From: Bugula neritina
Lineage: Eukaryota > Bryozoa > Gymnolaemata > Cheilostomatida > Bugulidae
Reading direction: 5' to 3'
DNA length: 64,000 bases
NCBI GenBank assembly: GCA_964035545.1
Contig: OZ037765.1
Span: 33,985,004 to 34,049,003 of the forward strand
A program made the position numbers and the translations under genes. Shown here piece after piece: positions 1 to 64,000 of this stretch. Numbering within the stretch: the first letter of the stretch is position 1; each line of letters begins with the position of its first letter. The notes under the pieces are model-generated. The model saw nothing but the letters and a program-made list of their open reading frames with translations. It made no database searches and was not told the DNA's origin.

Positions 1-192
1 GGATGGAGTTGAGGGCGGAGTTGAAGATGGAGTTGAGGGCGGAGTTGAAGATGGAGTTGAGGGTGGAGTTGAAGATGGAGTTGAGGAAGAAGTCACAGCC
101 TGAGCTGGAGGCGGAGTCACAGACTGAGCTGGAGGCGGAGTCACAGACTGATTTGGAGGCGGAGTCACAGACTGAGCCTCTGAATCACTCAT
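1..192 (-). CDS. 5' exon (partial) of a tandem paralogue of the ROCO-caspase gene
   Basis: On the minus strand an ATG at 192-190 opens a frame starting MSDSEAQSVTPPP and running in Thr-Pro-Pro-Pro-rich repeats off the left edge, 64 residues visible. The same N-terminus, and more than 400 bp of upstream DNA, recur at 28066 as exon 1 of the ROCO-caspase gene. This is therefore most likely the first exon of a second gene of the same family, same strand, whose body lies left of the window. The tandem 24-bp units keep frame. Domain content beyond this exon cannot be seen. Confidence 0.6.
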   Translation of the reverse strand, partial: MSDSEAQSVTPPPNQSVTPPPAQSVTPPPAQAVTSSSTPSSTPPSTPSSTPPSTPSSTPPSTPS

Positions 193-2602
193 TTTGTAGT
201 CAATACTTGCAGCTGTAGATAGTAGTATTTCTTCCTATCTGTAGCAGCCATAGAAACCTGTAAAATATTTTAACAGAATATATGATAAAAGCTTGCCATC
301 ATCACTCTGTTCAGATGTATATATACTAAAATATTCAAACACATCAGCACTCTATGCTGTACCTAAATTATATACACTAGAGTTATTTACTTGTAGGTAA
401 TGCATACAGTATACTCTAGTCACCTCTGAGGTACTTTCTTTAGTACTTCCTGTTTCATCTAGTATATCTTAGCATTACTTCACAAAGCAGAGTCATTGAA
501 TCAGATTGATTATTTTCTGACTTCAGTACTTTAACATCTCATGACATATCATTTGGTTTTCCTAAACTTGATACAGCTTCTTAAAGGTTACTCAACTGTG
601 TGAGGGGCTATACCCCCCCCCCCCCCCCCCAATAGTATAGGATACATAAACCCTCAACTATTAACTAGGTCAAAGCATTGTGCTGGCTATAATAGTTAGC
701 TGTTTGTTAGCTAGTATACTGAGGAGTGCATGTAGCCCACACTTTGCTGATACTAGAGTACTATAATCCATAACTTACTTGTTGCCTGGCTACTGGGTGA
801 TTTATTACTTGAAATAAACTTGAAAACACATACCAATGCTTACTCTATAAGGTGACCAATGTGAACACTGGCTACTAACTAACTACCAATATGAAGTGAT
901 TATATGGAACTGTGCACACCATTTCATACAAGGACACATCTATATATAACTCTGCCTTCTGATTGGATAATAAGCAAGGCCATGCCCATAACAACCAGCA
1001 ATCATTGTATCTGTATATAGTAGAGAAATTGAGATAGCCTAAGGCCTAATCTCTTTAATTTACTTTTTAAGTTTTGGTTAGGGAGAGGATTAAAATTCTC
1101 TCAAGAATAAAACTTCGTTTGCTACATTTATAATCTAGAACACAGGCTTTTCTCAATTTCTCTATTACTAGACCTAACTCAATGCTGTACTAAATAAAAT
1201 AGCTGACTGCTAAACCCACACAGTGATGGGTTTAACAAAGTGAGAAATGGCTATTGTCAAAATCATACGAAGGCTATACATATACTACAATACAACATCT
1301 ACGACACTCACAAGAAATAAGAAAGAGTCCAAACAAACAGGAGCACACACTGTTTACCATATTTTATGATTCTGCAACAAATGGAAAAATTCTGAAATTT
1401 CATTAGCCTACACTATATTAAAATATTATGTTTTTGGTGAAATGGCGTTCCCAAAAGGGCATTTTGTGTAGGTATAAATAAGTCAATTGAAATTTGGTTA
1501 ATGCTTCTAAATTGAGCAACTGAGCAGATGCTGAAGTCAACATAACTTAGTCTCAGTTACTGCAGGTAATGAAATAATATAATAATAGTTATACATGTAT
1601 TATATAATGTTACAAGACTAGAGATATAATTTATACATACCTGTTAATATACATGATGCAGAGTCTGTCACACTGTCTACTCTGTACCTTACAGTAGTTA
1701 TATTTGAAATACACTGCTGTGTATATATGTTACTGAAATGCCTTAGTAGTGGTGCTCAGCACTATCTAGTGCCTGGGTTGACATCTGCCAGTATAATGTA
1801 ACTAGTAACTGTAGTAGTTGCTATTCATTACTTATTTAGTGTCGTAACCTTCTACATTCCTGGTAGCTATCATGCTGTGTTGGCACATCCTGACTTCCTT
1901 ATGCATATATCAGCCTCGTCTGTTTAGTGATTCTACAGAGTTCAAAGTTCAGTTGGCACTCAGTGCATCAACTTGACTTTGACTCCAATTGACAACATTT
2001 GATGACTCTATTTTGACAGGAAACCTATGCAGCCCACACAGTCAGTTAGAATAAATTTATTAAACTGAAAGAAAAGTGAAAATTCAATCAGCTATGCAGT
2101 GCTGAATTGAAGGCCATTTAATTTTATGACTTTTACTGGCCTAAAACCTGATTTTATTAACTGCTAGACTTATTTCATGTTATGGCTGTTTGTGTGCCTA
2201 CAGTAAGTACAGTCTATCTGTGTGTCTAAAGTAAATATAGTCTGTCTGTGTGTCTACAGTAAGTAGTCGGTCTGTGTGTCTACCACCAACTACAAAGAAT
2301 AGACCAGGAACTTGACCCTAGACTCTCCTATCTCCTCTTCATCAGCTGATTTTGCGTCTACAAGTTTGACAATGGCAAACTATACCTTTACTAATCTCTA
2401 CAGGTACCAGGTGACAGGTAGTAGGTAACAGGTAGTAGGAAACAGGTAGTAGGTAACAGGTAGCAGGTAACATGTACTATAGGATAGGTAAGTGTTATAA
2501 TATTCTGTGCTTACATTGTTTACTAATAATGAAGTAACAATAACTATGGATCTACAAGAAACTACAGGACTCCAGATATTGAGTTAAAACATAAATAAGT
2601 TA
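193..2602. other. Non-coding upstream region of the left paralogue
   Basis: No supported gene. Bases 193 to about 600 are a diverged copy of 28067-28680, the shared upstream region of the two paralogues. It also holds a C-homopolymer near 614-630, a MITE candidate at 1021-1164, a short 28-bp repeat near 2205-2285 and GGTAACAGGTAGTA-type repeats near 2401-2470. Confidence 0.6.
1021..1164. mobile_element. Short MITE-like inverted-repeat element
   Basis: The ends TAGAGAAATTGAGA (1021-1034) and TCTCAATTTCTCTA (1151-1164) are exact reverse complements around 116 bp of AT-rich sequence with no ORF. The size and termini suit a MITE. I could not define a convincing target-site duplication. Confidence 0.35.
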
Positions 2603-3782
2603 TAGTGGGGGTGCCAACATGCAAAAATGGGCGGGTGGAGCGCATCAATACTAACCTTTGTTGCTATATATCACTGCAAAGCTAACATTCTACTGATCTC
2701 AGATCTGCGAGTACCTTTTTTGTATCTGGGGGGGTTCTCTCGTGAGAGGGGTGGATATACAGGGGTTCAGCATTTTTCAAGGGGGGACTATGGAACTCTA
2801 AATATTTAATTTTCTGAGTAGTTTAAGTTTGACATTAAAAATATTTTCAAGGAATGTTGTACACATATGAAACTTTCTCTAACAAAAGTTTTGACCAAAA
2901 ATAAAAAAGTGGGCGGAGCCTATAATATGACAAACTACTTTTTTGCATATACCGGATATTCTCTAAACTGCTACTTTTCTGTTCTAGCATTTAGAATGTT
3001 GATTTTTGGTATGAAAACACTCTATTGTGTTCTAATAATGCTCCCCAGTTTTCATTACATTCTGAACTATATAACTTCTTTCCCAACCATAACAAATAAA
3101 AAACATAAAACGGGAGTTATCTCCTCCGTTATAAATTATTGCATTTCTACCCAATAATATTGCTCTTTGCTGATAGGAACAACATCAGCATGATAAAAAT
3201 GTATTCTTAGTGTATTTATATTAGCTTATTGACTTATTTTGAATAACTGATTACAATCAATACTATTAATATTCAATATTTACTGTATAAATTGAGTGTC
3301 AGCAATAATTAACAGACCACTAATATTCCATTTTTTATCCATAAGTATAGTAACATAAAATATGGTTCATAAAAAAGTAATATTATGATTTCAGCATCAC
3401 AAGCAATTACTATGCTCTTTTATATCAGATATTGGTAGACATTTTAATTTTATTTATTTATAAATAAGATGGTATTTAAATTTTAATTTACAATAGATCA
3501 AGCTTTATTACAAAGTTTTGTTATCTCTAGCGTTTATATACCAAATTAAATATATTATAATTCTTCATCAGAACTGTGTTTGTTGCCATCATCATCATAA
3601 TCAGGCTCTTTGTTTGAAAAAGAAGACTGGCCACTTTTGTTGTTGCAATCGAAACATTCACATAAACCACAGCATTTCATCATCAGGCGCTTGCATTTGC
3701 ATGCTTTACTCTTGCAGCTTGCTTTTTTGTATTTACATGCTGTTAAAATCACATCTGCATTGCTCTCAAAATCATATTTTAT
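2603..3782 (+). repeat. Left 1,180-bp terminal inverted repeat
   Basis: Reverse complement of 6582-7761; one substitution (near 2641) was noticed by eye. The inner edge lies in the coding sequence of the element's protein, so the C-terminal Cys-rich segment (minus strand, down to the stop at 3555) is inside the repeat. A 96-residue ORF reading inwards (2867-3157) recurs in the other repeat but resembles no protein I know. Confidence 0.9.
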
Positions 3783-6550
3783 TGGAGTCAAGCTAGTGTC
3801 CCAACCATGGTCAAAAATTGGCTGATGAAGTAAAATAGGTGTTAAAGCAAGTTGCCAAAGTGTAACTTGATAGTTGGCTCGTTTCACGTGATATTCTAAG
3901 GAATTCCTGCTAGGTGGTAGCTGTGCTTCACTGGAGACATTTTTTAAAGCCAATATTTTATATCTTCCTTCAGTGATATCATCATAGGCACCATATAGGT
4001 TGGAGACAAATCGTTCACACTCTAAGTATGTTTCATCTGATAATGGGGACCAATCATCAGAACCTAAAGACAGATTATAGCGTCCCTTTTCAAGTACCTC
4101 CAAAGCACGCTTTTTAGATATTCGGAAGATAGAACTTACTGAATCCCAACCTGTAAGTGCATGGAGTGATAACAGATTCTTGAGAACTTTTTGTGGAATT
4201 TTTTTGGCTAATTCAGAAAGAGATATATATCTTCTGTGACTCCATATTCCAACAAAGATTACTACATCTTTATTAGCCTGCTCAGTTAAAACATTACTAA
4301 AATGATGTTAGGCGCAATAATAGCAACATCGGTATCTACTGATCTTATTACTACCAAATCGTAATCACTCAGTGCATTAGCTGCGTGAAGGATTGGTCTG
4401 CTTCATCATGATTGGATTTCAATTTGTTACAATTGTAACGATAATGGTTTTGCAGAACACAGACTTCTTTGGCACTACACACTAAAAATGTACCAGCTGG
4501 AATTTTCTCAATATGTCTACTCTACACCTTCACTATGTAATCTACCAACTCATTTTTGTTGTGAATATTGCTCAGAAAAGCACTCCAGTTTTTAGGAACA
4601 GGCACGTTGTCATGAATAATGGAAATAGAGCACATCTGTTGGGCACCCCGTCTAATACGCTCTTGTGTTTTAATTGATGTTTCAGAATACACGTCAAACA
4701 CTACATCAACCCTTGTATATCCTTTGCCACATTCAAGAAATACTTCCAACATCTTCAGAGCGTAGTTATAAAAAGTGCCTGATGTTTTTGTCGAGTGAAG
4801 TATGCACATACTGTCAATAATGATCGATTTGTTGGTGGACAGTTGACTATCATCATTGGAGACCCTGTTTCCAAGATATTTCTGTTCCAAAATATGCATT
4901 AGTTGCGATATGCATATTTTTCTCATCTGTCCGTTTTCAGTAAGTAGAGCAAGAGGAATGAGACCAATTTCTTTCTCTAGAACTGTATGCAAATCTACTT
5001 CTCGGCTTTTGGCGCTTATGAGAAGTTTAGCAAATGATATTTTAGGAACATTTGGTTTAATGGCCGGTTGAAGTGGTTTAGCCACAAAGTCAAAGGAAGG
5101 AATTTTAAGCCAGTGAATAGCAGTGTAAAATGGTTTTATTGCATTCAAAAGTCTATCTTGAAAAAACTTTTGAGCCGTGTCTGCTCCCTGAGCCGTAGCG
5201 GTCACTATTGACAAGGAGGTCTCAGCATCGGGACTTACTCCAGTAGCAATATTAATAAGTTCAGTTGAATTATTGCTAAACAACTTAACATCAAACTGAT
5301 GTAATGTAAAAAAAATTGCTTGTATATCAATCTCATCCTTCATAGTTGTAATGATTGTCTTCCTTGTGTAGTGTTGATGACTGTGAGGTTATTTGGCAAA
5401 AATCCTTTTGCAAAGAGAGCAGTTGGGCTCTGATATGACTAGTTAAGAACCATTTTGTCCGAGCTTCTTCGTGGTTGCTAATGCCAATAATACCTCCAGA
5501 TGTTTTACTGTCTCGGTTCAAAGTTTGCTGCAAGACCTGATCTGGAGCCATATCTGCAAATTTTTTTCCTGTCCTTTTTTTTACGGTAAATGAACCCTTT
5601 GCAAACATTCCATAAACTTCCGGAGCAGATTCAGGCAAATTTAGCATATCAATAAGGTATATAGGCAGCCACCTTGAGTAGTTTGTGCCATCATACGCAA
5701 AAAATACTGGTAGCATTGCCTGCATACTGTCCAAATATAATTGCCAGTTGCCACTATGCTCAGCTCGAATAAATCCCAACATGGCTTCTACTGCATGAAG
5801 GTAAGAATTCCAGAACATTGAAAGGTTAGATTTTAATTTAGTATCAGAATCAAACTTTTTTATAGCAGTAGCAACTTTATCTGCGACAGTGGTCCGTTCA
5901 CGTAAGTTATCACCAATAGAAATATTATGATAATCTAATGGGTCAAACTGCTCATTTTCTTGAAGCCATTCCGAAAGAGATTTTAGTTTCTGCCTTGATA
6001 TTGCCTCATACAAAATCTTGTGTGCCCGTACACCTCTGTTATTATGCTTACCACATAGCACCTGTTTCACTGTAACTTCAGAATATATATCCCTGTGCAC
6101 AAAAACTTGGGCGAAGCCGCTTGGTTTTACCATTTTGTCAAGTGCTGCCATGTAATTCATCAAGATATGAAAACCGCCCATTCGAATTATTGCGTTTGAA
6201 AATTCAGTTGGTTTGTTCCATTGAATCTCTTTGGCAATCTTGTAGATAGCTTGGTCAAATGTAATTATTGAATGTTTCTGATTTAAAACTTCCATAGTTT
6301 TCTTTAGCTGCAGAAGAATAGTATAAATTGTTGATGGACCTGTTGATGGTGCATTAATAATTGGGCAATACCCAATGACTGATCTTTTATTATCTTCTGT
6401 GGCAACCAAATTTCTTACATTAAAGCTACTCCAGCTGGGGCAGTTATGTGTAGAAGGATTTATATCCAATTGAAATAGTTTGATTGGGGCAAGTCTTGCC
6501 AATAGCCATGCTGTATTTAGATTACATGAATCCTCAAGTGACTTTTTCAT
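3555..6550 (-). pseudogene. Decayed transposon nuclease-like protein with CXC tail
   Basis: A likely start is the Met at 6550; the longer upstream frame only reads through the TIR. Segment A (6550-5333) has the family signature IRMGGFHILMNYM, then NRGVRAHKILYEA, FIRAEHSGNW, MLPVFFAYDGTNYSRWLPIY and SGGIIGISNHEEARTKW. Segment B (5343-4522) has LINIATGV, IIIDSM and VVFDVYSETSIK. The next 400 bp carry DTDVAII and LTGWDSVSS in other frames. Segment C (to 3555) has SLEYHVKRANYQ, a GW motif and the Cys cluster CKSKACKCKR..CCGLCECFDC. Frames break near 5340, 4510, 4400 and 4300, so no intact protein is made. The order matches one protein of about 1,000 aa in the family. A nuclease role is inferred from the Asp motifs only. 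Confidence 0.7.
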
Positions 6551-6581
6551 ATTCAGTAATGTCTTTTGACTACGTTTTGTG

Positions 6582-7761
6582 ATAAAATATGATTTTGAGA
6601 GCAATGCAGATGTGATTTTAACAGCATGTAAATACAAAAAAGCAAGCTGCAAGAGTAAAGCATGCAAATGCAAGCGCCTGATGATGAAATGCTGTGGTTT
6701 ATGTGAATGTTTCGATTGCAACAACAAAAGTGGCCAGTCTTCTTTTTCAAACAAAGAGCCTGATTATGATGATGATGGCAACAAACACAGTTCTGATGAA
6801 GAATTATAATATATTTAATTTGGTATATAAACGCTAGAGATAACAAAACTTTGTAATAAAGCTTGATCTATTGTAAATTAAAATTTAAATACCATCTTAT
6901 TTATAAATAAATAAAATTAAAATGTCTACCAATATCTGATATAAAAGAGCATAGTAATTGCTTGTGATGCTGAAATCATAATATTACTTTTTTATGAACC
7001 ATATTTTATGTTACTATACTTATGGATAAAAAATGGAATATTAGTGGTCTGTTAATTATTGCTGACACTCAATTTATACAGTAAATATTGAATATTAATA
7101 GTATTGATTGTAATCAGTTATTCAAAATAAGTCAATAAGCTAATATAAATACACTAAGAATACATTTTTATCATGCTGATGTTGTTCCTATCAGCAAAGA
7201 GCAATATTATTGGGTAGAAATGCAATAATTTATAACGGAGGAGATAACTCCCGTTTTATGTTTTTTATTTGTTATGGTTGGGAAAGAAGTTATATAGTTC
7301 AGAATGTAATGAAAACTGGGGAGCATTATTAGAACACAATAGAGTGTTTTCATACCAAAAATCAACATTCTAAATGCTAGAACAGAAAAGTAGCAGTTTA
7401 GAGAATATCCGGTATATGCAAAAAAGTAGTTTGTCATATTATAGGCTCCGCCCACTTTTTTATTTTTGGTCAAAACTTTTGTTAGAGAAAGTTTCATATG
7501 TGTACAACATTCCTTGAAAATATTTTTAATGTCAAACTTAAACTACTCAGAAAATTAAATATTTAGAGTTCCATAGTCCCCCCTTGAAAAATGCTGAACC
7601 CCTGTATATCCACCCCTCTCACGAGAGAACCCCCCCAGATACAAAAAAGGTACTCGCAGATCTGAGATCAGTAGAATGTTAGCTTTGCAGTGATATATAG
7701 CAACAAAGGTTAGTATTGATGTGCTCCACCCGCCCATTTTTGCATGTTGGCACCCCCACTA
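6582..7761 (-). repeat. Right 1,180-bp terminal inverted repeat
   Basis: Mirror of 2603-3782. It carries a second copy of the Cys-rich C-terminus on the plus strand (about 6582-6809), here without the rest of the protein. The sequence outward of 6809 is AT-rich and would contain the promoter for the leftward gene. Confidence 0.9.
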
Positions 7762-8929
7762 TTAGTTAAAGCTACTGATAATAATTACTTTGAACTCCCC
7801 TATACTGAAGTCATATTCTACACTATCATGTCAGCTAATTCTTCCTAAAAGATGACTGTTGCAAGAGCTTTTTGATTGTTTGAAAGCTTTTACAACAGCT
7901 TTTTACTTGTAGTTTTTGTTTATTGAGTCAATACAGCTCCATTTCCCTCTTGTTAAAGATGCAGTCAACTTAAACTTTATTGCCCAAATAGTTGTTACAG
8001 TTTTGTGAAAAAAATAAACTGTTGGCATTGGGCAAAAGATTGAGCTGTGTGGCCTTCTTCTGTGCATCGAGCACACAGCATCAGGGCTATCACAACACAT
8101 GTAGGCATCCGTGCCATACAGCATCAGTGCTTACACAATGGCTGCAACATCGTTCATTGAATATACAACTTGAGTTGCGTTTGTACCTTCACGATTTTTA
8201 GTCAGAAATTAAGGAGGAACCTGGACAAGTGTTGTTAACTGAAACTCGCTACTTTTTTCAGCAGAGGTAAAATAAACGAAATTTAAGAAAGGCTCATGGA
8301 AATATATTAAAGTATATTATTATTGTACATCATGATTACCTTATGCCATGTTGCAGTGATCGATCTGATGGATATCATTAATATCAAATTAAACTTTCCA
8401 GCTCATATATCAAATTTAAAGCTAAAATTAATTATTCAACTATTCATTTGGAATATATAGTAAATAAATGTTGTATATGCATATAAGGCATGTGATAGAT
8501 GAAGAATATAATATTGTAATGCTTCAGTAACCCTCAAAGCTATAAACACTGCACTATATAATAGATCATATACACCTAACAGTTGTGACTCAACTGCTTT
8601 AAGACAAAAATTTCAATCTAGATTAAAGCCAATTTTCATACAACTTTTACCTAAAAAATGACCAACAAACAAGTTGGCTGACTTAATTTTCTGAAACAAA
8701 CAAGCTTTTGAGTTTTGGGCGCATGTAGATATAAAATGTGATTTATTTATTTATTTGACAGTTTGAGGTTGATCGAGGGCAAAATTATCTTATACTGTGT
8801 GTTATATAATTTACTGTATTATATAATATACTGTGTGTTATATTCAGTATACTGCGTGTAGGTATAAGGTTATAGGTTATAGGTTATAGTAGGTTATATT
8901 ATGAGTCATGGTTGCTTGCCAACACATTT
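7762..8929. other. AT-rich non-coding stretch
   Basis: No gene seen. Short ORFs on both strands at 7903-8201 have no recognisable features. A small cluster of TATACTGTGTGTTATA and GGTTATAGGTTATA repeats lies at 8795-8900. Confidence 0.5.
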
Positions 8930-9483
8930 TCTGCCTAGTACCTGCCTACTACCTGCCTAGTACCTGCCTACTACCTGCCTAGTTCCTGCCTATAGTACCT
9001 GCCTAGTACCTGCCTAGTACCTGCCTGGTACCTGCCTGGTACCTGCCTGGTATCTGTCTAGTTCCTGCCTAGTTCCTGTCTAGTACCTGTCTATAGTACC
9101 TGCCTACTACCTGCCTATAGTACCTGCCTACTACCTGCCTAGTACCTGCCTAGTACCTGCCTAGTACCTGCCTAGCACCTGCCTGGTACCTGCCTGGTAT
9201 CTGTCTAGTTCCTGCCTAGTTCCTGTCTAGTACCTGTCTATAGTACCTGCCTACTACCTGCCTATAGTACCTGCCTACTACCTGCCTAGTACCTGCCTAG
9301 TACCTGCCTAGTACCTGCCTAGTACCTGCCTAGTACCTGCCTAGTACCTGCCTAGTTCCTGCCTAGTACCTGCCTAGTACCTGCCTAGTACCTGCCTAGT
9401 TCCTGCCTAGTTCCTGCCTAGTTCCTGCCTGGTACCTGCCTAGTACCTGCCTAGTACCTGCCTAGTTCCTGCCTAGTTCCTAG
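8930..9483. repeat. 11-bp minisatellite, CCTGCCTAGTA unit
   Basis: About 50 tandem copies of CCTGCCTAGTA with variants (GGTA, GTTC, and a CTATAGTA spacer). A block of roughly 180 bp is itself duplicated (9010-9100 resembles 9190-9280), showing higher-order amplification. Confidence 0.9.
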
Positions 9484-9854
9484 GTTAAACCTGGACTTGT
9501 AATGAGAAATAAAGTTACTATTATCAAACCGAATTCTTATCACAACCAAACATGAACGTCCTCAATACCAAATTCAAATGGCAAACATATACATGTAATA
9601 TATTTAAAGCTATGTAATATTATTACAGATATAGTTATAACAAAAGCATTCCAACTTAAGTACTACATATACATTATATATAATAAATATATATAGAAAG
9701 AATATATGGCATATAATAAATTAAGAATATTTAACCCCATAACTATAAACACTACACTAATTGATAATATACACATAATATATATATATATATATATTAT
9801 AATAGTATGATATTTTACAAACAGAAATCTAATATACTATTTGATAATATACAC

Positions 9855-9908
<54 letters not shown>

Positions 9909-11219
9909 ATATATATATTATATTAGTATGATATTTTACAAACAGGAATCTATATATACTAATCGCAATTTATATATAAGCGGAGACTTGCTACTAAAGT
10001 ATTTTCTTAACCTAGCTTTACCCAAAATCATTCTTCCAACTATTTAAGAGTCATAAATAAGGAATAATAAACTTTTGTAAAAAAATTTAGCTTTTAAATT
10101 TGAGACATTTCAGATTAATTTTTTTATGTATTATAGTTGTACTTTTTGATGATTTGAAAATAGTTTGAATGCAAGATTCGTGAATATCACAGATTATGCC
10201 TTCCATTGTTAGTAGTTTCATGTAGTGTTTCATGTTTCATGATGAAGTGCTATACAATATCTTCCATATCATAATAATATATTATAATAATATATATGAT
10301 AAAAGTTGTGAGTATTTAAAGTATAGCAGCTTCTGTCAAAACCCAGATGACAAACTTTTTTTTTTAAATTTGGACATTTTTAAAAAAGAAAATTTGCTCA
10401 AATCTATAGATTGATGATGCAGCACTAATCAAAGTTTTATATGCTTTGGTACCCTTTCTGACAATACATTACCATTTTAAGAAAATATTGCCATGGAAAC
10501 TAATTCACTTTAGTCCATTGCATAACTTGTTAGAACAGTTCTCTTAAATGCTGAAGCCAGCTAGGCAAAGTGTAGGGAATGCTCATGAACTATGCCTGTA
10601 CCCATGTTATATTGCTATATAGTTACCAATAAACTCTATTTTATTACCAAATTATATTTGATTGCCAGTTAGTACATGTTGAGGGTTTTGTTATTCAATT
10701 TCGCTTCAACAAATCATCTTACGTCAGTTTTTACAGTAAAGAAAACCTCTTATAGCTAATAAATGTTTTATTGAATATATCATGCGTAGACTGAGGTCAG
10801 TACAAACTTGTGTTACCGGGAGACAAGTTATGCTGCCAGAAACAAAATGCTGCCTTACAAATCTCCAGTACCGTGTACTAAGTTAACCAGGACCCTGCTT
10901 ACTGACAATGTCAATGGTGAGTTCTGTTGAATAATATCCAGCTCTTTAATTGGCCCTTTATGCCCAACTTATGATTAGGAGTTGCCCTCTCCTTCAGGTA
11001 TTCCCTGTGACAATATCATATAGAAATGAATTACTAAAATTTAAATAATTGCCTGTTCTAGGAAACATTTAGTTTGATATTAATGCCACACATACTTCAA
11101 TGAATTTATTATAAAAATATATCATCATTGTGAATTTTGGCCAAAATAAATTTGAAATTGTTTTTGTCGTCACTTGTTTATTGAGCAATGCTGAGTGGCA
11201 GCTAGGGTATAATCAAATT
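9484..11219. other. AT-rich non-coding stretch with TA microsatellites
   Basis: Holds (TA)n tracts at about 9780-9800 and 9860-9905 inside a locally duplicated segment (the flanking text near 9770-9840 recurs at 9840-9960). No splice-supported exon recognised. Upstream exons of the gene at 11449 should lie here or further left. Confidence 0.5.
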
Positions 11220-11309
11220 AACCACACATGCTGCCTGTCACCTCACCACTCTGGTTAGTCGGCCAACCACACATGCTGCCTGTCACCTCACCACTCTGGT
11301 TAGTCGGCC
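11220..11309. repeat. Exact 45-bp tandem duplication
   Basis: Two adjacent identical 45-bp units (11220-11264 and 11265-11309) beginning AACCACACATGCTGCC. They lie upstream of the exon at 11449 and have no coding sense. Confidence 0.85.
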
Positions 11310-11448
11310 AATAACATTTGATAGCCCAAACTATGCTAATAGATTCGAAGGAAACAGAGCGCCAAGATGAGGCTAGTTGATAGAAGTTGCTATATTTACT
11401 ATGTGTATACTGTAATAATATAATAATACATTTATCATATACTTGCAG

Positions 11449-12296
11449 ACGAAAGAAAGCTTCAGGTCTACTTGGAACGGTTGCTAAGAGACAGGAGGAA
11501 ACAGAGTGCCAAGATGAGGCAGCAGCTGACAGCATTTGAAAATCATCAAGCTGCCAAAAAGAGGCTGTGGAGCAGAACAGACGAACTTCAGCTCAGTAGA
11601 CTCAACTTACCACAGATACAGTTGGGGAAGACGACTCTGAAGTCAGTGGCACTAGAGGAGGTAAGTAGCTGAGTTGAGTAGAAACATAGTCCAAGGTTTT
11701 ATATAAGCAAAACTAAACCTTTTGGCATACATTTAGTCTACCGCAAATATGATAAGACATCATTTGCTATATACTGTGTTGTTTGTAACAGCTTCCTGTC
11801 ACTACTTCCTGTAACTACTTCCTGTTCCTATTTCCTGTTCCTACTTCCTGTCACTACTTCCTCTCACTACTTCCTGTGAGAAATTTCTTCTCCTAACTTT
11901 GATTTACTTTCTTTATCATGCTGTAAACAATGTAGTGATTAGAAATGAAATTCTAATATTGCAAAACATTTTATGAATATATGACTACTACTGCAGTTTA
12001 CTTTTCTATTCCCTGTTCTCCAGATTTACAGAAAGCCTAAGAACCTGAAAACAGCGGAGTTCACGGTACCTCTGTTGCCAGTGATGGTAGGTGAAGACAT
12101 GCAGAAGATTGTGGAGTACAACAAGCAGATATTCATCACCAGACTTCCCACAGTAGAGAGACTGACAACCAGACAAATGAGGAGGTACAATGGGTACAAG
12201 GGTTCTCGTCTGTTAGAAGATAAGAAAGCTCTTCAAGATAAACGATTCAAAAGACTGTCAGATGCTCTGTCAGAAAGGAAAAGTGCAACAAAATAA
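11449..12296 (+). CDS. Unrecognised basic coiled-coil protein, last two exons
   Basis: Exon 11449-11660 (acceptor TTGCAG, donor GAG|GTAAGT) joins exon 12024-12296 (acceptor CTCCAG) in phase 0 and ends at TAA 12294-12296. The visible 160 or so residues are rich in Lys, Arg and Gln: LQVYLERLLRDRRKQSAKMR, then IYRKPKNLKT, VGEDMQKIVEYN, TTRQMRRYNGYKGSRL, and a basic C-terminus ending in KSATK. The pattern suggests long helices. I do not recognise the family and assign no function. The 5' exons were not found. Splice phase and codon structure make it a real gene; the identity is open. Confidence 0.6.
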
Positions 12297-13708
12297 AATC
12301 TAGTAAACCTTTCTTTATGACAAGATCTTTGACTTACATGTAATGTATACTTTATGTTATAATATTATATAATATACTTTGTGTTATAATATAATGCACT
12401 GTGTGTTATATAATATACTGTGTGTTATATAATATACTGTGTGTTATATAATATTCTGTGTATTATATAATATACTGTGTATTATATAATATACTGTGTG
12501 TTATATAATATATAATTTTATCATTTTATTATGGTACTCTATTATGCAATATGCTATATGTTACGTTGTGTTTATTGCTAAAGAGGCTAAACATATTATT
12601 AGGTTTTATTATGTTATGTTATACAATATATTATATTTTTCCACAGTATATGATATACAGTATTTTATATTGCACAAGCTCAGCTTCAGTATTATAATAT
12701 GAAAATATGTTTTCTAGTTAAAAGAATATATTTTTGTATTATCTTCAATTTACTATTGAGAATAAAAAATCAGTTCACTTATCACATGACTTCCGTTATA
12801 CATAATACTATATACATAATATATTAGTATTACACTACATCAATATAATCTAATGTGGTATAATAGAACATAGCATTGTATTAAATTAGTAAATCAACTT
12901 GAAAAATAGAAAAAGTGAAGCCAGCTAACTGCCTGTTTGATTCTAATCATAGCTGTGTTTCCACAAACAGTTCAGTGTGCACTGCGGGCAAAGGAAAAGA
13001 CTCCCCAAGCTCGATGTTATTATTTGCTGAGAAATATATTCATTACATACCTCAATAAGTGCTCAACAAAAGATGACTGGAAGCTATAAAATATTTGAGT
13101 TTATCTGATACTGTATCTCTATATAACAAGGTATTTAGAGCCCTGAACAATGTGCAGTCCTCTCATTGTTTTGGTTAATTGTTTGTCATTATCTAGAAAA
13201 ACTATGTAGTGATCTCCACACTAATTTATTAACACAACGCTCGAAAATTTGACTTAAGGCAAATTGAACGTTGAAATTATTACTATATATAACCTTACAT
13301 TAAAACAATCTCAGTTGAACATGAAAGGTTAGTGGAAACACTGGTTGCTGCTGTTTAAAACTTGCTGCGTGTGCTCATATTTTGTCAGATGTGAAGTTAC
13401 ATAAACAAACAAATGGCAAGGGAATAAATCTCAAATAACCATATTTTACAGCTGAAAGCTGAACATTCAACTTTATTAATAAGAATCATACAGAACTTTA
13501 TAAACTTGGCTACTGATATAAACCAGATGATCTTATAGCAGTTGGAGGCACACAAACTAGATATAGTATAAGAGATGATCACCTGAGACCTACTAAGTGA
13601 TAGAATCAGTTATTTGACATGGTATAATGATGTGATATACATAGTGTATCTGTTGTTTGTAATTTGAAACATCTGGTTCTATCAGTAAAATATGGTGAAT
13701 CAAGACTT
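12297..13708. other. AT-rich intergenic stretch
   Basis: Contains about a dozen TATAATATACTGTGTGT-like repeats at 12345-12515. No gene seen on either strand. Confidence 0.5.
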
Positions 13709-14014
13709 TCCCCTCATTCACACTTACCGTATCGTATGCCGTAACAGCAAATATCAACCATTTTTACAAATGTCTGAGCTTCCTGTACGACGTTGCGGTA
13801 CGGTAGGATCAAACACTGCTTGATTCAAATAAGTTGCGACGAACTCCTATTGGACAAAAAAATATTATTTGCGTTAATTCATTGGATATAATTGTCCAAT
13901 GAAGTGTCATAGATTGTACCTAATAGCGGACTTTGAAAACTTCAGCCCGAACACATTAAAAATGGCTGATTTTTGCTGTTACGGCATACGATACGGTAAG
14001 TGTGAATGAGGGGA
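13709..14014. mobile_element. MITE with TIR starting TCCCCTCATTCACACTTACC (copy 1)
   Basis: About 306 bp. The left end TCCCCTCATTCACACTTACC and the right end are reverse complements for more than 40 bp, extending through CGTATCGTATGCCGTAACAG. A second copy is at 51454-51756 inside an NCOA intron. No ORF, so non-autonomous. The superfamily is not evident. Confidence 0.75.
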
Positions 14015-14712
14015 TTATATTGTAACCAAAACACAGAATACTAAAGTAATGATACCATAAAAAGCTAATAAAATACTTTCAGTTGTTAAAGAGCAGCAAA
14101 ATAAAGCAGCAGGATAGAAGTGAACTGCTGTTACAGGAAGTAAATACTAATATTAAAAAGTAGGTCAAACAACTTGTATGATAGTGTGATTCCCATATCT
14201 ATACCATTATCTGTACCTTTAATAGTGATTACATGAAGTACACATGCAGCTGTATATAGTTTATCTGTTCAGAGACAGGTTTATTATGTCAGTTATGTCA
14301 AGAATAATTAGTTTAGGAATCATCTTCTCTTTCGTACCCAGTATTCCCATATAACAGCTAGAGATATGAGTGAGTGTAGTTTGGTCTACAGCTCATTGTA
14401 AACTACATCAAGCAGCTATGAACGCCTGTTGCTTGTTAGATATAGATGAAGTATGTTTCCTATAAGATAGTGTCAAATGATCCAAATACAAGAGAGAACT
14501 GCATCATGCTTCTGAACTAAGTTAGTAAATAATAATCATGATACAGTTACGATGAGTAAATGTAAAGTTATAAGTACTTCAGGATTTAGAGAAAATAACT
14601 GGTAGTATGAGTACTTTGTATAGATTATACAATATGGAGTTGAATAGAGCCATATAATAGTATATACTAATACATAGTATGAAAGGTTCGGTTCTGGTAA
14701 AATCTCGTGAAA
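14015..14712. other. 3' flank of the ROCO-caspase gene
   Basis: AT-rich, no coding sequence seen. It should contain the 3' UTR and polyadenylation site of the minus-strand gene that stops at 14713. Confidence 0.5.
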
Positions 14713-15302
14713 TCATTCTGAACTTTGCTGTCCATTGAACTTGGGGAAAAAGAAGAGTTTTCGAAAGTGGGTTAAAGTGCATTCTGGGCGGTTAGGTACG
14801 TTACAGCCAACTTCTCTATTCTGTTTCTTTTTGAAGTACGAGATGCTGACTCTTCTCACCCTGTCTTGTATCTGTGAAAAAGTTTAAAAAAGCAATACAT
14901 ATGAAGCTATAAGTGTGCCGATTTTTTTCTCCATCAGGTATTGAATGATCATGAATATAATTAACAAATTAATGAAGCTGCAAACATCTAATAGAAATAT
15001 TCAGGCAAACGGTAGTTAGAGACTAAAACTAATTACTAGGTGTTTTAACTGAACTTGTTCTACTACTAGTTTACTGAATATCATACAGTATAATTCATTC
15101 TTTCTACTAGGTTACTGAATATTATACAGTACACTCAGTGGATGCGTTAAAATAAATTTTACACCTAGATTTAAAAGACCCAACGTACTTACTATTTTGA
15201 ACAGTTCATCTATATCTCTGTGACAGCTGTGTTTGTAGAATGTAGCCACTAGTATTCTGATAAACCATGTACCATACTTACGATGTCTGCCTGTCCTGTA
15301 GT
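14713..15302 (-). CDS. Exons 12-13 of ROCO-caspase: caspase small subunit
   Basis: Exon 15302-15193 encodes YRTGRHRKYGTWFIRILVAT and HRDIDELFKI. This matches the p10 region whose Arg and Trp build the substrate pocket (compare SYRN..GTWYI in caspase-8). Exon 14871-14713 encodes IQDRVRRVSISYFKKKQNRE and PECTLTHFRKLFFFPKFNG, ending at TGA 14715-14713. This is the normal caspase C-terminus. It is separated from exon 11 by an intron filled by a 1.7-kb minisatellite. Confidence 0.85.
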
Positions 15303-18300
15303 CTGCAACAGGAAAGATAAATATAATATTCAAAGTACTATACTCAAAGTACCATACTCAAAGTATCATACTCAAAGTATCATACTCAAAGTATCATACT
15401 CAAAGTATCATACTCAAAGTATCATACTCAAAGTATCATACTCAAAGTATAATACTCAAAGTGTCATACTCAAAGTATAATACTCAAAGTATCATACTCA
15501 AAGTATCATACTCAAAGTACTATACTCAAAGTGTCATACTCAAAGTGTCATACTCAAAGTGTCATACTCAAAGCATCATACTCAAAGTGTCATACTCAAA
15601 GTATCATACTCAAAGTGTCATACTCAAAGTATCATACTCAAAGTGTCATACTCAAAGTATCATACTAAAAGTGTCATACTCAAAGTATCATACTCAAAGT
15701 GTCATACTCAAAGTGTCATACTCAAAGTGTCATATTCAAAGTATCATACTCAAAGTACTCTACTCAAAGTATCATACTCAAAGTATCATACTCAAAGTGT
15801 CATACTCAAAGTGTCATACTCAAAGTATCATACTCAAAGTGTCATACTCAAAGTGTCATACTCAAAGTATCATACTCAAAGTGTCATACTCAAAGTATCA
15901 TACTCAAAGTATCATACTCAAAGTATCATACTCAAAGTATCATACTCAAAGTATCATACTCAAAGTATCATACTCAAAGTACTATACTCAAAGTGTCATA
16001 CTCAAAGTATAAGACTCAAAGTATCATACTCAAAGTATCATACTCAAAGTACTATACTCAAAGTGTCATACTCAAAGTGTCATACTCAAAGTGTCATACT
16101 CAAAGTATCATACTCAAAGTGTCATACTCCAAGTATCATACTCAAAGTGTCATACTCAAAGTGTCATACTCAAAGTGTCATACTCAAAGTATCATACTCA
16201 AAGTGTCATACTCAAAGTATCATACTCAAAGTGTCATACTCAAAGTGTCATACTCAAAGTGTCATACTCAAAGTGTCATACTCAAAGTGTCATATTCAAA
16301 GTATCATACTCAAAGTACTCTACTCAAAGTATCATACTCAAAGTATCATACTCAAAGTGTCATACTCAAAGTGTCATACTCAAAGTATCATACTCAAAGT
16401 GTCATACTCAAAGTATCATACTCAAAGTATCATACTCAAAGTATCATACTCAAAGTATCATACTCAAAGTACTATACTCAAAGTGTCATACTCAAAGTAT
16501 AATACTCAAAGTATCATACTCAAAGTATCATACTCAAAGTACTATACTCAAAGTGTCATACTCAAAGTGTCATACTCAAAGTGTCATACTCAAAGTATCA
16601 TACTCAAAGTGTCATACTCAAAGTGTCATACTCAAAGTGTCATACTCAAAGTGTCATACTCAAAGTATCATACTCAAAGTGTCATACTCAAAGTATCATA
16701 CTCAAAGTGTCATACTCAAAGTGTCATACTCAAAGTGTCATACTCAAAGTGTCATACTAAAGTGTCATACTCAAAGTATCATACTCAAAGTGTCATACTC
16801 AAAGTATCATACTCAAAGTGTCATACTCAAAGTGTCATACTCAAAGTGTCATACTCAAAGTGTCATACTCAAAGTGTCATACTCAAAGTGTCATACTCAA
16901 AGTGTCATACTCAAAGTATCATACTCAAAGTACTCTACTCAAAGTATCATACTCAAAGTATCATACTCAAAGTGTCATACTCAAAGTGTCATACTCAAAG
17001 TATCATACTCAAAGTGTCATACTCAAAGCTGTCTTCCACAGAATAGATTATAATATTTCATACATACTCTCTGTACTTGGCTTCATGATATAGAAGTCAT
17101 CGACATCTAGGTGAGTGAATCTATCAAAGTGAATATTTGGAGACGCATGTTGACCTACAGAAGACTCACTCCCAGCTGTTGCTGAAGATGAGGGTAACGG
17201 GTCAGTAGTTACTGGTGAGACGGTGGCTGAATTTTGTGACTGTACAGCATTCCCAAGATCCACAGCAGCTAAAAACCAAATGAGCAATGTTATGCCAGAT
17301 TTCCCTGTTACACTATTTACAAGGAGTTCCTGGACATATACCGGTCTAGAGAAAGAGCAGACATGTTTTTGTATATTTTCTATTGGCTGCTGCAAAGTGA
17401 TGCAGGTAAGTATAAGTTGATATTCTCATTTAATAGTCATATTGCATGTGGTAATAAGAATCAGTGACTACAAAGCTTTCACCAATAGCATGATATAAAA
17501 CTGTTAATGTCAAGGCTTACTATGGATGGGATATATACATTGTGATAAAACTGTCAAAGCTAAGTCACTCACGGCCTGAACAAGCCTGAAGAATGATGAG
17601 TTTGGGTTTTCCTCTCATGGCAGGGAATTTACTAGCAGAGAGTAAATCTTTGACTTCTGACAAGTTGACAGGTTTAAGGTGTTTGTCATGGAAGATGTTT
17701 CCAGAAGTTCCGTGTGACATGATGACTAGAATGAACATGTCCAGATGCTGGTGGTCTCTGTGGGTGGTCTCTTTCCTCACTTCTGATAATATTTCCTGCA
17801 AAAATTATCTCAGGAATATTTTTATCAATCATTGATTTATGTTGCCTATTTTACACATGTCTTCCTTTGAAATGTGAAAAGAGTTATGATTTTAGGTTGA
17901 CCTATATCAACGAATATAGTTAGTTCATATACAAAAATAATGAAATACTCACTTCTCTGGTCAAATCAAACCACCGCCTCTCTCCTCCGGCAATATCAAA
18001 CCCCATATCTTTGAACAAGGTACTAATATTCTCATAGTCAATACCAGAACCATGTCGGGTCATCCCAGTTATTTCACTGTCATCATCTCGATAGAATCGT
18101 CCGTTGTTTATGATCATGGCGCGCCCTCTAACAGGGTCACTCATTTTGTACACCTGTAATCACAAATAGATTGCCATCTTTTAAGTATTACACACAACTT
18201 TTTTAACAATGTTTAATAGCAATTCTTATGGAAGGATAACTAACTATGAATGACTATGTAAGTAATAAAAATAGGCAACAAAAGTAGAAGTGTCTCACCT

Positions 18301-21300
18301 TTCTCTGCTCATTGAAAAGCTGCGTAATTTCGTTTTTAGTTGTGGGCTTCAGTTTCATACCATTCATGTGAGCAATCAGAGGTTCAAGGTCACTTTGAGT
18401 AAAGTCAGCATATCCTTCCTCTTCCACATCAGAACATTCACTGATGTCATCATCTTCACATGAGGTTGAGACAGGCTGAGCAAAGCGCATCTTTTTTGCT
18501 GGTACTTCTAGTTCTAGAATACAATACTCTCTGATGTCAACATCTTGGAAGTAAAATGGTTCTGTAAATCGTGTAAGTGTTTGAAGTACAAAAAGAATTT
18601 TCGATGATATATTATCTCAGTATTGAGTAATTAAATAATATCCTGTGACAGAATATGCCAACTAAAACCATGTATTATTGAGCTAGCACAGATTTATTGA
18701 GGTGAGCAGAACAGAAATTATGCAACTCTAGAGGAAACACTTTTTAGGATCTACAGCAGTTAAAAATCTACTTGTGTTTATTGTATAGTAATTGATGAGA
18801 AACCTTTAATGAGTGTGATATTGTTATCACAGTTCTCAAGTAAGGTGAAGTTGGTTGGTTTGTTACATTGTATTATGAATTAATATGTGATTTACACAGC
18901 TAAAATATTTATATTTATATTAGAATAAAATATATTATATATATATTACAGTTGATAAATAGGATTACACTGCCTTCTAATTAGTATAATTTACATACCA
19001 GGAACACACGATGATGCAATAAAAATCTCACCAGTTTTCAGATGTTCAGCAAAAAACTTCTTCAAATTTTCAGCTTCTTCCTTAGCCAATGGCTCACCTA
19101 TTGACACCAGATAAAATCAATGTGTATGGGAGATTTAAAGAGGAGTAGATTATTGGAAAAACATTATAATAAACTCAGACAGAAACATAGACTCACATGG
19201 GTAGAGTAGAGCACTTGGGATCTCCTCACCACCACACAGAGTTGTTGAAGATCCACTACACAGTCTGGGACTTGGTGTAGGATGTTTCAAGGAACGAAGA
19301 CACCACAGAGGATTGAGCACTTTCTTAGGACAAGGAAGTCCTAGCAGAAGGCAGTGAGCACAGTAGCATGTAGTGACTAGTCTAGTTGCTTTCCAAGTTT
19401 CTAGGACATGTCTAAGGATGTTGTTGTTGGTGGTGATGAGTCTCTCCCACATTCTGCTGATGTTGGCAGCATTAGATGACACGTAGAGTAACACCTTTCT
19501 AGATTTGTAGTCGTGTACCAGCTGTGTGTAGATCCCATCTTGATAGACATTGGCTCCATTTTTTTTTACTTTCATCACAGCAAACTCATCTGGAAACAGC
19601 TCTAACAAGCCAACCGTCATTTGCTGGTAGACGTAGTGTGGCAGAGCTAGGCCATTGAACTGTGTTTCAACTTGAAGGAGCAGATTTTGTGAGTGAGAGT
19701 AGGAAGTGCTGTAACGACTTTTGGCAAACTGTGGGACAACAAAACATGGCTTTTCAGAGTTGACATGTATAGGACCATACAGCAACCGGAATGTTTGGAG
19801 CAAGCAGATAGCAACTTCAACATTCTCAGAACTGTGAAATATTGTTTCATTTTGAATCAAATAAGCAAGAAGAGAGTGCATCATCAAGCCAGTGTCTGTG
19901 AAATGAGTAACAGGTTCCTCAAAGTCCTGCTTCTCAACAGGCATCCCATTCTTTGAATAGCACGGCTGGAACTTGTCAACTCTACTCTGCCATACGTTAG
20001 GATCATGATGATACAAGACACAGAGAAGTTTGGTAACTTCCGAAATCTTGTGGAATATGTATGGCTGGAGAGAGCTGATTTCTTTATACCACAAAACTTT
20101 GCCGCAGTCATGCATGTATGTGAGGATTATGTCCAGCTGACTTGACTCAATGTGTTGAAGTTCTGTTTGCACGTATTTCAGTATCTCATCAAAGGTACTG
20201 TACACAGAGGGAATAGACAGCACTTTTTCATTCATTTCCTCCCAAACCAAAGGTAAAGGTTTCACAAAATGTTGACTGCTTTGAAGAAGAGACTTCTTGA
20301 TCAGGTCAAACACTTCATACTTATCATCTTTTCCCAACTCATTAATGTCCTCACCAGAAAAGACTCCTTCAGTTGATTTACTGAAATGTTTGATTTGAGC
20401 AAATTCTCCACCCAATGCTTTCTCTTCTCTAATCATCTCCTCACACAGCTGATTTGAAGCGTCTAGAAAATTCTTTCGAAGCTTTTGAAATTCTGTACTT
20501 TGAAACTTATCTTTATGTGTGAAGATAAGTTTTGGAGCACCCAGAGTTGGGTTAGCCAGATACAGGTGAGACATGTAATCAAAGGCTAATCTTCTAACAG
20601 CTTCTCTGTGTGTTGATTCACTTGAAATCTCTCTGTACTGTTCCATGTTGACTACTATGACTGGAATACAGTTCTGTCTCAGTGTCAGTTGGTAGGTGAT
20701 ATGGTAGACCTCCTGGCCTCCCATATCAATGAGACGGAGTACTGTACCATCCACCTCCACCTCTTCAACATTAAACACCTTTGTTGTCTCATCTCTCACA
20801 GCATCTGGCCCTCTGTTGGTCAGAACTCTCTTTCTGTCAGCATTCTGTAATGTTCTGATTAGACTGGTTTTTCCAGCCATCGTATTACCCAGCACAGCTA
20901 TAGTAGCAAATGGTAGACTTCTACCAGCACCTTTAGCCAAATCTGTGTAATATTGTCTCACAGCATCTACTCCTCTCTCACATACCTCTAGTGGAGGAGA
21001 TGTGAGAGCATCACAACCTTCAACATCCAGTGCACGAAGTTGAGTTAGCTGTAGTATCTCAGGATCTAAGGATGTCAGGGACTCATTCTCAGATATATAC
21101 AGTTCTTGCAGACTACTCAGTGTGTACACAGGAGATGGTAAATTGGTGAAGTTATTATCTGATATGTACAGTCTCTCTAACTTCTGTAGACTCCGCATGC
21201 TGTTAAACAACATACATAATAGGAGATATAATAAGGAATATGACACATATAACATACACACTGTAGAAGAGAATGCACACAGGTAATCAATTGATATAAT

Positions 21301-24300
21301 ATTGTAAATGTTTTTCATATTAGACATCAGCTTTTCTTACAAATACTTCAGTGCATTGAAGTACTTCAAGTTAATTGATAGACTGTCATGTCAAGGTGGA
21401 CATTTAAACAGTTTTCTATATTATCTAGAAGATTTTCATCTCATGGAGGAAAGACTATTGAGGACAGCCTAGTTGGAAACCTCAGAAATCTTTACTAGGT
21501 TCCATAAAATTATTTTTGAACAGAGCTTATAGCAGCTAGTATAATTTTATATCAATTTCTGCAGATCTAGACTTCATGCAGTAATTAGCTCACTTTCCTT
21601 GTTGAGGGATAATTCTTAATAGGGTGTACTTGCTAATAGGTCCTTCATATTAATAGATAACAGAAGCTTTAAAGTGATGATGTAACTAAGGGTAGTGTGT
21701 GTGTGACCTTTGCATAAACTGTTCTGGTAAATATCACAAATAATAGAGAGTTGAGTAATTATTTAAAAAGATGGCAAGATATTAACTATCAGTATATCTA
21801 TTCATCTACAGAACTTGATAAAATAAATAGTACATTGTTATCTGGTGAAAGTTATATGACTTTACTGTATCCTCTGTGAACATAATATAATATTCACATC
21901 TTAGCAATCACTGCCTTTTATCTTAACTGTACATACTGTAGATAGTCAATGTATAGCTATGCTAGCCTGCAGCTGGGCACCATATAATACTCAACCACCC
22001 AAATAATAGCAGCACGTGGTACAAGTAGAACAACTCAGCCAATCAACACTCAGCAACAATCTGTAAAGTTGAGTCACCACTCAATTCAAAGTTACAAATT
22101 CTACTGATAGCTGGTCTAAGATCAGATAGCTGTGAGATAATACATTTATATCCTTAGAGTAAACAGGTACTAGTACTGTACACACAGTAAGCTACAAACT
22201 CTGTAGCTGTCAACCAATAGAAATATCATCTCCTTAACCAATCACAATGCAAGTCACTTTCGTAATCAACCACAACTAAGTGTAGGGCCACACTACGAGA
22301 ATACGCTAGTGACCTGCCACACACATTGCAAAAATGTATTAGCCAGTGTTAGCGTTAAATTTACTGCTCGCTACAGGCGTTTGTTTTCAAACCTACGTCA
22401 TCGGCAAAGTGATTTGGATATTATAAAAGCGGGAATGCAAACTATATAAAACTGTTTTAAAAGTTAAATCGTAAATCAAAATAAAAAAGTGAAAATCCCA
22501 AATTCTGGGCTAAACCCGTGGCCCTATTATAATTAAATCTCACTCTGCACTAAATACTAGTTAGCAGTATGAATAGGTGGGAGTACTCTGTGTAGTGTAT
22601 ATTCCCCTCACTTGTTTACCATGATGAGCTATTATACATACTACAGTATTATTCTACACTATAATATAATACACACCTGTTTGGTAGAGTTGACAGTTTA
22701 CAGTTCCACATGTACAACTCTCTCAATGATAGTAAGGATGTGAATATATTGTCAGGTAGACCTTCAGATAGGTTATTCTCTGGTATATTCAATACCTCAA
22801 GATTCTTCAGTGAAGATATGCTGTAACATAACATACAGGGATAAATACATTCTGTGAAGTTATAGAGTACAACTTACACGAGGATTAGTGTGATATGATT
22901 GTGTGCCAGTGTGGCTAGAGGAAAGAGAAGACAACACTATTGACAACAGTGAAGACTATTTATATATTATTACTCTATTTTACTTCAATACTTTATGCCA
23001 GCTAAACATGGGATAATGATAGACTGAGTGAGCACTGATTAAATTAAATGGTCAGTTGGAAGTGATAAGTGAAAGTGTTGAATAAGTTGAAACTTCAACA
23101 GAATATCCCCAACTTGAGTGTTAACTGTAGAAACCTTTGCTATGTATGCAGACAGTTGCTGAGTTACTGATGAGATATTATATTTATTACAATATCATTC
23201 TACACTATAATATAATACACACCTGTTTGGTAGAGTTGACAGTTCACAGTACTCCATGTACAACTCTCTCAATGATAGTAAGGATGTGAATATATTGTCA
23301 AGTAGATCTTCAGATAGGTTATTCCATGATATATTCAATACCTCAAGATTCTTCAGTGAATATATGCTGTAACATAATATTATACAGGTATAGAAACACT
23401 CTGTAGCTCATACATACAAAGTGTGATAACAGAGTTTTAGAATATTATTATGACTCTGTATTTCTACCATCTAACCTCTAGACAACCTTGGGCATAGCAG
23501 TTGTATAATGAGTAACTATGAGGGGATAACTACTATAATGAAGAAGTAGAAAGCTCACTTTATTTATAACCTAGGAACTAGTAAATCATAGACTGAGAAT
23601 AAACGTATTCAGGTAGCAGTGACTGAAAGAGTAATTAGTAAAAGTTTGAATGAGTTTTGTTACAGTTTGGTTTGAGCTGCAGAGTTCCTATGGCAGAGGT
23701 GGGCAACTGGGCCTACCAAGGGCCACTTGTGGACCTTTACCCATTTTTCAGTAGCCCTTTTATTGCTTAAGATAAGTAAAAACTGTCATTTTTTTCTGAT
23801 TAGCAATGCATAGGTTTGGTGACAAATTACTTTATTATAATAAAGTTTATTATGTGTACAAACATGGGGCCCTTCGCTTTTGCTGACCTCTGAACTTGGC
23901 CCTTGAGCAAAAGGAGTTGCCCACCCCTGCCCTATGGCATGACAGTAGTATGAGAGACAGTGTTGGTTAGATTAGAGAAAAGATAACTCTAATAAACAAA
24001 GAAAGTAGTTTACTATATTATATCCTAAATACTAGCAAACTGTAGCCTGGGCACTGAATAAGTTGAAAGGCTTTTAGCTCGTGCTTTATTATAATTTTGA
24101 ATAGTCTAGACTCTAGAGTAATAGCAGACAATGATCTTCAAGCTGAGTGTAGAAATGTAGCGAGTACATTAGAATACAACAACTACTTATTGGTAAAACT
24201 CTGAATAAGTTCAAGTCTCAACAGACCATCTTCACTTGAGTGTTAACTGTAGAAACCTTTGCTATGTATGCAGACAGTTGCTGAGTTACTGATGAGATAT

Positions 24301-27300
24301 TATATATATTACAGTATCATTCTACACTATAATATATTACACACCTGTTTGGTAGAGTTGGCAGTTTACAGTTCTCCATGTCCAACTCTCTCAATGATAG
24401 TAAGGATGTGAATATATTGTCAGGTAGACCTTCAAATAGGTTATTCTGTGACATATTCAATACCTCAAGATTCTCCAGTGAAGATATGCTGTAACATAAC
24501 ATACAGATATAGAAACACTCTGTAGCTCATACATACAAAGTGTGATAACAGAGTTTTAGAATATTATTATGACTCTGTATTTCTACCATCTAACCTCTAG
24601 ACAACCTTGGACATAGCAGTTGTATAATGAGTAACTATGAGGGGATAACTACTATGATGAAGAAGTAGAAAGCTCACTTTATATATAACCTAGGAACTAG
24701 TAAATCATAGACTGAGAATAAACGTAGTCAGGTAGCAGTGACTGAAAGAGTAATTAGTAAAAGTTTGAATGAGTTTTGTTACAGTTTGGTTTGAGCTGCA
24801 GAGTTCCTATGGCAGGAGCGGGCAACTGGGCCTACCAAGGCCCACTTGTGGCCCTTTGCCCATTTTTCAGTGGCCCTTTTAATGCTTAAGATAATTAAAA
24901 ACTGTCATTTTTTTGGATTAGCACAGCATAGGTTTGGTGACAAATTACTTTATTAGCCTATAATAAAGTTTATTATGTGTACAATCATGTGGCCCTTCAC
25001 TTTGGCTGACCTCTGAACTTGGCTCTTGAGCGAAAAGAGTTAGTGTTTTATTATAACTTTGAATAGTCTTGACTCTAGAGTCTAGAGCAATGATAGACCA
25101 TGATCCTCAAATCTATTGTTAACTGTAGAAACCTTTGCTCTGTATGCAGACAGTTGCTGAGTTACTGATGAGATATTATATTTATTACATAGTATGAATA
25201 GTCACTAAATACTAGCTAGCAGTATGAATAGTTACTAAATACTAGCTAGCAGTATGAATAGTTACTAAATACTAGCTAGCAGTATGAATAGTCACTAAAT
25301 ACTAGCTAACAGTATGAATAGTCACTAAATACTAGCTAGCAGTATGAATAGTCACTAAATACTAGCTAGCAGTATGAATAGTCACTAAATACTAGCTAGC
25401 AGTATGAATAGTCACTAAATACTAGCTAGCAGTATGAATAGTCACTAAATACTAGCTAGCAGTATGAATAGTCACTAAATACTAGCTAGCAGTATGAATA
25501 GTCACTAAATACTAGCTAGCAGTATGAATAGTCACTAAATACTAGCTAGCAGTATGAATAGTCACTAAATACTAGCTAGCAGTATGAATAGTCACTAAAT
25601 ACTAGCTAGCAGTATGAATAGTCACTAAATACTAGCTAGCAGTATGAATAGTCACTAAATACTAGCTAGCAGTATGAATAGCCACTAAATACTAGCTAAC
25701 AGTATGAATAGTCACTAAATACTAGCTAGCAGTATGAATAGTCACTAAATACTAGCTAGCAGTATGAATAGTCACTAAATACTAGCTAGCAGTATGAATA
25801 GTTACTAAATACTAGCTAGCAGTATGAATAGACACTAAATACTAGCTAGCAGTATGAATAGTCACTAAATACTAGCTAGCAGTATGAATAGTCACTAAAT
25901 ACTAGCTAGTAGTATGAATAGTCACTAAATACTAGCTAGCAGTATGAATAGTCACTAAATACTAGCTAGTAGTATGAATAGTCACTAAATACTAGTTAGC
26001 AGTATGAATAGTCACTAAATACTAGCTAGTAGTATGAATAGTCACTAAATACTAGCTAGCAGTATGAATAGTCACTAAATACTAGCTAACAGTATGACTA
26101 GTCACTAAATACTAGCTAGCAGTATGAATAGTCACTAAATACTAGCTAGCAGTATGAATAGTCACTAAATACTAGCTAGTAGTATGAATAGTCACTAAAT
26201 ACTAGCTAGCAGTATGAATAGTCACTAAATACTAGCTAGCAGTATGACTAGTCACTAAATACTAGCTAACAGTATGAATAGTCACTAAATACTAGCTAGC
26301 AGTATGAATAGTTACTAAATACTAGCTAGTAGTATGAATAGTCACTAAATACTAGTTAGCAGTATGAATAGTCACTAAATACTAGTTAGCAGTATGAATA
26401 GTCACTAAATACTAGCTAACAGTATGACTAGTCACTAAATACTAGCTAGCAGTATGAATAGTCGCTAAATACTAGCTAGCAGTATGAATAGTCCCTAAAT
26501 GGTCCTGTGATACTCAATAATATGACTACAATGTAATACTACCATAACAATATAGTACCTGGTCCAGTTAGCATTACTGTCTACTCCAGATACATTCAGA
26601 TGTGTGAGATGAGGAAACACTGTGTTGATATTTGGAGGAATGTCATGCTTCAGTATAACATGAGTAACTGTATGATGTCTACTTTTATCATCGATAGTGT
26701 ACAGTGTAGTAGCTTTCGACACCCAATCATGATCAGCTCCATCTATACTGGATGTGTTGAACCACACCTCATACTCCTCTACAAAATATGCACCACTTTA
26801 TAAATAATAACTTTGATATCAAATAACAGAGTGTCTCAACACTATAAACAGTATTTAATTAAATGTGGAGAGTTCACAACTCCAAACAACATATTAACTT
26901 CAGTTGTTATATCAAAGGAGCAGACTGATAATATAGTATATATGACTCAGTATAGTCTTCAAACACCTTCTAATATTCTCTATAATATATAATAGTGACT
27001 GGAAGTCACTTGTATCTCTAGACTCAGCACCAGCAAAGTATGTACAGAACACCTTGATTCTAGTATCTGTAATACTAGTGATACACTCTTCTATAGAAGT
27101 AGTGAAAGTTATATCAAGAACAACAAGAAATATGTACTAGTAACTTGATGCATACAGCATCATCTGATTGGCTAAAAACACCAACCAATGGGGAGTGACT
27201 AGACATATACTCACATCATACAAGTGGTTGGACATGAGACAATACAAAGTATCTGTGTTACACAAAATGTGATATTGGTCACAGAATATCTATTTATATA

Positions 27301-28066
27301 ATTTACTAATTTCTCTCAGAGTCACCTGGAGACTGAGTTAGCCTAGGGCCACACGGTGCGTATTTTCGCATGCGAAAATTGAAATCACAAGTAGCAAAGG
27401 TATCCACTGTGCGCGTTGAGAAAACCTTCGCACTTGTCGCTCTGCATTTTCAACGCAAGTGCGAATCGTCTCTGTCGTCGTCATCTAATTGGCTGGTAGC
27501 TATTCAGCGAGCCCAATTTCTTTATTTAGTGCTATATTCCAGTAAATTGCGTTTTATTGAAAGCGAGTGCGATTTAAAAATGAAAGCTTTATTTATCACG
27601 CATCACTGACGCTACAGTGGACACCTTTGCTACTTGTGATTTTAATTTTCGCATGCGAAAATACGCACAATGTGGCCCTAGGCTTAGAGGTGGAGTCACA
27701 AATTGAGGTAGAGGCGGAGTTACAGGCTGACATATATTAAGATTATTATATCCTGTGGGAAGTGCTTTTAAGATTTGTATTTAATATTTGCTTACTTTCC
27801 ACAGTTGGAGTTGAAGATGAAGTTGAGGACGAAGACACAGCCTGAGCTGGAGGCGGAGTCACATACTGAGTTAGAGGCGGAGTCAGAAAATGAGTTGAAG
27901 GCAGAGTCATATGCTGAGTGACAGACTGAGCTAGAGGCGGAGTCACAGACTGAGCTGGAGGCGGAGTCACAGACTGAGCTGGAGGCGGAGTCACAGCCTG
28001 AGCTGGAGGCGGAGTCACAGCCTGAATTGGAGGCGGAGTCACAGACTGAGCCTCTGAATCACTCAT
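14713..28066 (-). CDS. LRR-ROC-COR-caspase fusion protein (13 exons, about 1,393 aa)
   Basis: Exons read on the minus strand: 28066-27796, 26778-26559, 24488-24345, 23366-23223, 22820-22677, 21199-19197, 19097-18999, 18561-18299, 18153-17953, 17795-17573, 17268-17068, 15302-15193, 14871-14713. Every junction has AG/GT ends and matching phase, and the lengths sum to 4,182 nt (1,394 codons with the stop). Domains: Pro-rich repeat (1-90), LRRs (about 100-375), ROC GTPase (about 405-560), COR (about 600-975), acidic linker (about 980-1096), caspase (about 1097-1393). Known biology: ROCO proteins are LRR-linked GTPase switches and caspases are Cys proteases of cell death and inflammation. Inference: nucleotide- or ligand-driven assembly could activate the fused caspase directly. 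I know of no characterised protein with this architecture. Transcript data would settle whether it is one mRNA. Confidence 0.8.
15335..17030. repeat. 14-bp minisatellite (CTCAAAGTATCATA) in caspase intron 11
   Basis: About 120 tandem copies of a 14-bp unit in two main versions, CTCAAAGTATCATA and CTCAAAGTGTCATA, with rare CTC/CTA variants. The unit has no stop in any frame when read across three copies (42 bp), so long spurious ORFs appear in all plus frames. Larger blocks recur (for example near 15715-15790 and 16265-16345), so the array grew by block duplication. Confidence 0.95.
17068..18153 (-). CDS. Exons 9-11 of ROCO-caspase: caspase large subunit and inter-subunit linker
   Basis: Exon 18153-17953 has the p20 start YKMSDPVRGRAMIINN and MTRHGSG, which supplies the conserved Arg. 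Exon 17795-17573 has ILVIMSHGTSG (catalytic His, about aa 1191) and LQACSG (catalytic Cys, about aa 1235; QACSG is a variant of QACRG). Exon 17268-17068 is a Ser/Thr-rich linker ending HLDVDDFYIMKPSTE, where VDD is a candidate processing site before the small subunit. The catalytic set is complete, so an active protease is expected. Confidence 0.88.
18299..19097 (-). CDS. Exons 7-8 of ROCO-caspase: linker between COR and caspase
   Basis: Exon 19097-18999 (EPLAKEEAENLKKFFAEHL...) has 1-nt phase at its 5' junction and supplies the G of a split Glu codon to exon 18561-18299 (PFYFQDVDIREYCILELEVP...). These split codons are what physically tie the ROCO half to the caspase half. The linker has an acidic run (CEDDDISECSDVEEEGYADF) rich in Asp, a plausible place for caspase self-cleavage. 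That is inference. No CARD, DED or death domain is recognisable. Confidence 0.7.
19197..21199 (-). CDS. Exon 6 of ROCO-caspase: last LRRs, ROC GTPase and COR
   Basis: A 2,003-bp exon. It begins with two more LRRs (KLERLYISDNNFTNLPSPVY, LQELYISENE). The ROC domain has a P-loop GNTMAGKTS (about aa 412-420), switch DMGGQE (about 466-471) in place of the usual DFAGQE, and a THKD base-recognition motif (about 535-538). COR features follow: LTYMHDCGKVLWYKE and later TGLMMHSLLAYLI. A CxxC-containing segment (TTCYCAHCLLLGLPCPKK) near the end may bind zinc, as in MFHAS1-like ROCO proteins. The upstream open frame to 21327 is intron read-through. The GTP-binding residues look intact. Confidence 0.85.
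22283..22525. mobile_element. Possible MITE with GGGCCACAC ends
   Basis: TAGGGCCACAC at about 22283-22293 and GTGGCCCTA at about 22518-22526 face each other across a 240-bp non-coding stretch in an intron of the ROCO-caspase gene. The ends resemble those of the 27341-27683 element. The inverted repeat is short, so this is tentative. Confidence 0.3.
22677..24488 (-). CDS. Exons 3-5 of ROCO-caspase: three homologous 144-bp LRR exons
   Basis: Exons 24488-24345, 23366-23223 and 22820-22677 are each exactly 144 bp, phase 2 at both ends, and near-identical. Each encodes 48 residues, two leucine-rich repeats of the form ISSLxNLEVLNxxxNNL.EGLPDNIFTSLLSLRELxxxxCKL.TLPNR. Because the phase is the same at both ends, exons can be gained, lost or skipped without breaking the frame. 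Flanking intron DNA is duplicated as well. Confidence 0.85.
23694..23929. mobile_element. hAT-type MITE in LRR intron
   Basis: Termini CAGAGGTGGGCAACT and AGTTGCCCACCCCTG are inverted copies. Flanks TCCTATGG (23686-23693) and CCCTATGG (23930-23937) form an 8-bp target-site duplication with one mismatch, the hAT size. Non-coding, 236 bp. Confidence 0.8.
24813..25042. mobile_element. Truncated second copy of the hAT MITE
   Basis: Same element in the equivalent duplicated intron, with the left end CAGGAGCGGGCAACT preserved and the right terminus lost after GAGCGAAAAGAGTT. Flanking intron sequence also matches, so it arose by segment duplication and not by a new insertion. Confidence 0.7.
25185..26497. 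repeat. 30-bp minisatellite in ROCO-caspase intron 2
   Basis: About 44 very regular 30-bp units containing CACTAAATACTAGCTAGC followed by AGTATGAATAGT. Variation is limited to a few positions (C/T at GTCACT, AGC/AAC/AGT). It fills most of the intron between exon 2 and the first LRR exon. Confidence 0.95.
26559..26778 (-). CDS. Exon 2 of ROCO-caspase: pre-LRR segment
   Basis: Encodes EYEVWFNTSSIDGADHDW... and ends with an LRR-like strand (VFPHLTHLNVSGVDSNANW). Acceptor TTGTAG at 26779-26784 and donor CCAG|GTACTA. Phase 1 in and phase 2 out agree with the exons on both sides. Confidence 0.7.
27341..27683. mobile_element. MITE with TTA target duplication and about 67-bp TIRs
   Basis: Ends GCCTAGGGCCACAC and GTGGCCCTAGGC extend into inverted repeats of about 67 bp that include TATTTTCGCATGCGAAAAT. 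TTA flanks both sides (27338-27340 and 27684-27686). A 3-bp TTA duplication suits PIF/Harbinger-type elements, but the family is not proven. It lies in intron 1 of the ROCO-caspase gene. Confidence 0.75.
27796..28066 (-). CDS. Exon 1 of ROCO-caspase: Thr-Pro-Pro-Pro repeat N-terminus
   Basis: Starts MSDSEAQSVTPPP at 28066. Then come degenerate 8-residue units of type TPPPAQSV, encoded by a 24-bp in-frame minisatellite, then a Ser/Thr tail. The donor GAAA|GTAAGC leaves phase 1, which fits the next exon. No signal peptide, so a cytosolic product is expected. Being repeat-encoded, this segment is likely disordered and length-variable. Confidence 0.75.
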
Positions 28067-29198
28067 TCTGTAGTCAATAATTACAGCTGTAGATAGTAGT
28101 ATTTATTCTTATCCGTAGCAGCCATAGAAACCTGTAAAATATTTTAACAGAATATATGATAAAAGCTTGCCATCATCACACTGTTCAGATGTATATAGAT
28201 ACTAAAATATTCAAACACATCAGCAGCCTATGCTGTACCTAAATTATATACACTAGAGTTATGTACTTGTAGGTAATGCATACAGTATACTCCAGTCACC
28301 TCTGAGGTACTTTATTTAGTACTTCCTGTTTCATTCTTTCTCCATGTTAATTCAATCTGCTAGAAACACATGGAAACAAGACTGCTAGCTGATAAGATGC
28401 ACCATGTACTGATTCTTCAGTTTCAAAATCTTGACTATTTATAGTCTAGAAGTAAAATATTAGGTCAATTGACAGAGCAGAGATTATCAGGCAGTGTTTC
28501 TAGGACCCTTTCAGTATTAAAGTCTGAGATATAAACTGAGTATACAACTACTAGTATCTCTTAGCATTACTTCACAAAGCAGAGTCATTGAATCAGATTG
28601 ATTACTTTCTGACTTGAGTACTTTAACATCTCATGACATATCATTTGGCTTTCCTAAACTTGATACAGCTTACTTGTAACTTAGCCAAAAGGTAAAAGAC
28701 TGACTTCACTGCAAATATATTTTGTTCTGTATCCATACTAGTAATAAAGTTGAAGAATTATTATACATACAGATAATTATAACAACACAATAAAATTATT
28801 CGCATGATAATCTTAACCATAGTTGGTAGTAGCAACGTTAATAACTACATGTAATAAAAGTTTTACTAGTAGTATTTCTAGTACCACTCATGATTTTCAT
28901 CAATTATTTCAACATTAGTTATACATTTTTTATAATATTAATATTAGTTTTATTGCCAAATCTAATATAATTTAAATAACATTAAACATCATAATGATTG
29001 TCTAATACCAATGCATTTCAATAAACTCACACAAGTTTATAGCGGCTATTCCTGTGATGGAAAAGTCTCTTGTTAAATCGGGCTAAAGGACTTATTCAGA
29101 TGAGGCACAGGAGAAGCTATAACTGGGTGCTCTTCCTAACATCGCCAATGGCTATTACTTGTGATAGAACCCATGACTTCGATTTTACTAATTGAACG
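28067..29198. other. Upstream region of the ROCO-caspase gene
   Basis: Bases 28067-28680 match 193-600 with one extra insert of about 230 bp (28335-28565), so the duplicated unit includes the putative promoter. No TATA box or other element could be assigned with confidence. The rest is AT-rich with no gene. Confidence 0.55.
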
Positions 29199-29206
29199 CT
29201 CTAACC

Positions 29207-30898
29207 CAGTGGTTCCCAACCTGAAGGAAATTCCTCCCTAGGGGGGAATTTGGACATTTTAGGGGGTGAATTTGGATTTTGAAAAATTTACGCACTTTGT
29301 TGACAGTTTTTGAATTTTTGAAAGTTACATGTATATGCATATCTGTAAACCTTCATGTTAGTTCATTTATTTAACCAAACCATATTCTGCAATCTCAGTT
29401 TACTTCAAAATGAATGTGTTTATTAATTACTCTACCTAAACTGTTTTCTGTGCTACTTCGAATGAAGGTCAAAAATATGCAAACACCAACAGGCCAACTT
29501 TTAGCAGCCAAGCAAATCAATCTCTATGAACTGTATACTACATACCTAGTGAATATATTTGCTACACTAAATAATCTGAAGCTAAAAATGCAGGAGTGCA
29601 ATCATCATATCATTGCTTTTCATAGCAGCAGCAATGTTTTTTAAAGTTACACTAAAGTCGTGGCGTCTATTAAAAACATGGTGTTTTCCACAGACTCAAT
29701 GAACTTTTACAGGAGAAGAACTTGTCCCGATTTTAGGTAAAAATGGCACAAGTAAAAATGCACACTGGTGTTAGATTTTTCCAAACCCCCCATCCAGAAT
29801 GCCTAACCCCAAACTCAAATCTATAATGTTAATACTGAAAATGCGCCATTTATACTTAATTTTTCATTTGTGCCATTTTTATCGGTGCCATTTTTTCCGG
29901 ACACCAACTGTTCCAGATCGTTTTTTCAAAAAAACTTCTAGGCATCTCTCTGAACTTTTAATCGACTTTTAACGGCATTTCTCTGAGCTACCTCTGACAA
30001 AGAAAGAGCCAGATTTTCAACTTGACATGTGATCCATTGCAACGGTTTGTTAACAAGTTTTCAGAGGAATTACAGGAGGATTTTATTGAATTGGTTAACA
30101 ATTCAGCAATGAAGGGTGATCGGAAATTTTCTCCAGTTGTTGTATTGTGGGTTAGTGTCCAGTAGAAATGGCACAAATGGAAAAGTAGGAAAAAATGGCA
30201 TATGTTTTCAATTTTGGGGTGGGGTTTGGAGTTTGAAAGAAGGGTTTGAGGTGAGGATTTTGGGTTTGTACTTGGGGTTCTGGAGTTTGGGGTGGTGGTT
30301 TGAGTCAGGGGGTGGGTGTTCAAGAGTGGGGGGTTTAGGGTGGAAGTTTTGGGGTTTGAGTTTGGAAAAGTTTAACATCAGTGTGTCATTTCTACCTAAT
30401 TTTCCATTTGTGCCATTATTACCTGTGCCATTTTTACACGCACCAGTTTTACCTAAAATAACCGTGGGTTTCAACAAGCGAACTCTTCCCACACATAACT
30501 GACAAAGCAGAGTTTTGGTGCCATTCAGCACCACCTATCCAAGTGAGGTAGGATTCTCATCAATTCAAAGAGAAGAGAAACTGCCTTAACCTGCAGAGTG
30601 ACCTAAGATGGGCCTGGTCACAAACAGAGCCAGGCTTAAGCAAGCTAGCACAAAAGCATCAACTGCAGCCATAACATTAATAACTGAACTGCTCTGTGTT
30701 TCATAACATAAAATAAGGATAATAATGCTGTTATCATAATTATATTATATGCAAATATAATAGAACAAAATATATTGCATTGTATCATAAATTCTCATTC
30801 ACTAAGTCATAAAATCTGTTCGCTCTTCGAAAGGGGGGAAATTAATAGTAAACATTTATGAAAGGGGGGAATAGTATGAAAAAGGTTGGGAACCACTG
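29207..30898. mobile_element. Fossil hAT transposon with nested MITEs
   Basis: Termini CAGTGGTTCCCAACC and GGTTGGGAACCACTG, with an exact 8-bp duplication CTCTAACC at 29199-29206 and 30899-30906. Plus-strand fragments resemble a ZBED5-like hAT transposase: YLVNIFATLNNLKLKMQ (about 29540-29590), SEELQEDFIELVNNSAMK (about 30060-30115) and TTYPSEVGFSSIQR (about 30530-30575). Frames are broken, so it is inactive. Two non-coding inserts with TAAAAATGGCACAA-type ends lie at about 29733-29908 and 30158-30455. Confidence 0.8.
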
Positions 30899-30906
30899 CT
30901 CTAACC

Positions 30907-31613
30907 CCTACAAGTAGCCTAGACCGTGGCTGCTCCCACCAATAAATTTCAATAATATTACTATTAGTAAATCAAAATGATTTACTAATGCTCCTAAACA
31001 TCTCATCTCATCATCTCATCTAATTAATCTCACTCGGAGCGCTTTGGCTCCTTTATCGAGATGCAGTGGTGTATGAACAATTGTTTAGTTTATCAGTAGT
31101 AGGAAGAAAACTATTTTGTCTACGAGATAAGAATATAGTTAATTATGCCTTGATTCAAAGCTTAATAGCTAGCTACTGCCAGGAGAGAGAAAAAAAACAA
31201 AAAAAAAGTAAATAAATAAATAAATATACACCGCACAGCTTCAGATGATATAAAGCAGAGTAGGTGTTAAGTGCTTATAATCAGTTAGGCAAAGCAGCTA
31301 GAATCATTAGAAAAGTTTATGGATGCGATGTTTATATGAATGTATGGCAGTTTTGGTATTGATATTGCCCTTAATAGCACCATGTCTGGTATTGTGAGAC
31401 TCTGCAAAATGAAGGGAGAACCGGTCTTGGTCTATAGCGGCACTACCAGAAAGCATACGAAAGTACATTTTTTGGTCTGCATTGTCAAGTTCGAAATGCA
31501 GTGCTATCACTATGTTTTGGTTGAATTAAAACTTTTTTACATTGGCATTATCTTATGTGTAAAACTAGGTTTACTAAGAGTAAGTAACTAATAGTAATAG
31601 TAATACTAATAGT
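30907..31613. other. Non-coding stretch before the LTR element
   Basis: AT-rich; no supported gene. Ends in an ACTAATAGTAAT-type simple repeat into which the LTR retrotransposon inserted. Confidence 0.5.
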
Positions 31614-31618
31614 AATAC

Positions 31619-32353
31619 TGTTATATATAGAAATGACACGTTTCATTTATCTATTATACTTAATGCATCAGTACATAGGTAATGCAGCTTTTCTTTTTGA
31701 TATGTATTAGTAGGTAGCATTTTTGTCTTTAATGTTTTAATAACGGGAGTAGCAATGGACATGCTAGCTCAGCAGCCTGTAATTAGGTCAGGCAGTAGTT
31801 AGTTAGCTCCTAGATAATATACAGCTTGATATGCAATACTAGGCCCACTCTAATTACGATGATGAAAGAGACAATTAAAACAACAAATAATGAGAGACTG
31901 TCTGCTATGCTATTATTATGTTTTTACATCTAAGTAGGACTAATCAAACAATATGATACTCATTAGCATAGCTATACATTGCTGCCCCAAATATTATTAT
32001 TGGATGAGAACTTGAATAGATACATATAGACGTGTAGCCCCAACCCCCCCCCCCCCCTTTCATAACACCAGATCACATGCTCAATCTAATATTTCTCTTT
32101 GTGGATATATATATATATATATACACGGACTGAGAAGAGGTAGAAAAAAGAAAAGATAGACATAGAAGAGAGCAGCTGAAAAGTGAGACAGCAGACTTAC
32201 AAACGACGCAACCCCAGAATACCTGTTCCTGCAGAAACTCCTACAAGAATAAGGTAATCTATTAATGCTTTATATTTAATATCATAAACGCAAAGCCAAG
32301 CGAGTAGATAATTATTTTGGGTATAATAAAAATTACTTAAAATAGTTATAACA
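31619..32353 (+). repeat. 5' LTR
   Basis: 735 bp, TG...CA. Differs from the 3' LTR by two substitutions noticed by eye (near 32193 and 32241) plus the lengths of a C tract (14 versus 10) and a TA tract. Holds the element's promoter by role; no TATA box assigned. Confidence 0.9.
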
Positions 32354-32357
32354 ATTT

Positions 32358-32375
32358 TTGGTGGAGGTGCCAAAT
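32358..32375 (+). promoter_or_regulatory. Candidate primer-binding site
   Basis: TGGTGGAGGTGCCAAAT begins a few bases after the 5' LTR. TGG is the complement of a tRNA 3' CCA, as expected for a primer-binding site. The tRNA species is not assigned. Confidence 0.5.
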
Positions 32376-33152
32376 TCCTAATTTAGCATTACATAGAGGC
32401 TAAATTCTTGCAGTGAATCTGTTAAAACAGATTCTGGAAAATTGTGTGATTGAAGTATATATATTGCTACATTTCTAGTTTGTAGCAATTAACTCACTGC
32501 TGCTAGTTTAGCCTACAGTCGGGGACTGTGGATGATTTAAGTTTAACACAATAGTCTGGGACTATTAGTGTTCAATAGGTATAGTCACGGACTATATTTA
32601 GGGGCCCGAGGTATTGGTAGCAACAACGTGGTTTGCCGCTTGTGGGGACGCCTACAAGTGTTCACCAACAACCTATAGTATAAGCAGCTGTGTCTGGGAC
32701 ACATATTTGGTAATACACTGGGTGTATTTATGTTTATAGCTCTAGGCTGTAGTTCATTTGCCATTAGACTGCTTTGAAAACTTGCACGGGGTGCAAAGGT
32801 ATTGGGTTGCTGATTAGAAGCAACGCCATTGACTATTTGAAAGTCATAAACACTGCATAGTCAGTATTTAAATAATTGCTTGCTTGAGTTTGGGCTGAGA
32901 TAATTGAAGAGTCAATTACTTTATTTTGAGGGTGAATATTTAAAAGGGAATTAAAAGTAATAAAAATTAGACTAAAAATTAACAGTAAAATAAGAAATAT
33001 TTGGTAGCAATTTAAATAATAATAAAACCAGAATAACTATAAAACAGGCTATTAGTCACACAGTAATTGCATAATAAAATTAATTGAAAAAGTAAAATTT
33101 AAAACAAAATAGAATTTAGGTGCCAAATTAATTTTCAACAACCAAAGTTAAA

Positions 33153-34463
33153 ATGGCCAGCAACACAACAACTAAAACAACATCAACTGACGCGATTACC
33201 ACACCTACTCGGTCAACGACATATGAAGATGCAGATGGTGATAAAGTAAAGGAAGTTATGGACTTCTGGGACTCACTCCCTGAACGATACAAAGTAATGG
33301 TTTTGGAAAAGAAAGCCAGAACAACTGGAACTAGGCAGAAAGTGGTTAGCCACACTACTACCACCACTCATACCTTACCAATTACAACAACACCACAAGT
33401 AAGCCATACCATACAGCCAGCCACATTATTTCCCCCGCCTCCAGTTACTTCGAGAACACCGCCAGGTCTTGCCATGCCAACTGAGCCTCAACTTGACATA
33501 AGCCACCATTACCGCCCATACACAACCCCATCTCATTACGTACCGACCTTCATCATGCCGGAGTTTTCAAATTATGAAACCTTTTCAGGCGCACCTAATG
33601 AAAGTTGGGAAAACTTCATCGACCGATTTGAAATACATATCTTAACCTACCAATTTAACGATCAGCAAAAGGCATTAAATCTACCAAGGACATTTCGTGA
33701 ACCAGCTTTCACGAAATATAAAGACCTTATCCGCGAAAAACCCAATTGCACAACAAATTACATCCTACTGAAAGAAGAATTGCGAAAAATATTTACTGTT
33801 CACTCTAGACTGCAAGCCCGAAACCTGAATAACATTGTGCAAGGGAAAAGAACCGTAGGTGATTATTATGTAGAATTAGCGGCAGCATGCCAATCAGCAT
33901 ATGCCGATGTCCCTGAAATTCATAGGAACAAATTCCTCCTCGATAAATTTACCCAAGGACTAAGAGACCCTATCCGCCGAGTAGTAGACTCAAAAAGTAA
34001 TTTGTCACTAAAACAAGCTATAATCGAAGCAGAGAAAGCAGAGCTCTCTGAATTTCCGACCAACCCTCCCAAACTAGTCGCTCAAGTACAGGAGAGAGAC
34101 GACATAGAGCCTCTCAGAAGACAAATTGAAAATCTGAGAGAAATGATACAAAGGCAAACTCATCCTAACAGAGAACAACCCCTACAAACAAGATATGACA
34201 ACAGGCCAGAACAAAATTTCACAGCATACAGGAACGCACCAGGTCACAGAAATTTTGCTCCAAACACAGATAATCAAAAACCAAAACATTTTAATTTCAC
34301 CTGCTACAAGTGCAATGAAAGAGGACACCGTGCTCGAGAGTGTCGCTCAAAACCCATTCATGTCATACAAACTGAAAATATGAATGATGAGGACTACGCA
34401 GAGTATATGTCAAGCAGGCCACCTGAAGATGCAGAGGCTACAATAAATGTTGTTATTATCTAA
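33153..34463 (+). CDS. Retrotransposon Gag, 436 aa, with CCHC zinc knuckle
   Basis: Uninterrupted ORF from ATG 33153 to TAA. The N-terminus is Thr-rich (MASNTTTKTTSTDAITTPTR). The capsid-like core starts at about residue 130 (FSNYETFSGAPNESWENFID) and continues through LKEELRKIFT and FLLDKFTQGLRDPIRR, typical of Ty3/gypsy-type Gag. One zinc knuckle CX2CX4HX4C (CYKCNERGHRARECRS) sits near residues 387-402. It would form the particle and package RNA. The ORF stops with no overlapping pol. Confidence 0.88.
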   Translation: MASNTTTKTTSTDAITTPTRSTTYEDADGDKVKEVMDFWDSLPERYKVMVLEKKARTTGTRQKVVSHTTTTTHTLPITTTPQVSHTIQPATLFPPPPVTSRTPPGLAMPTEPQLDISHHYRPYTTPSHYVPTFIMPEFSNYETFSGAPNESWENFIDRFEIHILTYQFNDQQKALNLPRTFREPAFTKYKDLIREKPNCTTNYILLKEELRKIFTVHSRLQARNLNNIVQGKRTVGDYYVELAAACQSAYADVPEIHRNKFLLDKFTQGLRDPIRRVVDSKSNLSLKQAIIEAEKAELSEFPTNPPKLVAQVQERDDIEPLRRQIENLREMIQRQTHPNREQPLQTRYDNRPEQNFTAYRNAPGHRNFAPNTDNQKPKHFNFTCYKCNERGHRARECRSKPIHVIQTENMNDEDYAEYMSSRPPEDAEATINVVII

Positions 34464-35678
34464 ATTGAAGGAGAGTTGACCAAACGAAATTAAGACAATA
34501 ATTTTTACTCATTTACATACACAGCTCTTTATTAAATAATTTTCTGAATACCAAAGCCTAGGACAATAATATACTATACAGTAAACATTTCCGTTTGGCA
34601 CCTAAATATTTCAATAATAAATAATTTAAAAGTTAAATAAAATACACAATTGGCTATAAAGAAATAATTGCTTAGTAAATGACAATAGATATAATTGCTT
34701 AGAATTACTTAAGGTCAGTAATTGCTTAATATATGACAATAGTATAGAGAAACCGAGGACGGTTTGTTAATTTTTAAGGGATATATAAGCAAGACTAAAG
34801 TGATTTAAAAAAATAAATAAATGAATGAATAAAAAATTAATTAAAATAGAATAAATAATAACCTAAAAGTCTGAAAACCATTAAAGGTATACTTTTTAAT
34901 TAGTGAGAAATGCTTTAATATACGTCAAGGCTAGTAAAACTGTAAAATTCGAGGTTTGGCTACAGAATTCACAATAAATAAGGTTAATAAGGTGCCAGTA
35001 TTGCCATTTGTTTATTGTAAACTCTTTGAAAGAGTTGTTTTTTCTTTATAAAGTTCATTCGTTTCTTGTGTAATCATAAATTTTAAACTCATTACGATCA
35101 CTGATCGGACAAGTGTAAACATACAATGAATAAGACATTCATATTCGATTTCATCCTGTTAAATTACTAATACTGTACTAGAGTCCGATAGCTATAGACT
35201 TACACTTACAATTTCTCTTAGTATAATTATTAGTTTAGGCAATTATGATTTATCACGGCATATCATGTAATCACTTAATGGCATTTTATTACCGGACCAC
35301 TATTTATAACCAATAATCAAAATTTGCGAAAAACAAAATTGCTTATAAATAGTAGAACTACTATTAGTAGTAATAGTACTAGTAGTATATGTAGACGTAT
35401 TCTTAATCCTATAGAATGACCATCAGTCACTATATTTAATATTCAGACTCAGTCTGACTCGAAGTTTGTTTTTGTTCATTTTGTATTTTAAAGGCATGGA
35501 TGATTATTTAGTGCGAATCTACTATCATAACTGCTTCCGCTTTTTAAATTTACCTGTTGGAATAATAATATTACCAACAGTGTTGATTTATATACATGAG
35601 CAAGAATAATTTTTTTTTTTTGTAAATATTATCAATTAAATTCTGTTATCAGGGACTGATAACTTAATCAGGGGTGAA
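34464..35678 (+). other. Internal non-coding region of the LTR element
   Basis: Occupies the place of pol but has no ORF of note and no recognisable enzyme motif. A short purine run (AGGGGTGAA) just before the 3' LTR may be the polypurine tract. Confidence 0.6.
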
Positions 35679-36407
35679 TGTTATATATAGAAATGACACG
35701 TTTCATTTATCTATTATACTTAATGCATCAGTACATAGGTAATGCAGCTTTTCTTTTTGATATGTATTAGTAGGTAGCATTTTTGTCTTTAATGTTTTAA
35801 TAACGGGAGTAGCAATGGACATGCTAGCTCAGCAGCCTGTAATTAGGTCAGGCAGTAGTTAGTTAGCTCCTAGATAATATACAGCTTGATATGCAATACT
35901 AGGCCCACTCTAATTACGATGATGAAAGAGACAATTAAAACAACAAATAATGAGAGACTGTCTGCTATGCTATTATTATGTTTTTACATCTAAGTAGGAC
36001 TAATCAAACAATATGATACTCATTAGCATAGCTATACATTGCTGCCCCAAATATTATTATTGGATGAGAACTTGAATAGATACATATAGACGTGTAGCCC
36101 CAACCCCCCCCCCTTTCATAACACCAGATCACATGCTCAATCTAATATTTCTCTTTGTGGATATATATATATATATACACGGACTGAGAAGAGGTAGAAA
36201 AAAGAAAAGATAGACATAGAAGAGAGCAGCTGAAAAGTGAGACAGCAAACTTACAAACGACGCAACCCCAGAATACCTGTTCCTGCAGAAACTCATACAA
36301 GAATAAGGTAATCTATTAATGCTTTATATTTAATATCATAAACGCAAAGCCAAGCGAGTAGATAATTATTTTGGGTATAATAAAAATTACTTAAAATAGT
36401 TATAACA
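35679..36407 (+). repeat. 3' LTR
   Basis: 729 bp copy of 31619-32353. High identity implies recent insertion or recent conversion. Confidence 0.9.
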
Positions 36408-37279
36408 ATACTAATAGTAATACTAATACTAATAGTAATACTATGTATAACACCTTTACTTATAGTATTATTTATACTTGTGCTAATAGTAATACTCATA
36501 GTCATACTCATAGCCATATTCATACTGATACTGATAGTGATACTCATACTGAAACTGAAAGTGATACTCATACTCATACTGATACTCATACCGATACTCG
36601 ATCTCATACTGTCACGGTCGCCAGTCGGTTTGTTTTTCAAAATACCATTTATTGTTACCATTGTAACTGTTATTAAATTACTGTTGCATCAGTTACTTAG
36701 TCACACTAAATCTAATAGTGGTACATTTAGTGAGATACTCATACCAATAGAATAAATAACTGAAACTGAAAGTAAATAATTTTTAAATTACATCAATAGC
36801 GATACTGATAGTACTACGCGATCAGGAAGTAATTGGAGCGACTCCACTTGCAAGAGCTTCTCGCTCCATTTCAAGCGTTTTTATTGGTTGCCTTCGAGGC
36901 TCTGTATGCGCTATATTTATATTTATATTGCCTTCGCGTTAGAACAAGTAACAAGAACCAAATAGCCACAGAACAAAATGCTGATTTATGTAAGAGTAAA
37001 AACAAAATAAAATAAACCAATTTTTGTGATGCAGGTTTTTTGGAGCAGCTCCCACAGTGAGGATTGAAGCAGTCCTGCAGTTTAGTACAAGCTATACGGC
37101 TCATATAAATGGCCCCAACATGTAATTAATGTGAATTTTCAGAACACCAGAGACAAGATGACTTACTTCTAATCAGTGATATATAATTTAATATTTATAT
37201 AAGTGGTAAATATATGAATATTGGAACAGAAATGTTGGACCAACTTTTAATCTTCAATAGCGTTCTATAGTATGGGCAT
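36408..37279. other. Simple-repeat-rich non-coding stretch
   Basis: A degenerate ACTAATAGTAATACT / CATACTGATACTGA repeat fills about 36408-36620, then AT-rich sequence. ORFs here are read from the repeat. Confidence 0.55.
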
Positions 37280-37480
37280 GTTTGAGAGATGGGGATATCA
37301 GGAGAGTAAATGTAATGGGGATTATAGAGAGAAGCAGAAGGCGTGGTTGGCCAAAACAGCAGTGGAGCGACACAATCAAAACTAACCTCCGTTGGCTAGA
37401 TCTAGACCAGAATGACGCAAGTGACTGAGTGAGATGGAAAAGTTTGGTTCATCTGGAGGTTAGGCAAAAGCCGCTACCCG
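37280..37480 (+). pseudogene. Non-LTR retrotransposon (LINE) C-terminal remnant
   Basis: The plus strand reads IIERSRRRGWPKQQWSDTIK, then TNLRWLDLDQNDASD, a stop, and VRWKSLV. This resembles the conserved tail after the reverse transcriptase in many animal LINEs (GRPRKRWxDxI...W). A stop codon and an upstream frame break show it is dead. No other part of the element was found. Confidence 0.6.
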
Positions 37481-37605
37481 ATCAGGAAATGGCGGGAGAA
37501 AGGTGCGAAAGAGCTTTATAACTAAAACTTGCTTTAAGTTGATTTTTGTGCTGCACATTTTTTGCAAGTCAGATACGTGCATGATTTTTAATTAAAGTGA
37601 CTGTT

Positions 37606-38212
37606 GCAGGCCTAGCTATAACCTACACCTCAGGCCTAGCTATATAACCTACACCTCAGGCCTAGCTATAACCTACACATCAGGCCTAGCTATAACCTGC
37701 ATCTCAGGCCTAGCTATATAACCTACACCTCAGGCCTAGCTATAACCTACACCTCAGGCCTAGCTATAACCTGCAGCTCAGGCCTAGCTATAACCTGCAG
37801 CTCAGGCCTAGCTATAACCTACACCTCAGGCCTAGTTATAACCTACACCTCAGGCCTAGTTATAACTTACACCTCAGGCCTAGCTATAACCTGCACCTCA
37901 GGCCTAGCTATAACTTGCACCTCAGGCCTAGCTATAACTTGCACCTCAGCCCTAGCTATAACCTACACCCCAGGCCTAGTTATAACCTGCACCTCAGGCC
38001 TAGTTATAACTTACACCTCAGGCCTAGTTATAACCTACACCTCAGGCCTAGTTATAACTTACACCTCAGGCCTAGCTATAACTTGCACCTCAGGCCTAGC
38101 TATAACCTACACCTCAGGCCTAGCTATAACCTACACCTCAGGCCTAGCTATAACCTACACCTCAGGCCTAGCTATAACCTACACCTCAGGCCTAGCTATA
38201 ACTTACAAATGA
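37606..38212. repeat. 24-bp minisatellite with CAGGCCTAGCTATAACC
   Basis: About 25 copies of a 24-bp unit (CAGGCCTAGCTATAACC plus TACACCT) with T/C and A/G variants. As the unit is a multiple of three it gives a repetitive ORF (RPSYNLHL units) that is not evidence of a gene. Confidence 0.9.
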
Positions 38213-38278
38213 AAATAAATAGAAATGTCTGAGAACACAGTCACGGGTTACCATTGTCAGAGTTAACTTAACGCCTAA

Positions 38279-38412
38279 GATATGCTTACAGAAGATATGC
38301 TTACAGAAGACATGCTTACAGAAGATATGCTTACAGAAGACATGCTTACAGAAGATATGCTTACAGAAGACATGCTTACAGAAGACATGCTTACAGAAGA
38401 CATGCTTACAGA
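38279..38412. repeat. 15-bp minisatellite GATATGCTTACAGAA
   Basis: Nine tandem copies with GATATG/GACATG variants. Reads MLTED in one frame by chance of length. Confidence 0.9.
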
Positions 38413-38619
38413 GAACGCATACTTGCAGAATATATTTACTATAATATTACTGAAATCTTGCAGACCCTGTATACATTACTACTTGGTTATAAGTTATAGG
38501 AATTCTAAATGCACACAATTGTCACAAATTGTGATTGCATCAGCAATTTATAATAATATATTAATAGCGGTGATAAACTATAAGTCATTATTCAGTAATA
38601 TGTGTAGGGCTATTTATGT

Positions 38620-38757
38620 ATGACAGTGTATGACAGTGTGTGACAGTGTGACAATGTGTGACAGTGCGTGACAATGTGTGACACTGTGTGGTAATGTGTG
38701 ACAGTGTGTGACAGTGTATAACCGTGTGTGACAGCATATGACAGTGTGTGACATTAT
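38620..38757. repeat. TGTGTGACAG-type short tandem repeat
   Basis: Imperfect 9-10 bp units (TGACAGTGTG, TGACAATGTG) over about 135 bp. Confidence 0.8.
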
Positions 38758-40230
38758 TTTGCTATAAATTTAGCCTCACTCTAATTCACAATTGTTCCAT
38801 CCAATATTGCGCTAGACCGCTAGAGGAACATACTCTATACTAGTTTAACTATACAATGTTGAAACAGGATGTTAACAGGAAAGTTTTCCATGCAATACAA
38901 TCTCTGGCTGAATCTTAATTTCTTTACAGTTCATATAATAAATATTATAGTATAATAATAATATATTATAAGACACCAGGAGCTCTACACCAAGATATAA
39001 GCTAACACACTGCAGGTGTTCTATTGAACTGAGTTTTTAACAACTTTAATATTAGTTTAGAGTGAACTACTATTCAGTAAGCCTACATTCATTGGATATG
39101 TTGATACAATGGTTGAATACTGAGGAGAATTATGTATATTTACTGCATGTATTATCAACACAATGTAGATACAGCAGCATATTACAGAATACAATACTGT
39201 ATTATAAAATAGCTAGGCATAAAAGAGCATCCAGCATCTGATGCAATACCAGGCAATAGTATAGCATTGGTCTTTCATCATGACTGTTAAAAGCCCGCAA
39301 TGCAGTTTATAAGGAGTCTAGCAAATTGTTGGTCTGCTAATACTTTTTTTACTTTGGAAACAATTTAAAGGCATACAACATGCAAAGGAAAAAATGTGAA
39401 ATTGAAAACTATAAGATTAATTTGTGCAAACGTGCAGGCGATGATCGCAACAACAAACATCTGTTGGCATTATTGAAGGAAATGCACAACCCTTACTCAA
39501 ATAACTTATGTCCTTATCCAACTCCTCTGTTGCTACTGTTTTAATATTTCAATTATAAATATATACAAATGTCATTTAATCACCAAATGAAATAAAATTA
39601 AATGCATTTATAACAATCATGTACCGTAGGCTTTTGAATTTCACATGATTGATAACTGTTATATAGCACATTCAGTCATCACATAAGTAGATGCTTTCCG
39701 CTTGCAACTTCTCTATAAATTAAATTAAATGTCAAAATATAAAAATAGCGAGGAGTAGAAAAATAATTGAATTAATGGATTTTCACTACAGTCTGCATGG
39801 GTGCATGGTATATGAATGAAGATGGTGTCATCCCAGATAGACGCTTCCCAGTTAGACGCTATTCATTTATTTTGGTACAATATATTATATTCTATGAGCA
39901 ATTTATTTGAATATTATTGAAATATATGTATATTTAAACAAACTTATATCAATTGCTTGTTATTTGGCACGTAAATAAATTCCTTTCATCTGCAGTAACT
40001 TCTTTATTTTGCGAATTTTCTATGCTTCTTGTTGTTAGAAAAGATATTTTGTTAACAAGTATTCATTAAAGATTATATCTATTATTAATGTATTAAACTG
40101 TTTTTTCCATATACACTTATCTATGAAAATTGGAATATTATCCCAGAAAATTTATAATATTAGCTATAGCTAATGGCGTCTAACTGGGAAGGGTCTATCT
40201 GGGATGAAACTGAAGTTGTCTATTCAGGAG
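38758..40230. other. AT-rich intergenic stretch upstream of XBP1
   Basis: No gene seen. An inverted pair around CATCCCAGATAGACGCTTCCCAGTTAGACG (39829-39860) and GCGTCTAACTGGGAAGGGTC (40175-40194) may mark a MITE of roughly 380 bp (39829-40206). Confidence 0.45.
39829..40206. mobile_element. Possible MITE upstream of XBP1
   Basis: The left end CATCCCAGATAGACGCTTCC and the right end GGGTCTATCTGGGATG are inverted copies with few mismatches, and the next bases (CAGTTAGACGC and GCGTCTAACTG) also pair. The interior is AT-rich without ORFs. Confidence 0.55.
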
Positions 40231-40248
40231 AAAGGTAAGCGTAGCGCT

Positions 40249-40345
40249 ATTGCGTCATCATACCGTAAGCGATTACTTATGTTTATAAATACTACCCAAT
40301 CAGAATTTGACAAATGGATACATAAGCCAATGATGTTTATCCACA
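40249..40345 (+). promoter_or_regulatory. XBP1 promoter candidate with ERSE-like element
   Basis: CCAAT-N9-CCACA at 40327-40345 differs by one base from the ER stress response element CCAAT-N9-CCACG. Nearby are TTGCGTCATCA (about 40248), TATAAAT (40284) and another CCAAT (40296). A splice donor ATG|GTGAGT at 40382/40383 and an acceptor TTGTAG at 41686 would make a 5' leader exon for XBP1. Vertebrate XBP1 promoters carry an ERSE used by ATF6. Assignment to XBP1 is inference. Confidence 0.45.
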
Positions 40346-41794
40346 TCAGCATATCTGCCTACAGCTGTTGACGGAAAAGATGGTGAGTATAAAACAATTT
40401 GTTAGTTTCCTACTAGAAAAGACAAAAAGTAGAGTAATTTGTTAGCGTGATTATTTGATTTGGGTATAGATATAAGGACGGAATTCCTGTTTAATTTGGT
40501 ATCAACTTTGAACTTGTGTAAGTATTACGTCTACTACTAGTACTAACAGTAACAGTAACTCTGAGTCTGACCTCCCAGTCCTCCGGAATTTAAAACCTAC
40601 AAAACAACTACAAGAAACTTTGCCATCTTGATCTTTTATTTTGATTCCAACCTATAGTAATAGTTGTAGTATTATACTAAGTCTCGTGGCCACTTATGCT
40701 ATAACTTATAACTAATACTAATAGTAATATTAACAATAATATTAATAGTAATACTAATACCGAATACGGATAGTAAAAATTAGAATAATACTAATGATTA
40801 CTCTAAACTCTAAAGTCTAATGGTTATGCTAATACTAATAGTAATTAGTAATAGTAATGCTATTATTAATACTAATAGTAATAGTAATACTAATCCTAAA
40901 TAAATACGATTGATATTATGAAACTCAAATTGAATAATACTTTTATTTTAAATTTAGGATAGTACCATTTCGTGTTTTTCTTAACTATTGATTTTGAAAT
41001 GAGTTGCAATAAAAATCATCACCATGCTACTGTAATAATATTATTATTAATATGAAATTGATGTCCGACAGAGACCAATGAGTTGCCATATTTTAAGTTA
41101 AATTAATTAATATTATGACATTGTCACTTTGGGATTAAAAGTTTATATTACTATTAGTATTACTATTAGCATTAGCATTAGTGTAAGATAAAGTATAATT
41201 TATCACTATATTGCTCACTTTCACTTTGAGTTTGTCCTAGACTTATTAATGTTACATAACTTACAAGTGCCTAGAGACCGTTCCATAATAATAATAATGA
41301 TTGTCAGTATAATTCTGATTCTTAGTGACTGTAAATGCTAAATAGAGACTGCTACTTGAATTGAGCTATGTCTTTGGAAACAGTTGCATTCAATTTCGAA
41401 TTGATGTAATAGTAATACTAATAGTGAATTACATTCACATTGTGATAATACACTTCAAGCTTGAAATATTGAAACTGAATTTAAGTTGAATAGTAGTTAA
41501 GTTTGTCCAATGGAATTTGAGTTACAAAATTGATAAGTCAATGAAGCTAAAGTCAGAGAAATAGTTGCTCTCTGTACATTTGATTTGCTGTTGGCACGTT
41601 GAAATACTTCTCTAAATCCTTTATTACTGGTCATCATTCTTAATTTAGTTTTAATTTAGTTGATGACATTTTGCGGGTTTTTGTAGATGTAGTGAAGAGA
41701 CCAACAGACCAACCTTTTATTTAATTGACACAGTCGGCACAGTTACCCGGCTAACCCAGTCTAGTTGAGCTGAGGTACTGCACAGATAGCTGAG

Positions 41795-42629
41795 ATGCTA
41801 CCCAATAACTTCATGGAGAGCGACGAGGAGTACGAGTTCGGGGACTCAATAAGACCCAGGAAAAGGCAAAGACTAACTCATTTGACTCCTGGTGAAAAGC
41901 TCCAACGAAGGTATAACTATAATTTGACTTATTGAATGTGTTTATTGTCAAGTTGTAACATAGTTTATGAAATAACATTTTAGGAAAGCGAGTTTTTCAA
42001 AAATTTTACTTGATAGTGGAACATGAATTCGAATATTTTAGGAAGATGAAAAACAGAGTAGCGGCACAAGCTGCCAGGGACCGAAAGAAAGCACACATGG
42101 ATGAGCTGGAAGACCTGGTGAAGCATCTTCAGTATGAAAATCAAAGACTCGCAAGAGAAAACTTGTTGCTGAAAGATGCTCAAGTTTGTCCAAACTGCAC
42201 AACTAACAGAGCAGCTGTGAAAGAGACACAGCAGTCATCAATCTCCACCTTGGTGAAGTCTGAACCCACTTCTAAGTCAGCAGAACTTAGTCCTCAGCAG
42301 AAGGAACGGGTGCAGACCTTGCTGGTATTGATGATGGCCTGCTATGCAACAACTCTAACCTTTCACATGACTTACAGGTAAGTTTGACACATTTTTTGGT
42401 CCATTTTCTGACCACTTGAATAAGCGTAGAGCACTCTACTCTCATGGTGTACAACTTTCACATACAATATTTCAGCAAATATACTCCCTCATCATACAAG
42501 ACAGTGAGCACAGCACAGCCCTTAGACCTGACGATGTCTTCACAGGCAAGGCTGAGGAGCTCTCAGAATACGTTCCTACCGTGGTGGGGTCCATGCCAGA
42601 ACTCCTGGAATCCCACAAAGACAGTGTAA
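41795..42629 (+). CDS. XBP1: XBP1, unspliced form (XBP1u), about 201 aa
   Basis: Without the IRE1 cut, exon 2 reads ERVQTLLVLMMACYATTLTF, a hydrophobic stretch like the membrane-targeting HR2 of vertebrate XBP1u. Exon 3 is then read in another frame to TGTAA at about 42627-42629. The last residues, FLPWWGPCQNSWNPTKTV, share the F-L-x-x-W-G-x-x-Q-x-S-W-x-P pattern of the vertebrate XBP1u translational arrest peptide. In vertebrates this pauses the ribosome so the mRNA is carried to the ER membrane where IRE1 acts. Function here is inferred by similarity. Confidence 0.85.
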
Positions 42630-43021
42630 ACAGTGATCACATTTATCACAAAAATATCCCGTCACCAGAAGCGTCATCTAATTTGTCAGACAATGTAGAC
42701 ATCATTGATCTCACAATGGACAGCTTAGAAAATATCGACACAAAACCAATAAATGACTGGAGTTGTAAATCTGAACTTCAACAAGATGACAATAAACCAT
42801 TTGATTTTGATTTCAATGAATTGAACAGTTTTGCACCAGAACTCTGCAAGTTTGAGCTCGGCTCTGATGGGAATGGATCACCGTGCCCCAGTGACCTCTC
42901 TTCACCACCTTCTCTTTGTGAAGACCTCTCTTCACCATCCTCTTTGTGCAGTCCAACCTCCTCTGATCTCGGGCTAGACTGGAATGACTCTTTCGTTGAT
43001 CTATTCCCCTCACTAGGTTGA
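41795..43021 (+). CDS. XBP1: XBP1, spliced form (XBP1s), about 326 aa
   Basis: Exons 41795-41910, 42042-42377 and 42476-43021, with a 17-nt IRE1-type intron (42281-42297) removed from exon 2. The bZIP reads KMKNRVAAQAARDRKKAHMD then a leucine heptad region (ELEDLVKHLQYENQRLAREN). After IRE1 splicing the frame shifts so that exon 2 ends in phase 0 and opens the long exon 3 frame, with DHIYHKNI (compare DHIYTKP in vertebrates), acidic Ser-rich repeats, and the end SFVDLFPSLG (compare FANELFPQLISV). This is the unfolded-protein-response transcription factor, nuclear after splicing. Bases, splice sites and frames are seen; the role follows from the family. Confidence 0.92.
42272..42305 (+). promoter_or_regulatory. 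IRE1 splice element: two hairpins and a 17-nt intron
   Basis: Hairpin 1: stem CTAAGT/ACTTAG (42272-42277 with 42285-42290) around the 7-nt loop CAGCAGA. Hairpin 2: stem TCCT/AGGA (42291-42294 with 42302-42305) around the same loop. Cutting after the third loop base (CAG^CAG) in each removes 42281-42297, 17 nt, which is 2 modulo 3 like the 26-nt human intron, and opens the XBP1s frame. Confidence 0.88.
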
Positions 43022-43215
43022 AGCCTTGTTTTCACTTGCCTATTTTATATATATACAAATGTGCGATATGAAATTACTTGAACCTTTAGTTTCTATGACT
43101 CCTCATTTATTTATTGTCTGTATTTTGCTAAGCATCCTTTAAACTGATGTTCCTCAGTTGCAGTTCGGTACATGCAACCCATATTATTTGTGCACGGTGA
43201 CGGATACTTTTTTGT

Positions 43216-43221
43216 AATAAA
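43216..43221 (+). terminator. Candidate polyadenylation signal of XBP1
   Basis: AATAAA about 195 nt after the XBP1s stop, in an AT-rich 3' flank. Confidence 0.5.
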
Positions 43222-44132
43222 TGTTTTGTAGCACTATTAGAGGTAATTTTGTATTGTATGAAATCTTGCAAGTTGTGATATAGCTCATGTAATTTTAAGG
43301 GCATTCAGCATTGAAGATTACAAAAAAGTCTTGCCTGTAATTTTGAAGGGCAAGCAGATAGAAACAATGCATAATAATCACAGCTGAACCAGTACAAGCA
43401 GCAGTCAACAAAGTATTATGTCACTCCCTACAACTTATAGGGAGATATATAGTCACACACTCTCATTTTGTTGCTGGATGAGTTTTACTAGTAACACCTT
43501 GTAGGAAAAATCCTAAGTGAATGAAAAAAGCAAGTAGCCAGCATTACTATTAAATAATTTGAATTTGTAACTTTTATTCTGTCTGCTCTGCCACATACAT
43601 CTGTTGTATATTACAAACCTAAGGACTATACAAAATGTAGGGCAAAAATTGGCAACCCATAAAAAATCTGTCAGCAAAAATAATACAACTACGAAATATG
43701 TATAGAATATAGTGAACTATCAATACCAAAAATACAATTAGTTGAAAAATACCTGTGAAATGACATGAATTTACAAGATTGGAAAGTAATGTAATTTAAT
43801 ACTTATCTTTATACAAACAGACGAGTACAAGCATGAAATACTGCTGTGGTCTCAAGCGTATAACAAATATGTACAATAATACAGTTGATTTGAAAAGATA
43901 TTTGTGTTGGGGCAGTATATAGCATTTATAACTTTGCCATAGAGAATTCATCACGCGATATAAAAAATACCGCAATACAAATTGTAATTATTGTATTATA
44001 TAATATTTATTCTAATATATGTTATTGCCGCACAAATACTAATGGTGAAAAGGGCTGGCTATAGTGACATCATAGTACCATCCTGTGACATCACTGTGCC
44101 CTCCTATGACGTTACGGTGCCTTTTTGTGACA
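43222..44132. other. Convergent 3' flanks of XBP1 and the coactivator gene
   Basis: No gene seen. Bases 44060-44165 hold a short tandem repeat of type GTGACATCATAGTGCCCTCC that extends into the coactivator's last exon. Confidence 0.55.
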
Positions 44133-44240
44133 TCACGGTGACATCATAGTGCCCTCCTGTGACACTACGTTACCCTCCGTCAGCAGCTGCTGGAGTAAGC
44201 TGCCGTTGTGGTCATTGGGCATCATGTCTTCTACAGGTGG
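44133..44240 (-). CDS. Last NCOA exon with C-terminal receptor box
   Basis: Acceptor AATTGTAG, then PPVEDMMPNDHNGSLLQQLL TEGNVV and stop at 44135-44133. Human NCOA1 ends at the LLTE equivalent; here about 13 extra residues are encoded by a local tandem repeat. Confidence 0.8.
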   Translation of the reverse strand, partial: PPVEDMMPNDHNGSLLQQLLTEGNVVSQEGTMMSP

Positions 44241-45314
44241 CTACAATTTACATGCAGAACTTTTGATACATGAACTACATGTTTATACACATACAAAGGT
44301 GCTCTACAGTTAGATATAGGTCAGTCAAGGTAAACATACAAACTCTATAAATAAATTAGAGTCCCCAGCGCACATCAACTGACAGTAACTGACTAGCGAC
44401 TCACGCGAGAGTTGAAACTGATGACGCTGACGTTGGAATTCTGAGCAGCTTGCTTTAGTTTCTCTGAAGGTTCCCCAGACTTCATGTTGCTATTTTTAGA
44501 CTTGGAAGGAGTGGGAGAGGGCGCCGTCAGCTGCTTACGGAACAGGTTGACCAGAGGCCCGGGAGACTGTGACGAAGGAGCTGTAAGGAAGTGAATCAGT
44601 GCAGGTTACATATCCGACATTGAAGCTCTGTGAAGCAAATGTCAGAGAAAAACCATCGAAGTGAAAGACATTTCAGAGTTTTCTTCCCATGTGAATATGT
44701 TTATACAAATGCACAGAGCCTATAGAACACATATTCGGCCAGTGCTGTGTGGACAGTTACTCACCGGCTAGAGCTCGGAGTTGTGCTCTCACTTGACTCG
44801 ATTCCTTCTCTGACTGGTTTATTTTTTGCAGTGCCATATTTTGTTCGGGGGTCAACCCACCCATCCCTTCACTAGCCTTGTAGGCGTTGGAGGAATTGGC
44901 TAACTTTTGTTCAATTTCATTCTGAGTGTCGGTCAGCTCTGAGACTAACATAAAGAGAATAACAGCTTTCAAGTCAGCTACTGCAACTGCTAGTACCACT
45001 ACTGGTAACTACTACTAGTCATAACTACTACTAGCCATAACGACTACTATTAGTAATACTAGTACTACCATTGCTGCTGCTGCAACTACTACTAGTACTA
45101 CTACTACTACTACTAGTACTACTACTATCACTGCTACTACTAGTAATACTGCTACTACTAGTACTACTGCTACTGCTAGTACTACTGCTACTACTAGTAC
45201 TACTAGTACTACTACTGCTACTACTAGTACTACTACTGCTACTACTAGTACTACTACTGCTACTACTGCTACTACTAGTACTACTGCTACTACTACTATC
45301 ACTGCTACTACTAG

Positions 45315-45378
<64 letters not shown>

Positions 45379-48300
45379 GCTACTAGTACTACTACTACTA
45401 CTAGTACTACTACTGCTACTGCTACTACTGCTACTGCTACTACTACTACTGCTACTACTACTGCTACTACTACTACTACTACTGCTACTACTACTGCTAC
45501 TAGTACTACTACTACTACTAGTACTACTACTGCTACTGCTACTACTGCTACTGCTACTACCACTACTGCTACTAGTACTACTACCACTGCTACTACTACT
45601 ACTACTGCTACTACTACTACTACTACTACTACTGCTACTACTACTGCTACTGCTACTAACACACATCTCACTCACTCTGGTCTAAAATGTCGTCAGGTAG
45701 GACGCTCTCCTCGAACTGCTCATGGGCCATGCCAGGGACGGATGGGAACGAAGAGAAGGGGTCGGAGCTGAGAGGCTGTTGATGAGACGACACAGAAGAG
45801 GGAGGAAGGGGTGGAGACATCATAGACAGGTGTTGCGAGGGGTTCGCCATCGACATCGGCTGGTTAACATAACCCTGCTGGTGTTGAGGAGAAGAGTTCT
45901 GTAGATTCTTGGCTATTTTAGCCCGGACTTCTCGCTTCACATACTGAGATGACGTGGCGGTATTGTGGGGCACCCTGTAACAGAACAGGTGAAACATGGA
46001 ACATCAACTAACTGATGAGAGGGAGACAACTACAGCTTACACCAATGCCGCACTTCAAACTTGATTTACAAACAAGCAGCAAAATAGTTGAATAAATTTA
46101 CACAAATTACACAAATGAGCTATAAAGAAATAAAAGAATTAGATTCCTTTCCGATTTATTAAGCCGAGAATTAACCTATCAGCTGAAGTTACAGTCAGTT
46201 TTAATGAAACAACTAGCAGGGTAGCCTTGGGGGTATGAGGGTATCCCTAGGAGCAAGTGATGGTATCCCTAGGAGTATGAGGGTATCCCAAATAGTATGA
46301 GGGGACAACCCTAGAAGTATGAGGGTATCCCTAGGGGTATGTGAGGGTATCCCTAGGAGTATGAGGGTATCCCCATAAGTATGAGGGGACAACCCTAGGA
46401 GTATGAGGGTATCCCTAGGAGTATGAGGGTATCCCTAGGAGTATGAGGGTATCCCTAGGGGTATGTGAGGGTATCCCTAGGAGTATGAGGGTATCCCTAG
46501 GGGTATGTGAGGGTATCCCTAGGAGTATGAGGGTATCCCTAGGAGTATGAAAGAGGATGGAGTAAGAAGAAACACTGAATAAAGCGAGCTAAGCAAAGCA
46601 TGCCTCATGTCAGCTAAATGCTGCCCTCAGCTTAGAGTTTTACTATCAGCTATTTCTCTGCTCTGCACTGAGTTAAGTTTGTTCCCAAAAAGCAGCAATA
46701 AAACAACAGCAGCGGTAGTAGCAGTAGCAGTAGTAGTGGTAGTGTTAGCAGTAATAGTAGTAGTGGTGGTAGTAGTAGTGGTAGTATTAGTAGTAGTAGT
46801 GGTAGTATTAGTAGTAGTAGTGGTACTACTACTAGTAGTAGTACTAGTACTACTACTAGTAGTAGTAGTAGTACTAGCAGTAGTAGTACTAGTACTACTA
46901 CTAGTAGTAGTACTACTAGCAGTAGTAGTACTAGTACTACTACTAGTAGTAGTACTACTACTACTACTAGTAGTAGTACTAGTACTACTACTAGTAGTAG
47001 TAGTACTAGCAGTAGTAGTACTACTAGTACTAGTAGTAGTACTAGTAGTAGTAGTAGTAGTAGTACTACTACTAGTAGTAGTAGTACCACTACTAGTAGT
47101 AGTACTAGTACTACTACTAGTAGTAGTAGTACTAGCAGTAGTAGTACTAGTACTACTACTAGTAGTAGTACTACTACTACTACTAGTAGTAGTACTAGTA
47201 CTACTACTAGTAGTAGTAGTACTAGCAGTAGTAGTACTACTAGTACTAGTAGTAGTACTAGTAGTAGTAGTACTAGTACTAGTACTACTAGTACTAGTAG
47301 TAGTAGCAGCAGCACATTACAAGCCACAGGAACTGACATCTATAAAAGCCTGACTTCTGCAATAAGAACCCCCTCCCTCCCCCCCCCAAGCCAAAAGCTC
47401 ATTAAAATTACAAACACAGAGCGGTGAAGTTTACCTTTGGTTGGTCATCCATCTACAATGCAGGAGCTCAGGTTCAACAAATACTCTCAGAAGAAAGTAT
47501 CACAAACTGGCTGTAGTAGATACACTTACAATATGTAGATATACTTACAATATGTAGATATACTTACAGTATGTAGATATACTTACAGTACGTAGATACA
47601 CTTACTGTTCAGATGAGTTGTATTGCTGGAGTGAAGACTGACTAGAGGGGAGGGGAGGTAGTGAGGGGAGAGTGTCCATAGAGCTGGATCCACCCCCGGG
47701 AGTTCTCACCCCCTGAGGAGAGCCAAGCATGGTCTGCTGGTGTACAGACATCTGGTCAGCGTACTGCTGCTGGGGTCGCATCACTTGCTGCCGTGACATC
47801 ATTACCCTGGCTGGCGGGTACTGATCCGGAAATCGGAAGTGTTGCGGTGAACAGGGGATATCTATAGGACTTTGCGAGAAGTTCTGCTGAGGCCCCTACA
47901 AACAGCGGAGTATGAGTTGGGTCCACAGGCTCTACATAAAACATGACTCAAGTACGAGCAGCAACAAGTTCTCGTATCTCAACTAGCAACTTGAATCTCA
48001 GGTAGTCTGATAAACACTATCAGTAGTTGTGTTACTCCGATTTCTCCCAGCTGTAGAACATACAGAGAGCACACAACTCCTAACTCACCCTGACACCCCT
48101 GGGTGAACTCATGTCCATGTGCATCAGGTCGTGGGGCGGCCGGTGCGGGTAGGGATTGCTAGTTGTGTCCTGCGGAACCTTTTTGTTGGGCGGAGCTTCG
48201 GTGCTTTTCATCATCTCATTGAAGTTACTGGGTAAAGTGAAGTTCCCCTGTAGAAGACAAGTTCTCAGTCTACACTGACTGAGATAAGCAGAACGTAGTC

Positions 48301-51300
48301 AAACAAAAGAGTTGAACTCATTCAAGAGCCTAGTTGGGTGTATATTACAGAGAGTTGGGTGTATATTACAGAGAGTTAAGTGTATATTACAGAGAGTTGA
48401 GTGTATATTACAGAGAGTTGAGTGTATATTACAGTGAGTTGGGTGTATATTACAGTGAGTTGAGTGTATATTACAGTGAGTTGAGTGTATATTACAGTGA
48501 GTTGAGTGTATATTACAGAGAGTAAGGTGTATATTACAGCGAGTTGAGTGTATATTACAGTGAGTTGAGTGTATATTACAGCGAGTAGGGTGTATATTAC
48601 AGAGAGTTGAGTGTATATTACAGCGAGTAGGGTGTATATTACAGTGAGTTGAGTGTATATTACAGAGAGTTGAGTGTATATTACAGTGAGTAAGGTGTAT
48701 ATTACAGTGAGTTGAGTGTGTATTACAGTGAGTTGGGTGTATATTACAGAGAGTTGAGTGTATATTACAGAGAGTTGAGTGTATATTACAGTGAGTTGAG
48801 TGTATATTACAGAGAGTTGGATGTATATTACAGAGAGTAGGGTGTATATTACAGCGAGTTGAGCGTATATTACAGAGAGTAGGGTGTATATTAGCACACA
48901 AGACAGGAGGACAGGGAGCCACTTGACAGCTGGTGATGAATTGGTAGGGCAAGTGATGGTGTTAGAGGATTACGTAATCCTGAGAAGTGATTAATTACAC
49001 CTCATTGCAGAACTGAGTTGAGTTTAATCCTAGTTGGGTGGTGCGAGAAGAGCCAGTGGCACAGCACTTAGTTCCGGCTTTACTACCCCAAGACTGGGAG
49101 ATTTACTTTCCCTTAGCAACTCTTCTAGCAACTCTTCTAGCAACTCTCTCTAGTGACTACTAGTTACTCTACTGGTTACTCTACTGGTTACTCTACTAGT
49201 TACTCTACTGGTTACTCTACTAGTTACTCTACTGGTTACTCTACTGGTTACTCTACTAGTTACTCTACTGGTTACTCTACTAGTTACTCTACTGGTTACT
49301 CTACTGGTAACTGTATTATATTATGAGAGAGAGGTGAGAAAGGCACAACTTACCTGTATATTATGAGAGAGAGGTGAGAAAGGGGGCACCATGGGGGAAG
49401 GTGAGCTGCCAGAGTGGTGTCTCATCTTACCGTCTAGAGAATGAGGCAGCGATCTACCAGCTCCACTCACCTGTCGGCTTCTATGACCTGCCCTGGCATT
49501 TCTAGACGCCGAGGCACCTTTAAATAGAACTTACAGTACAGGAGTAAGTACAGCATAGAGTACGGGAGTAAGTATAGCATAGAGTACAGGAGTAAGTATA
49601 GCATAGAGTACAGGAGTAAGTACAGCATAGAATACAAGAGTAAGTACAGCATAGAGTACAAGAGTAAGTATAGCATAGAGTACAAAAGTAAGTATAACAT
49701 AGAGTACAGGAGTAGGTATAGCATATAGTACAAGAGTAAGTATAACATAGAGTACAAGAGTAAGTATAGCATAGAGTACAGGAGTAAGTATAACATAGAG
49801 TACAAGAGTAAGTATAGCATAGAGTACAGGAGTAAGTATAACATAGAGTACAAGAGTAAGTATAACATAGAGTACAGGAGTAAGTATAGCATAGAGTACA
49901 GGAGTAAGTATAGTATAGAGTACAAAAGTAAGTATAACATAGAGTACAGGAGTAGGTATAGCATATAGTACAAGAGTAAGTATAACATAGAGTACAAGAG
50001 TAAGTATAGCATAGAGTACAGGAGTAAGTATAACATAGAGTACAAGAGTAAGTATAGCATAGAGTACAGGAGTAAGTATAACATAGAGTACAAGAGTAAG
50101 TATAACATAGAGTACAGGAGTAAGTATAACCTCTGCCGGTAGAGAGCAGCTACACACCTGGATGTTGACCTCGCAGAGCTTGCTGCAGGTGAGAGTTGAC
50201 GACGTCGGACTGAGATGAATACGACGTGCCGAGAGAGTTTGAGATCTGGAGAGGTTGAGGGGGTCTGTGACTGATGTTTATGTTTGCTGACTGCACGGGG
50301 TTACTCGCTGAAGCCGGGATTTCTACAGGAAATGGATATAAATCACCATGACAACAATCAGCATGATAGAGCAGCAGTAAACATACCGTTCAGTTCAACC
50401 TATCAGGAGGTCCGATACATCCAACATCTCACAGGTGTTGACTGCTGCATTATTGTTGTGTTCACATTAACAGTATTTATCTACAGATCATGGAGATTAG
50501 TAATTGACTTCGGATATTGATTCCATCGAGATTAGAATATTTATAGCATGTACAATAATATTCAGTGATAACTAAAATAGAGACGCTTCAAGTGGCTGCC
50601 ATGAAATTGTGTTTGTATTTACTTATAAACTCACACCCAACAATAGAAACTCTGTGTTTTCCTCAAGACTACAGAGAAGATAACACTTGGGGTACCAGTT
50701 CCCTGGCCCTAACGCATTGGACATAAATATTTTACAAGGAGTGTAGTGAGGAGGGGGAGAGAGAAACATGCCTATGTTGCATACTGTACAAACTCGCTGT
50801 ACTGCACACACTCGCTGTACTGTGCACAGCATAGCGAGTGCAACGAATCTCATATCTCACGCGTCCTGACAGAATTGAGTGTCATATATCCTGTCTGTCA
50901 GAAAGCAATGTTCACATGATAAATGACTCGAGGGACTGCCATATCTCAGCCTTCCTTCAACATGTCAGTCTTCGCAGGAAACCCAGTATTTCGTCCTCCC
51001 TGCCCAGAATCCCATGCGCTGACTGGATGACCGGTCAGGAGAGAGGGGGATGATGTAATAGTATTTATTACTCGCCTAGTGAACAGCTGGACAAGAAAAT
51101 TAGGTTTGCAACTTTTTGCTGACAGAAAAAATACCATGCTGTGGTGACTCACCCATGTTGAGTATTGGACTGCGGGAGTCGGGTCTGGAGGGGTTAGTCG
51201 CAGACGTAAAGGAAGCAGACGCGTCAGCGGAGAGACTGCCTATGCTGCTGAGGAGGTCATTTTCTATGTCCCTGATGGCTAACTCATCTTCGGGGGAGGT

Positions 51301-54300
51301 GAGATGCATCGTACTGCTGCTATCACCTGCAGGGAAACGAAGAGGTAAATGAATACATGGAAGATGTAGTACTAATTGTTGGATATTCTCTGGTCTTAGC
51401 AACCTAGATAAGAAAACTCTAAGGTAAGACAATTATTAGTAAAATACACACTAACCCCCTATTCACACTTACCGTATCGTACGCCGTAACAGCAAATATC
51501 AGCCATTTTTACAAATGTCTGAGCTTCCTGTACGGTGTTGCGGTACGGTAGGATCAAGCACTGCTTGATTCAAATAAGTTGCGGCGGACTCTTATTGGAC
51601 AGAAAAACTTTTGCGTTAATTCATCAGATATAATTGTCCAATGAAGTGTCATAGATCGTACCTAATAGCGGACTTTGAAAACTTCAGCCCGGACACATTA
51701 AAAATGGCTGAAATTTGCTGTTACGGCGTACGATACGGTAAGTGTGAATAGAGGGTGAGACAACACACTGAACTAGCAGCTAGCAGGCAACCTATAAGCT
51801 GCAGTGTAACATAGCTGCAGTGTGTAGTGACTGACAGGGGCTAAAGTACACACACAGCCTGCATACAGCTATCAGCTGCAGTGTAGAGTAGAAGAGTAAT
51901 ATCAATATACTACACGTTCTAACACACAATGTATTCCCTTGGGTGTCCCTAGGAGTTGCTGCAGCGTGCAGGGCTACACTACAACACACACACAGTACAA
52001 CACAGCTGCACTACAACACACACACAGTACAACACAGCTGCACTACAATACACACACAGTACAACACAGCTGCACTACAATACACATACAGTACAACACA
52101 GCTGCACTACAACACACACACACAGTACAACACAGCTGCACTACAATACACATACAGTACAACACAGCTGCACTACAATACACACACAGTACAACACAGC
52201 TGCACTACAATACTCACACAGTACAACACAGCTGCACTACGATACACACAGTACAACACAGCTGCACTACAATACACACACAGTACAACACAGCTGCACT
52301 ACAATACACACACAGTACAACACAGCTGCACTACGATACACACACAGTATAACACAGCTGCACTACAATACACACACAGTACAACACAGCTGCACTACAA
52401 TACACACACAGTACAACACAGCTGCACTGCCCCATGCACAAGCCCCGTGCTGCAACCAGTGAGTTACAGGCACAGCGTTGTATGGTTACACTGGCCAAAG
52501 CCAACATTCCTTCATACAGTTGTGCAACAGATGCACTTGGCAAGAGTCCAACAGGCAGGGAGGAGCTCACAGCGTGGCAAGTCTTGCAGGCATGTGTGTG
52601 TACAGTAGCACACCTACCTAGTGTGTGCATACAGTAGCACACCTACCTAGTGTGTGTACAGTAGCACACCTACCTAGTGTGTGTATACAGTAGCGCACCT
52701 ACCTAGTGTGTATACAGTAGCACACCTACCTAGTGTGTGTGTACAGTAGCACACCTACCTAGTGTGTGTATACAGTAGCGCACCTACCTAGTGTGTGTAT
52801 ACAGTAGCACACCTACCTAGTGTGTGTATACAGTAGCGCACCTACCTAGTGTGTGTATACAGTAGCGCACCTACCTAGTGTGTGTATACAGTAGCACACC
52901 TACCTAGTGTGTGTATACAGTAGCACACCTACCTAGTGTGTGTATACAGTAGCACACCTACCTAGTGTGTGTATACAGTAGCGCACCTACCTAGCAAACT
53001 CTCTAGCTCTAGGATGATGCCGTCTGGGTCGTTATTCATATTCAGAAGCTGTTCCAGAGAGCTGTTGGAGTTGAGAGACTGGCTAGAAGGAGGGGGTAGA
53101 GAAGACGGGGTGGGATGGGGCGCGCCCCCTCCCAACACAGAGTTTACAGTCAACATACTGCTGGCTTCTGTTTTTAAACTTTGCTGGAAGTTCATAGGCG
53201 GGTGATTGTTCCTGACGTTAGCCTGAGAGTGTTGCGGCGGCAGTGCGGGGGCCAGCTGATCCGCCCCTAACATGCCGTAGTAGTCCTTGGAGCCGAGGCT
53301 ACTGTAGTTACTCATTAGAGTTGCGTTTCCCTGAGAAGGCGCAGAGCTGGTGGCGTCCATCTGGTTGCCCAGCCGGCTATCATAAACACTGGCATTGAGG
53401 AAGGACTGGGGGTGGTACATGCTGGCAGCACCGCGGCTGCTGCTACTGACAGCACTGCTGACTGGTCTGGGCAGAGCTGCGTACCGACTGATGTCGAGCT
53501 GCTCCGTGCCCAGCATGATCTTGTCGTTGACTACGTCCACCACGTTGGACGGCTGACCCGACTTGCCAGGCGTACGGCGCTGAGAGTCTATTTGAGCTTG
53601 GAGTTTCTGAAGGGGCGTGGCAGTGATGTCCTGAGGGTTAATCTACAGCAAAGAACTCAGACTATACAGTATATATTACTCAGACTATACAGTATATAAT
53701 ACTCAGACTACACAGTATATATTACTCAGACTATACAGTATATATTACTCAAACTATACAGTATATATTACTCAGACTATATAGTATATTATATTACTCA
53801 GACTATACAGTATATACTACTCAGACTATACAGTATATATTACTCAGACTATACAGTATATATTACTCAGACTATACAGTATATATTACTAAGACTATAC
53901 AGTATATATTACTAAGACTATACAGTATATATTACTCAGACTATACAGTATATATTACTCAGACTATACAGTATATATTACTCAGACTATACAGTATATA
54001 TTACTCAAACTATACAGTATATATTACTCAGACTATATAGTATATTATATTACTCAGACTATACAGTATATATTACTAAGACTATACAGTATATATTACT
54101 AAGACTATACAGTATATATTACTCAGACTATACAGTATATATTACTCAGACTATACAGTATATATTACTCAGACTATACAGTATATATTACTCAGACTAT
54201 ATAGTATATATTACTCAGACTATACAGTATATATTACTCAGACTATACAGTATATATTACTCAGACTATACAATAAATATTACTCAAACTATACAGTATA

Positions 54301-54813
54301 TATTACTCAGACTATATAGTATATATTACTCAGACTATATAGTATAATAACAACGCACACCAAACACGGTACTTTGCTTCACTCATTTCCAAATCAATTT
54401 AGTACCAAAAATCTGATAAGATATAATTGAATTTGAATAAGATAAATTATCGCCATTGTTTTAGATTATTTTCAGTTAGAAAATGTACAATGAAGCTAAA
54501 CACAACAGCACTGTGAGCTCCTTTGATAAGCACACTCCCAACAATACACACTATTACAGCTCTGGTTACAAAGTGCACACCTACAGTATCATAACGTATT
54601 AGTGTGATGACTTTACATGCTGCCTCCATACAGAGCAGATTATTTATTCATGGCAGCATCTCAGCCCCATCCGAGGGGTCAGCAATCTCTAATCACTCAG
54701 ACTTGTGTAAATGTTAACAGCTGAGAGTACGTACAGCATCAGCTGTTTTATTACTAGTACTCTAGTACTAGTACTAGTAGTAGTAGTACTAGCAGTAGTA
54801 GTAGTAGTACTAC

Positions 54814-54872
<59 letters not shown>

Positions 54873-54896
54873 CTAGCAGTAGTAGTGGTAGTAGTG

Positions 54897-54944
<48 letters not shown>

Positions 54945-56851
54945 ACAGTAGTAGTAGTAGTAGTAGTAGTAGGAGTAGTAGTAGTACTAGTAGTAGTAGT
55001 AGTACTAGCAGTAGTAGTAGTAATAGTAGTAACAGTAGTAGTAGTAGTAGTAGTAATAGTACTAATAGTTGTAGTAGTACTAGTAGTAGCGGTAGTAGTA
55101 GTAGTACTACTAGTAGTAGTAGTAGTAGTAGCAGTAGTAGTAGTAGAGTACTAGTAGTACTAAACAACTAATCACTAACAGGTTTACTGGTATGTTACTA
55201 AATTGGAGCAACAATAGCAGAGTATATGTGGTAATAGCGGAGTAGTAAAACACAGCAGTGCTGCGGGTTAGTGTAGGCAGTTGATGTAAGAATCAGTATT
55301 TATAACAGAAGTTCATTTCCATGTTTCTACTTGGTAAACAAGTAAATAACAAGGAAATGATCATTAAATGTATTTGACACACTACACAGTACACACTACA
55401 CAGTACACACTACACAGTATACACTACACAGTACACACTACACAGTACACACTACACAGTATACACTACACAGTACACACTACACAGTATACACTACACA
55501 GTACACACTACACAGTACACACTACACAGTATACACTACACAGTACACACTACACAGTACACACTACACAGTATACACTACACAGTATACACTACACACT
55601 ACACAGTATACACTACACAGTACACACTACACAGTACACACTACACAGTATACACTACACAGTACACACTACACAGTATACACTACACAGTATACACTAC
55701 ACAGTATACACTACACACTACACAGTATACACTACACAGTACACACTACACAGTACACACTACACAGTATACACTACACAGTACACACTACACAGTATAC
55801 ACTACACAGTACACACTACACAGTATACACTACACAGTACACAGTACACACTACACAGTATACACTACACAGTATACACTACACAGTACACACTACACAG
55901 TATACACTACACAGTACACAGTACACACTACACAGTATACACTACACAGTATACACTACACAGTATACACTACACAGTACACAGTACACACTACACAGTA
56001 CACACTACACAGTATACACTACACAGTATACACTACACAGTACACACTACACAGTATACACTACACAGTACACACTACACAGTACACACTACACAGTATA
56101 CACTACACAGTACACACTACACAGTATACACTACACAGTACACACTACACAGTACACACTACACAGTACACAGTACACACTACACAGTACACACTACACA
56201 CATAACATACAGTTAGCTACAGTGGGTGGCACTAACAGTGAGAGAGAAGAATAAATACTAAGAACTGCTCCCATGTATCCACAATGCTAAATGAATATGA
56301 TCAACAGATATTACTACATGAAACTATATGTCTGTCTATGTTGAGAAGGTGTAGAATTCTCCTGAATTATATGTATTGTTTCCATTCATAGTGCTACTGT
56401 TACTAGATTCCTGTTATGTTAGACATACTATTACTGGTATTTCATGTTATATAGTATAATATACTATAATATACCATCATATATAATATGTAGTCCCGAA
56501 ATATACTGGATATATGAAAAACTAAGAATATAAAAATACTGAAATATCAACAGTTCACCGGTAACTTCAGTATTCCCACACCACAATGACTTCTAGTTAT
56601 CAACTACCTATGTAGAGGTCTATTCACCAGCTGACAAGTACAGTTAGAAGTGAAAATTGGCCTACCTTTGGCTTGGTGACGGATATATTTTCACCAGATT
56701 TGCTGCTGAGCAGTTTTTCTAGCAGCTGAGTGTTTTGGGAGGCTGCCGTGCTGTCTGCCTCCGCTGTCAACAGCGAGGATGTGGAGGAGATTGTGGTGCT
56801 GCCAATGCTCGCACTTATCTTCCTTTTGGTTCCCCTGCCGCTATCTGGGTT
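44133..56851 (-). CDS. p160/SRC nuclear receptor coactivator (NCOA), C-terminal 850 aa
   Basis: Minus-strand exons 56851-56666, 53642-52991, 51326-51153, 50322-50158, 49517-49354, 48247-48089, 47895-47606, 45974-45676, 44944-44765, 44580-44405, 44240-44133. All junctions are AG/GT with matching phase and sum to 2,553 nt (851 codons with stop). LXXLL nuclear-receptor boxes: LLEKLL (exon 1 shown), LEQLL and LESLL (exon 2). A Gln/Pro/Ser-rich activation region follows, and near the C-terminus SLLQQLLTE, identical to the C-terminal receptor box of human NCOA1. These proteins bridge nuclear receptors to CBP/p300 in the nucleus. The N-terminal bHLH-PAS part is not seen in the window. First exon shown begins in phase 0. 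Confidence 0.82.
45010..45662. repeat. (ACT)n/(TAC)n trinucleotide array in NCOA intron
   Basis: About 650 bp of TAC/ACT triplets broken by TAG and GCT. It gives poly-Ser, poly-Leu and poly-Val ORFs on both strands that are artefacts. It lies directly beside the exon at 45676. Confidence 0.95.
46225..46555. repeat. GGTATCCCTAGGAGTATGAG minisatellite in NCOA intron
   Basis: About 16 copies of a 20-bp unit with variants (GGGGTATGTGAG, GGGACAACCCTAG). Confidence 0.9.
46705..47312. repeat. (AGT)n/(ACT)n array rich in ACTAGT palindromes in NCOA intron
   Basis: Alternating TAGTAG and TACTAC blocks joined at ACTAGT, so the array can fold on itself. A block of about 150 bp is duplicated (46985-47070 against 47210-47280). 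Confidence 0.95.
47511..47605 (-). repeat. 19-bp repeat that multiplies a splice donor (5 copies)
   Basis: On the minus strand, directly after the exon end at 47606, five units begin GTAAGT(A/G)TATCTAC at 19-bp spacing. Each starts with a consensus 5' splice site. Confidence 0.85.
48337..48895. repeat. 21-bp minisatellite (GTGTATATTACAGTGAGTTGA)
   Basis: About 26 copies in the intron before the exon at 48247. The length is a multiple of three, so long repetitive ORFs occur on both strands. Confidence 0.93.
49140..49312. repeat. 11-bp repeat TACTCTACTGG/TACTCTACTAG
   Basis: About 15 copies of an 11-12 bp unit alternating ACTGGTTACTCT and ACTAGTTACTCT in an NCOA intron. Confidence 0.88.
49535..50132. 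repeat. 24-bp minisatellite in NCOA intron
   Basis: About 25 units of a 24-bp repeat (AGTATAGCATAGAGTACAGG plus AGTA). A run of about 240 bp is duplicated whole (49680-49870 against 49920-50110). Confidence 0.93.
51454..51756. mobile_element. MITE with ACCCCCTATTCACACTTACC ends (copy 2)
   Basis: 303 bp, same family as 13709-14014, with inverted ends extending through CGTATCGTACGCCGTAACAG. In the NCOA intron between exons 52991 and 51326. Confidence 0.75.
51975..52428. repeat. 30-bp minisatellite (CAGTACAACACAGCTGCACT core)
   Basis: About 15 units with CACACACA spacer. The core holds CAGCTG. All three plus frames are open through it and none is a gene. Confidence 0.93.
52595..52990 (-). repeat. 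28-bp minisatellite that multiplies the NCOA splice donor (about 14 copies)
   Basis: Each unit carries CACCTACCTAG, which on the minus strand is CTAG|GTAGGTG, the donor of the exon ending at 52991. The array therefore starts at the true splice site and repeats it about every 28-29 bp. Confidence 0.9.
52991..53642 (-). CDS. Largest NCOA exon with two LXXLL motifs
   Basis: Encodes INPQDITATPLQKLQAQIDS, NVVDVVNDKIMLGTEQLDIS, a Ser/Asn/Gln-rich middle and LNSNSSLEQLLNMNNDPDG then IILELESLLG. Ends at CTAG|GTAGGTG, a donor that is copied many times in the adjoining minisatellite. Read-through of the donor meets a stop within the first repeat unit. Confidence 0.82.
53655..54345. repeat. 23-bp minisatellite (ACTCAGACTATACAGTATAT core)
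   Basis: About 30 units in the NCOA intron directly upstream (in transcription) of the exon at 53642, with block duplications. Confidence 0.93.
54752..55158. repeat. (AGT)n trinucleotide array in NCOA intron
   Basis: About 400 bp of TAG/AGT triplets. It is the third such array in this gene. Confidence 0.95.
55375..56205. repeat. 14-bp minisatellite (CACTACACAGTATA)
   Basis: About 58 units alternating CACTACACAGTATA and CACTACACAGTACA, with some 9-bp deletions. In the same NCOA intron as the two previous arrays. Confidence 0.95.
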
Positions 56852-59338
56852 CTGTAATCCAGAGTTAGAACATCACAAGAGAGGAGAGATAGGTAACTGT
56901 TCGCCCAGTACCTTAGATACTAGTACGTATATCAAGTGACGTAAGACCAGTACGCCTGCTGTGTTCAAATCTACTGAGTTAATAGTATTCAGTGCTCAAG
57001 TAACGGTCATGGCGGCCAGAGTTCGACTAAGTACTTCACTGCTACTGCGGCTATGCCTACTTCTACGCTGTATCTGTAGCGCTATGTAAAAAATCACATC
57101 GCGCTAACATCATAAAGGTTATTATGGTTTTATTGATCGACTGTTCCATAACAAGTAATACTGGGTTCAGCGCTTAGTTCACGGTAACTAACCAATTGTT
57201 TAGCGTCTAACAACACTATCATAGTACGACGCCGCTGATTGGCTAATGCGGTTAACTGAAGGCACGTTGACTAACACTGCGTCGGATGAAGGAATTACGG
57301 GATATTCATGAAGATGGTAATGATTTCACCAGCATTATGGTAACTTATATCTAGTGAGTTACCTAAGAAAGATAAATGACCCCAGCAAAAGTTCGATGCC
57401 ATAAGAATAGGCTGTTACTTGACAAGAAATGATCTATTCAAAGTGATCATAGTGAATGAACTAGTGAATGAGAACTAACTGGTGATTGGTCATACACCAT
57501 GGCTTCAGGTGCTGGGGCATCAGCTGTTCAAACCTAGTAGTTTGGTCATTTCATCTTTTTAAAAACAGGCAGTTTCCCCCTATTTTATAAAACTCAATCA
57601 AATTTGATAGATCTTCATTATTTATCCCAAGTTGAATATTTTATAGTTGTAGTCATGTGAACTCTTCAGAAATCAAAGCAGCTAAAATATTAATAACCAA
57701 CTTTCTAACCAATCTGATTTAGACTGTAAAATTATCACTTGTTGAACTAAAATGCGCTGGGTACAAATTTCCACTAATGGAAGTGAGCTACCGTAAGCAC
57801 GAGGTGTAAGCAATGTATTTATATTAACAAATGAAAACAGGGCAGTGTTGTACAGAAGATCTATAAATAGAAGAAGATATTACAAGCAAGTAACCACATA
57901 AAACTGGGAGGTGGTGAAACTAAGCCACATGACTCGTGATACTTTGCCAAGACCAGCATTGAAAGGCTGGTGAATAAAACACTATCTGGGTGATGGATGT
58001 GTGCCATAGGGAGGTGACTGGGGGGGGGGGGCTAACCTAGCTTAGGGTAAGAAACCATCACTTGTGACCTGCAAGGGTGAGTGAGTGGAGGTGCACGGGT
58101 AGATGAGTGGAAGGGCACATGAGTGGAGGGGTGCAGGGGTGGATGAGTAGAGGGGCACAGGGGCGGATAAGTTGACAAGCCAGGCTAGGGGGGGTTCTTC
58201 AACTTAATGGGATTATAAAATGAAAGAGAATACTATTTTTGTAGAGAATTTTTAAATCAGAAAGTTCCATGGTTATTTTCTCAAAGAAAATTTAGAGTGT
58301 TTGTCATCATGTCTACTGAATGTGTGGATGTTACCCACATGAAAAATTATAACTGAAACGTATAAATAGGAGAAAGGGGTGGAATGGAGAGGGGAAGAGG
58401 GAGGTGGAAGAGAAGAGGAGAAAGGGGGAAGAGAGAGGGGTGGAAGAGAAAGAGAAGTGGGTAGAAAAGAGAGAGGGGAGAAAGTGGAACAGAGAAGAGG
58501 AACAGAAAAGGGGATGGAAGTTAGACCACTCATGAACTGCTGACAGTAGAAGCCTGAAGGAATGCTGCCCAACTAACTGGATTTAATAATAACAAGGGCT
58601 GAGCTATTTTTAGCACATTAGTTTAATAAAGGCAGTCAGTGTGCAAGTAACTAAATAAAGATGGTGTATTTTTGTCATTAGCGGGCAGCTGCTGGCATCA
58701 CTTAAACATCGTAGGCATCCAGGTTATTTCGATAAAATCAATTACTGTTAATTAAAAGTTCATACTTTTTTAGTTGCATTCACAAAATATTTAAAAAAAA
58801 TCTCAACTCAATATACCAGAAAAAATGAATTAAAATATATGTGTTAATAGCACTGATATTGACGTGACCGTGGCACATGAAAAATCTGAAAGAAGAGTTG
58901 TCTTCTATTTTTCTATATTAACGTATAGAGCTTGCCGTGAAAATACAGATTTTTAAAAAAAAATATTGTGACCCTCTGGTAACTTTTTGAATTTAGAAAA
59001 TTGGCTCATATATTTCTTTTCATGTGGACAACAGCTCACTTTTTTTTAAATTTATTTTGAAGCTCTTTTCGTAAAAAATAATCAAAAGTAAAAAATCCAA
59101 AATTTTTACAAATTGGTTCGGGGCTTGACGTGAAAGGCGTTTGGACAAAGATGTCAAGGTCACCATTAATAAATATATTATTTCATCACAATACTGCACG
59201 GAAAGTTAATGAAGTGAGCTGAAAATTAGGTTGCTAGCATATTGATATACATTATATTGGTTGTTACAGTATTATTTTTTAAATTTGTTTTGTTATCAGT
59301 TATGTTTAACTTTTTCATAAAGCTGCTGTTAGACTAAG
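56852..59338. other. Non-coding region upstream of the visible NCOA exons
   Basis: No exon recognised, and no bHLH or PAS motif seen. Contains a G tract at 58021-58030, a GGGGTGGATGAGTGGAGG-like short repeat (58080-58165) and a purine-rich GAGAGGGG stretch (58370-58520). Confidence 0.5.
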
Positions 59339-59385
59339 AGTAAGACATAATATTACCATTACTAATGGTAATATTATGTCTTACT
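59339..59385. repeat. Perfect 22-bp inverted repeat with 3-nt loop
   Basis: 59339-59360 (AGTAAGACATAATATTACC plus ATT) is the exact reverse complement of 59364-59385, with loop ACT. It is too short for a normal pre-miRNA. It could be a palindrome left by transposon ends. Confidence 0.85.
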
Positions 59386-60670
59386 AGCCCGCATTAGCAA
59401 CAATGATAATATTAAATTAAAATTATTATTAAATTCACGGTGAAGTGTCACTATGACTATGATACTCTATAACTATGAGTATGAGTATCGTATAAATTAA
59501 TTATAATGAGTATGAGTATCACTATGACATTAACTCAATCAGTGATTGACTATGTCTATTACTATGAATATGACTATGCATAACTCAATGAGAATATCAA
59601 TATGAATATGGCTTCTAATTCTTGTAACTTTTGACTATGACGATGCTGATACTGATAATCACTGCCAGCCCAAGTCTCATACTCATAGTGATACTATTAC
59701 TATTGTCTATTAGTATTAATAATTAGTATTACTCTTAGTACAACTACTAGTATTACTCATAGTTCTGATAATGATGCAGATGATAGTTTTAGAAGTTCTA
59801 CTTCTACTTTTAATTTTATAGTACGCTAGATTGTATATGTTGAACTCTACTCATTTTTTACTACTAATGCTAATACTAATAGTAATAGTAATAATGATTA
59901 TAGTTGTTATAATGATAGTAATACTAATAGTAATAACAACTATTTAAATTTGATAATTCATGTTTTACAACAGCATTATCACTTATCAATTACATTGGTT
60001 CATAATATGCTTATTTTAATTTTGCTTTGTGTGTTTTGTCATGTTGTAAATTTAAGTTTGTATGGTTATTTAATGAACTAGAGAACTAGCCAAATGTTAT
60101 GTAACAGTTGCAATAATTTACTATAAACTCAGTGAAATTTAAAACCTAATTGATATTACTATAACATTGATTGTACAGAGGTAGCTAAAATATACATTAA
60201 ATTACCAATAATTTTAACTCGCCAATACACTATGAGTAGAACAATCAAATGCAATGATAGAAAATTAATTAGTCATAGCAGCCCGTTGCTTGAAGAACAT
60301 CAAGCTACAGGTCTAAAATTATGTAGTTTTGTGATCCATTACATAACAAAATAATTTTTTTCAAACTGGTTTAATACTTTTATTATGAACACGCTTATCA
60401 AAGTAACATGTTTGTGATGTATATTCTATTAAAAAAGCAATCACATCAGGTTTTCAACTTGTATGTTGTACAATGTTTATTATGGTGACAAGTTACTAAA
60501 TCATATGGTTCAGCTTTGTAAAGTAAAGCTGATAAAATAAATACAAGTATGTGATTGTTTTACTACTATATATTAAATTTAAATGAGTTGAATAATATCC
60601 TAGTGCAGTGAATTAGATATTTTTTAGCTTTGGTACACCTGTTTGTTATAGGCTAACATTCCACCAATAG
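59386..60670. other. AT-rich stretch with degenerate ACTAATAGTAAT repeats
   Basis: Simple-repeat tracts at 59440-59600 and 59860-59940, otherwise featureless. No gene seen. Confidence 0.5.
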
Positions 60671-61282
60671 AAGAATGGTGCAAGTAGAAGAAATTTCAGG
60701 CGCAGAAAGCTAAGGAGCAGTCAGAATGCTGCCAGAGTTGTGAAGAGGCACTTGAAAAAGCTGAATTTCAATAATGACATGACATTCGTAACATATCACC
60801 CTGGTGTATTTGAACTGACATGGCCAGCAGAGTTCTCGAAGTCACATTCAACAGCTATTTACATCATCATGGTTAGCTTAAATTTAATTCCTATATCAGT
60901 CTCTAATATATAGTTTGATATCTGCTGTAAATTCGCTTAAGGAGCATACACATAACCAAAACTGAGTTACACTATAGTATTTGTTCTTGAATATATTTAC
61001 CAAGATAAGTAGATTTGCTAATTCATTTTAACAGTAAAATTATAATGATACAACAATTTTTCTTTTAGATGATTCAATCAATAACACAAGACACTACAAC
61101 ATGGTTTTGCAGTTATAGAGTATTAATTTTCTGGCTCTTTCCAAATCTTCATAGAAGGCAAAGAAAACCACCGTCAGCTTGCCTTTATAACTGAGTGCAA
61201 GCTTCTTCCACCTACAGATGATGATAAACAATTTGCTGATGTGGAACTTTCTAATTTTGTTTACAATGAAGATAGATTATAG
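60671..61282 (+). CDS. Possible gene fragment, two exons, unrecognised
   Basis: Acceptor CCACCAATAG then 201 bp open (60671-60871) reading RRNFRRRKLRSSQNAARVVK, then FNNDMTFVTYHPGVFELTWP, and donor ATG|GTTAGC. After acceptor TTTTAG (61068) two frames compete: one stops at 61194, the other (IFIEGKENHRQLAFITECKL ... FADVELSNFVYNEDRL) runs to a TAG at about 61280. Either a small intron or a frame break joins them. No start codon or known domain was found. It may be a decayed gene. Confidence 0.3.
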
Positions 61283-61833
61283 GACATTATTCTTTATGTA
61301 AAGATTGTCAAGTTTTGTTATAATTAAGAACAGTTTTAGTTTCAATAAATCAGTTCAACATTATGGACATCATTGCACAAACATTTTAATCTTTACTATC
61401 TACAAAGGTATCTGATGAACTACTTGAAAATACAAAACTATGCTCCAGATACACAATGAACTGACCAGCAAAGTTAAAATGAGTTGGAGATGTAGAACAT
61501 AATATCTTGTTCAAGGCTTTTCCCTGCTGTTGGAACCTTCTTCTTCAGAACACTGAATTGAACAAACATATGTAGATATATAAAACTTTGCAAACAATAA
61601 TAATGTGAAATTAGTTGCTAAGTATCACATTGCTAATAAATACAGCATTGTGTAATATTTTATTTAATTTTTTTTTGAGCCATTTGATCTATAGGCCCGC
61701 ATAGTATTTACTATATTATAACTAATAAATTGCAGACACATTATGTCAGACCAGTCTCCATTTAAATAGAATAGTGTAGGCTATCAAATTTGTAGAAGTA
61801 AAAAACCGCATTCTTATTGAGTAAAATACTTAC
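61283..61833. other. AT-rich non-coding stretch
   Basis: No feature supported. Confidence 0.5.
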
Positions 61834-61858
61834 CTTTTTTTTCATGATGCCTCTACTG
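61834..61858 (-). other. Candidate 25-bp mini-exon with a start codon
   Basis: Minus strand: acceptor TTCTCTTTTTAG, then CAGTAGAGGCATC, ATG AAA AAA AAG, and donor GTAAGT. It ends in phase 0, compatible with the first visible NCOA exon at 56851. It could be an alternative 5' exon. The length is so short that chance is possible. Confidence 0.25.
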
Positions 61859-64000
61859 CTAAAAAGAGAAGTTTTTATCAATACAGCTCCATCAATCCGT
61901 ATCCTGATGAAGCTAGTAGTTTAGGAACATTTGTGGCGGGAGTGTAGGCTGAGCTGCAGTATAGGAAGAACCCCAACATATGTAATCTATTCAGCACATT
62001 ATATGTATTGTAGAAATTTATTCAAAAAAGAATTTAGAAAATGCTTCATGAAGCATGAACAAAATAAAAATTAATGCTGTAATATTATTACACCCATTAG
62101 AATTACTAGCAGCTATAGCATTAAAATTATGTATTTTTATAAAAATGTGTCTAATTTATGCTACAAAGTTATTACTGCCAAAGGTTACAGAATTTACCAG
62201 TCACATTCATGCAGCTGATGGAGAATAACTAACCTTCACATGCAATAAATACAATTAGTAGCTCTATCTAAAACTAATGCGCTGCTAAATGTTAGGAGTA
62301 TAAGTTATAGTTATTCTAAGGAATAATTGCAAAAAAAGTTACGTAGAGGAATTTAACTCTTATTATATTGTAATTATCTTCCAAGATATATTACAACATC
62401 ACTACTTGGATACATACAATGTCATATTTATATTGGCATCAACATAATTTTCAATAATTTCCAATCTATTAACTTGAGCATTATGATTGTGATTATTTTA
62501 TAAATAAGGCGATGATTAGGCACTGTTGGTATTTTGGTTCAATTTATTTATAGCTGTAACAGGCAGAGTTGTAAATATAATGGATATATCAAAATTCCAA
62601 TGGGTATAGTACTCTAACACAACATTGATACTAATAATTGTAGTCACTTACTCTTAGAGTTAGTGAATGATGATACAGTCATAACAATTTGAATATCAAT
62701 CAGCATTAGAGATAGACTGACTGCTTTATAATATTATAGTTATTATGTCAAATTGAATTTATTCACTATAAATAAAAAAATTATGATTATAATTATAAAT
62801 TAAAATAATTTAAATATTATATAATATATTGATAATTATTGGAATCATAATTATATTTATTGTTATGATCATTATGATTATAATTATTTAATGTTATCTT
62901 TATGTTTGTATTTAAAATTGTTCCTTAAATCTAAAGTTGTTTAAGTTTTTTTAAATTTATTATAATTATATTACTGTATAAGTATTGCTATTAGTATTAG
63001 TATAATTAAATTATTATAATTTATATTTTATTATTTACATTTATTTTACTTTTTATTTTAAGACCAACAGTTCAAATTAATACTTGTGTCGTTTGCTCTA
63101 TATTATAACTTACAAGTATAACTATTAACATAATAATATTAGATTTGCTGTTAGTATTACTATGAATATAAATATTTATGTTAATATAGCTAATGCTATC
63201 GGTATAACTTATACTTATAGTTATAACTAATATTACAAGTATTAGTTTCGAAACTGATCCTGCTCCGTAACATTAACATACTGATACTGTCATATGATTA
63301 TCATTATGACTAATAATGGTATTAATAAATATAACCATTGGATATTATTAATAATAGTTCACCAATACTAATAGGCGATAGTCATAGACTTAGAGTGAGA
63401 GTCATAGACATAGACTAGTGATACTCATACTGATAAGTGATAGTGATACTGTGATTCACTGATTCAATTACAAATTTTAAAACTTGTTTTTACGTAGACA
63501 ACTACTAACCTATAGTTCATCACAAAACGGTTGAAAATCATCATTTACTGCATATTTAAGAGTGATTTTCTGGTAGTGTGGTCGACATGATAATTGAAAT
63601 TAAAATAGGAAAAATAATTATTTTGTGATTTACAGCAAGTTACAAACTAGCGAAATGGAATAGTCCATTTGAAAACAGTCAAATTAGTTACCTTTCTTGA
63701 TGTTGCGTAGCTAACGTTAGTTATTAGTAGCCGCCCGAAGAGTAACATGCATGTGATTTGAGCTACGAATAACGAGAATCTGTGACAAACCCGCTTCTTA
63801 ATAACTTTACGCGATATAAACTCACGCTACAATAGGGCTATTTTGCCATCCCCACGTCAGAATAGGACACGGAGGGCAAGCTCGCGGGCAAGTCTGGGCA
63901 AGTCTAAGACACCTAATATGACCACTTTTACTTGCATTTTTGTAGTGTTTTCGTATAAGAAATTGGATAAAATGCTGATAAAACAGTTGAAAAGCATGCA
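61859..64000. other. AT-rich non-coding stretch to the window end
   Basis: No gene seen. Long A/T tracts at 62740-63060, degenerate ATTAGTATTA repeats at 62970-63440, and a more GC-rich segment at 63690-63910 that could be a promoter or leader exon of a minus-strand gene. Confidence 0.45.

Follow-up and report, generated by a model that had tools for sequence, protein, structure and literature searches.

The window, the whole 64,000-nucleotide stretch of Bugula neritina contig OZ037765.1 analyzed here, contains on its minus strand (28066 to 14713) a gene model of 13 exons and 1,393 amino acids. Splice sites and phases were consistent on re-check (Table 1), confirming the 13-exon structure with matching sites and phases proposed in an earlier note on this DNA. 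The model runs from leucine-rich repeats (LRRs) through Roc-COR to a caspase, and a search across the window found no LRR exons beyond exons 3 to 6. At the position of exon 2, the Watersipora protein P0081 has LEVWYRHSGQ.

Table 1. Exons of the modeled gene, in window positions
Feature	Position	Strand	Content and support
Exon 1	27796..28066	-	ATG and low-complexity TPPP/Q repeats; open frame with GT donor; not confirmed by relatives
Exon 2	26559..26778	-	Conserved N-terminal block (EYEVWFNTSS...); 58 genome matches
Exon 3	24345..24488	-	LRR exon, 48 aa, phase 2-2
Exon 4	23223..23366	-	LRR exon; 77% aa identity to exon 3
Exon 5	22677..22820	-	LRR exon; 83% aa identity to exon 3
Exon 6	19197..21199	-	Last LRRs, Roc GTPase, COR-A/COR-B; Pfam and AlphaFold
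Exon 7	18999..19097	-	Linker, helix-like (CEPLAKEEAENLKKF...); junction and phase common to 19 of 21 loci; in-frame conservation
Exon 8	18299..18561	-	Acidic linker with ECSD and pre-caspase segment; 19 matches in linker search
Exon 9	17953..18153	-	Start of caspase p20; Arg1129
Exon 10	17573..17795	-	His1191, Gln1233, Cys1235 (SHG, QACSG); 133 genome matches to such exons
Exon 11	17068..17268	-	p20-p10 linker
Exon 12	15193..15302	-	p10 with Arg1310 (GRHRKYGTWF)
Exon 13	14713..14871	-	Last caspase strand (C-terminal) and stop codon; same exon in L029

Roc-COR and caspase halves of the modeled protein

The Roc domain of the window copy scored 29.2 bits against a Pfam cut-off of 27, and Roc was matched at E ≤ 0.01 in 17 of 17 aligned members. 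The G1, G3, and G4 motifs are present, with K, D, and D conserved in all 21 loci. COR-A fell below the Pfam cut-off in the window copy and was matched at E ≤ 0.01 in 14 of the 17 members. The AlphaFold model of exon 6 (pLDDT, 90) aligned with LRRK2 Roc-COR over residues 1 to 600 and with the C. tepidum COR structure 3dpt; together with the Pfam matches, this fold agreement with LRRK2 and C. tepidum Roco bears out the LRR-ROC-COR half claimed earlier. Based on its sequence, the protein has the features of the ROCO family, a Roc with G motifs followed directly by COR, and by analogy the Bugula Roc-COR is predicted to bind and hydrolyze GTP and to pair in a nucleotide-dependent manner. Pfam found no kinase in the window protein and no NACHT or NB-ARC, the ATPases of NLR receptors, at E ≤ 0.1; the putative switch is the Roc GTPase.

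The C-terminal half matched Peptidase_C14 with 103.9 bits over profile positions 1 to 223 of 233. Its best PDB sequence match was caspase-3 (E = 1.6e-22), with a weak p10 part. All five key residues are kept in the window copy (Table 1), which agrees with the earlier description of a complete caspase with Arg, His, Cys, and p10 pocket residues. The p20 and p10 domain, catalytic dyad, QACxG, and pocket residues are sequence features of the caspase family (Peptidase_C14A), and the caspase half is predicted to cleave after Asp. Neither CARD nor DED preceded the caspase in the window protein at E ≤ 0.1 in Pfam, and genome-wide there were only 3 DED and 4 CARD matches. In the linker before the caspase, [DE]xSD occurs in 23 of 25 sequences, a count for which the chance level was not estimated.

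One chain or two neighboring genes

The ROCO-caspase fusion is very likely real. The in-frame fusion proposed earlier is supported by conserved junctions, a coding linker, genome-wide pairing, and public gene models of two species. The alternative is a pair of neighboring genes, duplicated jointly, with the ROCO gene stopping just past the COR exon and the caspase gene beginning within the linker. Read-through of the exon 6 donor in the window, which meets a stop at ~19150, fits such an arrangement, as does an AATAAA in the intron 3' of exon 7, and joint duplication would likewise yield same-strand pairs. In six paralog loci (L010 to L013, L017, and L018), the read-through stop lies inside the donor, one codon on, so that those six alone also fit a gene end. 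Across 20 loci, however, the stops are scattered over 1 to 23 codons, at differing places, yet the end of the COR exon is fixed in both residue and phase in 19 of 21 loci, a junction result helped by the splice aligner, which requires GT-AG and prefers window-like frames.

The linker exon is also conserved in the receiving frame: with L014 and L016 left out, mean BLOSUM62 per site in exon 7 was 1.23 in frame versus −0.13 and −0.84 out of frame, and stops occurred in 0 of 20 sequences in frame versus 18 of 20 and 20 of 20, results likewise helped by the aligner's preference. In distant loci, the spliced models carry stop codons at places where weak exons were forced in by the aligner, between exons 7 and 8 and near the p20-p10 linker; statements on the linker draw only on the opening 20 codons of exon 7 and on the segment preceding the caspase. 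The Met that precedes the caspase lies in a YKM that aligns with the YKM of caspase-3 and is therefore not necessarily a start. Roc-COR and p20 distances were correlated (r = 0.746), with none of 2,000 permutations as high.

In two species, gene models made independently also place both halves in one protein. A publicly deposited protein of B. neritina, EB796_002463 (P0019), has ROCO and caspase in one chain with the same COR-linker junction; its gene set was made by AUGUSTUS with transcriptome hints, according to the accessible part of PMC7576161. In two predicted Watersipora subatra proteins, P0081 and P0083, a single chain holds LRR, a Roc-COR-like part, linker, and caspase, with Roc below the curated cut-off and COR-A unmatched; no caspase was matched in the other Watersipora proteins scanned (P0073, P0075, P0078, and P0084). 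The public models of both species are gene predictions. A single-sequence protein search gave no match at E ≤ 0.001, and the relatives were found by profile searches. On this evidence, we regard two separate genes as very improbable.

Repertoire and selection in the B. neritina genome

Among 95 ROCO loci, 92 have their own, distinct caspase exon on the same strand within 15 kb (median, 2.0 kb; n = 92). None of the 95 has an opposite-strand caspase exon, and 3 have no caspase within 15 kb. Of the 73 Roc-COR exon matches, 72 have a same-strand caspase exon within 15 kb. Upstream of 41 of the 133 caspase exon matches, no ROCO is listed. The 95-locus list merges 39 Roc matches, all 23 COR-A matches, and all 73 Roc-COR exon matches. 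The Roc matches were those of 150 that were ROCO-like and in long open frames, the 111 left out being mostly Rab-like or on contaminant contigs; the Roc-COR exon matches were scored from 123 candidates, with 72 spanning the whole query and one starting from residue 76. One step of the analysis used 150 of 176 caspase matches with the 39 Roc matches. Alignment A1 covered the 21 loci except L011, L013, L018, L026, and L028, and alignment A4 included 62 of 87 proteins. L001 to L008 were left aside throughout.

In ten pairs, dN/dS was 0.16 to 0.32 for Roc-COR versus 0.36 to 1.58 for the LRR part, the latter from a sample of 73 codons, aligned from the exon end and compared without a formal test. 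Values for the catalytic exon were 0.07 to 0.45 (nine pairs) and for exon 9 were 0.08 to 0.47 (26 pairs). Roc-COR and p20 are under purifying selection, and the LRR part changes faster than the Roc-COR core. Compared with L029, the window copy differs in exon 8 by 6 nonsynonymous and 0 synonymous changes, and dN/dS for this pair is about 0.8 in exon 11; dN/dS of exon 12 exceeded 1 in 2 of 19 pairs.

Proposed mechanism and comparison with known systems

We conclude that the window locus, with LRR, Roc-COR, and a complete caspase joined in frame in a predicted single protein, is probably one of at least 92 loci for likely intracellular receptors with a built-in executioner. The "one-chain sensor-switch-executioner" of the earlier note appears to be the best mechanism. 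The LRRs, on phase-matched and faster-changing exons, would bind a trigger, which by analogy may be an immune one. Binding would alter the nucleotide state of Roc and hence Roc-COR pairing, as suggested by LRRK2 and C. tepidum Roco. Pairing could then bring together two C-terminal caspase domains, as in initiator caspase activation, and cuts at the acidic linker [DE]xSD and between p20 and p10 could release active protease. More tentatively, cheilostome bryozoans may hold a polymorphic, ~100-member LRR-ROCO-caspase repertoire in place of CARD/DED adaptor relays, with which single cells would judge microbes or non-kin tissue and kill themselves without a partner; we see this broader picture as possible, though short of probable.

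Two other readings accept the fusion. Many copies could be decoys or regulators with an inactive or altered caspase that tune a few active members, a role that cFLIP plays for caspase-8. Judging from their sequences, some family copies look damaged or inactive: L016 has lost both His and Cys, Ser replaces Cys in L025, and L011 and L026 have a stop within the Roc-COR exon. The S1 Gln is likewise replaced in 13 of 21 paralog loci (Gln in 8, Glu in 9, and another residue in 4), so that Asp specificity may not be general. Against this, the dyad His is kept in 20 and the Cys in 19 of the 21 loci, the window copy retains all five residues, and purifying selection acts on the catalytic exon in the nine pairs for which it was measured; we regard a decoy role for many copies as unlikely. 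Of the P1-Asp pocket, the Arg is kept in 21 of 21 loci and the p10 Arg in 11.

The fusion could also be real and active but developmental, serving for example zooid degeneration and renewal in the colony rather than defense or self-recognition. Regression and renewal of zooids are normal bryozoan biology, and no pathogen would be required. However, a copy number of about a hundred and LRRs that change faster than the core suggest recognition more than housekeeping, and we give this reading an equally low probability. A family of receptor-executioners remains our preferred reading. In a colonial animal, ROCO-caspases would be candidate genes for non-self or kin recognition via cell death, and a caspase wired to an LRRK2-like Roc-COR could report Roc-COR pairing, which is debated for LRRK2, through its protease activity.

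Caspase-8, caspase-9, and NLR inflammasomes combine repeat recognition, NTP-controlled pairing, and proximity activation of caspases; in these initiator caspases and inflammasomes, caspase and receptor are separate and have to make contact through CARD or DED. The working principle proposed here is alike, but the Bugula receptor and caspase form one chain in which CARD and DED were not found. LRRK1 and LRRK2 carry a kinase (and WD40) after COR, where the Bugula protein has a caspase. MFHAS1, a group 1 ROCO whose name some public Watersipora models bear, shares the simple LRR-Roc-COR layout but, in the accessible part of PMC6337361, has only LRR before Roc-COR and no effector enzyme. DAPK1 is likewise a ROCO tied to cell death; it has a kinase before Roc-COR and a death domain, without LRR (same part of PMC6337361) and without caspase.

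Brown algal LRR-ROCO proteins, like those of Bugula, form large families with LRRs on separate exons and are proposed immune receptors, according to the main text of PMC11378527, in which the word "caspase" is absent. That text also puts the number of ROCO domain combinations in animals at up to forty, displayed in a figure, and an animal ROCO-caspase may be included among them. In the accessible part of a sponge paper, CASc and COR appear in one figure legend, without a statement that they share a protein (PMC12909245), and "caspase" does not occur in the accessible text of the Flustra foliacea genome paper (PMC13326412). Among the matches listed in our literature search, titles and abstract openings named no animal ROCO-caspase, bryozoan or other, with bioRxiv and most subscription journals outside its scope.

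The earlier remark that no characterized ROCO protein ending in a caspase is known holds for animals as far as searched, but the domain order LRR-GTPase-COR-caspase was described from bacterial sequence (PMC8195603). In bacterial LRR-AP-GTPase-COR proteins, the C-terminal effector is variable, and caspase is one of at least 24 such domains (Kaur et al. 2021, PMC8195603). Common to both systems, as the bacterial one is described there, are the order of LRR, Roc-type GTPase, and COR and the multiple paralogs per genome. The bacterial proteins are prokaryotic and predicted from sequence, with effectors that differ between paralogs, whereas the Bugula family combines an animal caspase in two parts with introns and a conserved linker exon and carries the same effector at no fewer than 92 loci. 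As a spliced gene on an animal chromosome with the caspase exon at 92 loci, it falls outside the bacterial conflict systems. With 92 of 133 caspase catalytic exon matches in receptor-like GTPase loci and few CARD or DED matches, Bugula appears to use a solution like that predicted for bacterial defense. What is new is a large animal ROCO-caspase repertoire, which we did not find in print and whose closest printed precedent is bacterial (PMC8195603).

One gene or two

Rebuilt from the DNA, the 13-exon frame proposed in the earlier note (exon 1 of which is putative) comes to 4182 nt, or 1393 codons and a stop, with GT-AG at every intron, agreeing phases, and both split codons that had been named, at 19197/19097 and 18999/18561. 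A Pfam scan of the protein returned an LRR match, Roc (29.2 bits; cut-off, 27), and Peptidase_C14 (103.9 bits, profile positions 1 to 223 of 233), with COR-A scoring under its cut-off. The best solved-structure relative of the caspase part is caspase-3 (E = 1.6e-22), which the p10 stretch alone matches weakly (7.6 bits). The caspase residues described from sequence are also in place: Arg1129, His1191, Gln1233, Cys1235, and Arg1310 occupy catalytic and P1-pocket positions, which we take to correspond to R64, H121, Q161, C163, and R207 of caspase-3.

Based on sequence comparison, the ROCO and caspase halves very likely form one gene rather than two. We aligned the protein from residue 331 at 21 paralog loci with a splice-aware script, which also reproduced the window model from DNA. 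In 19 of these cases, the last residue of the COR exon matches window amino acid 975 and the phase is 1; because the script demands GT-AG, this common place and phase are the evidence, and the GT itself is not. The exceptions are locus L016, which deviates from the common position, and locus L014, where the end was put one codon later though a phase-1 GTGAGT is also present. For the 20 loci with a count, the frame past the donor closes 1 to 23 codons on; in 6 of them the donor itself contains the stop. Exon 7 opens with a helix-like stretch (an early L-S-x-x-E, then a hydrophobic pattern) conserved only in the receiving frame, where 0/20 sequences bear stops versus 18/20 and 20/20 in the other frames; the script's frame choice favors this result, but the gap in stop counts is large. 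In the closest paralog, L029, the splice sites from exon 6 through exon 11 are preserved, and a single three-base indel, located in exon 7, separates it from the window gene over this span. Roc-COR and p20 distances are correlated (r = 0.746 over 24 sequences; 0 of 2000 permutations as high), as expected if both parts travel together.

Copies across the genome and in a second bryozoan

We searched the 215.8-Mb B. neritina genome, in which the window lies on contig C1, using ranked searches that make all locus numbers lower bounds. The catalytic caspase exon gave 133 matches (137 candidates, all scored) and the Roc-COR exon at least 73 (73 scored of 123 candidates), 71 of these 73 being stop-free. 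Among the 73 listed, 72 have a same-strand caspase exon within 15 kb downstream, each a different exon, and 68 have one within 5 kb. Merging these matches with Roc and COR-A hits gave at least 95 ROCO loci, 92 of 95 with a same-strand downstream caspase exon within 15 kb and none paired with one on the opposite strand; random positions in the same clusters have a caspase exon within 10 kb in 3.7% of cases. Conversely, 41 of the 133 caspase exon matches have no listed upstream ROCO. Some may be more divergent family members, because N-terminal exon 2 lies within 40 kb upstream of five of the 41. One Roc-COR exon (contig C1:33884509-33886308, minus strand) sits within a 2363-aa open frame, far longer than other copies.

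Profile searches of the protein database recovered fusion models from B. neritina and another cheilostome, Watersipora subatra; the database models examined bear neutral names. In B. neritina EB796_002463 (P0019, 907 aa), Roc and Peptidase_C14 exceed their cut-offs, and COR-A and COR-B fall under theirs; the COR-to-linker junction is identical to that inferred above, and the first caspase exon is skipped. Its gene set consists of AUGUSTUS predictions with a transcriptome as hints (PMC7576161). The Watersipora proteins P0081 (1337 aa, named uncharacterized protein) and P0083 (1219 aa, named MFHAS1 homolog) each carry LRR, an under-cut-off Roc, linker, and full caspase (107.9 and 126.8 bits) on one predicted chain, and the domain scan gave no COR-A match in either. 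Identity to the window protein is 206/573 and 200/567 over Roc-COR, and 70/135 and 60/130 over p20, respectively. Four other Watersipora proteins scanned had no caspase match, reflecting truncation, poor modeling, or real absence. Divergent single-exon Roc-COR proteins (27-43% identity) also occur in the ENA, JGI, and LGN collections (P0034, P0046, P0051, and others); where read, their ends also carry P-C, as in the B. neritina exon, and they possibly stem from other bryozoans in metagenomes.

Constraint and possible activation

Across ten pairs from five close copies, dN/dS is 0.16-0.32 for Roc-COR versus 0.36-1.58 for the adjoining LRR stretch, the latter sampled over 73 codons with no formal test. 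Values are 0.07-0.45 for catalytic exon 10 (nine pairs), 0.08-0.47 for exon 9 (26 pairs), and 0-0.40 for the short p10 exon 12 in 17 pairs, exceeding 1 in two. Between the window gene and L029, exon 8 has six nonsynonymous and no synonymous changes and exon 11 a dN/dS of ∼0.8; these changes count against the functional reading and leave the linkers free to vary. Over 21 loci, the catalytic His is retained in 20 and Cys in 19, and no locus has lost the Roc Lys or Asp. The position of the S1 Gln carries Gln in 8, Glu in 9, and Val, Leu, or His in 4, replacements that may alter the P1 pocket and hence cleavage specificity. Glu for Gln in QACxG, mostly as LE-x-CSG, occurs at L019, L020, L021, and L023-L028 (chromosomes 1, 3, 5, and 6). 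An [DE]xSD motif in the linker of 23/25 sequences, a count without a chance-level estimate, could mark a site of self-cleavage or, just as well, an acidic site for a kinase.

Initiator caspases are activated by bringing two together. Roc-COR modules pair mainly via COR, in a nucleotide-dependent manner (PMC6337361). In the bryozoan protein, binding at the LRRs would control the state of Roc, and a paired Roc-COR would draw two caspase domains together, which linker processing would then set free. A whole-genome exon-wise search, which may miss intron-split domains, found three DED and four CARD matches, which fits a lineage less reliant on adaptor relays. One of the CARD matches precedes a strong, same-strand Roc match by ∼2 kb (contig C2:9943461-9945862, minus), a possible CARD-ROCO gene.

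Surrounding features and known architectures

The 14-base repeat array in intron 11 is open in several plus-strand frames and gives rise to spurious ORFs. Elsewhere in the assembly, small GTPase matches on contigs C58, C90, C99, C144, C186, C282, and others carry several in-frame TAA/TAG and no TGA; these contigs are therefore probably ciliate contamination, with TAA/TAG read as Gln.

Features of the window
Feature	Position	Strand	Remark
Predicted ROCO-caspase gene	28066-14713	-	
Identical 111-aa ORFs	2822-3157; 7207-7542	opposite	flank minus-strand ORFs of 250-476 aa
Stretch that looks like a transposable element	2822-7542		long inverted ends
Long array of 14-base repeat TATGACACTTTGAG and variants	15319-17033		intron 11
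Long tandem array, 30-base unit TATTTAGTGACTATTCATACTGCTAGCTAG	about 25200-26500		intron 2
443-aa ORF, retroelement gag-like	33132-34463	+	zinc knuckle; by eye
bZIP gene, presumably XBP1-like	41971-43021	+	
Exons presumably resembling CRTC transcriptional coactivator	about 45668-53642	-	

The earlier note knew of no characterized ROCO protein ending in a caspase. For animals this holds in the literature searched, where we found no large ROCO-caspase family (a coverage that excludes the PMC11378527 figure on forty combinations of ROCO domains in animals). LRR exons 3 to 5 are mutual copies of 144 nt each, phase 2-2, with 77-83% protein identity to exon 3, a layout that permits exon shuffling of the kind proposed for brown algal ROCOs (PMC11378527). 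The domain order of the bryozoan family is itself not new to biology, since section 15 of PMC8195603 describes bacterial LRR-AP-GTPase-COR proteins with the same order, in which the C-terminal slot is taken by at least 24 domains, caspase included.
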